NCBI RefSeq assembly: GCF_000255295.1
Contig: NC_017030.1
Location: 5,208,001-5,272,000 of the forward strand
Length of the DNA stretch: 64,000 nt
DNA from: Corallococcus coralloides DSM 2259
GTDB lineage: Bacteria > Myxococcota > Myxococcia > Myxococcales > Myxococcaceae
Direction of reading: 5' to 3'
Position 1 is the first letter of the stretch. Every line of letters starts with the position of its first letter. Made by a program: the position numbers and the translations under genes. The notes under the pieces were generated by a model. The model had not been told where the DNA came from. It was given only the letters and a program-made list of their open reading frames with translations, and did no database searches. Below, piece by piece: positions 1-64,000 of the stretch.

Positions 1-1
1 C

Positions 2-514
2 TGCCACGGCGAGCCCATGGGCTGTCCCGGCTGCGGCGCGCGGCTGGCGATGGTCAATGCGCGCGTGTGCAACGTGGACCTGTGCACGCACTGCGGCGGC
101 ACCTGGCTGGACGCGGGCAAGTTCGAGGCCCTGGAGAACGCCGCCGTGACGCACTCCAAGGCGCAGCCCGCGACGGCCAAGGGCTGGGAGGTCGCCGCGG
201 CAACGGATGGAGGCGCGGACCCGTGGAAGGGTCCAGGCTCCACGGCCGCGCTGCCGCCGTCGGACTCGCCCACGGGCGGTCTGGGCGTGCGCTCCCCGCT
301 GGCCTGCGTCCATTGCGGCATCCAGGTCTCCGTGGTGCACGCGTACGCATTCAACGGAGACCTCTACTGCCGCGAGCACCGCCCGAAAGGCGCCGTGGCG
401 GGTGACAGCCTGCCCAGGAACCGCGACCCATCCAACATGCCGTCCATCGACGCGTCGGACGGCATCGACCTGGTGGAGATCGTGGTCTGGCTCTTCCGGC
501 TGTTGCGCCGCTGA
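2..514 (+). CDS. Zinc-ribbon (TFIIB-type) protein, probably 5'-truncated by the window edge
   Basis: An internal ATG at 17 begins a 165-residue protein, but the frame stays open to the first base and no ribosome binding site is visible. The true start may therefore lie outside the window. Counting from that ATG, cysteines 3, 6, 23 and 26 form two CxxC pairs followed by TWLDAGKFE. This is the signature of the zf-TFIIB zinc-ribbon family, whose members are small proteins of unknown, possibly regulatory, role. A second putative metal site (CVHCG...LYCREH) lies at about residues 97-122. The C-terminus is a short hydrophobic/basic helix (VVWLFRLLRR) that might touch the membrane. No specific function can be assigned. 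Confidence 0.75.
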   Translation, partial: CHGEPMGCPGCGARLAMVNARVCNVDLCTHCGGTWLDAGKFEALENAAVTHSKAQPATAKGWEVAAATDGGADPWKGPGSTAALPPSDSPTGGLGVRSPLACVHCGIQVSVVHAYAFNGDLYCREHRPKGAVAGDSLPRNRDPSNMPSIDASDGIDLVEIVVWLFRLLRR

Positions 515-519
515 CCGTT

Positions 520-548
520 CGTCCGCGGGAGCACCGACGGGGCGGACG
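520..548 (+). terminator. Stem-loop just after the zinc-ribbon gene
   Basis: CGTCCGC (520-526) pairs perfectly with GCGGACG (542-548) around a 15-base loop, starting 6 bases after the stop codon. There is no T-run, so this is only a terminator candidate. A second inverted repeat, GCCGGC-N6-GCCGGC, follows at 559-576, directly before the lipoprotein start. Confidence 0.35.
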
Positions 549-594
549 TCCGGGCATTGCCGGCCCCGGAGCCGGCGTCTACCCTGCCGCGCCA

Positions 595-1200
595 GTGATG
601 ACCCGCCTCGCCCCCCTGAGTCTCCTGCTTCTGGGCACCGCCTGTGCCACCACGTCCCGTGAACCGGCCTCGGTGGCGGAGGCGTACGCGAAGGCCCTGG
701 AAGAGAACCGGCTGTCGGACGCCTACCGCCTGACGACCGGCACCCCGGAGGGCGAGGGGGCCTTCCTGGACGAGTACTCCGACGAGGCCGCCCGGAAGGA
801 GCGCGCCACCGCCGTCCGGGCAGGCACGGGCGTGCTGGAGGCCCGGGCCCCGTCCGTCACGCTGGCCCGCCAGGGGGAGGACTGGCGCGTGGTGGAGTCC
901 CGCCCCGCGGACGTGCCCCGCGCGGCGCTGAAGAAGTTCCTGGACGAGGTGGAGTCCCGCGACTGGAAGGGCGCCTGGGGCCTGCTCGCCTCGCCGCTGA
1001 GGGCCCGCTACACGCCGGAGCGCCTGAAAGAGGACTTCGAGCGCGAGCCCCTGGCGAAGGAGCGCCTGCGCCGCGCCCGGCTGGCCCTCAACACCCACGT
1101 GCGCGTGGCGGCGGGCGAGGCCCTGTTCCCCCTGGGCGGCGAGCGCGCCGTGCGGCTGGTGCTGGAGGATGGCGAGTACCGGGTGGCGGCCATCGAATGA
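595..1200 (+). CDS. Predicted lipoprotein with two NTF2-like repeats
   Basis: The N-terminus is a short hydrophobic signal ending in a lipobox (LLLLGTAC, cysteine near residue 18), so it is probably lipidated and held in the cell envelope. The rest consists of two similar halves (about residues 22-100 and 105-200). Each starts with a helix of the A..Y.KALEENRLSDAY type and ends in a strand resembling DWRVVES or EYRVAAIE, as in NTF2-like/DUF4878-type folds. Adjacent GTG (595) and ATG (598) codons both fit as start. No catalytic residues are recognised. A strong stem-loop follows, so the gene appears to be its own transcription unit. Confidence 0.8.
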   Translation: MMTRLAPLSLLLLGTACATTSREPASVAEAYAKALEENRLSDAYRLTTGTPEGEGAFLDEYSDEAARKERATAVRAGTGVLEARAPSVTLARQGEDWRVVESRPADVPRAALKKFLDEVESRDWKGAWGLLASPLRARYTPERLKEDFEREPLAKERLRRARLALNTHVRVAAGEALFPLGGERAVRLVLEDGEYRVAAIE

Positions 1201-1219
1201 CGGCCAGAAGCCGGGCGCG

Positions 1220-1255
1220 CTCCGGGGCCGGTGGAAGGCCGGGCGGGCCCCGGAG
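1220..1255 (+). terminator. Stem-loop terminator after the lipoprotein gene
   Basis: CTCCGGGGCC (1220-1229) and GGCCCCGGAG (1246-1255) form a perfect 10-bp stem with a 16-base loop, 20 bases after the stop. It lacks a T-run, but it lies between the stop and the next promoter, as expected for a terminator. Confidence 0.55.
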
Positions 1256-1272
1256 ATGTGCGTTAAACGACG

Positions 1273-1300
1273 TTGACAGCCCCCGGAGTGCTGGCAATCT
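1273..1300 (+). promoter_or_regulatory. Sigma70-type promoter for the Mrp/ApbC gene
   Basis: A perfect -35 box TTGACA (1273-1278) is followed after 16 bases by CAATCT (1295-1300), which keeps the A at position 2 and T at position 6 of the -10 consensus. The predicted transcript start is near 1307, about 48 bases before the ATG. Confidence 0.55.
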
Positions 1301-1354
1301 CCGCCCCCCTTCGAGCGTGCAAACGCCCGTTTTCAAAAGGTTTCAGGTGTTCCG

Positions 1355-2437
1355 ATGAGCGTGTCCCAGGCCGATGTGATGACGGCCATGTCGAAGGTGA
1401 TCGATCCCGAGCTGCACGTCGACCTGGTGAAGGCCGGGATGGTGAAGGACGTGCGCGTCACCGGTGACACGGTGAAGCTTAAGATCGAGCTGACCACGCC
1501 CGCGTGTCCCATGAAGGGGAAGATCCAGGCCGACGCGGAGGCCGCGCTCAAGGCGGTGCCGGGTCTGAAGTCCTTCGACATCGAGTGGGGCGCCCAGGTG
1601 CGCGGCGTCGCCGGGGGCTCCGGCGGGGCACTGCTGCCGGGCGTGAAGAACATCCTGCTCGTGGGCGCCGGCAAGGGCGGCGTGGGCAAGAGCACGGTGG
1701 CGGTGAACCTGGCCACGTCGCTCGCGCAGCACGGCGCCAAGGTGGGCCTGCTGGACGCGGACTTCTACGGCCCCTCCGTGCCGCTGATGACGGGCACCGC
1801 GGACAAGCGCCCGGTGAGCCCCAACGGCAAGACGCTGGATCCGCTGGTCGCCCACGGCCTGAAGATCATGTCCATCGGCTTCCTGGTGGAAGCGGATCAG
1901 GCACTCATCTGGCGCGGCCCCATGCTCCACGGCGCCCTCATGCAGCTGGTGCGCGACGTGAACTGGGGAGAGCTGGACTACCTCATCCTGGACCTGCCCC
2001 CGGGCACGGGCGACGTGGCGCTGACGCTGTCCCAGTCCGTGCGGGCCGCGGGCGCGGTGCTGGTGACGACGCCGCAGGACGTGGCGCTGGCGGACGTGGT
2101 GCGCGCCAAGCAGATGTTCGACAAGGTGCACATCCCGGTGCTGGGCATCGTGGAGAACATGAGCCAGTTCGTCTGCCCGCACTGCAACAAGAGCACGCCC
2201 ATCTTCAACCACGGCGGCGGCCACAAGGCGGCGGAGATGTTCGGCATCCCATTCCTGGGGGAGATCCCGCTCGACCTCAAGGTGCGCGAGGCGGGAGACT
2301 CCGGCGTGCCGGTGGTGGTGGGGCACCAGGACAGCCCGGAGGCGAAGGCCTTCCAGGAGGTCGCCCGTGCCGTGGCGGGGCGCGTGTCCACGCAGTCCAT
2401 GAAGAGCGTGCCCCTTCCGGTGATGCAGGCCCGGTAG
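1355..2437 (+). CDS. mrp: Mrp/NBP35-family iron-sulfur carrier P-loop ATPase
   Basis: This 360-residue cytoplasmic ATPase of the Mrp/ApbC/NBP35 family binds and transfers [4Fe-4S] clusters to apo-proteins. It has the full bacterial layout. An N-terminal MIP18/DUF59 domain (residues 1-85) contains VIDPELHVDLV and TTPACPMKG. A deviant Walker A, GKGGVGKST, lies at about 106-114. The family motif LDLPPGTGDV and the cluster-binding C-x2-C (CPHC, residues 274-277) follow. It is preceded by its own promoter and followed after 27 bases by a small conserved gene, so it probably heads a short operon. Assignment to the family is very secure; the client proteins cannot be read from sequence. Confidence 0.95.
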   Translation: MSVSQADVMTAMSKVIDPELHVDLVKAGMVKDVRVTGDTVKLKIELTTPACPMKGKIQADAEAALKAVPGLKSFDIEWGAQVRGVAGGSGGALLPGVKNILLVGAGKGGVGKSTVAVNLATSLAQHGAKVGLLDADFYGPSVPLMTGTADKRPVSPNGKTLDPLVAHGLKIMSIGFLVEADQALIWRGPMLHGALMQLVRDVNWGELDYLILDLPPGTGDVALTLSQSVRAAGAVLVTTPQDVALADVVRAKQMFDKVHIPVLGIVENMSQFVCPHCNKSTPIFNHGGGHKAAEMFGIPFLGEIPLDLKVREAGDSGVPVVVGHQDSPEAKAFQEVARAVAGRVSTQSMKSVPLPVMQAR

Positions 2438-2464
2438 GACCCAACCGAAGCGCAAGGAGACCGC

Positions 2465-2971
2465 ATGGCCCCGGCCGGCAACGACGACCTCCCGCCTGAT
2501 CCGCTGTTCGACGATGACGACGCGCAGCAGCCCGGCCGGGAGAGCCGCGGCGGCTTCGTGCCGGACTTCGTGCGGCGCATGGCGGTGGCCGGCATGGGCG
2601 CGGTATTCATGGGCGAGGAGGGCATCCGTGCCCTCGCCGGCCAGCTCAAGCTCCCCAAGGAGGCGCTGGGCTTCATCCTCTCCCAGGCGGAGAAGACCAA
2701 GGACGACATCAGCCGCGTCGTCACGGAAGAACTGCGCCGCTTCATGCAGTCGGAGAAGCTGCGCGACGAGTTCCTCAAGCTGCTCTCCGGAATGACGGTG
2801 GAGGTCAAGGCGCAGATCCGCCTGGTGCCGTCGGAGAAGGCGGAAGAGGCGCCCGCGCCGGAGCATCCTCCCAAGGCCCACAAGAAGGCCGCGGAGGCGC
2901 CCACCGCGCGCGTGGTCATCACGGACGTGAACGCGCGCCGGCCGGCCTCCAAGCGCTCGAAGCGGGAGTAG
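2465..2971 (+). CDS. Conserved hypothetical helical protein
   Basis: 168 residues. The central part (about 35-125) is predicted helical: a glycine-rich stretch (AGMGAVFMGEEG), then long charged helices ending in EVKAQIRLVP. The N-terminus is acidic and disordered (residues 1-25). The tail is rich in Ala, Lys and Arg and ends in RSKRE. No signal peptide or catalytic motif is visible. A ribosome binding site (AAGGAG) precedes the ATG by a few bases, and the stop is 4 bases before the next gene, so the two are co-transcribed. The glycine-then-helix pattern loosely resembles phasin-like granule-associated proteins, but I would not assign that role. Confidence 0.7.
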   Translation: MAPAGNDDLPPDPLFDDDDAQQPGRESRGGFVPDFVRRMAVAGMGAVFMGEEGIRALAGQLKLPKEALGFILSQAEKTKDDISRVVTEELRRFMQSEKLRDEFLKLLSGMTVEVKAQIRLVPSEKAEEAPAPEHPPKAHKKAAEAPTARVVITDVNARRPASKRSKRE

Positions 2972-2975
2972 GGAC

Positions 2976-3422
2976 GTGGCGGAAGAAGCACCGGCACCTC
3001 CAGCCGCACCCCAGGCTCCTGAGCAGCCGCCACGCCGCACCTGGCGCACGCACCCGCTGCCCAAGCGGCTGGCGCTCATCGCCATCGTCGCGCTGGGGCT
3101 GTGGCTGTGGAAGGTGACGGACGTTCCGGAGCGCCAGCTCATCTACCGCCTGGAGGGCGACGACTGGGGCGACGTGCGCGCCATGGACCTCCAGGTGCTG
3201 GACTCCGAAGAGCACATCGTGAAGCGCGAGGAGCGCTTCTTCGCGGACGGCCCTCCCATGGAGGTGACCTTCAAGGTGGACCTGCCGGAGGGCACCTTCC
3301 GCACGCTCCTGTTCCTCCAGGTGGAGGGGCGCGAAAAACGGGACGTGGTGCGGGGCCGGCTGATGGTGGGCGAGGCCCAGGCCATCGTCGTCCCGTTGAG
3401 ACTGCCCGGCCCGAGTCGTTGA
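2976..3422 (+). CDS. Conserved hypothetical single-pass membrane protein
   Basis: 148 residues starting at GTG. A proline-rich cytoplasmic N-terminus (1-28) is followed by one transmembrane helix at about 30-46 (LALIAIVALGLWLW). The rest is a beta-rich domain, presumably periplasmic, with alternating strands (QLIYRLEGDDWGDVRAMDLQ, MEVTFKVDLPEG, RTLLFLQVEG). No family is recognised. It is packed 4 bases behind the helical protein upstream, suggesting a shared transcript. A new promoter begins right at its stop. Confidence 0.7.
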   Translation: MAEEAPAPPAAPQAPEQPPRRTWRTHPLPKRLALIAIVALGLWLWKVTDVPERQLIYRLEGDDWGDVRAMDLQVLDSEEHIVKREERFFADGPPMEVTFKVDLPEGTFRTLLFLQVEGREKRDVVRGRLMVGEAQAIVVPLRLPGPSR

Positions 3423-3428
3423 CCGGCG

Positions 3429-3457
3429 TTGACCCTCTGGGAGGCGTGCGTTATGGC
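3429..3457 (+). promoter_or_regulatory. Sigma70-type promoter for the acyl-CoA island
   Basis: TTGACC (3429-3434), a 17-base spacer and TATGGC (3452-3457) precede the hydroxybutyryl-CoA dehydrogenase ATG by about 25 bases. A second copy of GTTGACC lies 10 bases upstream (3418-3424), so the -35 element is tandemly repeated. Confidence 0.45.
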
Positions 3458-3481
3458 CGCCGGCACAGGAGAGAAGACGCC

Positions 3482-4330
3482 ATGGCAACGGAACACATCG
3501 TCGTCGTCGGTGCAGGGCAGATGGGCGCGGGCATCGCGCAGGTGGCGCTCCAGGCGGGCCTGCGCGTGTCGCTGGTGGACGTCAACAAGGACGGACTCGC
3601 CAAGGGCGCGGACCGCATCAAGGCGGGCCTGAAGAAGCTGGTGGAGAAGGGCAAGCTGGACGCGGCGAAGCAGCAGGCCGCCGAAGCGAACCTGGCCACC
3701 TTCACCAGCGCGCGCGAGGCGAAGGACGTGGACGTCGCCATCGAGGCCGTCACGGAGAACGAGGACCTCAAGCGCCGCATCTTCCTGGAGCTGGACGAAG
3801 TCGTCCGCCCGGGCGGCATCCTCGCCACCAACACCTCCTCCATCCCCATCACCCGCATCGCCGCGGCCACCAAGCGCCCCGAGGCCGTCATCGGGATGCA
3901 CTTCATGAACCCGGTGCCGGTGATGCAGCTGGTGGAGCTGATCCGCGGCGCGGCCACCAGCGAGGAGACGTACACCACCATCCGCACGATGGCCGAGCGC
4001 ATGGGCAAGACCACGGTGGTCTCCAAGGACTACCCGGGCTTCATCGTCAACCGCATCCTCATCCCCATGCTCAACGAGGCCTGCTTCGCGCTGATGGAGG
4101 GCCTGGGCACCGCGGAGGACATCGACACCGCGATGAAGCTGGGCACCAACCAGCCCATGGGCCCGCTCCAACTGGCGGACTTCATCGGCCTGGACACGGT
4201 GCTCTACATCGCCGAGGTCCTGCACAAGGGCCTGGGTGACTCCAAGTACCGCCCGTGCCCGCTGCTGCGTCAGTACGTGGACGCCGGCTGGTACGGCAAG
4301 AAGTCCGGCCGCGGCTTCTACAAGTACTAG
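3482..4330 (+). CDS. hbd: 3-hydroxybutyryl-CoA dehydrogenase
   Basis: 282 residues, the normal size of a stand-alone short-chain 3-hydroxyacyl-CoA dehydrogenase, which oxidises (S)-3-hydroxybutyryl-CoA to acetoacetyl-CoA with NAD(P)+. The Rossmann motif VVGAGQMGAGIAQ is at residues 8-20. The family signature GMHFMNPVPVMQLVE contains the catalytic His, and PGFIVNRILIPMLNEA marks the C-terminal dimer domain. The ATG after AGGAGAGAAG was chosen because the Rossmann strand begins right there; the longer open frame upstream has no family similarity. The enoyl-CoA hydratase follows after 24 bases, so the two steps are encoded in pathway order on one transcript. Confidence 0.93.
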   Translation: MATEHIVVVGAGQMGAGIAQVALQAGLRVSLVDVNKDGLAKGADRIKAGLKKLVEKGKLDAAKQQAAEANLATFTSAREAKDVDVAIEAVTENEDLKRRIFLELDEVVRPGGILATNTSSIPITRIAAATKRPEAVIGMHFMNPVPVMQLVELIRGAATSEETYTTIRTMAERMGKTTVVSKDYPGFIVNRILIPMLNEACFALMEGLGTAEDIDTAMKLGTNQPMGPLQLADFIGLDTVLYIAEVLHKGLGDSKYRPCPLLRQYVDAGWYGKKSGRGFYKY

Positions 4331-4354
4331 CCCCCTCCAGGAGCCCACACGCAC

Positions 4355-5131
4355 ATGGACTACCAGAACATCAAGTTCGAGAAGGACGGCGCGCTCGCCA
4401 TCCTCACCGTGGACCGGCCCAAGGCGCTCAACGCGCTCAACAGCGCCACGTTCCACGAGATGGAGCACGCGCTCAACTCGCTGAAGGAGGACACGCGCGC
4501 GCTCATCGTCACAGGCGGCGGCGACAAGGCCTTCGTCGCGGGCGCGGACATCGCGGAGATGGCCACCATCAGCGCCGCGCAGGCGCGCGAGTTCTCCGCC
4601 CTGGGCCACCGCGTCTTCGAGCACCTGGAGAACCTGCCCATCCCCACCATCGCGGCCGTGAACGGCTTCGCGCTGGGCGGCGGCCTGGAGCTGGCCCTGG
4701 GATGCGATCTCATCTACGCGTCGGAGAAGGCCAAGCTGGGCGTCCCGGAAGTCACCCTGGGCGTCATCCCCGGCTTCGGTGGCACGCAGCGCCTCACGCG
4801 CCTGCTGGGCCGCGCCCGCGCCAAGGAGCTGCTCTTCACCGCGGACCGCCTGGACGCCGCCAAGGCCAAGGAGATCGGCCTGGTGCTGGACGTGCTGCCC
4901 GCGGACAAGCTGATGGAGCACGTCAAGGCGGTGGCCGCGAAGATCCTCAAGAACGGCCCGCTCGCGGTGGCCCAGGCCAAGCGCGTGGTGGAGTACGGCG
5001 CGGACCAGGACCTGCGCGCCGCCAACGAGCTGGAGCGCCAGGGCTTCGCCGTCCTCTTCGGTTCGGAGGATCAGCGCGAGGGCATGGCCGCGTTCCTGGC
5101 CAAGCGTCCGGCCAACTTCCAGGGCAAGTGA
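4355..5131 (+). CDS. Enoyl-CoA hydratase (crotonase family)
   Basis: 258 residues, typical of a mono-functional crotonase that hydrates trans-2-enoyl-CoA, probably crotonyl-CoA in this context. The oxyanion-hole motif is AFVAGADI. The two catalytic glutamates lie in GGGLELALGCD and GVPEVTLGVIPG, followed by FGGTQRLTRL. All key residues are intact. It sits directly after the hydroxybutyryl-CoA dehydrogenase and 1 base before a small secreted-protein gene. Chain-length preference is inferred from the neighbours, not seen in the protein. Confidence 0.93.
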   Translation: MDYQNIKFEKDGALAILTVDRPKALNALNSATFHEMEHALNSLKEDTRALIVTGGGDKAFVAGADIAEMATISAAQAREFSALGHRVFEHLENLPIPTIAAVNGFALGGGLELALGCDLIYASEKAKLGVPEVTLGVIPGFGGTQRLTRLLGRARAKELLFTADRLDAAKAKEIGLVLDVLPADKLMEHVKAVAAKILKNGPLAVAQAKRVVEYGADQDLRAANELERQGFAVLFGSEDQREGMAAFLAKRPANFQGK

Positions 5132-5132
5132 C

Positions 5133-5756
5133 GTGAAGCACGCGGTCGCGGCCGGGAGCCTGCTGTGCTTCCTGGCCGCGCCGCTGGCCCGGGCGGAGGA
5201 GGTCTCCGAGCAGGAGCCCCGCGCCCCGGCCCTGGTGTCCTGGAAGCGCACGCTGTGTCTCTACACGCTGTGCTTCCTGGAGCCCGCCATCCCGGACCTG
5301 CGCCGCGAGTGGGGCGACGGCGCCCACTGGGTGCTGTCCTGGCCCATCCACCCGTGGGCCACGCCGCCGCTGGATGTTCCCGGAGTTCTGGGCCCCACGC
5401 TCATCCTGTCGCCCTTCGTGGAGCCCCAGCTGCGGCTGCGGCCGTCCACCTTCCGCCTGCTCGCCGGAGGGCGCGTGTACGCCTTCCCGGACGCGTACCG
5501 CTTCGGCGTGCTGGCCGAGGGGGCAGGCGTATGGGGCGGGGACGGGAAGGGCGGGGTGGCCGGGGTGGGGCTCACCTACGATTTGATTGAAAGACACCGG
5601 GACACCCAACCCTGGACGGTGTCGGTGGTGGTGCGCAGGACGTGGACGGACGCGGGGGCTCGCACGGACGTGTCCTTCGACGTGACGGTGCCGCTGGCGA
5701 TGTTCTTTGGGACCCGGATTCCCCCTCCCGGGGATGGAGGGGCGTCTTCGGAGTAG
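5133..5756 (+). CDS. Hypothetical exported protein
   Basis: 207 residues starting at GTG one base after the enoyl-CoA hydratase stop, hence translationally close to it. A clear Sec signal (MKHAVAAGSLLCFLAAPLARA) covers residues 1-21. The mature part is rich in aromatic and glycine residues, with repeated short beta strands (LRLRPSTFRLLAGGRVYAF, WTVSVVVRRTW, VSFDVTVPLAMFFG). This looks like a small outer-membrane barrel or periplasmic beta protein. No family is recognised and no link to acyl-CoA metabolism is evident except co-transcription. Confidence 0.7.
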   Translation: MKHAVAAGSLLCFLAAPLARAEEVSEQEPRAPALVSWKRTLCLYTLCFLEPAIPDLRREWGDGAHWVLSWPIHPWATPPLDVPGVLGPTLILSPFVEPQLRLRPSTFRLLAGGRVYAFPDAYRFGVLAEGAGVWGGDGKGGVAGVGLTYDLIERHRDTQPWTVSVVVRRTWTDAGARTDVSFDVTVPLAMFFGTRIPPPGDGGASSE

Positions 5757-5791
5757 CCCCGGGGCGGACCCCGTACTATGGGAGGTCCACC

Positions 5792-6934
5792 ATGAACTTC
5801 GAGCTGACCGACATCCAGCGCGAGATCCAGCGGCTGTGCCGCGAGTTCGCCGCCAAGGAGCTCATCCCCAACGCCCGCAAGTGGGACGAACAGCACGCGT
5901 GGCCTACGGACGCGGTGAAGAAGCTGGCGGAGCTGTCCCTCTTGGGCATCGCGGTGCCGGAGGAGTGGGGCGGCGCGGGCCTGGACAACGTCTGTTACGC
6001 CATCGCCATGGAGGAGATTTCGCGCGGCTGCGCCTCCACCGGCGTGATCATGAGCGTGAACAACTCGCTCTACTGCGACCCGGTGTCCAAGTTCGGCACC
6101 CCCGAGCAGAAGGAGCAGTTCCTCAAGCCCTTCGCCAGCGGCCAGAAGATCGGCTGCTTCGGCCTGACGGAGCCGGAGGCCGGCAGCGACGCCGCCGCCC
6201 AGAAGACCATCGCCGTGAAGCGCGGCAATGAGTACATCATCAACGGCTCCAAGAACTGGATCACCAACGGCCCCAAGGCCGACGCCATCGTCCTCATCAC
6301 GATGACGAACAAGGAAGCGGGCAACAAGGGCATCACCGCGTTCCTCGTGCCCACCGACACGCCGGGATTCACCCGCGCGGAGCCGGACAAGAAGATGGGC
6401 ATCAGCGCCGCCTGGTCCTGCTCCATGTTCTTCGAGGACATGCGCGTCCCGGAGAAGTACCGCCTGGGCAAGGAGGGCGAGGGCTTCAAGGTCGCCATGT
6501 CCACCCTGGACGGCGGCCGCATCGGCATCGCGTCCCAGGCGCTGGGCATCGCGCGCGCGGCCTTCGAGGAGGCCGTTCGCTACTCGGGTGAGCGCAAGAC
6601 GTTCGGCAAGCCCATCCGCGACCACCAGGCCATCCAGTTCATGATCGCGGACATGGCCATGGAGATCGACGCGGCCCGCCTGCTCGTGTGGCGCGCGGCG
6701 CTGATGAAGGACAAGGGCGTGCGCCACAGCCCGGAGAGCGCCATGGCCAAGCTCTACGCCAGCGAGATGGCCAGCCGCGTGGCCAACAAGGCCCTGCAGA
6801 TCCACGGCGGCATGGGCTACAGCAAGGAGATGGACGCCGAGCGCCACGTGCGCGACGCGCGCATCACTGAAATCTACGAGGGGACGAGCGAGATCCAGCG
6901 CATCGTCATCTCCGCCAACCTGCTGAAGGAGTAG
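5792..6934 (+). CDS. Short-chain acyl-CoA dehydrogenase
   Basis: 380 residues. This FAD flavoprotein introduces the 2,3-double bond into acyl-CoA and passes electrons to ETF. The three domains of the family are present. The N-terminal helices begin FELTDIQREIQRLCREF. The beta domain has the substrate/FAD motif CFGLTEPEAGSDAAA, and the C-terminal helices contain the flavin motif IHGGMGYSKEMDAER. The catalytic Glu lies in IYEGTSEIQ near the end, the position typical of short/medium-chain enzymes. A ribosome binding site GGGAGG lies 6 bases before the ATG. The longer in-frame extension upstream is not family-like. It is probably the butyryl-CoA step of the local pathway. Confidence 0.92.
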   Translation: MNFELTDIQREIQRLCREFAAKELIPNARKWDEQHAWPTDAVKKLAELSLLGIAVPEEWGGAGLDNVCYAIAMEEISRGCASTGVIMSVNNSLYCDPVSKFGTPEQKEQFLKPFASGQKIGCFGLTEPEAGSDAAAQKTIAVKRGNEYIINGSKNWITNGPKADAIVLITMTNKEAGNKGITAFLVPTDTPGFTRAEPDKKMGISAAWSCSMFFEDMRVPEKYRLGKEGEGFKVAMSTLDGGRIGIASQALGIARAAFEEAVRYSGERKTFGKPIRDHQAIQFMIADMAMEIDAARLLVWRAALMKDKGVRHSPESAMAKLYASEMASRVANKALQIHGGMGYSKEMDAERHVRDARITEIYEGTSEIQRIVISANLLKE

Positions 6935-6944
6935 TCACCCGGCC

Positions 6945-7421
6945 ATGAAACGCGCGCTCCTCCCCGTGCTGTTCCTGTCCCTGGGCCTGGCGTCTCCGCT
7001 GGCGCTCGCCCAGGGCACGTCGAAGAAGAAGGCCGCGGCCACGTCCGCCCCCAAGGCTCCGGAGTCGGCCACGACGCCGGCCCCCAAGAAGGACGACGGG
7101 CTGGACGTCAGCAGGCTGCCCTTCACCCCGGACTCCATCCGCCAGGTGATCGCCCACCACATGCCTCGGATCCAGGAGTGCTACGAGGACCACATGGTGG
7201 AGAAGGACAAGAAGGTGGAGGGCCTGCTGCGCACCACCTTCACCATCACCGCCGAAGGCACCGTGCGCAGCGCGAAGATCGACAGGCACGGCAGCACGCT
7301 GAAGGACGCGGGCCTCAACGACTGCGTGGTGGCGGTGCTGTCGTCCATGGACTTCCCCAAGCCCCCGGACGGCCGCGACCACCCCATCGAGTACCCGTTC
7401 AACCTCAAGGCCATCGAGTAG
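6945..7421 (+). CDS. Exported AgmX/PglI C-terminal-domain protein
   Basis: 158 residues with a signal peptide (residues 1-21, ending LALA) and a Lys/Ala/Pro-rich linker (about 22-60). The folded C-terminal domain (about 65-158) has the AgmX/PglI pattern: IRQVIAHHMPRIQECYED, then TTFTITAEGTVRSAKI, LNDCVVAVLSSMDFPKP and a final YPFNL strand. Two conserved cysteines (ECYE, NDCV) could form a disulfide. The domain resembles TonB C-termini and, in myxobacteria, occurs in envelope proteins connected with motility and cell-surface machines. It is odd here, wedged 10 and 16 bases between two acyl-CoA dehydrogenase genes. Confidence 0.8.
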   Translation: MKRALLPVLFLSLGLASPLALAQGTSKKKAAATSAPKAPESATTPAPKKDDGLDVSRLPFTPDSIRQVIAHHMPRIQECYEDHMVEKDKKVEGLLRTTFTITAEGTVRSAKIDRHGSTLKDAGLNDCVVAVLSSMDFPKPPDGRDHPIEYPFNLKAIE

Positions 7422-7437
7422 CAGGACACCCGCGCCC

Positions 7438-8583
7438 GTGAACTTCGACCTCAGCGAAACCCAGACGCTCATCCGTGACACCGCTCGCAAGTTCGCCCGC
7501 GAGCGCGTGGCCCCGCACGCCCGCGCGGCGGACCGCGAGGAGCGCTTCGACCCGGAAGTCTTCAAGGCCCTGGCCGAAGTGGGCCTGCTGGGCGTGAACC
7601 TGCCGGGCAAGTACGGCGGCGCGGAGGCCGGCGTCGTGTCCTACGCGCTGGCCATGATGGAGATGGCCGCCGCGGACGCCTCCGTGTCCGTGGCCATGGC
7701 CGTCACCAACATGTGCGCGGAGCTCATCCACGCGGTGGGCACCGACGCGCAGCGGGAGAAGTACGTCACGCGCATCACCTCCGGTGAGGCCATCGTCGGC
7801 GCGTTCGCCCTGAGCGAGCCGCACGCGGGCTCCGACCCGGGCGCCATGCGCACCACCGCCGTGAAGCGCGGCGACACGTACGTGCTCAACGGCAGCAAGC
7901 AGTGGATCACCTCCGGCGCCTACGCGGGCGTCATCGTCGTGTGGGCCCGCACGGGCCAGGCCGGCAACAAGGGCCTGTCCTGCTTCATCGTGGAGGGCGG
8001 CGCCAAGGGCCTCCACGTGGGCAAGCACGAGGACAAGATGGGCCTGCGCGCGTCCAACACCGTGGGGCTCACCTTCGAGGACTGCGAAGTGCCGGCGGAG
8101 AACCTCCTGGGCAAGGAGGGCGACGGGTTCCGCCTGGCCATGATGGCGCTGGACGGCGGGCGCATTGGCATCGCGGCGCAGGCGTGCGGCACCGGCCGCG
8201 CGGCGCTGGAAGCGGCCGTGTCCTACACCAAGGACCGCAAGGCCTTTGGTCAGGCCGTGGCGGACCTGCAGGCCCCGCGCTTCATGATGGCGGACATGCG
8301 CACCCAGCTGGACGCCGCCGAGCTGCTCACCCTGCGCGCCGCCGCCCTCAAGGAGGCCGGCCAGCCGTTCACCCGCGAGGCCTCCATGGCGAAGCTCTTC
8401 GCCAGCGAGATGAGCAACAAGGTCGCGGACAAGGCCGTGCAACTGCACGGCGGCTACGGTTACATCGACGAGTTCCCGGTGGAGCGTTACTTCCGGGACG
8501 CGCGCGTGCAGACCATCTACGAGGGCACCAGCGAGGTGCAGCGGATGGTCATTGCCCGGGAAACATTCCGGCGCGAGGGGTAG
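7438..8583 (+). CDS. Acyl-CoA dehydrogenase, second paralog
   Basis: 381 residues starting at GTG. The layout matches the other dehydrogenase: MNFDLSETQTLIRDTARKFA at the N-terminus, AFALSEPHAGSDPGAM in the FAD/substrate domain, QLHGGYGYIDEFPVER, and the catalytic Glu in IYEGTSEVQ. The two enzymes are clearly paralogous yet divergent, which points to different chain length or branching preference (for example short-chain versus branched-chain). A stem-loop follows 5 bases after the stop, so this gene ends the first half of the acyl-CoA operon. Confidence 0.92.
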   Translation: MNFDLSETQTLIRDTARKFARERVAPHARAADREERFDPEVFKALAEVGLLGVNLPGKYGGAEAGVVSYALAMMEMAAADASVSVAMAVTNMCAELIHAVGTDAQREKYVTRITSGEAIVGAFALSEPHAGSDPGAMRTTAVKRGDTYVLNGSKQWITSGAYAGVIVVWARTGQAGNKGLSCFIVEGGAKGLHVGKHEDKMGLRASNTVGLTFEDCEVPAENLLGKEGDGFRLAMMALDGGRIGIAAQACGTGRAALEAAVSYTKDRKAFGQAVADLQAPRFMMADMRTQLDAAELLTLRAAALKEAGQPFTREASMAKLFASEMSNKVADKAVQLHGGYGYIDEFPVERYFRDARVQTIYEGTSEVQRMVIARETFRREG

Positions 8584-8587
8584 CGCT

Positions 8588-8613
8588 CCGCTTGTCCCAC
8601 ACAGGGCGAGCGG
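8588..8613 (+). terminator. Stem-loop terminator after the second acyl-CoA dehydrogenase
   Basis: CCGCTTG-T-CCC (8588-8598) pairs with GGG-CGAGCGG (8604-8613), with one bulged T, one G-U pair and a 5-base loop. It lies directly after the stop and well before the rpsA promoter. No T-run. Confidence 0.5.
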
Positions 8614-8698
8614 GCAGGGGGCACCGGCCGGGTAGGACAGATGCGGACCCGGCCGGGCGTTCATAGAACACGGATCACCACTTGGCGCTGTGCCCCGC

Positions 8699-8728
8699 TT
8701 GACTCCCGGAAACTCCGGTGTCTAGGGT
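8699..8728 (+). promoter_or_regulatory. Sigma70-type promoter of rpsA
   Basis: TTGACT (8699-8704), an 18-base spacer and TAGGGT (8723-8728). The -35 is nearly perfect. TAGGGT is a GC-shifted -10 box that fits high-GC bacteria. It implies a leader of about 120 bases before the rpsA ATG. Confidence 0.6.
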
Positions 8729-8754
8729 GCGCGGCTTCCAACCAGCCTTGCGTT

Positions 8755-8854
8755 CCCATTCAGGGGACACCCGCGGTTTCCCGTCGCTCCCCGCAGGCGG
8801 CCGCGCACCCATTCAAACAGGGGGCAGTTGTACCGTTCCAAGGACTTCCCATTC

Positions 8855-8855
<1 letters not shown>
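8755..8855 (+). repeat. Triplicated CCCATTCA octamer in the rpsA leader
   Basis: CCCATTCA occurs at 8755-8762, 8808-8815 and 8848-8855. The third copy runs into the ATG of rpsA, and the first two are followed by G-runs. The repeats lie inside the predicted 5' leader, where an autoregulatory S1 binding region would be expected. Function unknown. Confidence 0.5.
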
Positions 8856-10561
<1,706 letters not shown>

Positions 10562-10586
10562 TCAGCCCCACGTCTTGAAGTGGATG

Positions 10587-10618
10587 GCGGCCGGGTTCCC
10601 AAGCGGGAGCCCGGCCGT
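10587..10618 (+). terminator. Intrinsic terminator of rpsA
   Basis: GGCCGGGTTCCC (10589-10600), loop AAGC, then GGGAGCCCGGCC (10605-10616) with a single G-U pair. It is extended by a C-G and a G-U pair and followed by GTTTCCATTT. It lies 28 bases after the stop. Confidence 0.8.
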
Positions 10619-10624
10619 TTCCAT

Positions 10625-10653
10625 TTGATTCGCCCGAAACCGCCCGTGATAAG
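10625..10653 (+). promoter_or_regulatory. Sigma70-type promoter of the thiolase/CoA-transferase operon
   Basis: TTGATT (10625-10630), a 17-base spacer and GATAAG (10648-10653, four of six consensus bases). It directly abuts the rpsA terminator. The predicted start is near 10660, and the thiolase gene has a good AAGGAG at 10693-10698. Confidence 0.55.
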
Positions 10654-10706
10654 TCGCATCCAAACCTTTCCAGCGGTTCCGGTTCCCCTCTCAAGGAGAC
10701 AGTTCC

Positions 10707-11888
10707 ATGGCTCGTGAAGTCGTCATCGTGGGCGCGGCCCGTACCCCCATCGGCTCCTTCCAGGGAGCGCTGTCCAAGCTCACCGCTCCCCAGCTGGGCG
10801 CCATCGCCATCAAGGCGGCGCTGGAGCGCGCGGGCGTGAAGCCGGAGGCCGTGCAGGAGGTCATCATGGGCAACGTCCTCCAGGCCGGCGTGGGCCAGGC
10901 GCCTGCCCGTCAGGCGGCCATCTTCGCGGGCATCCCGGAGTCCGTGCCGGCCGTCACCCTCAACAAGGTCTGTGGCTCCGGCCTCAAGACGGTCATCGCC
11001 GCGGCGCAGTCCATCGCCCTGGGTGACGCGGACGTCGTCGTCGCGGGCGGCATGGAGTCCATGTCCAACGCGCCCTACCTCAGCCACACCATGCGCGGCG
11101 GCTCGCGCATGGGGAACGTGGAGTTCAAGGACGCGATGATCCACGACGGCCTCTGGGACGTGTACGACAACGTCCACATGGGCATCTGCGCGGAGGCCTG
11201 TGCCACCTCGCAGGGCATCAGCCGCGCGCAGCAGGACGAGTTCGCGCTGGAGTCCACGCGCCGCGCCATCCAGGCCCAGAAGGAAGGCCTGTTCACCGCG
11301 GAGATCGTCCCCGTGCAGATCCCCGGCAAGAAGCCGGATGAGTTCACCACCGTCTCCGAGGACGAGGGCCCCAAGAACGCCAAGCCGGACAAGATCCCGG
11401 GCCTGAAGCCGGTGTTCAAGAAGGACGGCACCGTGACGGCCGCCAACGCGTCCTCCATCAACGACGGCGCCGCGGCGCTGGTGCTGATGAGCGAGGAGAA
11501 GGCGAAGGCCGAAGGCCGCACCATCCTGGGCCGCATCAAGGGCTACGCGCAGGCCGCCCGCAAGCCGGTGGAGTTCACCATCGCGCCGGCGGACGCCATC
11601 AACACGCTGCTCAAGAAGCAGAACGTGACGGCCAAGGACGTGGACCTCTGGGAGATCAACGAGGCCTTCTCCGTGGTGTCCATCGCCAACAACAAGATCC
11701 TCGGTCTGGACCCGTCCAAGGTGAACGTGCGCGGCGGCGCGGTGGTGCTGGGCCACCCGATTGGCGCGTCCGGCGCTCGCGTGCTCGTCACGCTGCTCCA
11801 GACGATGAAGGACCAGGACAAGAAGCGCGGTGTGGCGTCGCTCTGCATCGGCGGCGGCGAAGGCATCGCGCTGATGGTCGAGCGCTAG
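10707..11888 (+). CDS. Acetyl-CoA acetyltransferase (thiolase)
   Basis: 393 residues, the standard length of biosynthetic/degradative thiolase II, which interconverts two acetyl-CoA and acetoacetyl-CoA. The acyl-accepting Cys is in LNKVCGSGLKTV. The family signatures GGMESMSNAPYL, NGYAQ-like region, GHPIGASGAR and the second catalytic Cys in CIGGGEG are all present. It is the first gene of an operon with both CoA-transferase subunits (14-base gap). In this setting it probably cleaves acetoacetyl-CoA made by the transferase or by the hydroxybutyryl-CoA dehydrogenase. Confidence 0.95.
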   Translation: MAREVVIVGAARTPIGSFQGALSKLTAPQLGAIAIKAALERAGVKPEAVQEVIMGNVLQAGVGQAPARQAAIFAGIPESVPAVTLNKVCGSGLKTVIAAAQSIALGDADVVVAGGMESMSNAPYLSHTMRGGSRMGNVEFKDAMIHDGLWDVYDNVHMGICAEACATSQGISRAQQDEFALESTRRAIQAQKEGLFTAEIVPVQIPGKKPDEFTTVSEDEGPKNAKPDKIPGLKPVFKKDGTVTAANASSINDGAAALVLMSEEKAKAEGRTILGRIKGYAQAARKPVEFTIAPADAINTLLKKQNVTAKDVDLWEINEAFSVVSIANNKILGLDPSKVNVRGGAVVLGHPIGASGARVLVTLLQTMKDQDKKRGVASLCIGGGEGIALMVER

Positions 11889-11902
11889 AGGACACCGCCC
11901 GC

Positions 11903-12604
11903 ATGAACAAGGTCTACGCGAGCGCGGATGAGGCGGTCGCCGACATCCCGGACAACATCACTCTCATGAGTGGTGGGTTCGGGCTGTGCGGCAACCCCGA
12001 GAACCTCATCACGGCCCTGCACAAGAAGAACGTGAAGGGCCTCACCATCATCTCCAACAACTGCGGCACCACGGAGCTGGGGCTGGGCATCCTCCTGCAG
12101 AACAAGCAGGTGAAGAAGATGGTCGCCAGCTACGTGGGGGAGAACAAGGAGTTCGAGCGGCAGTTCCTCTCCGGAGAGCTGGAGGTGGAGCTCAACCCGC
12201 AGGGCACGCTCGCGGAGCGCATCCGCGCCGGGGGCTGCGGCATCGGCGGGTTCTTCACGCCGACGGGCGCGGGCACCCAGGTGGCGGAGGGCAAGGAGTC
12301 GCGCATGATCGACGGGCGCCTCCACGTCCTGGAGACGCCGCTGAAGGCGGACTTCGCCATCGTCCACGCCTGGAAGGCGGACACCTGGGGCAACCTGGTG
12401 TTCCACAAGACGGCGCGGAACTTCACCCCCATGATGTGCATGGCCGCCAAGGTCACCATCGTGGAGGCGGAGCACATCGTGCAGCCGGGTGAGCTGGACC
12501 CGGATCAGGTGCACATCCCGAGCATCTTCGTGCACCGCATCGTGCAGGCGCAGAACCTCCAGAAGTGGATCGAGCGGCGGACCGTCCGCAAGAAGGCGTC
12601 CTGA
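11903..12604 (+). CDS. scoA: 3-oxoacid CoA-transferase, subunit A
   Basis: 233 residues, family I CoA-transferase alpha subunit. The N-terminal glycine-rich loop reads TLMSGGFGLCGNPENLI. GGCGIGGFFTPTGAGT and FAIVHAWKADTWGNLVF complete the CoA-binding fold. With subunit B (3-base gap) it should move CoA between succinyl-CoA or acetyl-CoA and acetoacetate. It is placed after a thiolase, as in acetoacetate-utilisation operons. The family assignment is firm; the exact CoA donor cannot be told. Confidence 0.92.
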   Translation: MNKVYASADEAVADIPDNITLMSGGFGLCGNPENLITALHKKNVKGLTIISNNCGTTELGLGILLQNKQVKKMVASYVGENKEFERQFLSGELEVELNPQGTLAERIRAGGCGIGGFFTPTGAGTQVAEGKESRMIDGRLHVLETPLKADFAIVHAWKADTWGNLVFHKTARNFTPMMCMAAKVTIVEAEHIVQPGELDPDQVHIPSIFVHRIVQAQNLQKWIERRTVRKKAS

Positions 12605-12607
12605 GCC

Positions 12608-13270
12608 ATGCCCCTGACTCGTGAACAGATCGCGCAGCGCATCGCCCAGGAGCTGAAGGACGGCTTCTACGTGAACCTGGGCATCGGCATCCCCACGCTC
12701 GTGCCCAACTACATCCCGCACGGGGTGGAGGTGGTGCTCCAGTCGGAGAACGGCCTGCTCGGCATCGGGCCGTATCCGGAAGAGGGGAGCGAGGATCCGG
12801 ATCTCATCAACGCGGGCAAGGAGACGGTGACGGTGGTGAAGGGCTCCGCCTTCTTCGACTCCGCGCTGTCCTTCGGGATGATCCGCGGCGGCCACATCGA
12901 CCTGGCCGTGCTGGGCGCCATGGAGGTCAGCGAAGAGGGTGACCTGGCCAACTGGATGATCCCCGGCAAGATGGTGAAGGGCATGGGCGGCGCCATGGAC
13001 CTGGCCGTGGGTGCCAAGCGCATCTACGTGGCCATGGAGCACGCCAACAAGGACGGGCAGCCCAAGATCCTCAAGAAGTGCTCGCTGCCGCTGACGGGCC
13101 TCAAGTGCGTGCACCACATCGTCACGGACCACGCCTTCATCGACGTGACGCCGGAGGGCCTGGTCCTCCGCGAGCTGGCACCCGGACTCACGGTGGAACG
13201 GGTGCAGCAGCTCACCGAGCCGAAGCTGAAGATCGCGCCCGACCTGCGCGAGATGAAGTTCCAGGCCTGA
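12608..13270 (+). CDS. scoB: 3-oxoacid CoA-transferase, subunit B
   Basis: 220 residues, beta subunit carrying the catalytic glutamate in [13 protein letters not shown], which forms the glutamyl-CoA thioester intermediate. Other family stretches are [32 protein letters not shown]-like and [12 protein letters not shown]. The start codon lies 3 bases after subunit A's stop, so equal translation is expected. It is the last gene of the thiolase operon; a perfect 11-bp inverted repeat follows 18 bases downstream. Confidence 0.92.
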
Positions 13271-13288
13271 AGTAGGGTGCTAGGGTGC

Positions 13289-13317
13289 GCTTCCGTCTCT
13301 CCGAGTGAGACGGAAGC
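13289..13317 (+). repeat. Perfect 11-bp inverted repeat between scoB and the PilZ gene
   Basis: GCTTCCGTCTC (13289-13299), loop of 7, GAGACGGAAGC (13307-13317). It could terminate the CoA-transferase operon, though no T-run follows. A tandem TAGGGTGC (13273-13280 and 13281-13288) lies immediately before it. The second copy shares CTAGGGTGCGC with the rpsA -10 region, so the repeat may instead be an operator over the start site of the PilZ gene. Confidence 0.6.
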
Positions 13318-13345
13318 CCCCGTCTCCCGGAGAACGGAGCACCTG

Positions 13346-13738
13346 ATGTCCGACACTTCGGAGAAGCCCGTCCCCGCGCCTCGCGCGCACCGCATCGACC
13401 ATGAGCTGCCCGTGGCGTACCGCACGGTGTCGGGCTTCGTGACGGACTGGGCGGTGAACCTGTCGCGCGGCGGGCTCTACATCAACACGCCGCAGCCGCT
13501 GCCGGTGGGCACGGTGGTGCGCCTGTTGGTGTCGCTGCCGGGCGCCAGCTTCCCGGTGGACCTGTCCGGGAAGGTGACCCGCACCAACCCCCAGGGGACG
13601 CCGGGTTCCGAGGTGCCGGGGATGGCGGTGGAGTTCCTGGACGTTGACGACGAGAAGCGGTCGCGCATCGAAGCGTTCGTGGAGCGCCTGCGGGAAGCCC
13701 TGCCGGCGGACGAGCGTGGCAGCGCGACCCGGAAGTAG
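13346..13738 (+). CDS. PilZ-like domain protein (Myxococcus-type paralog family)
   Basis: 130 residues. The fold is a single PilZ-type beta barrel: HELPVAYRTVSGFVTDWAVN, the NLSRGGLYINT motif, PLPVGTVVRLLVSLPG, KVTRTN and a GMAVEFLDVDDEKRSRIEAF end. This is the pattern of the expanded myxobacterial PilZ family. The arginine motif that normally contacts cyclic di-GMP appears incomplete: only RAHRIDHE precedes the barrel. Ligand binding is therefore uncertain, and the protein may act by protein contact, as reported for some PilZ-like motility regulators. The ATG after GGAG (13336) is preferred over an in-frame GTG at 13277. Confidence 0.85.
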   Translation: MSDTSEKPVPAPRAHRIDHELPVAYRTVSGFVTDWAVNLSRGGLYINTPQPLPVGTVVRLLVSLPGASFPVDLSGKVTRTNPQGTPGSEVPGMAVEFLDVDDEKRSRIEAFVERLREALPADERGSATRK

Positions 13739-13777
13739 GGCGGCCCCACCCAGGCGGCCCCCTCGAGTGCGCCTGCG

Positions 13778-15073
13778 ATGACGACGCTGCCCGAATCCCC
13801 CATTGAACTGACGATTGAACGGCTGGGCCAGCTGGGCGAAGGCGTGGCCCAATGGGAGGGCCGCACCGTCTTCGTGCCGGGCGCCTTCCCCGGCGACACC
13901 GTGCGCGTGCGCCTGGAGGCCCAGGGCAAGGTCCTGCGCGGCCTGTTGGGCCAGGTGCTGACGGATGGGGCGGAGCGCGTGCCGTCGCGCTGCGTGTACT
14001 CCGACGCGTGCGGCGGCTGTGACTGGCTGGAGCTGTCCGTCCCGGCCCAGCGGTCCGCGAAGCAGGAGATCGTCCTCTCCACGCTGGAGCACCTGGGCCA
14101 CCTGAAGCGCTCGGACTTCACCGTGCGGCCGTTGATGGTGGCGCCCCGGGACTGGGGCTACCGCCGCCGCGCGGTGCTGCACGGGGCGGGGAAGGGGGCG
14201 CTCGGCTACTTCGGCCGGCGCACGCACGAGCGCATCCCCGTGGACGTCTGCCCCGCGCTGACGCCGGTGCTCACTGCGCTGCCCGGGAAGCTGGCCCCGC
14301 TGCTCAAGCCGCTGGCCAAGGACACCGAGGAGGTGCTGCTGCTGGCCGAGGGTGACAAGGCCGCGTTCGCGGTGAACATGAGCGGCCCGGTGACGGCGCG
14401 GCACCTGGAGGCTGCGGAGGCCGCGGTGCGCGCGCTGCGGCTGGAGGGCGCGGTGCTGGTGCCCAAGGAGGGCTCTGCGCGGCTCATCGGCCGGCCGGTG
14501 CTGCGCTCGCTGTCCCCGCTGCGCCCGGAAGTGCCGGTGTACCTGCGGCCGGATGCGTTCGCGCAGGCGCACGCGGAGGCCAACGTGGGGCTCGTCACGG
14601 CGGCCCTGTACGAACTGGGCGCGAAGGAGACGGACTCCGTGCTGGAGCTGTACTCCGGCAATGGCAACTTCACGTTCCCCCTGGCGGGCACGGCCGGGTC
14701 GGTGCTGGGCGTGGAGTCGTCCCCGGTGGGCGTGGAGTTGGCGCAGCGGAGTGCTCGCGAGGGTGGGGTGGCCAACGTGCGCTTCGTCCAGGGCGACGCT
14801 CGCAAGGTGTGCGACGGGCTGGTGGCGGAGGGGCGTTCGTTCGACCTGTGCCTCGCGGATCCGCCGCGCGCCGGGGCGCCGGGCCTGGCGAAGTGGATGC
14901 GCGCGCTGAACGTGCGCCGGGTCGTCTACGTGGCGTGCGACCCGGCCTCGCTGGCGCGCGACGCGGCGGGGCTGGTGGAGGCCGGTTACAAGCCCGTGGC
15001 GCTCCAGGTGGTGGACATGTTCCCGCAGACGCACCACGTGGAAGCGGTGATGTCCTTCGAACGGGGAGCCTGA
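13778..15073 (+). CDS. RumA/TrmA-family RNA (uracil-5-)-methyltransferase
   Basis: 431 residues. A TRAM RNA-binding domain occupies residues 8-65 (IERLGQLGEGVAQ...GDTVRVRL). Iron-sulfur cysteines lie in CVYSDACGGC (72-81) with a fourth in DVCPALT. The AdoMet fold shows LELYSGNGNFTFPLA, and the catalytic cysteine is in YVACDPASLARD with a final HHVEAVMSFER. This matches enzymes that make m5U in 23S rRNA (RlmC/RlmD) or tRNA (TrmA-like). The Fe-S cluster favours the 23S rRNA class, but the target base cannot be decided. The VWA gene starts 6 bases after its stop. Confidence 0.9.
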   Translation: MTTLPESPIELTIERLGQLGEGVAQWEGRTVFVPGAFPGDTVRVRLEAQGKVLRGLLGQVLTDGAERVPSRCVYSDACGGCDWLELSVPAQRSAKQEIVLSTLEHLGHLKRSDFTVRPLMVAPRDWGYRRRAVLHGAGKGALGYFGRRTHERIPVDVCPALTPVLTALPGKLAPLLKPLAKDTEEVLLLAEGDKAAFAVNMSGPVTARHLEAAEAAVRALRLEGAVLVPKEGSARLIGRPVLRSLSPLRPEVPVYLRPDAFAQAHAEANVGLVTAALYELGAKETDSVLELYSGNGNFTFPLAGTAGSVLGVESSPVGVELAQRSAREGGVANVRFVQGDARKVCDGLVAEGRSFDLCLADPPRAGAPGLAKWMRALNVRRVVYVACDPASLARDAAGLVEAGYKPVALQVVDMFPQTHHVEAVMSFERGA

Positions 15074-15079
15074 CGCGCC

Positions 15080-16477
15080 ATGGACGCCCGCATCGTCGAG
15101 TTCGCCGAAGTGCTTCGCCAGAACGGCGTGCGCGTCAGCACGTCCGAGGTGCAGGACGCGCTGCGCGCCACCGCCGAGGTGGGCCTCGAGGACCGGGCGC
15201 TGTTCCGCTCCGTGCTGCGCACCACGCTGGTGAAGCGCGAGCTGGACGTGGAGACGTTCCGCCGCGCGTTCGACTTCTTCTTCTCCGGCGCGGCCTGCAC
15301 GTTCGAGGCCATCGACAAGTCGCTGGCGAAGCAGCTGGAGGAAGAGGGCTATCTGGAAGGCGACCTGTTGAAGATGGTCATCTACCAGATGAACCTGCTG
15401 GCGCCGGAGATGTCCCCGCTCGCGCAGGCCATCCTCGCGGGTGACCGCGCGCGGCTGGCGCAGATCTTCCGCCAGGCGTCGCTCCAGCTGGACCTGGGGC
15501 AGCTGGAGAGCCCGCTGCAGACGGGGTTCTTCACGCGGCGGATGCTCGCGGGCGCGGGCATGGAGCGGGCGCGCTCCGACCTCAAGTCGATGGAGGACGA
15601 GCTGAAGGCTCGCGGGCTCCATGCGGAGGGCGTGGAGATCGTCTCGCGCCACGTGGCCGCGGCGATGCGCAAGATTGAAGAGGCCGCTCGCGCGGAGGTG
15701 AAGCGTCAGTCCGAAGCTCGCATCCGCCGCCGCACGGACACCGTCACGGAGAAGCCGCTGCACCTGCTCACGCAGGCGGAGGTGGACCAGATGGAGGCCG
15801 CCGTCCGCACGCTGGCGGAGAAGCTCAAGAGCCGGATGATCCGCAAGCAGCGCTCGCACCGGCGCGGGTCGCTCCACGCCCAGCGCACGCTTCGCCGGAA
15901 CATGCCCTGGGATGGCATCCCCATGGTGCCCGTGTTCCGCACCCGCCGGCCGGAGCGCCCGGAGCTGGTGGTGCTCTGCGACGTGTCCGACTCCGTGCGC
16001 AACGCGTCCCGGATGATGCTGCTGTTCATGCACACGCTGCAGTCGCTGTTCGTGCGCGTGCGCTCGTTCGTCTTCGTGTCCGACGTGGGCGAGGTGACGC
16101 AGTTCTTCAAGGACCTGGACGTGAGCGAGGCCATCGACGCGGCGACCGCCGGTCGCACCGTGTCCATGAGCTCCAACTCCAACTACGGCCGTGCGCTGGC
16201 GGACTTCACGCGCGACCACCTGGGCAGCATCACGCGCCGCACCACCGTGATGATCATTGGCGACGGCCGCAACAACTACAACGCGAGCAACGCCTGGGCC
16301 CTGAAGGACCTGAAGCGCAAGGCCAGGCGCGTGCTGTGGATCTGCCCCGAGGACCGGGGCAACTGGGGCATCGGCGACAGCGAGATGCTCACCTACGAGA
16401 AGCACTGCACCCAGGCCGTGGTCGTCACCTCCGTGTCGGACCTGGCCCGCATCGCGGAACAGCTCGTCCCCGTCTGA
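15080..16477 (+). CDS. CoxE-like VWA-domain protein
   Basis: 465 residues, cytoplasmic. The N-terminal half (1-200) is helical (FAEVLRQNGVRVSTSEV...DFFFSGA), typical of the CoxE/VWA-CoxE family. Residues about 290-465 form a von Willebrand A domain with an intact metal site: the DxSxS motif in CDVSDSVR, a conserved Ser/Asn region (SMSSNSNYGRAL) and IGDGRNNY. Proteins of this type usually work with MoxR AAA+ ATPases as chaperones for metal-enzyme maturation. No MoxR gene lies next to it here. It follows the methyltransferase by 6 bases and precedes a small gene by 29. Confidence 0.88.
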   Translation: MDARIVEFAEVLRQNGVRVSTSEVQDALRATAEVGLEDRALFRSVLRTTLVKRELDVETFRRAFDFFFSGAACTFEAIDKSLAKQLEEEGYLEGDLLKMVIYQMNLLAPEMSPLAQAILAGDRARLAQIFRQASLQLDLGQLESPLQTGFFTRRMLAGAGMERARSDLKSMEDELKARGLHAEGVEIVSRHVAAAMRKIEEAARAEVKRQSEARIRRRTDTVTEKPLHLLTQAEVDQMEAAVRTLAEKLKSRMIRKQRSHRRGSLHAQRTLRRNMPWDGIPMVPVFRTRRPERPELVVLCDVSDSVRNASRMMLLFMHTLQSLFVRVRSFVFVSDVGEVTQFFKDLDVSEAIDAATAGRTVSMSSNSNYGRALADFTRDHLGSITRRTTVMIIGDGRNNYNASNAWALKDLKRKARRVLWICPEDRGNWGIGDSEMLTYEKHCTQAVVVTSVSDLARIAEQLVPV

Positions 16478-16506
16478 AAACCCATTTCGTACCCGAGGAG
16501 CGCCCC

Positions 16507-17022
16507 ATGGCCCCGTCCTTCTTCGACGACTACCAGGACGTCCCCAATGTGGAGACCGGTCCGGCCTTCGACGCCGCCGACGACCGCACGCTGCGCATGG
16601 CGTCCCGGCCGGTGGACAAGGCGCTGCTCGACCAGCTGGTCCGCTACCAGGAGACCTTCCTGTCGCACGTGGAGGCGGACGCCAGCCCGGAGGCCATGGC
16701 CGGCGCGGCGAAGGCGGCGCTGGAGACGAGCGGCCTGGACGTGAAGGCGGCGGAGTGGGGGAGCGCCGTCCTCCGGGCCTTTGGCGGCCGGCGGTGGACC
16801 GTGCAGCGGCTGCGCTCGAAGCTGACGGAGCTGGAGTCCCGCTCCGGGCCGGAGGTGGACGAGGTGAAGAAGCGCGTCCAGGACGAGCTGGTGAAGCAGG
16901 AGCGGGAGACGGACGCCCTGGGCCGGCGGTACGGCGTGGAGACGGTGGCCCTGCTCCGGGAGCGCGAGGCGGAGCTGGTGGCCCTGCACACCCGGCTCAC
17001 GAAGGTGCTCAGCCGGGGATGA
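16507..17022 (+). CDS. Conserved hypothetical coiled-coil protein
   Basis: 171 residues from the ATG after CGAGGAGCG. The first 30 residues are acidic and probably disordered (FFDDYQDVPNVETG). The middle is helical (RPVDKALLDQLVRYQETFL). From about residue 105 to the end it is predicted coiled coil (LRSKLTELESRSGPEVDEV, then ERETDALGRRYGVETVALL). No known family is recognised. Its position right after the VWA gene suggests a partner of that protein. In-frame sequence further upstream overlaps the VWA gene and is not likely translated. Confidence 0.7.
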   Translation: MAPSFFDDYQDVPNVETGPAFDAADDRTLRMASRPVDKALLDQLVRYQETFLSHVEADASPEAMAGAAKAALETSGLDVKAAEWGSAVLRAFGGRRWTVQRLRSKLTELESRSGPEVDEVKKRVQDELVKQERETDALGRRYGVETVALLREREAELVALHTRLTKVLSRG

Positions 17023-17040
17023 CCCCGCGTGCCCGCCCGG

Positions 17041-17069
17041 TTGCATTCCGCGTCCGGGCGTTCCATAAC
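17041..17069 (+). promoter_or_regulatory. Sigma70-type promoter of miaB
   Basis: TTGCAT (17041-17046), a 17-base spacer and CATAAC (17064-17069), which keeps ATAA of the -10 consensus. The miaB ATG is 27 bases further on. Confidence 0.5.
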
Positions 17070-17095
17070 GGCCCGTTTTCCTTCAAGGCCCACCC

Positions 17096-18481
17096 ATGAA
17101 GCGCTACTTCATCCACACCTTCGGCTGCCAGATGAACGTCAACGACTCGCTCCGCATGAGCGAGGCGTTGTCGAAGATGTCCTACGTCCCCACGCCGGAG
17201 CCGGACAACGCGGACCTCATCATCCTCAACACCTGCTCCATCCGGGAGAAGGCCGAGGACAAGATGCTGTCCGCGCTGGGGCGCTACCGCGCCGTGAAGG
17301 CCAGCCGGGGCGCCATCCTGGGCGTGGGCGGCTGCGTGGCCCAGCAGGAGAAGGACAAGCTGCTCAAGAAGGTCCCGTACCTGGACTTCGTCTTCGGCCC
17401 GGACAACATCGCGAAGCTGCCGGAAGTCATCGCCCGCGTGCAGGACGCCCGCGAGCGCGTGGTGGAGACGGCCTTCGTGGACTCCGAGGAGTACGTCTTC
17501 CCGCGCGCGGACGCGGAGACGTCCCGAGGCAAGGTGACCGAGTTCGTCACCGTGATGAAGGGCTGCGACAACGTCTGCTCGTTCTGCATCGTCCCGCACA
17601 CCCGTGGCCGCGAGGTGAGCCGCAACTTCCCGGACGTGCTCACCGAGGTCGCGGACCTGGCGGGCGTGGGCCTGCGTGAGGTCACGCTCATCGGCCAGAA
17701 CGTCAACTCGTACCAGGGCGGCATCAGCTTCGCGCAGCTGCTCCTGCGCACCGCGGAGGTGCCGGGCATCGAGCGCGTGCGCTTCACCACGAGCCACCCG
17801 CATGACCTGTCGGACGAGCTGATCGAAGCCTTCCGCGTGCAGCCCAAGATTGCCCCGCACTTCCACCTGCCCGTGCAGTGCGGCAGCGACCGCATCCTGA
17901 AGATGATGCGCCGCGACTACACCGTCGAGCAGTACATGGAGCGGCTGGAGAAGCTGCGCGCCGCGCGGCCCGGCATCGCCATCACCACGGACATCATCGT
18001 GGGCTTCCCCGGAGAGACCGAGGAAGAGTTCGAGATGACGATGCAGCTCACCGAACGGGTGAAGTACGACAACCAGTTCTCCTTCGTGTACAGCCCGCGC
18101 CCCAAGACGGGCGCCGCGCTGCGCGAGAAGGACTGGGGCCCCATCCCGCACGAGGTGAAGGTGGCCCGGCTGGAGCGGCTGCAGAAGCTGCAGCGGCGCA
18201 TCAGCGGCGAGTACACCCAGGCGCAGGTGGGCCTGGACGTGGAGGTGCTGGTGGAAGGGCGCTCGCGCTACGACGCCACCAAGCGCTTCGGCCGCACGCC
18301 GGAGAACCGCACGGTGAACTTCGAGGGCGATGCCCCCGCGGGCTCCATCGTGAAGGTGCACGTGGAGCGCGCCACGCCCAACCAGCTCGCGGGCAAGCAG
18401 GTGGCGGTGCTCCAGGCCCCCACCGTGGCGCCGCCGGCGGTGGAGCTGCCCGTGCCGTTGCATGTCCCGGCGGAGGCCTGA
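17096..18481 (+). CDS. miaB: tRNA-2-methylthio-N6-isopentenyladenosine synthase MiaB
   Basis: 461 residues. This radical-SAM methylthiotransferase adds the 2-methylthio group to i6A37 of tRNAs reading UNN codons. All three domains are intact. The N-terminal UPF0004 domain has cluster cysteines in FGCQMNVNDS, NTCSIREKAEDK and GGCVAQQE. The radical-SAM core has CDNVCSFC (C-x3-C-x2-C) and the PHTRGRE stretch, and a C-terminal TRAM domain starts at about residue 375. The FGCQMNVNDS form is typical of MiaB rather than RimO or MtaB. It has its own promoter and probably carries the following genes on the same transcript. Confidence 0.96.
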   Translation: MKRYFIHTFGCQMNVNDSLRMSEALSKMSYVPTPEPDNADLIILNTCSIREKAEDKMLSALGRYRAVKASRGAILGVGGCVAQQEKDKLLKKVPYLDFVFGPDNIAKLPEVIARVQDARERVVETAFVDSEEYVFPRADAETSRGKVTEFVTVMKGCDNVCSFCIVPHTRGREVSRNFPDVLTEVADLAGVGLREVTLIGQNVNSYQGGISFAQLLLRTAEVPGIERVRFTTSHPHDLSDELIEAFRVQPKIAPHFHLPVQCGSDRILKMMRRDYTVEQYMERLEKLRAARPGIAITTDIIVGFPGETEEEFEMTMQLTERVKYDNQFSFVYSPRPKTGAALREKDWGPIPHEVKVARLERLQKLQRRISGEYTQAQVGLDVEVLVEGRSRYDATKRFGRTPENRTVNFEGDAPAGSIVKVHVERATPNQLAGKQVAVLQAPTVAPPAVELPVPLHVPAEA

Positions 18482-18518
18482 CGCCTTCCGCCGCTGTCAC
18501 GCCGTCGGAGGTGCCACC

Positions 18519-19034
18519 ATGCCGTTGAAGCCGTTTCGCGGGGTGTCCCCCCGCGTCCATCCGAGCTGCTTCATCGAGGACTCCGCCCAGGTGGTGGGCG
18601 ATGTGGAGCTGGGCGAGGACTCGTCCATCTGGTTCAACTCCGTGCTGCGCGGGGACGTGAACTCCATCCGCATCGGCAAGCGCACCAACATCCAGGACCT
18701 CACCATGATCCACGTCACCAGCCAGGGTGACTCGACGACGGTGGGGGACGACTGCACGGTGGGCCACCGGGTCATCCTCCACGGGTGCGTCGTGGGCAAC
18801 CGGGTGCTGGTGGGCATGGGCGCCATCCTGATGGACGGCGTGGAGGTGGGGGACGACTGCATCATCGGCGCGGGCACGCTGCTGACGCCCGGGACGAAGA
18901 TTCCCCCGGGGTCGCTGGTGGTGGGCTCGCCCGGCAAGGTGAAGCGCCCCATCCACGACGGCGAACGCGAGTTCCTGGTGCAGTCCGCCCTCCACTACGT
19001 GCACACCGCCGCCGAACACCGCGCCAGCCGCTGA
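18519..19034 (+). CDS. Gamma-carbonic anhydrase-like hexapeptide-repeat protein
   Basis: 171 residues forming a left-handed beta helix from repeats such as VVGDVELGEDSSIWFNSVLRG, IRIGKRTNIQDLTM and TVGDDCTVGHRVILHGC. The three metal-ligand histidines of gamma-class anhydrases are present (MIHV, VGHR, LHGC). These proteins reversibly hydrate CO2 or act as non-catalytic relatives (YrdA/PaaY type). A catalytic role here is possible but unproven. The ATG preceded by GGAGG is preferred over an upstream GTG that overlaps the miaB end. It sits 37 bases after miaB. Confidence 0.88.
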   Translation: MPLKPFRGVSPRVHPSCFIEDSAQVVGDVELGEDSSIWFNSVLRGDVNSIRIGKRTNIQDLTMIHVTSQGDSTTVGDDCTVGHRVILHGCVVGNRVLVGMGAILMDGVEVGDDCIIGAGTLLTPGTKIPPGSLVVGSPGKVKRPIHDGEREFLVQSALHYVHTAAEHRASR

Positions 19035-19066
19035 CGCGGCCGCGTTGTGCGTGTTAGGAACACCCC

Positions 19067-19537
19067 ATGGCGCTCGCCCCCGAGACGACCCTGAAGGCCT
19101 GTCCGCTCTTCAAGGGCTTCACCGACACCGGCATCTCCATCTTCGCGGCGGCGGCCGTGTCGCGCGCCTACCCCAAGGGGACGGCCCTGTTCACCGAGGG
19201 CAAGGCGGGGGACTCGCTGCTGATTGTCGGCGAGGGCACGGTGCGGCTGAGCGCCCGGAGCCCCTCGGGCGAGGACGTGCCCCTGGGCGAGGTGACCGCC
19301 GGTGAGCCCCTGGGCGAACTGGCGCTCGTGCAGAAGGGCGAGCGGCTGTGCTCGGCCACGGCGCAGACGGACGTGTTGGCGTTGGAGATCCGCGCGGCGG
19401 ATTTCCAGAAGCTGCTCGCGCAGAAGCCGCAGGCCTGCATCAAGCTGTTGATGGGCATCGTCAGCCACTTCGGCGCCAAGGCCCGGGACAACCGGGACAT
19501 GCTGCGCACGCTGGTGGCGCGGGCCCCGGGAAGCTGA
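19067..19537 (+). CDS. Stand-alone cyclic nucleotide-binding domain protein
   Basis: 156 residues consisting only of a CRP/CAP-type cyclic nucleotide-binding domain: LKACPLFKGFTDTGISIF, KGTALFTEGKAGDSLLIVGEG, the phosphate cassette-like GEPLGELALVQKGERLCSATA, and a C-terminal helix. There is no DNA-binding helix-turn-helix and no effector domain, so it is not a conventional transcription factor. The arginine that contacts the cyclic phosphate is displaced (ERLCSATA), so ligand binding is uncertain. It may work by protein contact. A stem-loop follows closely. Confidence 0.85.
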   Translation: MALAPETTLKACPLFKGFTDTGISIFAAAAVSRAYPKGTALFTEGKAGDSLLIVGEGTVRLSARSPSGEDVPLGEVTAGEPLGELALVQKGERLCSATAQTDVLALEIRAADFQKLLAQKPQACIKLLMGIVSHFGAKARDNRDMLRTLVARAPGS

Positions 19538-19843
19538 CCGGCTGTCGGACAGGTGGCGCCGGGCTCCTGCCGGGAGGCCGGAAAGACGAACGGTCCTGCC
19601 ACCCGCACCCGAGGTGGTTACTGTGCTCGCCTGGAGCCCCTCCGGGCTCCCAGGCTGTCGCACACCGTGGGTGAGGGTAGACATACGGCCGATGGCTTTC
19701 GTGATGGGGCGCGGACGCTTGAGGTGGGAAGCTGGGCGGCCGGAGTTTTCAACTGCCGCACCCGGTTGATGGCTGGGTGATGGACGGGCCGGCCCGGGTG
19801 GTTGCCGAGCGGCCCTTCGGGAAGTGATTGGACGGAACGACGC
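19538..19843 (+). other. Intergenic region between the cNMP-binding gene and dedA
   Basis: 306 bases without a convincing gene. The open frame at 19553-19780 has no ribosome binding site or family-like sequence. The region holds a TGTCGGACA palindrome (19542-19550), a terminator-like hairpin (19558-19580) and a second hairpin at 19630-19654. In the second, CCTGGAGCCC pairs with GGGCTCC-C-AGG around CTCC with one bulge. No clear -35/-10 pair for dedA was found. Confidence 0.5.
19558..19580 (+). terminator. Stem-loop after the cyclic nucleotide-binding gene
   Basis: CCGG-G-CTCC (19558-19566) pairs with GGAG-G-CCGG (19572-19580), with one G/G mismatch and a 5-base loop, 20 bases after the stop. 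Confidence 0.45.
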
Positions 19844-20638
19844 GTGGAAGAACTGCTTACCAACCTGCTCGGTAGCTCCCAGGGCCTCTTCGCCTACCTG
19901 TCCGTGTTCGCCATCCTGGTGGCGTGCGGGCTGGGCGTGCCTCTGCCGGAGGACATCTCGCTCATCCTTGGTGGGTTCCTGGCGCACAAGGGCGCGGCCA
20001 ACCTCCCGGTGATGATGGCGGTGGGGTTCTTCGGCATCCTGGTGGGTGACAGCCTCATCTACCTGGCGGGGCGCCGGCTGGGCACGAAGCTGGGGCGCGA
20101 CCCGGGGGCGAAGGGTGGGGGGTTCTTCTCCAAGATCGTCACGCCGGAGAAGCGGGCGAAGGTGGAGTCGCTCTTCGTCACGCACGGCCAGAAGATCGTG
20201 ATGATCGCCCGCTTCATGCCGGGCGTGCGCGCGGTGACGTACTTCACCGCGGGCTCCGTGCACATGTCGTACTGGCGCTTCATCTTCTGGGACGGCCTTG
20301 CGGCGCTCTTGTCCGCGCCGGTGTTCGTGTGGCTCGGGTTCCACTTCGGTGGCGAGCTGGACATGGTCATCCGCAAGCTGAAGGACGGCCAGGTCGTGGT
20401 GCTGGGGTCGCTGGCGGTGCTGGCGGTGGGCTACTTCCTGTACCGCCGCCGCAAGAACGCGAAGCTCAAGGCCGAGGCCGCCGCCCATGCGCAGGTGACG
20501 CCGGTGGCCCTGCCGCCCGTGCCGGAGACGCTGGAGAACAGCATGTCGCCGACGCGCGCGGCCAGCCCCAGCGCCTTCTTCGACGTGCCCGCCGACAAGG
20601 CGCCCCCGTCCGAGCCGGACCTGAACGCGCACAAGTAG
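19844..20638 (+). CDS. DedA-family membrane protein
   Basis: 264 residues with about five hydrophobic segments. The DedA signatures are present: GLGVPLPEDISLILGG near the N-terminus, GDSLIYLAGRRLG, and the functional arginines in IARFMPGVRAVTYFTAGS. DedA proteins are inner-membrane carriers thought to flip or recycle undecaprenyl phosphate and other phospholipids. The C-terminus (about 200-264) is a basic then Ala/Pro-rich cytoplasmic tail, longer than usual. The GTG at 19844 was chosen because family similarity starts there; upstream TTG at 19802 is an alternative. It converges on the giant NRPS gene across a 66-base gap with a shared hairpin. Confidence 0.88.
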   Translation: MEELLTNLLGSSQGLFAYLSVFAILVACGLGVPLPEDISLILGGFLAHKGAANLPVMMAVGFFGILVGDSLIYLAGRRLGTKLGRDPGAKGGGFFSKIVTPEKRAKVESLFVTHGQKIVMIARFMPGVRAVTYFTAGSVHMSYWRFIFWDGLAALLSAPVFVWLGFHFGGELDMVIRKLKDGQVVVLGSLAVLAVGYFLYRRRKNAKLKAEAAAHAQVTPVALPPVPETLENSMSPTRAASPSAFFDVPADKAPPSEPDLNAHK

Positions 20639-20668
20639 TCACCGTGCAGCGGTGACCTGGTTCACGGA

Positions 20669-20697
20669 CCCCGCCCCCTCGACGAGAGGGAGCGGGG
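20669..20697. terminator. Bidirectional terminator between dedA and the giant NRPS
   Basis: CCCCGC-C-CCCTC (20669-20680), loop of 5, GAGGG-A-GCGGGG (20686-20697) followed by TTCTTCG. It stands between two convergent stop codons and can serve both. A close relative of the same hairpin ends the second NRPS gene (57748-57775). Confidence 0.7.
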
Positions 20698-20704
20698 TTC
20701 TTCG

Positions 20705-21500
20705 TTACTCCTTGCCCGCGTCGCGGAGGGCCTTCGCCAGCAGCTCCGCCACGGCCTGCACCGTCGGCTCGCGCAGCAGCGTGTGGTGGGTGCCCGGCAA
20801 CTCGTGCGATTCGAGCTGCTCGCCCACCAGTGCCGCCCAGCCGCCGTCGGGCGTGCGCGTCTCGTCCCGCTCCTCCGCGTGGATGCGCAGCACGTGCTGA
20901 TCCATCGCGGGCGGGTGGTAGCGCCGGGCCGCTTCGAGGTTCGCCTCGAAGACCTGGAAGAGGGCCGTGGTGTCCACTCCGGACGGCAGGGCTCCGGCCT
21001 GGGCCGCGGCTTCCAGCACCTTCGTGAGCACCGCTTCGGGCTCCAGCTCCGCCGTGTCCACGTCCAGATCCGCCAGCGACACGCCCATCAGGTCCTGCGC
21101 GAACAGGGCCACCGCCAGCGTGCGGTCCAGGTTCGGCTCCGAGTCCGGCACCGTCTCCGGGACGTACGAGTCGATCATCGCCACCAGCTCCACCGCTTCA
21201 CCTGCCTCGCGGAGCTGGTACGCCATCTCATAGGCGATGACGCCGCCCAGCGACCAGCCGCCCAGGCGATACGGACCGTGGGGCTGGACCTTCCGCACCT
21301 CGCGCACGTAGCTGGCGGCCAGGGCCTCCACGGTGTCCAGTGGCTGATCCGTACCGTCCATGCCCCGGGCCTGGAGGCCGTAGAAGGGCTGATCCGGTCC
21401 CAGCCTCCGCGCGAGCTCCGCGTAGGCCAGCACGTTGCCTCCCACCGGGTGCACGCAGAAGAAGGGCGTGCCGGTGCCCTGGTTCGTGAAGGGCACCAGG
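20705..21500 (-). other. Type I thioesterase releasing the first product
   Basis: The alpha/beta hydrolase starts FFCVHPVGGNVLAYAELARR. It has the nucleophile in GGWSLGGVIAYE, the Asp in MIDSYVPET and the His in LPGTHHTLLRE. It is intact, so product release by hydrolysis or cyclisation is expected. Confidence 0.9.
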
Positions 21501-24500
21501 GCCGTGAAGGGCTCCGGATCCTCCGGCTCGGCCTCTCCCAGCAGGACCGCGAACCGCTCCACGCTGGGGGCCTGGAAGAGCGCCGACAGCGGGAGCTTCC
21601 GGCCCGTCTCCCGCTGCACCGCCGCCATCAGCCGCACCGCCAGCAGCGAGTGCCCTCCCAGCTCGAAGAAGCTGGTGCGCACGTCCACCGCGGCCACGCC
21701 CAGGGCTTCGGCCCAGAGCCGCTCGAGCATCGCTTCCTGTTCGTCCCTGGGGCCGACCCTGGCCTCGGGGTTCGTGGCTTCGTCCACCGGAGCCGGTAGG
21801 GCCGCGCGGTCCACCTTGCCGTTGGGCGTCAGTGGCAGGACGGGCAGGGCGACGTAGGCGGCCGGGACCATGTAGTCCGGCAGCGAGCGCTGGAGGTGGC
21901 TTCGGAGCGGAGCGGTGTCCACCTCCGGCGCCACGTACGCCACCAGCCGCTGCACTCCCGGCACGTCCTCACGCACGAGCACCATCGCGTCGCGGATGCC
22001 CGGGTGCGTGCGCAGCGCGGCCTCGATTTCGCCCGGCTCGATGCGGTAGCCGCGCAGCTTCACCTGGAAGTCCACGCGCCCCATGAAGTCCAGCGTGCCG
22101 TCCTGCTTCCAGCGGACCCGGTCGCCCGTGCGGTACAGGCGGGCTCCACGCTCCGTGCTGAACGGGTGGGGGATGAAGCGCTCCGCAGTGAGATCCGGCC
22201 TGTTGCGGTAGCCGCGCGCCAGGCCTTCGCCCGCGATGAACAGCTCGCCCGGCACACCCACGGACACGGGGTTCAGGTTCGCGTCCAGCACGTACACGCC
22301 CACGTTGAGCATGGGCCGGCCGATGACGGGCGTGGGCTGCGCGGTGCTCTGGATGCACTCGGTGGTGGACGCCACGGTGCCCTCGGTGGGGCCGTAGGCG
22401 TTGTAGGCCCTCGTGCGGTGCGTGGCCGCGAGCGTGCGCCACGTCACCTCGTCCATCGCCTCACCGCCAATGAAGCAGATGGACGGCACGTGGGCCTGCT
22501 CCAGGAAGCCCGCCTCCAGCAGCAGCTTGAACAGCGACGGTGTGCAGTCCAGCGCGTCGATGCGGCGCTGCTCCAGCCACGCGAGCATCGCCTCCGGATC
22601 CTGCCGCACGGCCTCCGGGACGATGCACAGGCAGTGGCCGTCCGCCATCAACAGCAGCTGCGTCACGGACGCGTCGAAGTAGAGCGGCCCGTTGAGGCTC
22701 ACCCGCATCACCTTGGGAGCCTGCGTGTAACAGGCCTCCGTCAGCGAACGATGCAGGTGCGCCAGCGAGCGGTGCTGGATCATCACGCCCTTGGGCATGC
22801 CCGTGGAGCCTGACGTGTAGATGACGTACGCCAGGTGCTCCGGCCGCGTGGCCACTCGCGGGTTGGCCGGCGAGGACGCTTCGATGCGCCGCGCGTCCGC
22901 GTCCAGCCGCACCACGTGCCGCACCGCAGGCTGCCACGCTTCCATCTGCGCCTGGGTGGTCAGCAGCACGGCCGCGCCGCTGTTCTCCAGGATGAAGGCC
23001 CTGCGCGCTTCAGGGGCCGCCGGGTCGAGCGGCACGTACGCGCCCCCCGCCTTGAGGATGCCCAGGAGCGCGACGATGGCCTCTGGCGAGCGCTCCAGGC
23101 AGAAGGCCACCGGGACATCCGGGCCCACGCCCAGCGAGCGGAGGTAATGCGCCAGCTGGTTCGCGCGCACGTTGAGCTGGTGGAACGACACCGTCGTATC
23201 GCCCATCACCACGGCGGGTGCCTTGGGCGTGCGCGTCACCTGATGTTCGAAGCGCACGTGGAAGGGCAGGTCGGCGTCGAAGAGGGCCGTCTCGCCGCTC
23301 CACTCCTCCAGCACCCACTGACGCTCCTCCGCCGTCAGCAGGGGCAGGCTGTCCAGCGCGGCGTCGGGCTTCGCGGTCGCGCCTTCCAGCAGTTGGACCA
23401 GGTGCTCGGACAGCCTGCGGGCCGTGGCGGGCTCGAAGAGGTCCGTGGCGTAGGAGAGGTCGCCCTCGAAGCCACGCTCCGTGCGGGCCAGCGTCAGGTC
23501 CAGGTCGAACTTCGTCGTGGGCAGGTCCACCTCCACCGGGCGCAGTGTCAGCTCGGGCAGGCGCACCTCCGCGTCCGGCATGTTCTGAAGCGCGAAGAGG
23601 GCCTGGATGAGCGGCGTGCGCGACAGATCGCGCGTGGGTTGCACCGCCTCCACCAGCCGCTCGAAGGGGATGTCCTGGTGCTCGTACGCGCCCAGCGTGG
23701 TGGTGCGCACCTGCGCGAGCAGCTTCCGGAACGACGGACGGCCGTCGAACCTCGCGCGCAGCACCAGCGTGTTCACGAAGAAGCCGATGAGGCCCTCCGT
23801 CTCCGCGTGACGCCGGCCCGCGATGGACGTGCCCACCAGCAGGTCCTCCTGACCGGAGTACCGGTGCAGCAGCGTCTGGAAGGCCGCGAGCAGCACCATG
23901 AAGGGCGTGGCGCCCTCCGCCTGGGCCAGCGCTTCCACCGACTCGCTCAACGACTGCGACAGGCGCACCGGGAACGTCGCGCCCCGGGCGGAACGATGGG
24001 GCGGACGCGGCTTGTCCGTGGGCAGGGCCAGGGCCTGCGGGGCTCCGGCCAGCTGCTGCGTCCACCAGGCGAGCTGCGCATCCAGCACTTCGCCCTGGAG
24101 CCAGCCGCGCTGCCACACGGCGAAGTCCGGGTACTGCACCGGCAACGGGGCCAGCGGCGAGGGCTGCCCCTGCCGGAAGGCCTCGTAGAGCGCGGTGACT
24201 TCGCGCACCAGGATGCCCATGGACCAGCCGTCGCCGATGGCGTGATGCAGGCACAGGAGCAACACGTGTTCCTGCTCGCCCAGCTTCAGGAGCGTGAGGC
24301 GCGCCAGCGGCCCCGTGGCGAGGTCGAAGGGCGTCAGCGCGTCCTCGCTCGCGAGCCGCACGGCCTCTGCTTCCTTCGCGTCCTCGGGCATGCCCGTCAG
24401 GTCCACCACCGACAGGACTCCGGTGGGGGCAGGGTGTACGTGCTGGCGGGGTTCGCCGTTGTGCGACTCGAAGGTGGTGCGCAGCGCTTCGTGGCGTTCC

Positions 24501-27500
24501 ACCAGCGCATCGAAGGCCTGCTGGAGCGCGGGCACGTCCACCGCGCCGGAGAGGCGCAGCGCCGTGGGCATGTTGTAGAGCGCGCTGCCGGGGTCGAGCT
24601 GGTCGATGAACCACAGCCGCTGCTGCGCGAACGACAGCGGATGCGGACCGGGGTTCGTCGCGGGCCGCAGCGGCGGCAGGGCACTGGCTTCCGGCGCATC
24701 CGGCAACCGCTGGGCGAGCGCCGCCACGGTGGGGGACTCGAACAGCGCGCGGACGCCCACGTCCACGCCGAAGCGGGCGCGGATACGGGAGACCAGTTGC
24801 GTGGCCAACAGCGAGTGGCCGCCCAGCTCGAAGAAGTGGTCGTTACGGCCCACCACGGGCACGTTCAACAGCTCCTCCCACAGCGAGGCCAGGGCCACCT
24901 CCGCGGGCGTCGCCGGTGCTTCGTACGAGCGTGCCGCGCGCCACTGCGCCTCCGGCGAAGGCAGCGCCTTGCGGTCCACCTTGCCGTTGGGGGTCAACGG
25001 CAGGGAGGGCAGGGTGACGAAGGCCGACGGCACCATGTACTCCGGCAGGTGGCGGCGCAGGTGTTCGCGCAGCACCTCCGTGTCGCCGTCCGTCACCACG
25101 TAGGCCACGAGCCGCGCGTCGCCCGGCGTGTCCTCCCGGACCAGTGCCACGGCGTCCCGGACTCCGGCGTGCGTGCGCAGCGTGGCTTCGATCTCACCCA
25201 GCTCGATGCGGTAGCCGCGCAGCTTCACCTGGAAGTCCAGGCGGCCCATGAACTCCAACGTCCCATCCGGCCGCCAGCGGCCCTTGTCGCCCGTGCGGTA
25301 GAGGCGGGCTCCGGGCTCCGCGCTGAAGGGGTCTGGCACGAAGCGCTCGGCCGTCAGGTCCGGGCGGCCCAGGTAGCCACGCGTGACGCTTTCACCGGAG
25401 AAGCACAGCTCGCCCGGCATGCCGAAGGGCACCAGCCGCTGCCGTGTGTCGAGCACGTACGCGTTCAGGTTCGCCAGCGGCCGCCCGATGACGGGCTCCG
25501 TCCGGGGACTGCCCTGGATGGGAGCGCCCGTCGTGCCGACCGTGCACTCCGTGGGGCCGTAGCCGTTGAAGGCGCGCGTGCGGTCCGTCGCCGCGAGCCG
25601 CCGCCACGTCTCCACGTCCAGCGCGTCGCCGCCCGTCAGGATGACCGGCGGCACCCAGGCCCGCTCCAGCAAGCCGGCCGCCAGGAGCGGTTTGAGTTGC
25701 GCGGGCGTGCAGTCCAGCGCGTCGATGCGGTGATGCTCCAGCCACGCGAGCATCGCCTCCGGGTCCAGGCGCAGCGCGTCCGGGACGACGTGGAGGCAGT
25801 GCCCGTCGATGAGGTGGACCACGCGCTCGATCACCGCGTCGAAGTACAGCGGCGCGTTGACGCTGATGCGCTGTCCACGCGGCTGGCCCGCGTAGAACGC
25901 GCGGCCCATGGCCCGGTGCATGTTGAGCACGGAGCGGTGCTGCACCATCACCCCCTTGGGCTTGCCCGTGGAGCCGGACGTGTACAGCACGTACGCCAGG
26001 TGCTCCGGGCCAGTCAGGGTGGGCAGGGGCTCATGCGAGAGGGCTCCCAGGCCGGCCTGCTCGACGTCCAGCCACACTTCCTGGACGCCGTAGGGGCTCC
26101 AGTCCCCGCACGCGGTCTCCGTCGTGACGAGCACGGCCGCGGCGCTGTCCTTCAGCACGAAGTCCCTGCGCGCGGGCGGGGCTCCGGGGTCCAGCGGGAC
26201 GAAGGCTCCGCCCGCCTTGAGCACCGCGAGGATCGCGACGATGGACTCCACCGAGCGCTCCAGGCACAGCGCCACGCGCACCTCCGGGCCCACGCCCATG
26301 GAGCGCAGCCGCCACGCGAGCTGGTTCGCCCGCGTGTCGAGCTGCCGGTACGTCAACGCCGTCTCCCCGAACACCACGGCCGGGGCATCCGGGGTGCGTG
26401 CCACCTGACGTTCGATGAGGCCGTGCAGTGTGGCGTCGCGCTCGAAGTCGAGCAGTTCACCGCCGCCCATGCGCACCAGCCGCACCAGTTCCTCCGGCGA
26501 CACGAGCGACACGTCCGCCAGCGGCAGGTCCGGCGCGTCGCAGACGGCCTCCAGCAGGCGGCGCAGGTGCGCGGCGAATCGCTCGATGGTGCCCGCGTCG
26601 TACCACTCCGCGGCGTAGTGGAAGCGGCCCTCGTAGCCGTCGCGGGTCCTGTTCAGGTCCAGCGCCAGCTCGAACTGCGTCGGGCTGCCGCCGTCGAAGG
26701 AGGCCGGTCCCACCGTCAGGCCGGGCACCGCCAGCTCCGTCACGGGCGCGTTCTGGAGCGCGAACATCGCCTGGAACAGCGGCGTGCGGCCCAGGTCGCG
26801 CTCGGGCTGGAGCGCTTCCACCAGGTGTTCGAACGGGATGTCCTGGTGCTCGTACGCGCCCAGCGTGGTGGCGCGCACCTGGGCCAGCAGCTCGCGGAAG
26901 GTCGTCTTCGCGCTGAAGCGCCCTCGCAGCACCAGCATGTTCACGAAGAAGCCGATGAGGCCCTCCGTCTCCGCGTGCCGGCGGTTCGCGATGGGCGATC
27001 CCACCAGCACGTCGTCCTGCCCGGACACGCGCGACAGCACGGCCTGGAATGCCGCCAGCAGCGCCATGAAGGGCGTGGCGCCTTCGGCCTGGGCCAGCGC
27101 GTCCACGCGCTCGCTCAGGACGCGCGGCAGTGTCAGCCGGACCAGTCCGCCTCGCTGCGTGGAGGTGGCGGTCCTTGGCCGGTCCGTGGGCACGTCCAGC
27201 ACGAAGGGCGCCCCGGACAACTGGTTCTTCCACCACTCGACCTGCGCCTGGAGCACACCGCCCTGCAGCCAGCCGCGCTGCCAGACCGCGTAGTCCGCGT
27301 ACTGCACCGGCAGCTCCGGCAGGGCGGCGGAACGGCCCGCACGCCGGGCCTCATAGAGGGCCGTGAGCTCCCGCACGAGGATGCCCAGTGACCAGCCGTC
27401 GGACACGATGTGGTGCAGGTGCAGCACCAGCACGTGCTCCCGTTCCTCCAACTTCATCAGCAGCGCGCGGATCACCGGCCCGCGTGTCAGGTCGAACGGG

Positions 27501-30500
27501 CGTAGCGTTTCCGCGTGGCCCAGGCGCTGGGCTTCGGCCTGCTTCGCGGCGCGGCTGCCCAGACCCCTCAGGTCCGCCAGCTCCAGGGGGACGTGGCCCT
27601 CCGGGTGGATGTCCTGCACGGGCTTGCCCACCTCCATGCGGAAGGTGGTCCGCAGGGATTCATGCCGCGCCATCAGCGCGTCCAGGCTTGCGCGCAGTGC
27701 TTCCACGTCCAGGTCGCCAGTGAGGCTCAGCGCCAGCGGCATGTTGTAGAGCGGGCTGCCCGGCTCCAGCTGATCGACGAACCACAGCCGCTGCTGTGCG
27801 AAGGACAGCGGCGGCGCGGACGTCCGCTCGGCACGGACCAGCGGCGGCGCCTGGGTGCGGCGCGCGTTCACCAGCCGCTCCGCCAGCGAGGCCACCGTGG
27901 GCGCCCGGAACAGCTCGCCCAGCGGCAGCTCCACGCCCAGGGTCGACCGGATGCGCGACACCACCTGCGTGGCCAGCAGCGAGTGCCCACCCAGTTCGAA
28001 GAAGTCGCCGTGGATGTCCACGGTGTCCAGGTGCAGGACCTCCGCCCAGATGCCCGCGAGCGCCTTCTCCAACTCGCTCCGAGGCGCGGAGGTGGCGCTG
28101 TCCGTGCCACGGGCCTGGGGCGCCGGCAGGGCCTTGCGGTCCACCTTGCCGTTGGCGCTCAGGGGCAGCTTGGGCAGCGCCACGATGGCGGATGGCACCA
28201 TGTAGTCCGGCAGCTGCTTCTGCACGGACGCCCGCAGCGCTGCCGTGTCCAGGCCTTCGCTCACGACGTAGGCGACCAGGCGCTTGTCGCCCGGCACATC
28301 CTCGCGCACCACGACCACCGCCTCCTCGACCTCCGGCGACTGGCGCAGCACGGCTTCGATTTCGCCCGGCTCCACGCGGAAGCCGCGCAGCTTCACCTGG
28401 AAGTCGGTGCGGCCCAGGAACTCCAACGTCCCGTCGCGCTGCCAGCGCACGCGGTCGCCCGTGTCGTAGAGACGCGCTCCGGGTTCGGTGGCGAAGGGGT
28501 GGGGGATGAAGCGTTCGGCGGTGAGGTCCGGGCGCTGGAGGTAGCCCCAGGCCAGACCGTCTCCGCCCACATACAGCGTTCCCGGCACGCCCGGCGGCAC
28601 GGGCTGGAGCGAAGCGTCCAGCACCCACGCCGTGGAGTTCGACAGCGGCCGGCCGATGGGCACCGAGCGGCCCACGGTGTCTCCAGCGCGCAGCGTGTGC
28701 GTGGCGGAGAACGTGGTGTTCTCCGTGGGGCCGTAGCCGTTGACCAGCACCGCGCCCGGGGGCAGCCGCTTCAGGTGTTCCCGCACGCGCTCCACGGGCA
28801 GCACGTCGCCGCCCGCGAGCACCTGCTTCACCCGGGCCAGTGCGTCACCCTGGTGCAGGACCATCTGCTCGAAGAGGGCGGCGGTGAGCCACAGCGTGGT
28901 GATGCCTTCGCGCCGCAGCAGCGCTCCCGTCTCCTCCAGCGACAGGGCCTTGGGCGGCGCCAGCACCAGCGTCGCGCCGTTCAGCAACGCGCCCCAGATT
29001 TCCAGGGTGGACGCGTCGAACGCGATGGGGGCCAGCTGGAGGAAGACCTCCTCGGGTCCGAAGTGGATGAAGTCCGCTCCGCGCACCAGACGCGTGATGC
29101 CCCGGTGCGGGACGCTCACGCCCTTGGGGCGTCCGGTGCTGCCCGACGTGAACATCACGTAGGCCAGCGCTTCGGCGGAGACATTCAGGTCCAGTGGCGT
29201 CTCCGGCTGGCGCGCGATCTGGGCTTCATCCGCATCCAGCAGGACCTGGAGGTCCGTTACCTGGGGCAGCTCATCCGCCAGGGCCTCCTGCGTGACGAGC
29301 ACGCTCACGCTGGCCGCCTGGAGCATCCAGGTGATGCGCTCCGCGGGCGTCTTCGCGTCCACCGGCACGTAGGCCGCGCCGGCCTTGAGGATGCCCAGCA
29401 GACCGGTGACGAGGTCGAACGACCGCTCCACGCACAGGCCCACCCGGTGGCCGGGCCGCACGCCCTGGCGCCGCAGGTGGTGCGCGAGCTGGTTCGACGC
29501 GCGCTCCAGCGCCGCGTACGTGAGCGTCTCCCCGCCGGACTTCAGCGCGATGGCGTCCGGCGTGCGCGAGGCCTGTTCCGCGAAGAGGGCGCCCACGGAC
29601 GCGTCGCGCGGGTAGTCCCGGGCGGTGTCATTCCACCCGATGAGCAATCGCCGCCGCTCGGCGTCCGTGAGCCAGGGCAGCTGTCCCAGCCGCGTGTCCG
29701 GCGCCCGGACGGCGGCCTCCAGCAGCACGCGGAGGTGCTCCGCCATGCCGGCCGCGGTGGCCGGTTCGAACAGGTCCTGATTGAAGACGAGCCCGCCGTC
29801 GAAGCCGTCCGGCGTGCGCATCATCAGCCACTGGAGGTCGAAGAGGATGACGTCCGGGGTGGACTCCAGCGGGCGCAGCGTCAGCCCCGGCAGGGACAGC
29901 TCCGGCAGGGGTGCGTTCTGCAGCGTGAAGGTCACCTGGAACAGCGGCGTGCGGCCCAGGTCTCGCTCCGGATGGAGCACCTCCACCAGCTTCTCGAACG
30001 GCAGGTCCTGGTGCTCGTACGCGCCCAGCGTGGTGGCGCGCACCTGCTCCAGCAGCTCACGGAAGCGGAGCGTGTCGCGGACCCGCGTGCGCAGCACCAC
30101 CGTGTTCGCGAAGTAGCCGATGAGGTCCTCGGACTCCGCGTGGCGGCGGCCCGCGATGGGCGACCCCACGAGCACGTCCTCCTGGCCCGCGTACCGGTGC
30201 AGCAGCAGCTGGAAGGCCGCGAGCAACACCATGAAGGGCGTGGTGTGGGTCTGCTTCGCCAGTGACTCCAGCGCCTCGCTCAGCTCGCGCGGCAGGGTCA
30301 TGGGCTGCACGCCGGCCCGGAAGGACTGGCGTGCCGGACGCGGGTGGTCCGTGGGCAGCTCCAGGTAGGGCGCGGCGCCTTCCAGCTGCCCGCGCCAGTA
30401 CGCCACCTGCGACTCCAGCACGTCGCCCTGGAGCCAGTCGCGCTGCCAGAGGGCGTGGTCGGCGGCCTGCACCGGCAGCTCCGGCAGCGGCGAGGACTCC

Positions 30501-33500
30501 TCCGCGGAGAACGCCGTGTAGAGCGCGCCCATCTCCCGCACCAGCACGCCCGTGGACCAGCCGTCGGAGATGATGTGGTGCGTGTTGAGCAGCAGCCGGT
30601 GCTTCGTGGGCCCCAGCTTCATCAGGAGTCCCCGGAACAGCGGGCCCTGCTCCAGGTCGAACGGGGTGCGGGCCTCTTCCAGCGCCAGCCGCGACGCCTC
30701 CGCCTCGCGCGCCTCCGCCGTGGGCAGCGCGGACAGATCCACGTTCCTCAGGGGCATGGGGAAGGGTGGATGGATGACCTGCGACGGCGTGCCTTCGTGC
30801 GAACGGAAGGTCGTGCGCAGCGCTTCGTGGCGGCGCACCAGCTCGTCAAACGCGGCCAGCATCACGATGATGTCCAGCGTGCCTTCCAGCTCCAGCATGC
30901 TCGGGAGGCTGTAGGCGTTGCCCACCGTGCCCAGCTGCTCGATGAACCAGAGCCGCTGCTGCGCGAACGACAGGGGCAGCACGTCCGGCCGCTCCACGCG
31001 GGTCAGCGAGGGCAGGGCGGAGGCGGGGGCTTCCTGGGACTCGGACGCGGGCTGCCGGAGGGCGTCGATGCGCTCGGCCAGCGCCGCGACCGTGGGTCCT
31101 TCCAGCAGGGCGCGCAGGGGCAGCTCCACGCCGAAGTGCTTGCGCACGCGCGACACCAGCTGCGTGGCCAGCAGCGAGTGGCCGCCCAGCTCGAAAAAGC
31201 CGTCGTGGCGTCCCACGGCGGGGACGCGCAGCACTTCGATCCACAGCGGGATCAGCGCTGCCTCCGTGGGAGTCGCGGGCGGTTCGATGACGCGCTCCGT
31301 GGCGGGCGCGGCGGCCGGTGCCGGCAGCGCCTTGCGGTCCACCTTGCCATTGGGCGTCAGCGGCAGGACGTCCAGCGTGATGAACACCGCGGGCACCATG
31401 TACTCCGGCAGGTGACGGAGCAGGTGCTCGCGCAGGGGCGACGTGTCCACCGGGGGCGCGACGTACGCCACCAGCCGGTCGTCGTGCACCTGCGCCACCG
31501 CGTCCCGGATGCCCGGGTGCGCGCGCAGCGTGGCTTCGATTTCGCCCAGCTCGATGCGGTTGCCGCGCAGCTTCACCTGGAAGTCCAGGCGGCCCATGAA
31601 GTCGAGCGTGCCGTCCTCGCGCCAGCGGGCCTTGTCGCCCGTGCGGTACATGCGTGCGCCGGGCTCCGTGCTGAAGGGATCCGGCAGGAAGCGCTCGGCC
31701 GTGAGCGCGGGCTGACCCAGGTAGCCTCGCGTGACGCCTTCACCAGAGAGGCACAGCTCGCCCGGCGTTCCGATGGGTGCCAGACGCAGGTTCGCGTCGA
31801 GCACGTAGGCGCGCAGGTTGGTGATCGGCCGGCCGATCACGGGCAACGGCTGGGTCGCGCCCTGGACGGCGATGGTCGTCGCGTCCACGGTGACCTCCGT
31901 GGGGCCGTAGCCGTTGTAGGCGCGTGCGTGCTTCGCCGCGGCGAGCTGCCGCCACGTCACCTCGTCCATCGCCTCGCCGCCGATGGAGAACCGGACGGGG
32001 CCATGGGCGCGCTCCAGCATTCCCGCGGACAGCAGGAGCTTGATCTGCGACGGCGTGCCGTCCAGCAGGTGGATGCGCTGACGCTCCATCCAATCGAGCA
32101 TGGCCTCCGGATCCAGGCGCACGTCCTCCGGGACGATGACCAGGCAGTGGCCGTCCAGCAGCTGGATCACCTGTTCGATGGCGGCGTCGAAGTACAGCGG
32201 CGCGTTCACGGTGATGCGCTGTGCGGGCGCCAGCTCCTCGTAGATGCTCCGCGTCATCGCCAGGTGCAGGTGGATCACCGAGCGGTGCTGCACCATCACG
32301 CCCTTGGGCGCGCCCGTGGAGCCGGACGTGTAGATGACATAGGCGAGGTTCGCCGGACCCGCCGCTGGCGGCAGGTTGTCCGAAAACCTGTCCGACTGTC
32401 CGACAGGTTTTTCGTCCAGCCGCACCAGGTGGGGCACCTCCGGGTGCCACGCTTCTTGCAGTGCCTGCGTCGTCACCAGCACGCTCGCGCCACTGTCTTT
32501 GAGCACGAACGACTTGCGCGCGGCCGGAGCCTTGGGGTCCAGCGGCACGAAGGCGCCGCCTGCCTTGAGCACCGCCAGCAGTGCCACGATGGCCTCCGCC
32601 GACCGCTCCAGGCACAGGCCGACCGTGACTTCTGGGCCCACGCCCAGCGACCGCAGGTGCCAGGCGAGCTGGTTGGCCCGCGCGTTGAGCTGCTGGAAGG
32701 ACAGCGTCGTTTCCTCGAACACCAGGGCGTCCGCGTCCGGCGTCGCGGCGGCCTGTCGTTCGAAGCGCGCGTGCACGGTGGTGTCGCGCTCGAAGTCCAC
32801 GACGTCGCCGGTGCCGGTGCGCAGCAGCCAGGCTCGGTCCTCGGCCGGGAGGAGGGACACGTCCGCCAGCCGCGCCCCGGGCTGGATGAGGGATTCGAGC
32901 GCCTGGCTCCACTGGCCCAGCACGCGCTGCACGGCGTCCGCGTCGAAACGGTTCTCGTCGTAGGCCAGGTGCAGCTGGAGCTCACGGCCCGGGTACACCG
33001 TGGCCGACAGCGGGTAGTTCGTGCTCTCGCCGATGACAAAGTCGCGCAGATCCAGCGCGGTGGAGCGGCGCAGCACCGATTCATCGAGGGGGACGTTTTC
33101 GAAGACGAGCAGCGACTGGAAGAGCGGCAGGCCTCGGGGGATGTCGCTCCAGCCGTGCGCGGCGACCAGCGGCGTGTGCTGGTGCTGCTGGATGTCCAAC
33201 AGCTTCGCCTGGAGGGACTGGAGCCACGCCAGCACGGACGCGTCCTCGTCGGGGATCGCGACGCGGACTGGCAGCGTGCTGATGAGCAGGCCCAGCATCG
33301 CCTCCGAGCCCGCGAGCTCCGGCGGCCGGCCCGCGAACGTGGTGCCGAAGAGCACATCGCGCGTGTCCGCATGGCGTGCCAGCACCAGGGCCCAGGCCGC
33401 CTGCGTCAGCGTGTTGACCGTGAGCCGGTGCTGCCGGGCGAAGCCTTCCAGCGCCGTGGTGCGATCCTCCGGAAGCGTCAGCACTAGGTTGGGCTGATTC

Positions 33501-36500
33501 ACCGTGCCGTCGGGGTGCGCGGACGAAGGACGCATGGCCGGCAGGGGTGTGGGCGATGACAGGCCTCCCAGCTGGCCGCGCCAGAAGCGTTCGTCCTCGG
33601 CGACGTCGCGCTGGCCCAGCCACGCGATGTAGTCGCGGAACGGCGGACGCCCGGCGGCGGGCAGCGGTGTCCCGGCGGTCAGCGCGTCGTAGATGGCGAA
33701 GACCTCCTGGAAGAACAGGCCCAGGCTCCAGCCGTCGAACAGCAGGTGATGGTGGCTCCAGACGAAGCGCCACCGCGCGTCTCCCAGCCGCACCGCCGTC
33801 ATGCGCGACAGGGGCGCACGCGACACGTCGAAGCCGCGCGCGCGGTCCTCCGCGTACAACTGCTCCAGCAGGGCCTGCTGCTCCAGCTCCGGCAGGTGGC
33901 GCCAGTCATGCGCTTCGAACGGCAGCACCGCGCGTGAATGCACCGCCTGCAGCGGCGCCTCCAGGTCCTTCCACACGAAGGCCGTGCGCAGGATGGGGTT
34001 GCGGTCCACCGCCGTCTGCCACGTCCGCTGGAACAGCGCGAGGTCCACATCCGAGTGGACCGACCACGCGGTCTGCTCGAAGTAGAAGCCCGCCTCCGGA
34101 TCATTCAGCGCGTGGAAGAGCATGCCCTCCTGGAGCGCGGAGAGCGGGAACAGGTCCTCCACCGTGGGGCCCTGTGCCGCGAGCACCGCGTCCAGCGAGG
34201 CCTGGGTCAGGCGCGCCAGCGGGAAGTCGCTCGGCGTCCGCCTGCGCGCGTCCTCCGAGTGGCGCAGGGCGATGAGCTCGCGCAGTGCGCGCGTGAACCC
34301 CTGGGCCAGGGCTTCGATGGTGGCGGCGTGATGCCACTCATGGCTGAAGCCGAAGTCCATCCGCAGCTGTCCGTCCACGACGAAGCCGCCGACGGACAGC
34401 GCGTACGCGTGAAGGGCCTTGGGCGACACCGCCATGCTGGTGGGCTCGGTGCCCGGGGCGAAGAGGGTGCTGGCGCCGATGGAACCGTCTCGCTGGCTCA
34501 GGCCGTTGAAGAGCACCTGCGCGGATGGCAGGGTCGCGAGCCGCTGCCGGAGCTCCGCGGGCCCCATGAACCTCAAGAGGCCGTAGCCGATGCCGCGGTC
34601 GGGCCACGCGGACAGCGAATCGCGCACCGCTCGCAGGCAGTCTCCGGCCGAGCCACCCTCTGGCAACTGGAGCAGGGCCGGCGCCAGCGATGTGAACGCC
34701 CCCACGGTGCGGGACACGTCCGCGTCCGCGAAGAGCGCCTCGCGACCATGGCCCTCCAGGTCGATGAGCAGGCGCGACTGGCCCGTCCATTCGCGCAGGG
34801 CCAGGGCCAGGGCCGTCAGCAGGATGTCGTTGATCCGCGCCCGCCAGGCCTCCGGCGTCTCTTCGAGCAGCAGCCGGGTCTGCTCCGCTTCCAGCCGCAC
34901 GGACATGGTGCGGTGCGAACCCTCGGTGCCGGGCCCGGAGCCATCGGTGGGCAACGGGGCCACGTTCCTGCGGGCCTCGTCGAGCCAGAGGGCCGTCTGC
35001 GCATGCAGGGCGTCGGACAGGGCGTGGGCCTCCAGCCTGCGGGCCCAGGCCAGGAAGGAGGTCGTCTTCGCGGGAAGCGCGGGGGACTGGCCCGTGCGCA
35101 GCCTCAGGTAGGTGGTCTCCAGGTCCTCGACGAGCACACGCAAGGACACGCCGTCCACCACCAGGTGGTGGAGGATCAGCAACAGGCGCTGCTCCTGTCC
35201 GGCGCCGAAGTGGAAGAGCGCGGCGCGCAGCAGGGGCGGCCGGGACAGGTCGAACGAGGCCTGGAGGCGCTCGGCCTCCTCCTCCAGCCGTGCCGAGCGC
35301 ATGTCCTCGGGCAGTTCGGACAGGTCAATCTGGAGCAGGGAGACCCGGGCCTCGTCGGGCGCGGCGTTCTGCTGGCGCCAGGCGCCGCCGTCCTCGCGCA
35401 CGAAGCGCATGCGCAGGGCGTCGTGGTGGACCACCAGGGTCTGGAGCGCCTCTTCCACCCATGCCGCCTTCAACGGCTGGCGCACCTGGAGCAGCAGCAC
35501 CTGGTTGAAGTGATGGGCGTGAGTGGGGTCGCGCTCCAGCAGTTGGCGCTGGATGGGCGTGAGCGGCACCTCGCCCACCACCGGTCCCTGTTCCGCGAGG
35601 CGGACCCCGCTGACGCGAGCCACGGAGGCCAGGGCCGCCAGCGTCGGGTGTTGGAACAGATCGCGGACGGACAGCTGGATGCCGGCCTGCCGGGCCCTGG
35701 CGACGGCCTGGATGCTGATGATGGAGTCGCCGCCCAGCTCGAAGAAGTTGTCATCGAGCCCCACGCGTTCGACGCGCAGCACCTGGGCCAGGACCTCTGA
35801 AAGCGTCCGCTCCGTTGCCGTGCGGGGCGCGGCGTACTCCCGCGTCGCGGCGCGCTGGACCTCCGGCGTGGGCAGGGCCTTGCGATCCACCTTGCCGCTG
35901 GACGTCAGCGGCAGCGCCGGCAACGGGATGAAGATCGCGGGCACCATGTACTCCGGCAGCCGCCGCGACAAGAGGGTCCGCAGCGAGGCCAGCTCCAGGT
36001 CCGCGCCCGAGACGACATAGGCGACCAGGCGCCGCACACCGGGCGCGTCCTCGCGCACCACGGCCACGGCTTCCCGGACGTCCGGATGGGTGAGCAGCGC
36101 GGCTTCGATGTCGCCCAGCTCGATGCGGAAGCCTCGCAGCTTCACCTGGAAGTCGGCGCGGCCCAGGTACTCCAGCGTGCCGTCCGTGCGCCACCGGGCG
36201 ATGTCGCCCGTGCGGTACAGGCGCGCACCGGGCGTGTCGCTGAAGGCGTCGGGGATGAATCGCTCGGCGGTGAGGGCAGGGCGGCGCCAGTAGCCCCGGC
36301 CCACCTGCACGCCACCGATGAACAGCTCGCCCGGGATGCCTACGGGCACGGGCTGACCGTGGGCATCCAGGACGTGCATGCGCGTGTTGGCAACGGGCCT
36401 GCCGATGGGCACGACTCGCAGGGCTTCGTCGCGCGGGCACTCCCAGGACGTCACGTCCACGGCGGCCTCGGTGGGGCCGTAGAGGTTGTGCAGCGTGGTG

Positions 36501-39500
36501 TGCGGCAGGCGCGCCTGGGCACGGAGCACCAGGTCCGCGGGCAGGGCTTCGCCGCTGCACATCAGCTGGCGCAGGCGCGGCAGGGACTCCAGGCCGGGCT
36601 CCTCCACGAAGGCGCGCAGCATGGACGGCACGAAGTGCGTGGTCGTCACGCCCTCGCGCGCCATCAGGGCCACCAGGTAGTCCGGCTCCTGATGTCCGCC
36701 GGGCCGCGCGAGCACCAGCCTCGCGCCCGTCATCAGGGGCCAGAAGAACTCCCAGACGGACACGTCGAAGCTGAACGGCGTCTTCTGAAGCACCGTGTCC
36801 GACGGCGTCAGGCCGTAGCGCCCCTGCATCCAGCGCAGGCGGTTGACGACGCCCGCGTGCGCGTTCATCGCGCCCTTGGGACGGCCCGTGCTGCCCGACG
36901 TGAAGATGACGTAGGCGAGCGAATCCTCACCGGCAAGCGGCCGAGACCGGACGGTAGGCTCGCGCGCGATGGCCTCCCACTGGGTGTCGAGCGCAATGAC
37001 ATGCGCAGTCCGGGGAGGCACCGCGGCGCGGAAGCGCTCCTGCACGAGGAGCACGGGCGCGCCGGTGTCCTCCAACATCCCGGCGAGCCGTTCCGCGGGC
37101 GTGGCCGGATCCAGCGGGACGTAAGCCGCGCCGGACTTCAGGACGCCCAGCAGGGCGACCACCATCTCCAGCGAGCGCTCCATGCAGACGCCCACCAGGG
37201 TCTCCGGACCCGCGCCGTGCGCACGCAGGTGGTGCGCGAGCTGGTTGGCCCGGGCTTCGAGCTGCGCGTACGTGAGGCGCTGGTCCTCGAACTGGATCGC
37301 GAAGGCGTCCGGCGTGCGTTCGGCCTGGGACTCGAAGAGGTGGTGGAGCGTGGCACCAGGGGGGAAGTCCACGTGCGTGTCGTTCCAGCCGCGCAGCACC
37401 TGTTCGCGTGCGGCCGGCGTGAGCAGCGACAGCTTCGCGAGCGGTGCTTCCGGCGCCGCGATGATCTCCCTCGCGAGCACCACCAGGTGCTCCGCCATGC
37501 GCTCGACGGTGGCCGCGTCGAAGAGGGCGGTGGCGTACTCCAGATGGCAGGCGATGCCCGTGCGGCTCTCCAGCACCTCCAGGGACAGGTCGAACTTGGC
37601 CGTGTCGGTGGGGACCTCCACCTGACTCAGCGCCAGCGACGGCAGCTGGCCCTTTGCCTCCGGCGTGTTGATCACGTTGAGGACGGCCTGGAAGACCGGC
37701 GTGCGGCTCAGGTCACGGGGGAGCTCGAGTGTCTCCAGGACCCGCTCGAACGGAGCGTCCTGGCGCGCGTAGGCCTCCAGGGCCTGCGTGCGCACGCGGC
37801 CCAGCAGCTCCACGAAGGACGGCTGGCCAGACAGCTTCGAACGGAAGGGCAGGGTGTTGATGAAGCAGCCCAGCAGCCACTCCACCTCCGGGCGCGTGCG
37901 GCCCGCGATGGGCGTGCCCACCACGAAGTCGTCCTGCCCCGAGTAGCGCGACAGCAGCGTCTGGAAGAGCGCCATCATCACCATGAACGACGTGGCGCCG
38001 TTGCGGCGGCCCAGCGCCAGCAGCGGCGCGGACACGTCGGCGGGGAACGCGAAGCGGTACCGCGCGCCCTCGAAGGACTGGAGGGCGGGACGCGGCCGGT
38101 CCGTGGGCAGCTCCAGCACGGGCGCTCCGGCCAGCTGCTGCTTCCACCAGCCGAGCTGCGCCTCCATCACGCCGCCTTCCAGCCAGGCGCGCTGCCACAC
38201 GGCGTAGTCCGCGTACTGCACCGGCAGCTCCGTCAGGGGCGACGGCTGGCCCGAGTGGAACGCGGCGTAGTTCGCCGTCAGCTCGTGCGCGACGACCATG
38301 TTGCACCACGCGTCGGACACGGCGTGGTGGAAGACGATCGCCAGCACGTGCACCTGGGGATCCAGGCGCAGCAGCGTCGCGCGCAACACGGACTGCTCCA
38401 GGTCGAAGGGCAACAGCGCGTAGGCCCTGCAGAAGCGCTGCATCTCCGCTTCGCGGGCCTCCGGCGTGTCGCCCTCCACGTCGCGGCGCGGGAGCGGCAG
38501 GCCGCGCGGCGGGTGGATCTTCTGCACCGCGCGGTCGCCCTCCAGGGCGTACGTGGTGCGCAGCACTTCATGCCGCGCCACCAGCGCATCCAGCGCGGCC
38601 TGGAGCGCGTCCACATCCAGCTCCCCGACGAGGCGGAAGAGCGACGGGTTGTTGTACGCGCCGCTGCCGGGCTCCAACTGCTGGAGGTACCAGAGGCGCT
38701 GCTGCGCGAAGGACAGGGGCAGCGGCCGGTCGCGGCCCACGCGCGGAATGGGCGGCGGGCCCTCGTTCACGACCGGAGCGGCAGGACGCGCGGCGACGGG
38801 CGCCACGGTGGGACGCGGCGCTTCCATGACGGCGGGACGCGCCACGGGCGGAGGGGGGAGGCGGGACGGTGACGCCACGGGCTCCACGCGGCCATCCGCG
38901 CGCAACCGGGCATGGCGGCCGGTGCGGTACAGCCGCGCCGCGGCCTCTCGGGGGTGCGGCACCAGGCGGCGGTCGTCGTCGCTCGCGCGCCACAGCGCAG
39001 TCGGGAGCCCCGCGCCCGCGAGGGCCAGTTCACCCACCACACCCGCGGGCACGGGCTGACCGGCCGCGTCCAGCACCCAGGCCTGGAGGTTCGCGGGGAT
39101 GCGTTCTCCCAGCGTGCGCGGCAGCAGCGCGCCTTCCTGGGCGTCACCGGACAGCCACACCTCCACGCCCGCGGCCCGGTGCAGCGCCGCGCCCAGCTCC
39201 ACCGACGCGCCTTCCAACACCAGCGCGCCCACGCGGGCCAGCGACTCGCGCGCGCCGGGCAGTTCGCTCAGCGAACGCGCCAGTCGGGCTGACGTGTGCA
39301 GCAGCACCGCGCCGGACTGGCGTGCCAGCTCCAGCAGGCCTTCCACGCCCGCCTCGGCCTCCACCAGCACCTGCTCCTGGCGGGCGGCGGCCTCCGCGTC
39401 CATGCGCTCGCGCACCACGGCCAGCCGGCGCAGGCCTTCCAGCACCACCGGGGTGTCCAGGCCGAAGTCGATGAGCGCCGCCACCTCGTCCACGTCCGCC

Positions 39501-42500
39501 GCGCGCACGTCGCGCAGCCGCTTCACGGCGCCGTCCACCGTTCCCACGAGTCCCGTCGTCTTGGCGTGGTTCTCGAAGGTGTGCTCCAGCAGCGCGTCGA
39601 TGTCCTCCGGGGACAGCTTCTGGATGTCGCCCTGGTAACCCTGGGTGAGCAGCAGCGACGTGAGGATGTCCACCGAGCTGCGGAAGTACGCGAGCAGCGG
39701 CTTGCGCACGAGGCGCAAGACCTCCTGGTCGTCGTCACCCAGGTACGTGTGCAGCATGCAGGTGATGTGGCCGCGGCCGGGGTGGCCGTTGCGGCGCCAC
39801 GCCTCGCGGTACAAGGCCACCTTCGGCTTCAGCTCCTCCAGCGAGTGCGACAGCAGGCCCGTGAGTACGCCCGCGCCCAGCTCGCCCGCCATGCGGAAGG
39901 TCTCCGGGTTGGACGTGGCGGTGAGCCACACCGGCAGCTCCTTCTGCACGGGCTTCGGCCGCAGGGCTCCTTCCACCATGGTGCCCGCGCCGCCGGGGCG
40001 CTTGAAGCGCTCGCCGCGCCACAGGGCGCGCAGCGTGGCCAGCTTCTCCAGGAGGATGTCGCGGCGCTTCTCGAAGTTGGCCGGCGCGAAGGTGAAGTCC
40101 TGCGTGTGCCAGCCCGTGGCCACGGAGAGCCCCACTCGGCCCTGCGACACGTTGTCCACCACGGACCACTGCTCCGCGATGATGAGCGGATCATGCAGCG
40201 GCAGCACCACGCTGCCGGAGCGCACGTGCAGGTGCTTCGTGACGGCCGCGACCGCGGCGGAGATCACCGCGGGCTGCGGGTACAAGCCACCGAACGAATG
40301 GAAGTGCCGCTCGGGCGTCCACACGGCGGAGAAGCCGTTCGCGTCCGCGAACTTCGCGCCCTCCATCAGCAGTTCGTACTTGGGTCCCTGGAGCGAGTCC
40401 TCGTCGTTGGCGAAGTAGATGAGGCTCAGGTCCATCGCCTTCGCGCGAGGCCCTCCGCCGCCCAGGCTCACCAGCCGTGCGGTGATGCGCTCCGGCGGGT
40501 ACACCACGCGCAGCCCGCGCGTGAGCGCCCACAGCGCTTCCAGCTCCGGACGTTCCGCGGAGGCCTCGCTCGCGGACAGCCACGCGCCGCCATCCGGCGG
40601 GGACAGCCGCGCGTCCAGGCCGGTGAAGAACTCCGACAGCTCGCGGTGACCCAGCGCCCAGGCGGGCTGACCGGAGCCCGTGGGCAGCAGCCACGCCAGC
40701 GCGTGCGCGTCCACTCCTGCGCGGAGGGGAACACCTGACGCGTCCACGTCCTCCACGTACACGACGCGCGAAGCCTCCACGCGCACGGACGCCACCAGCG
40801 CGCGCGTGGTGACCAGCACCGGCACGCGGGTGCCTTCCGGCGCGTACACGGGCAACTGCGTCAGGTCCGCCGGGCCCAGTGCGATGCCCGCGCCACCGGC
40901 GGCCAGCACGCCCCACAGCGCGGCCAGCTTCTCCGGCGACGAGCGCAGGCACACGGCCACCGGCGTCCCGGCCGTCACGCCCAGGGACTTCAGCCTCGCG
41001 GCCAGGGCATCCGCCCGGGCGCCCAGCTCGGCCCAGGTCCAGTGCGCATCCCCGCGCGAGACAGCGGTTGTGTCCGCGTGGCGTGCGCGCCGCTCCGCCA
41101 GCAGGGCCGGCACGGAGGTGAAGCCCGGCGAGGCACGGGGGGCGGGCCAGGCGCGGCGCTCGGCCTCCGTGATCAGCGGCAGCTGCGCGACAGGCGTCTC
41201 AGGCCGGGCGAGCGCCGCGCCGAGCAACACCTGGAAGTGCTCCATCAGCCGCTCCACGGTGGCGGCGTCGAACAGCTCCGTCGCGTACTCCAGGACGCCG
41301 TGGACGCGGCCGGGAGCTTCGGAGAGCAGGAGCGTGAGGTCCGCCAGCGTGGCGCCCCACTGCACGGGCGTGCCCGGCACCTCCACCAGCGAACCGCGCA
41401 GGCCCGTCAGGTTCAGCGTCCCTGCGCCCGCGGCCGCACCCGTGTGGTAGACGAACACGGAGTCCGTCAGTCGTCCGCGGCCGATGTCATGGCCCGGGAT
41501 GAGGGCTTCCACCAGGTACTCGAAGGGCACGTCCGGACGCGTCTGCGCGTCGGCGACCTCGTCACGCACCTGGGCCAGCAGCTCGCGGAACGTGAGGCCG
41601 TCCGTGAAGCGCGTCCGGAACGCCGCCGAGTGCGCCACGTAACCGATGAGCGGCAGCAGCTCCGGCCGCGTGCGGTTGGCGATGGGCGTTCCAACGATGA
41701 CGTCCGTCTGACCGCTGTAGCGGTGCAGCAGCGTCTGCCACGCGGCGAGCACCGTCATGTAGCCGGTGAAGCCCTCGCGGCGCGCGAAGGCCACCAGTTC
41801 GTGGGCGAGCGTGGGTGGGAACTCGACCGTCATGCGCTCGGAGGTGAGCGGGCTTGCGGTGGGGCGCGGCCGGTCGGTGGGCAGGTCCAGCTTGCGCGGC
41901 ATGCCGGCCAGCCGCTGCCGCCAACCCTGGTCCTGTTCGGGCAGGTGGCCGCCCGCGATGCTGTGGCGCTGCCACGCGCCGAAGTCCGCGTACTGTACGG
42001 GCAGCGGGGGCAGGGGGGACGGACGCCCCTGGAGGAAGGCGTCGTAGAGCTGGCCCAGCTCATGGACGAACAGCGTGATGGACAGCGTGTCGCTGACGAT
42101 GTGGTGGATGCCGCACAGGAGCAGGTGCAGCCGCGTGTCCACACGCACGAGCGTGGTGCGCAGCACGGGGCCGTGGACCAGGTCGTACGGTTCCGCGGCG
42201 TCCTCGCGGGCGAGCCGCAGGGCCTCGGGCTCGCGGTCCTCCATGGGGCCGCTCAGCTCCACGCGGGTGAGCGGGACGCGCATGTGCGCGTGGAAGCGCT
42301 GCACGGGGCGGCCGTCCACGGCGTCGTAGGTCGTGCGCAGCGCTTCGTGGCGCTGGACGATCTCCTGGATGCCGCGCTCCATCACGTCCGCGTTCAGGTC
42401 GCCTTCGAGCCGCAGGACGAACGGGATGTTGTACGCGGACTGACCGGGCAGGTGCTGCTCCAGGCGCCAGACGCGCTCCTGCACGAAGGACAGCGGCAGC

Positions 42501-45500
42501 TCGCCGGTGCGTGCGAGCGGCACCAGCGGGAGCTCCGCGGAGACGGCGGCCTGCGGCGCCTGATGCAGCAGGGGCACCAGGCGCTCCGCGATGCCCGCGA
42601 CGGTGGGGGCTTCGAAGAGGGCCGCGAGCGGCAGGTTCACGCCGAACGCATCGCGCACCTGGTTGAGCAGCTGCGCGGCCGTCAGTGAGTTGCCGCCAAT
42701 CTCCAGGAAGTCGTCATGGCGGCCCACGAACTCCAGGCCCAGGCGCGCGCGCCACAGCGCGGCCACGCGTTCCTCCACCTCACCACGCGGGGCATCGTCA
42801 CGCGCGGGCTGCGAGGGCGCGGAAGGAGCCTCGGGGGATGCTTCGAGGATGGCCGATGCCACGACCGGAGCAGGACGTGCGACTTCGCTCGCGATCGAAG
42901 CGGGGAGGGCAGCGGCCTCCACGGCCTTCACGGTGACGCGGCCTTGCGCCTTCTGCTCCACCCAGACGGTCTTCTCCTGGAAGACGTACGTGGGCAGGTG
43001 CAGCCGCAGGCGCTGCTCGTGCGCGTAGAACGCGCTCCAGTCCACGGGGACGCCCGCGGTCCACAGCTCGCCCACGGTCTGGAGCCACCCCATCTGCTCC
43101 GTGGTCTTCCCTCCCAACCGCAGCGACGGCAGGCCTCGGACGCGAGGCGCGCCGCTCTCCACCCCCATCAGGTTCGCGCGCACCAGCGGCGTCACGTCCT
43201 GACCGGGGCCCACCTCCAGCAGCACCGCGCAGCCTTCCTCCTGCAGCGTCTCCACCGCGCGGGTGAAGTGCACGGGCTTGCGCATCTGCTCGGTCCAGTA
43301 GCGCGGGTCCGCCAGCTGCCCGGGCTGTGCCACCATCCCCGTGAGGCTGGACACGTAGCGCACCGCCGGCTCCGACCGGCGCAGCGTGCCCACCACGCGC
43401 GCCAGCTCCGGCATCAACGGCTCCACATCCACCGAGTGGAACGCGTGCGGCGCGGGCATGCGCACCGCTCCGGCCTTCTGGGCCTTCAGCTGGGCCTCCA
43501 GCCGCTCCACGTCCTCCACCGGGCCGGACACCACGCAGCGGTCCGGCGTGTTCACCGCCGCCAGCTCCAGCCGGCCCGACAGCAGCGGCTGGACTCGATC
43601 CACGGGCAGCGCCACCGCGAGCATCGCTCCCGGCGGCATGCGGTGCATCAGCTCACCGCGCGCCACCGTGAGGCGCATCGCGTCTTCCAGGGACAGCACG
43701 CCCGCGACACACGCCGCCGCGTACTCGCCGAAGCTGTGCCCCAGCACCGCGTACGGCGTCACGCCCAGGTCCTGCCACAGCCGCGCCAGCGACACCTGGA
43801 CGCTGAACAGCGCGGGTAGCGCCACGCGCGTGTCCGCCAAAGCCGCCGTGGCCTCCGCCTCCGCACCGGCCTGGGGCGACAGCAGCCAAGACACGCGCTC
43901 CCGCAGCGGCGCCTCCAACAACGCGAGGCACGCGTCCAGGTGCGCGCGGAACCGGGGCGACGCCTCCGCCAGCTCGCGCCCCATCGCGACCCGCTGCGCT
44001 CCCTGGCCGGAGAACACGAACGCCACCCGGGGCGCGCGCTTCTCGGTCTTCACCGCGACCACCGGCTTGCGCAGCTGCCACACCAGGTCCGCCGCGTCCT
44101 TCACCACCAGCGCGTGGCGGTACTCGAACGCCTTGCGGCCCACGGCGTGCGTGAACGCCAGGTCCGCCAGCGCCTGCGCATCCACGTCCTCCGCCATGTG
44201 CGCATCGAGCTGCCGCGCCGCCGCCTGCAACGCCTCCAGCGAACGCGCGGACAGCAGGACGAGCTGATGGGACCGCGAGGTGGCACCACTCCGCCGCAGG
44301 GGGGCCTCCTCGAGGACCGCGTGCGCGTTGGTGCCGCCAATGCCGAAGGAGCTGACCGCGGCGAAGCGGGGCGTCTCCCCCCGAGGCCACGGCCTCAGGG
44401 TGGTGTTGACGAAGAACGGCCCCGCGTCGAAGTCGATCTGCGGGTTGGGCTTCTCGAAGTGGAGGCTGGGGGGAATCTCCCCGTGGTGCAGCGACAGCGC
44501 GGCCTTCATCAGGCCCGCCAGGCCCGCGACCGTGTCCAGGTGGCCCACGTTCGTCTTCAGCGACGCCAGCGCGATGCTTCCCCGGTGCTCCGCGCCCAGG
44601 CCGTACGCGCGCGTGAGGGCCGCCACTTCAATCGGGTCCCCCAGCGGCGTCGCGGTGCCGTGGGTCTCCACGTAGCCCACGGCCTCCGGTGCCACGCCCG
44701 CGTTGGCCAGTGCCTGGGATACCACCGCCGCCTGTCCCTGAACGCTGGGCGCGGTGAAGCCGGACTTGTTCCGCCCGTCGTTGTTCAGCGCCGAGCCTCG
44801 GATGACGGCGTAGATGGCGTCCCCATCCCGCACCGCGTCCTCCAGACGCTTGAGCACCACCGAGCCCACGCCGTTGCCGGACAGCGTGCCTCCCGCCTTC
44901 GCGTCGAACGCGCGGCAGTGGCCGTCCGGGGAGAAGATGAGCCCCTCCTCGTGCACGTAGCCCGTGCGCTGCGGCAGCGACAGCCGCATCGCGCCCGCGA
45001 GCGCCACGTCGGACTGGCCCGTCCGCAGGCTCTGTGCTGCCAGGTGCACGGCCACCAGACCCGTGGAGCACGCGGTGTAGAGCAGCACGCTTTCGCCCGT
45101 GAGCCCCAGCTTGAAGGACGCCTTCGTCGCCAGGCTCTCGTGCGTGGCGGTGCCGTGCAGCTCCATGTACGACGCCGCGTCCAGCGGCATCGCCTGCCGG
45201 ACCGCGTCCGTGTACCCGGAGCCCGTGGCGCCCGCGTACAGCGAGATGGCGCCGGGGAAGCGGTCCGGGTCGATGCCCGCGTCCTCCAGCGCGGCCCACG
45301 CGGTCTGGAGGAAGAGCCGCTGCTGCGGATCCGTGAACTGCGCCTCGCGCAGCGACATGTCGAAGAACGCGTGGTCGAACCGGTCCGCGCCGTCGATGAC
45401 GCCCGCGGCCGGGACGAAGGCCGGCTGGTGCCACAGCTCCAGCCCCTCCGGCAGGAGGGACAGGTGCTCCAGCTCCTCCGGTGAGAAGCGCGTGATGGAC

Positions 45501-48500
45501 TCCACGCCTCCGCGCAGGTTGCGCCAGAACTCCGCCACCGTCATCGCGCCGGGGAAGCGGCCCGCCATGCCGATGATGGCGATGGAGCCGGACGCGCCCG
45601 CCTTCGGTGCCTCGCGCGGCCGGTGACCGGGCGCTTGAGACACGGGCGGCGGTGCGGTGCCCGGTCCCTGCGACTCACGCTCCAGCCGCTGGACGAACCC
45701 TTCGAGCGTGGGGTGTTCGAACAGCCACACCACGGGCACCTCGCGCTGGAGCTCCTCGCGCAGGCGCGCGGCCAGCCGAACCACGCTCAGCGACGTGGCG
45801 CCCAGGTCCTCGAAGAATTGGTCCTGCGCGCTCACGCGGTCCGTGCCCAGCTCGCGGGCGAAGACGGGCGCCAGGCGCTGCTCCAGCGGGTGCGTGGGCT
45901 CCACGAAGCGGCCCTGCCGTCCGGTGGACGCGGCGTCCGGCGCGGGCAGCGCCTTGCGGTCCACCTTGCCGCTGGGGTTCAGGGGCAGGGTGTCCAGCAT
46001 CACGAACACCGACGGCACCATGTACTCCGGCAGCCGCTGCCGCAGCGCCGCTCGCAGCGCCGAGGCCTCCAGCACGTGCCCCGGCCCAGGCATCGCGTAG
46101 GCCACGAGCCGCTTGTCCCCGGGCACGTCCTCGCGCACCACCACCGCGGCGTCCTGCACCGCGGTCAGGTCGCGCAGGGCGGCCTCCACCTCCGCCAGCT
46201 CGATGCGGAAGCCGCGCACCTTCACCTGCGTGTCGATGCGGCCCAGGAACTCCAGCGTCCCGTCCGCACGCCAGCGGCCCATGTCGCCCGTGCGGTACAG
46301 CCGTGCGCCCGGCGTCGTGCCGTAGGCATCCGGGACGAAGCGCTCCGCCGTGAGGTCCGGCCGCGACACGTAGCCCCGGCCCACGCCGTCACCGCCGAGG
46401 AACAGTTCACCCGGCACGCCCACGGGCACCGGGTTCAGCCGCGCGTCCAGCACGTACACGGACGTGTTGGCGAGCGGCGCGCCGATGGACACCGACGTGC
46501 CCACCTGGTCCGGCCGCTCCGCCGTGAAGGTGGTGGCGACAATGGAGCACTCGGAGGGGCCGTAGCCGTTCGTGAAGGGAATGCCCAGCGACTCCACCGC
46601 CCGGCGCACATGCGGCGCGGAGACGATGTCGCCGCCCGCGTGCAGTTCGCGCAGCCGCCCGAGGATGTCTGGCCGGTGCTCCATCAACTGCGAGAAGAGA
46701 CCGGAGGGCAGGTGGATGAAGGTGACGCCGTGGCGCTCCACCACTCGGGCCAGCGTGTCCATGTCGCCCGCGGGCACGTGGCCCGGGAAGACAACGAGCC
46801 GGCTGCCATGCACCAGCGGCATCCACAGCTCCAGCACGGAGCCGTCGAAGGACACGGGCGCGAAGAGCAGCACCGTGTCGCGCGTCCCGTAGTGCAGGTA
46901 TGGCGCCGCATGCAGCACGCGCAGCAGGCCGCGATGCTCGACGCCCACGCCCTTGGGCCGTCCGCCGCTGCCGGAGGTGAAGATGACGTAGGCGAGGTTG
47001 CGCGGCCCCACGCCGGTCTGTGGCGCGGTGACAGGCTCGCCGGCCAGCGACAGCTCCTCCAGGAACAGGCACGGCAGGGACTCGTCGGGCAGGTGCAGCC
47101 GGCCGCGCAGCTCTCGCGTGGTGACGAGCAGGTGCGGTCGCGCATCCTCCAGCATGAAGCTCAGCCGCTGCGCGGGATACGACGCATCCAGCGGCACGTA
47201 CGCGCCACCGGCCTTGACGATGCCGAGCACCGTGACGACGAAGCCCACGGAGCGCTCCAGGCACAGCGCCACCCGCACGTCCGGTCCCACGCCCCGGGCC
47301 CGCAGGACATGCGCGAGCTGGTTGGCCCGCGCATCCAGCTGCGCATACGTCAGCTGTTCATCCCCGTCCTCCACCGCGATGGCGTCCGGACGCAGCGAGG
47401 CCTGCAACGCGAAGCGCTCCGCGAGCGTGCCGTCGGAGGGATAGGGAAGGGCGGTGTCATTCCACGCTACGAGCACCTGCTGGCGCTCCTCCGGCGTGAG
47501 CCACGGCAGCCGTGAGAGGGGCACGTCCGGCCCGGCGACGGCGGCCTCCAGCAGCACGCGCAGGTGGCCAGCGAGCCGGGCCACGGTGTCGCGTTCGAAG
47601 AGGTCGGTGCTGTACTCGATGGAGCCGCGCAGTCCATCCGGCGTCTCCGTGAGCAGCAGGCTCAGGTCGAAGTGCGCCGTGCCCGCGTCCACCTCCAGCG
47701 GCTCCATCCGCAGCCCCGGCGCATCGAACGCCTCGGCCGGCGCGTTCTGGAGCGCGAAGACCGCTTGCACCAGCGGCGTGCGGCCCAGGTCGCGAGGCAC
47801 CTGGAGCTCCTCCACCAGCTTCTCGAACGGGAGGTCCTGGTGCTCATAGGCCGCGAGCGTCGTGTCCCGCACCTGTCCCAGCAGCGTGCGGAAGGACGCC
47901 TCCGGATGGATGCGCGCGCGCAACACCAGTGTGTTGACGAAGAAGCCTACCAGCCCCTCCACGTCGCCGTGGGTGCGGCCCGCGATGGGGGCGCCGACGA
48001 GCAGGTCCTCCTGCCGGCTGTAGCGGGACAGCACCGCCTGCCACGCGGTCAGCAGGGCCATGAACGGCGTGGCGCCCTCGCGCCGGGCAAGCCCCGTCAG
48101 CCGATCCGTCAGGTCGCGAGGCACGTGCACGGGCATCAGCGCGCCGTGCGGGGAACGCGTCGTGGGCCGAGGCTTGTCAGTGGGCAGCTCCAGGACCCGG
48201 GGTGCACCGGCGAGCTGCTCCTTCCACCACGTCACTTCATCCGCGAGCACGTCACCCTGGAGCCAGCCACGCTGCCAGGCCGCGAAGTCGGCGTACTGCA
48301 CGGGCAGCTCCGGCAGCACCGGAGCCTTACCGGAAGCGAAGGCCGCGTAGGCCGTGGCCACCTCGCGCACCATCACGCCCAGGGACCAGCCGTCGGAGAC
48401 GACATGGTGCATGCCCAGGAGCAGCACGTGCTGCGTGGACGTCAGCCGCAGCAGGCGCGTGCGCAGCAGCGGTCCCGTGCCCAGGTCGAAGGGCCGGCCC

Positions 48501-51500
48501 GCCTCCTCGCGCGCCAGCCGCTGGACCGCCGATTCGGGGTCCGTCAGGTCGCCCAGGTCCGTCACGGGCAGCGCCCAGAGCGGCGTGGGGTGGATGTCCT
48601 GGACCGGGTCGCGGCCCTTCATCGCGAGCGTGGTGCGAAGCGCTTCGTGGCGCTCGACGAGGAACTCCAGCGCGCGGCGCAGGGCCTCCACGTCCAGTGC
48701 GCCGTCCAGCCGCACGGCCCCCAGCAGGACGTAGGGCGTGGCACCGGGTTGCAGCTGTTCCATCACCCACAGCCGCTGCTGCGCGAAGGACAGGACCTGT
48801 CCACCGTCGCGAGGCACCTTGCGGATCGCGGGCACGCGCGGGAGGTCCGTGCGCGAGAGGAGCTGGGCCTCCACCTGTTCGGTGACCTCGGCGACGGTGG
48901 CTCCGTCGAAGAGGCCGCGCAGGGGCAGCTCCACCTGGAACGTGGAGCGCACGCGGGACAAAAGCCGCGTGGCCAGCAGCGAGTGTCCACCCAGGGCGAA
49001 GAAGTCATCGTGCACGCTGACCTTCGGCACCCGCAGCACGTCGCGGAACAGGTCCGCGATCCGCTGCTGGAAGGGCGTCATCCGCTGGGGCTTCGAAGGC
49101 ACCACGGCGACCGCGTGCACGTCAGGAACAGGCAGGGCCTTGCGGTCCACCTTCCCGTTGGGGGACAGCGGCAGCGCGTCCAGCACCGCGAAGGCGGAGG
49201 GCACCATGTACTCCGGCAGCTTCGCCTTCAGCGCTTCGCGCAATGCCTCCGCCGTCACGCCCCGGCCCACCACGTAGGCCACCAGGCGCTTGTCGCCGGG
49301 CGCGTCCTCGCGCACCACCACTACGGTGTCGCGCACGCCTTCGCACTGGCGCAGCGCCGACTCCACTTCGCCCAATTCGATGCGGAAGCCGCGCAGCTTC
49401 ACCTGGAAGTCCAGGCGGCCCAGGTACTCGATGGTGCCGTCGGCGAGGACTCGGGCCCTGTCTCCCGTGCGGTAGAGCCTCGCGCCCGGCGGGCCGTACG
49501 GATCCGGGATGAACCGCTCCGCCGTCAGCGCGGGACGGCCCAGGTACCCCCGGCCCACCTGCACGCCGCCGATGTGGAGCTCTCCCGCGATGCCCACCGG
49601 CACCGGCTGCAACGCCGCATCCAGGATGTGGATCCGCGTGTTCGCCACCGGCCTGCCAATGGGCACCGAGCGCCGTCCGTCATGGCGCTCGCAGGTCCAG
49701 GCCGTCACGTCCACCGCGGCCTCCGTGGGGCCGTAGAGGTTGTAGAGGGGGACGCCCAGCCGATCCAGGCAGCGGTCCTTCAGCTCCAGCGGCAGCGCTT
49801 CACCGCTGCACACGACGCGGCGAAGCGCCGTGCAGCGCTCCAGCCCGGGCTCCTCCAGGAACACCTGGAGCATGGACGGCACGAAGTGCACCGTCGTGAT
49901 GCCTTCGCGCGCCATCACGTCCACCAGGTACGCGGCATCCTGGTGTCCACCCGGCCTCGCGACCACCAGCCGCGCGCCCGTCATCAGGGGCCAGAAGAAC
50001 TCCCAGACGGACACGTCGAAGCTGAACGGCGTCTTCTGCAACACGACGTCGCGAGGCTCCAACCTGTAGGCGTCCTGCATCCAGAGCAGCCGGTTGCGGA
50101 TGCCCGCGTGGGTGTTCATGGCGCCCTTCGGACGCCCCGTGCTGCCCGACGTGTAGATGACGTAGGCCAGGTGTTCGGCGCCCACGCCCGACTCCTCGGG
50201 CTCCGGCGACAGGCTCGCCACCTGGGGCCAGTCCGCATCCAGGCAGAGCACCGGCGTGCTTCCCACTGACAGCAACGGCCGCAGGTGCTGCTGCGTCAGC
50301 ACCACCGCGACCGCCGAGTCCTCCACCTGGTACGTCCGCCGCTCCGCCGGGGCGGAGGGATCGATGGGCACGTACGCGCCGCCCGCCTTGAGCACGCCGA
50401 GCAGCGCGATCACCAGCTCCAACGACCGCTCCGCGCAGACGCCCACGCGCACTTCCGGTCCCACGCCGCGCGCCCGCAGCGCACGGGCGAGCTGATTGGC
50501 CCGGCCGTCCAGCTCGCGGTACGTCAGCCGCGCGCCTTCGAAGTCCACCGCGATGGCATCTGGAGTCCGCGCCACCTGCGCTTCCACCAGCCCGTGCAGC
50601 GTGCCCTCCAGCGGGTAGTCGCGCTCGGTGGCATTCCAAGCCGCCAGCAGCCGCTGCTCCGCATCCCCCATCAGCGGCAGCAGATGCACGGGCGTCGCCG
50701 CATCGCGGGCCACGGCCTCCAGCAGCACCTGGAAGTGGGTGGCGAAGCGCGCCGCCGCGTCCTCGGAGAAGAGGTCCCGGCTGTATTCGAGCGTTCCCTC
50801 CAGGCCTCCGCCACTCGCGGTGAGTGAGAGGTGAAGGTCGAAGCGCGCGGTCTCCGTCGAGGTGTGCAGCCGCTCCACGCGGACGCCGGGCAGGGCCGGC
50901 GTGGACAGCGGTGCGTTCTGCAGCACGAACATCACCTGGAACAGCGAGGCACGGTCACCGCCGCGCGCCTGGGCCACGGCCTCCACGAGCCGTTCGTAGG
51001 GCACGTCCTGGTGCGCGTACGCGGCCAGGGACGACTCGCGCACGCGGTCCAGAAGCTCGGAGAAGCGGGGCGCTCCGTCCAGGCGGGCGCGCAGGACCAG
51101 CGTGTTGAGGAACACGCCGATGAGGGGCTCCAGCTCCGGCCGGGTGCGGTGGGCCACCGGTGTGCCCACCGCGAAGTCGTCCTGCCCGGAGTAGCGCGAC
51201 AGCACGGCCTGGTACCCGGCCATCAGCACCATGAACAGCGTGGCGTCCCGGTCGCGGCCTACCTGTTCCAGCGACCGAACCAGCGATGCGGGCAACGTGA
51301 AGACATGGCTGCCCCCACGCGTAGACCGGGCCCCGGGCTGTCCCTGCTCGGCGGGCAGGGTGAGCACGGGCACGTCCTTCAGGGACTCCTTGAGCGTGTC
51401 CAGTCGGGCGCGGGCCGTCTCGGAGTCCTCCTGCTCGCGTTGCCATGCGGCGAAGTCCGCGGCCTGCACCTCCAGCGCCGGGAGCGGCGACGGACGTCCC

Positions 51501-54500
51501 GCCGCGAGCGCCGGGTAGAGGCTGCCCACCTCGTGCACGAGCACGCCCATGGACCAGCCGTCCGTGACGATGTGGTGCATGCACAGCAACAGCATGTGTT
51601 CGTCCGGGGACAGCCGGAGCAGCCGCGTGCGCAGCAACGGACCGGTGCCCAGATTGAACGGCCGGGTCGCGTCCTCCCTCATGCGCTGTTGCAGGGTGGT
51701 GTCGCGCTCGGCGCCTTCGGGCAGGGACTCCACCGGCAGGGACCAGTCCGAAGGCGGCGCGTGGATGCGCTGGAGCGGCTGGCCTTCGTGCTCCTCGAAC
51801 GTGGTGCGCAGGGGTTCGTGCCGGCGGACGAGCTCCGCGAACGTGCGGCGCAGCACCTCCACGTCCAGGGGACCGGAGAGCCGCAGCGCCAGGGGGATGT
51901 TGTAGAGGGCCTGACCGGGCTCCAGCCGCTCCAGGAACCACATGCGCTGCTGCGCGAAGGACAGCGGCAGCCCCTCGTCTCGGGACACCTTGGGGATGGG
52001 GGCGGCGGGGTATCGGGACGGAAGCGCCTCGATGCGCTCCGCGAGCCGTGCCACGGTGGGTGCGTCGAAGACCGCTCGCACGGGCAGGTCCACGCCGAAC
52101 CGGGCGCTCACGCGGGTGACGAGCTGGGTGGCCAGCAGCGAATGCCCACCGAGCGCGAAGAAGTCATCGTGCGCGCCCACGCGCTCCACGTGCAGCACGT
52201 CCTGGAACAGCTCGGCCAGCTTCTCCTGGAGCGGCGTCAGCGGGCCCGTGTCCTCGGCGACGGCAGGGGCCGTGGGGGCGGGCAGGGCGCCGCGGTCCAC
52301 CTTGCCGTTGGGCGTGAGGGGCAGGGCGTCCAGGCCGACGAAGGCCGTGGGCACCATGTACGCCGGGAGGCGGGAGCGCAGGTGTTCACGCAGGACGCCC
52401 GCTTCCAGGGTGGCCGGGACGAAGTAGGCCACGAGACGCTGGTCGCGCACGTCGACCACGGCCTCACGGACCTCGGGGTGCGTGCGGAGCGCGGCTTCGA
52501 TTTCGCCCGGCTCGATGCGGAAGCCGCGCAGCTTCACCTGGTGATCGATGCGGCCCAGGAACTCCAACGTCCCGTCCGCGAGCCAGCGCACCCGGTCGCC
52601 CGTGCGGTACATCCGCGTGCCCGGCGCTTCGCGGAACGCGTCCGGCACGAAGCGCTCCGCCGTCAGGTCCGGCCGGCCCAGGTAGCCGCGCACCACGCCT
52701 TCACCGCCGATGAACAGCTCACCGGGGACACCGACCGGCACCGGCCTCAGCCGGTCATCCAGGACGTGCAGCCCCGTGTTCGCCAGCGGCCGTCCCAGCG
52801 ACACCGTGCCGGCCGTGTCCGTCTCCACGCGATGCATGGACGACCACACCGTCGTCTCGGTGGGTCCGTACATGTTGAGCAGGGCCGGGACGTGCGCCCG
52901 CAGCTTCGAGGCAAGGCCCGCCGGAAGCGCTTCGCCGCCCACGAGCAGCTGCCGCAGCCCGCCCAGCGCCTGCAGCGCACGGGGTTCCTCCACGAGCGCA
53001 CGCGCGTATGACGGCGTGCACTGGAAGTGGGTGACGGCGTGGCGCTCCAGCAGGTCCGCGAACGCGACAGGCTCCAGGCCCGTGGGCGCGAGCACCACCT
53101 GGAAGCCCCGCGTCCAGGCCCAGAGCAGCTCCAGCACGGAGATGTCGAAGGAGATGCTCGTCATCGCCAGCCACGTGCCCGGGCACGGAGAGACGTGCGC
53201 ATCCATCGCGCGGAAGAAGTTCATCACCGTCCGGTGCGGCACGCCCACGCCCTTGGGCCGGCCCGTCGAACCCGACGTGTAGAGGACATAGGCCAGCGTC
53301 CGCGCATCACTCGCGGAGCGCACGAAGTCCGCGCCCACCGAAGGGTCCACGTCATCGAGGAAGAGCCGGCGCTCGGCCGGCACCGCGAGCACGTCCTCCA
53401 GGCGACGAGGCCCCACGAGGACCTTCGCTCCCGAGTCCTCCCACATCGCCGCGAGCCGCTGCGCCGGGTACGCCGGATCCAACGGAAGGTAGGCCGCCCC
53501 CGCCTCCAGGATGCCGAGCATCCCCACCGCCAGCTCCACCGAGCGGTCCACGCACAGCCCCACCACCGACTCCGGCCCCACGCCACGCTGCCGCAGCGTA
53601 TGCGCCACGGCCCGGGCCCGAGCGCGCAGCTCCCGGTACGTCAGCCGGCCCTCCCCGGCGACGAGCGCCACGGCATCCGGCGTGCGGGCCACCTGCGCCG
53701 CGAAGCGCGAGGAGACGGTGGTGTCCGAGGGGAACTCGGTATCAGGTCCGCGCGACAGGGCGAGGAGGTGTTCCGACTCGTCGGCACTGAGCCACGGCAG
53801 CGCATCCACCTGGCGCGAAGGATCCCCGACGGCGGCCTCCAGCAGCACGCGCAGGTGCCCAGCGATGCGGGCCACGGTGTCCTCGTTGAAGAGGTCGGTG
53901 GCGTACTCCAGCCAGCCCTCGAAGCCCCGCGCGGATTCGGAGAGCGAGAGCGTCAGGTCGAACATCGCCGTGCCCGAATGCACGTCCAGCAAACGCGACT
54001 GGAGGCCCGGCAGCACGGGGGCGCCCACCTGCGCGCCCTGGAGGATGAACATCACCTGGAAGAGGGGCGTGTGCCCGCGCTCGCGCGTGGGCTGGAGCGC
54101 TTCCACCAGCTTCTCGAAGGGCACGTCCTGGTGCGCGTACGCGTCCATCGCCGTCGCGCGCACGCGGCCCAGCAGCTCACGGAAGGTGGGCGCGCCGGAC
54201 AGCCGCGTGCGCATCACCAATGTGTTGACGAAGAAGCCCACCAGGCCCTGCAGCTCCGCGCGATCGCGGCCCGCGATGGCCGTGCCCACGCTGACGTCGT
54301 CCTGTCCCGAGCGGCGCGCGAGCACCGCCTGGAAGGCCGCGAGCAGGACCATGAAGGGGGTGGCACCCTCGTGCACCGCCAGCTTGCGCACCGCTTCAGC
54401 GAGCCGCGAGTCGAGCACCACCGGCACGCGGGCGCCCTGCGTTCCACGCTCGGCGGGACGCGGCCGGTCTGTCGCAAGCTCCAGCAGGCGGGGCGCGCCC

Positions 54501-57490: not shown

Positions 57491-57504
57491 GGGGAGCCAT
57501 CCAT

Positions 57505-57525
57505 GTGTCGAAAAACGGCCGACAC
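57505..57525. promoter_or_regulatory. Palindrome overlapping the giant gene's leader
   Basis: GTGTCG (57505-57510), nine bases, CGACAC (57520-57525): a perfect 6-bp inverted repeat 15-35 bases upstream of the GTG start. It begins immediately after the candidate -10 box, where a repressor site would block initiation. Operator function is inferred from position and symmetry only. Confidence 0.4.
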
Positions 57526-57531
57526 TTCATA
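57526..57531 (-). promoter_or_regulatory. Candidate extended -10 of the giant NRPS gene
   Basis: Minus-strand TGCTATGAA contains TATGAA preceded by TGC, an extended -10 form. No good -35 box lies 16-18 bases upstream. This would give a leader of about 30 bases. Confidence 0.3.
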
Positions 57532-57747
57532 GCAGCCCGGGTGCTCGATTCCTCAGGCACTCACGGTAACGAAACCCGGGAGGTTCCTGACGCCAGCCCA
57601 CTCGGGGAGCAGGGACTCGGCACGCCTCAAGCACGACCGAGCAGGCCCTGAAACCACCCCATGAAACCTTTCTACTCACGCACGGTGAACGCACGGACCT
57701 GATCGCGCACATGTCGCCGCATTGCGCCAGTCACGTCGGGTCACGGC

Positions 57748-57775
57748 CCCCGCCCCCTCGACGGAGAGAGCGGGG
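57748..57775 (-). terminator. Terminator of the second NRPS gene
   Basis: CCCCGC (57748-57753) pairs with GCGGGG (57770-57775), with partial pairing inside, about 19 bases beyond the stop codon. Sequence and context match the hairpin after the giant gene, so both are copies of one element. Confidence 0.6.
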
Positions 57776-57793
57776 CTCTACGCGGCACCTGCG

Positions 57794-64000
<6,207 letters not shown>

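Follow-up and report, generated by a model that had tools for sequence, protein, structure and literature searches.

What does an oxygenase do inside an A domain that is dead and that no carrier protein follows? The question is raised by gene A, which lies in a window of 64,000 nt (the whole stretch of DNA analysed here) from Corallococcus coralloides DSM 2259, NC_017030.1 positions 5,208,001-5,272,000, forward strand. Its order is AL-T-(C-A-T)x3-KS-AT-ACP-C1-A*[MOX]-C2-A-T-E-like C-(C-A-T)x4-TE, where MOX is the oxygenase and A* the A domain around it (Table 1). Gene B is a tandem relative of gene A and carries a unit of the KS-AT-ACP-C1-A*[MOX] type farther upstream. The coordinates given for the C1-A*-MOX region in an initial annotation of this DNA are correct, as the domain boundaries agree with them. 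The AT-to-ACP stretch in the minimal PKS module of gene A consists of linker only. We take the HAFH motif of its AT to denote malonyl specificity, and the A code that follows C2 is presumably Ser-like.

Table 1. Positions in the window of the two synthetase genes and of the domains around the MOX of gene A
Feature	Position	Strand	Remarks
Gene A	20705..57490	-	12,261 aa NRPS/PKS
Gene B, 3' part	57794..64000	-	11,854-aa frame extending beyond the window
KS, preceding minimal PKS module	44453..45586	-	domain match
AT, malonyl type (motif HAFH)	43184..43987	-	domain match
ACP (GGNSL), proposed to carry the MOX substrate	42578..42769	-	domain match
C1, specialised condensation domain, HHIVSDTLS	41168..42490	-	domain match and signature
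A*, N-terminal part (dead A domain)	40430..41167	-	A3 and A4 destroyed
MOX, luciferase-like flavin monooxygenase	39413..40429	-	TIGR04020 / PF00296, between A4 and A5 positions
A* core, C-terminal part	about 39002..39412	-	A5 lost, AMP-binding_C subdomain absent
Pro/Ala-rich linker at the expected place of AMP-binding_C and T	38714..39001	-	without phosphopantetheine site
C2 (HHAVSDAWC), proposed to transfer the oxidised product from the ACP of the PKS module to the T that follows	37418..38713	-	
A, AMP-binding_C and T of the next module	35627..37333	-	A code DVWHMSLVDK

An intact-looking oxygenase in a dead A domain

The initial annotation had reported the loss of A3 integrity, A4, A5 and A10 from the A domain. 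A motif scan bears this out, with A3, A4 and A5 kept in 0 of 66 carrier-less units; carrier-bearing units retain A3 in 41/41, A4 in 40/41 and A5 in 41/41. A10 is indeed lost, but the extent of the loss had been understated, as the entire AMP-binding_C subdomain (A8-A10) is gone from the window A*. Traces of motifs that we take to be A1, A2, A6 and A7 are still readable there, while the specificity-code positions fall within the destroyed motifs.

The reported absence of a T domain after A* also holds. Maximum-sensitivity searches between MOX and C2 in the 66 units found no T domain (best E value 7.4) and no AMP-binding_C subdomain (best 0.29) at E < 0.01, so that a cryptic copy of either was rejected, and no GGxS-type site lies there in any of them. 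The annotation had named a cryptic T domain or a functional A site as what would count against its reading, and neither was found in the region.

The MOX itself looks intact, as had been claimed. It scores 482 bits against TIGR04020, the model for MupA/Atu3671 FMN-dependent luciferase-like monooxygenases, above the curated cut-off of 244.45, over positions 1-340 of the 341 in the model. Among solved structures its closest relative is 6ket, PuwE (E 5e-95), and the predicted fold, which the annotation had called for, places 6ket at Foldseek rank 1 (target TM 0.80). In 43 carrier-bearing MOX, 104 columns reach a conservation of 95% or more; the window MOX matches 91 of them and differs in 13. At five of these 13 (F5691, R5770, H5878, L5936 and L5942) the residue is replaced in every one of the 71 carrier-less MOX, and therefore the pocket may have changed and may differ from that of the carrier-bearing class. 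In carrier-less and carrier-bearing units alike, the insertion splits the A model near position 213. The view that A* has been kept to house the MOX is supported.

The carrier-less module recurs behind a minimal PKS module

A search for the same unit in other genomes, also proposed at the outset, yielded 146 MOX units, or 121 after reduction at 98.5% MOX identity; the first query contained A* sequence together with two peptide patterns and so favours similar units, and 40 longer regions were chosen by hand. The carrier-less layout C1-A*[MOX]-C2 occurs in 66 non-redundant units, with dozens in relatives and three copies in this genome. A frame or assembly artefact was rejected on the basis of three full copies on one contig and dozens elsewhere. 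Three Myxococcota loci outside Myxococcaceae were read: L155 and L168 are carrier-bearing, and L156 has an AMP-binding_C subdomain and then ends. Outside Myxococcota, a small sample of seven plasmid regions held no carrier-less units, only carrier-bearing or A-less MOX. The carrier-less unit is a recurring conserved module of Myxococcaceae and their relatives, apparently of one origin.

Upstream of the 66 units we find KS-AT-T in 59, AT-T in two and T alone in one (these ends are cut), and nothing visible in four, so that a carrier precedes C1 in 62/62 units with a visible upstream side. Five further carrier-less units, whose sequence ends after the MOX, have KS-AT-T upstream in all cases. The KS motifs CST, E[AT]HGT and KxNxGH are present in 59/59 KS domains scanned and HAFH in 57 of 61 AT domains, the pattern not being found in four. 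A reductive domain was sought in long AT-ACP gaps, and the six gaps read contain linker only.

This co-occurrence with a minimal KS-AT-ACP module supports the proposal of the initial annotation that the MOX would act on the preceding PKS carrier. Alternatively, the MOX might oxidise whatever amino acid or peptide is loaded on the next T (that of C2-A-T), its closest carrier on the C-terminal side, with C1 and A* as passive spacers. Ser-type codes are frequent after C2 (21/60), which fits such a substrate. However, where A codes could be read (before KS for 36 units, after C2 for 60), those downstream of C2 are diverse, with 18 different codes among 60, whereas the upstream side is always a minimal PKS module where visible and uncut. 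Passages of a preprint (PMC13252402), moreover, assign related OX domains to the alpha position in units of PKS origin. We consider this alternative improbable.

The 41 MOX units that keep their own carrier have A domains that look functional. Their code is DILQ[LMV]GM[IV]W in 40 and DMVQLGMVW in one, and we take both to be of the glycine type, also on the basis of PMC11342130. In MtaG/MelG-type modules, the MOX lies within glycine-recruiting A domains (passages of PMC11342130). The upstream domain is visible in nine carrier-bearing units: A/AL-T in eight and a PKS module in one (L130), in which 640 aa separate AT from T. L130 is a counterweight to the PKS-carrier rule, as one of nine visible cases, the upstream side of the other 32 of 41 not being visible.

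C1 forms a distinct condensation subclass

The carrier-less units share an unusual condensation domain, a feature that the initial annotation had missed, as it had the recurrence of the unit. C1 keeps HHxxxD in 63/63 cases and departs from ordinary C domains after the catalytic Asp and at the FVN, P and Q positions. Six residues form a signature (T5135, N5272, V5285, H5287, R5340 and D5343 in the window), of which T, N, V, H and D occur in 75/75 C1 and R in 73/75. At the same positions in 360 other C domains, T occurs in 4, N in 54, V in 2, H in 7, R in 2 and D in 12; only two of the 360 (mxp and L082) carry at least three signature residues, and both are unlabelled C1. The intact HHxxxD together with this signature marks C1 as a specialised partner rather than a relic, and it probably acts together with the MOX. 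The initial annotation suggested that the A domain was kept only as a cradle for the oxygenase. A* does house the MOX, but it is not the sole part retained, because C1 persists as a specialised subclass with its HHxxxD intact.

One clade under constraint

Carrier-less MOX form one clade (SH-aLRT 100, 38 of 77 rows), as do C1 (SH-aLRT 100, 28 of 76 rows) and C2 (SH-aLRT 99, 25 rows), in trees built from subsets of 77 MOX rows and of 76 C rows, the latter with a limited number per group. As these were built by a quick method without bootstrap or outgroup, we infer the direction of evolutionary change. Pairwise distances over 63 units correlate at 0.97 between MOX and C1 and at 0.92 between MOX and C2.

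We estimated dN/dS with our own Nei-Gojobori script from two sets of close pairs, one of 40 and one of 25; the 40 include some same-species duplicates, and the 25 omit pairs whose downstream A core is less than 75% identical. Values are 0.08-0.09 for MOX and 0.13-0.16 for C1. The two halves of A* have 0.27 and 0.17, compared with 0.21 for the downstream active A core, with no significant difference (Wilcoxon P = 0.21 and 0.06; 25 pairs, not fully independent). The AT-ACP linker, at 0.55 (40 pairs), lies above A*. The dead A domain is therefore constrained about as strongly as its active neighbours.

Plain decay would make C1-A*-MOX a dying module that is skipped, and the loss of the A active site, AMP-binding_C and T agrees with it. 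Against this stand the preservation of the unit in 66 members of one clade, the low dN/dS of MOX and C1, an A* similar to the active A core and an HHxxxD intact in every C1 (63/63). We regard decay as very improbable indeed.

A proposed route for the chain

The reading we favour, and hold to be fairly probable, is that the carrier-less unit is a tailoring module derived from C-A(Gly)[MOX]-T, with the alpha-CH2 of the beta-ketoacyl chain on the preceding ACP as the target of oxidation. Layout, losses, co-occurrence, the single clade and constraint come from the sequences; from these we infer what the MOX acts on, where it attacks and how far the oxidation goes, as well as the direction of descent and the role of C1. 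KS-AT-ACP would add a malonyl C2 unit to the peptide, so that the ACP would carry a gamma-amino-beta-ketoacyl thioester, and the keto group would stay on the chain because the minimal PKS module is without reductive domains. A Corallococcus KS-AT-ACP behind NRPS modules yields a dipeptidyl beta-keto acid, according to passages of PMC10979478. The MOX in A* would then oxygenate the activated alpha-CH2 of the ACP thioester, an alpha-hydroxylation after which the chain may be oxidised further or shortened, and C2 would hand the oxidised product to the T of the next module. As to origin, a C-A(Gly)[MOX]-T ancestor may have lost the A active site, the A C-terminal subdomain and T, with the A core remaining as MOX mount and C1 re-specialised. 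Glycine on T and a malonyl-derived C2 unit on ACP share a thioester-adjacent CH2, and the glycine-loading parts would therefore have become dispensable once the PKS supplied it.

A stronger form, compatible with this alpha-oxidation, is that the alpha-oxygenated beta-ketoacyl chain loses one carbon to give an alpha-keto-beta-amino acid (a ketoamide), with C1 aiding cleavage or transfer. Myxoprincomide contains 2-oxo-beta-leucine, one carbon short of Val plus C2, and its likely M. xanthus synthetase has a carrier-less unit; the one-carbon loss fits both. In that gene, however, the PKS is preceded by the code DGMHHVGIIK and not by DALWLGGTFK, which we take to be the valine code used elsewhere in it, and the nearest OX relatives are assigned as hydroxylases. 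C1, for its part, keeps HHxxxD plus new fixed residues, and chain shortening is ascribed to CalD and MndB, both luciferase-like monooxygenases (passages of PMC8739492); a Baeyer-Villiger-type cleavage is proposed for a MOX domain in MndA, there not termed luciferase-like (passages of PMC5698493). On balance, we see carbon loss as a real possibility that is somewhat more doubtful than not. More tentatively still, and rather unlikely in our estimate, C1 could be a new catalytic condensation-like class, marked by HHxxxDT and by invariant N, V, H and D at conserved motif positions, which forms no peptide bond and is paired with the MOX on the ACP-bound beta-ketoacyl chain, installing an oxidised or one-carbon-shortened electrophilic unit (e.g., a ketoamide) in many unexplored myxobacterial peptides via a carrier-free module.

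Novelty and implications

Our literature search covered titles, abstracts and passages, the original myxoprincomide paper lying outside its reach, and returned no description of a carrier-less C-A*-MOX module; nor was the domain order found in the passages of PMC11619377 available. Given the similarity of the genes to the myxoprincomide synthetase, this layout may have been published before. The six-residue signature of C1 is the new element here. With it, such modules can be recognised in sequences and their products predicted, namely C2 units that are oxidised or shortened. Automatic annotation would probably call a never-loaded amino acid at this point, or overlook the oxidation.

The module is an exception to the assembly-line rule of one carrier per module: a dead loading domain that serves as oxygenase mount and a rebuilt C domain both seem to use the carrier of the neighbouring module. 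It also offers an evolutionary route by which malonate replaces a glycine unit under one oxygenase, and C1-A*-MOX provides a compact cassette for engineering.

Comparison with known systems

CalD and MndB belong to the same broad enzyme class as the MOX (passages of PMC8739492) and are proposed to oxidise or shorten carrier-bound chains. Their setting is a trans-AT PKS, and A-domain housing is not mentioned in the available passages (PMC8739492, PMC5698493).

PuwE, the nearest solved MOX (6ket), represents the KS-AT-ACP-aminotransferase-OX modules of the puwainaphycin and tychonamide type. There the OX is assigned to a PKS-derived chain, as we propose for the window MOX, and OX domains beside an aminotransferase are assigned to 3-amino-2-hydroxy units (passages of the preprint PMC13252402). 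Unlike the window unit, the PuwE type has neither a surrounding A domain nor C1, and the keto group is replaced through the action of an aminotransferase. Another gene of this genome, gene4, has an aminotransferase between T and MOX, a PuwE-type arrangement.

A Myxococcus xanthus-like gene contains KS-AT-ACP-C1-A*[MOX]-C2 as gene A does, although module order and codes differ. From its position, about 166 kb from mxcG in genome G099, and its size, it is likely the myxoprincomide synthetase MXAN_3779, and the conserved carrier-less module thus probably includes that synthetase. A composition-based link to myxoprincomide was dropped because several A codes were unreadable. Gene A shares the myxoprincomide-type trait of a giant hybrid NRPS/PKS gene in the myxochelin-gene region: its distance from mxcG, a myxochelin gene, is about 236 kb, and that of gene B about 200 kb. 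According to passages of PMC10435759, PMC12224551 and PMC9684338, clusters of the myxoprincomide type occur across Myxococcia.

The closest comparison is with MtaG/MelG and the corallorazine-type C-A(Gly)[MOX]-A-T, which share the MOX family of the window unit; MtaG and MelG are compared as a type, neither being identified by name among the loci surveyed. In the carrier-bearing units read, the MOX is inserted between the A4 and A5 positions, as in the window. The contrast with MtaG/MelG drawn in the initial annotation stands, since carrier-bearing units have a working-looking A and their own T, as 0/66 carrier-less units do. Where the MtaG/MelG type combines an active A with its own T, the window unit has a dead A without the A C-terminal subdomain and T, another active-site signature in C1 and a minimal PKS module upstream.

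Results

The luciferase-like monooxygenase (MOX) encoded in gene A, a giant NRPS/PKS gene of Corallococcus coralloides DSM 2259, splits an adenylation domain (A*) that lies between two condensation domains, C1 and C2. The gene encodes, in order, acyl ligase-T, three C-A-T modules, KS-AT-ACP, C1, A*[MOX], C2-A-T, an E-like C domain, four C-A-T modules and a thioesterase. Within A*, just about the first quarter of the Pfam AMP-binding model is matched. A structure predicted for the entire insert (mean pLDDT 77) matches PuwE in its MOX part and A-domain cores in the remainder.

Coordinates of gene A and its MOX-bearing region (window positions)
Feature	Position	Strand	Remarks
Gene A, 12,261 aa	20705-57490	minus	single gene
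Region under study	38870-42510	minus	C1 and A domain interrupted by MOX
C1	42490-41168	minus	
MOX	40429-39413	minus	luciferase-like monooxygenase, TIGR04020; splits A domain
C2 start	38713	minus	preceded by Pro/Ala-rich stretch, itself after second A-core half

We surveyed 121 non-redundant MOX units from the window's genome (10.08 Mb, one contig), 64 loci from named genomes, a set of further relatives picked by hand, and seven plasmid regions; the set is biased toward Myxococcaceae and their relatives, and toward query-like units. The initial annotation had proposed seeking the same layout elsewhere, and 66 units show C1-A*[MOX]-C2 without a T domain of its own (carrier-less units), three of them in the window's genome (in gene A, in gene B, its tandem neighbor, and in another giant gene). 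A further 41 are C-A[MOX]-T with an active-looking A domain (carrier-bearing units), 7 have no A half beside the MOX (in L094 merely because the frame begins there), 5 are truncated where their contig stops, and 2 are atypical. Named genomes contribute 63 carrier-less or cut units, spread over 22 two-word organism names that include "sp." entries. Of 117 genomes sampled from the order, at least 52 have TIGR04020 matches above the cut-off, as do at least 50 of 146 sampled from the phylum; the two samples overlap, and part of the matches was read. One of the 22 names is Comamonas sp.: two contigs labeled Comamonas sp. KCTC 72670 (L062 and L070) carry synthetase genes of Myxococcaceae type and are probably from a mislabeled myxobacterium. 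A plasmid of Streptomyces sp. KN37 (L114) has two MOX grammars in adjacent genes: C-A[MOX]-A-T, and MOX-C following a KS gene.

Motifs A3, A4 and A5 are retained in none of the 66 carrier-less units, whereas carrier-bearing units retain them in 41/41, 40/41 and 41/41 cases, respectively. In all 66, the stretch from MOX to C2 yielded neither a T domain nor AMP-binding_C. Both losses had been proposed for gene A, and they extend to the whole class. The MOX, which the same annotation called intact, does look so: 91 of 104 strongly conserved columns are kept in the window. Five columns are altered throughout the carrier-less class. These changes fit a changed substrate, yet they are also where trouble might show. 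Carrier-bearing A domains have the code DILQ[LMV]GM[IV]W (40/41) or DMVQLGMVW (1/41), which we take to specify glycine.

Wherever the upstream side is visible and uncut, a minimal PKS module precedes the carrier-less units: KS-AT-T in 59, AT-T in two and T in one (these three cut short), with nothing visible in four. All five contig-cut units also have KS-AT-T upstream. Active-site motifs are present in 59/59 upstream KS domains, HAFH in 57/61 ATs and GGNSL in 62/62 ACPs. Since the AT-ACP gap is linker in all six examples read and the module is a minimal KS-AT-ACP, the substrate available to MOX is expected to be a beta-ketoacyl-ACP whose keto group is unreduced and whose alpha-CH2 is free. 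The linker itself spans ~120 to 380 aa, locally with short tandem repeats (gene B frame aa 2680-2959; L126; L020). The A domain directly before the PKS module has the unusual code DG(L/M)HH in 19 of 36 units read (window 46367-47404 and related loci). Among carrier-bearing units, the upstream domain is visible in the same frame in 9/41: eight are A/AL-T and one (L130) is a PKS module, with 640 extra residues separating AT and T.

C1 has a signature of its own. HHxxxD is kept in 63/63 C1 domains, followed in every one by Thr. Other fixed switches relative to other C domains are G->N, F->V and N->H, within and ahead of an "IGxFVNT"-like motif, and P->R and Q->D further along. Across 435 distinct full-length C domains (75 C1 and 360 others), five of the six signature residues occur in 75/75 C1 and the sixth in 73/75. 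Taken one at a time, they occur in few of the 360 others (T 4, N 54, V 2, H 7, R 2, D 12); three or more coincide in two, both unlabeled C1 of carrier-less-type units. C1 is unlikely to be a relic: it lacks an acceptor carrier within its unit, yet its catalytic residues are intact and new residues have become invariant. Over 63 units, the correlation between MOX and C1 distances is 0.97, which shared descent alone could also explain.

In trees built by a quick method, without bootstrap or outgroup, carrier-less units form single clades for MOX (SH-aLRT 100, 38/77 rows), C1 (100, 28/76 rows) and C2 (99, 25 rows). Carrier-bearing units are scattered through the remainder of the MOX tree, and so a single loss event is the simplest reading of these trees. 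Over 40 close pairs, median dN/dS is 0.04 for ACP, 0.08 for MOX, 0.13 for C1, 0.14 for C2, 0.25 for the N-terminal and 0.17 for the C-terminal part of A*, 0.34 for the tail, and 0.55 for the AT-ACP linker. In 25 de-duplicated pairs, the two parts of A* (0.27 and 0.17) do not differ significantly from the downstream active A core (0.21; p 0.21 and 0.06). A* has lost its reaction yet is constrained about as much as a working A domain, and is therefore best explained as a structural mount for MOX, in agreement with the cradle role first suggested for it.

Gene A and gene B (57794-64000 in the window) share patches more identical than their surroundings: the first 1.8 kb is 97% identical, and the post-MOX part of A* 97-99%, with flanks at 82-87%. 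This looks like recent gene conversion.

Discussion

We propose that the KS-AT-ACP module would add a two-carbon (C2) unit, that C1-A*-MOX would dock onto its ACP, that MOX would oxygenate the alpha-CH2 of the ACP-bound chain, and that the C2 domain would hand the chain to the next T. With a switch from glycine to malonate, the target of MOX would remain the CH2 beside the thioester; the supplier alone would differ, and the A domain would have become useless because malonate had replaced glycine as the source of that CH2. The product might be an alpha-hydroxy-beta-ketone or a shortened ketoamide. This scheme has precedents: a Corallococcus KS-AT-ACP is reported to make a dipeptidyl beta-keto acid (PMC10979478), and monooxygenases of trans-AT PKSs have been proposed to hydroxylate or shorten chains (PMC8739492; PMC5698493). 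The 3-amino-2-hydroxy units of cyanobacterial peptides have been assigned to OX domains with an aminotransferase (PMC13252402, preprint).

We think that a carrier-less unit belongs to the myxoprincomide synthetase. An M. xanthus-like genome has one in a 15,473-aa frame (14,284 aa in its counterpart in a second genome), ~166 kb from mxcG; in the window's own genome, mxcG is 200-236 kb away from genes A and B. We take the 136 genes from mxan_3643 to mxan_3779 to span ~168 kb at average gene density, which fits this distance. antiSMASH places a 20-kb margin on either side of a region, so an 82.8-kb region presumably leaves 42.8 kb, which fits a gene of this size. The names mxan_3643 and mxan_3779 are those given for myxochelin and myxoprincomide, respectively (PMC11619377), and 82.8 kb is the reported myxoprincomide region (PMC4902038). 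The window genes would then be among the myxoprincomide-type clusters reported throughout Myxococcia (PMC10435759, PMC12224551, PMC9684338). Against this identity, the 15,473-aa frame opens with an acyl ligase and holds 11 full A domains, by rough estimate giving a product heavier than the ~1010 Da implied by the myxoprincomide ion (m/z 506.27, 2+; PMC11619377), and two other genes of that genome also have carrier-less units (L121 and L122). The original myxoprincomide paper may already have drawn the carrier-less layout; the family-wide rule, glycine origin, A* constraint and C1 signature were not found in the literature searched.

The fourth TIGR04020 gene of the window's genome (G000:C1:3129085-3141438; L017 and L018) encodes KS-AT-T-aminotransferase-MOX-C. 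This resembles puwainaphycin-type starters, a known grammar that differs from carrier-less units. In the myxothiazol, melithiazol and some crz-like pathways, MOX lies inside glycine-recruiting A domains and hydroxylates C-alpha, as described in a corallorazine paper (PMC11342130), whereas in carrier-less units the A domain is dead and the T domain absent.
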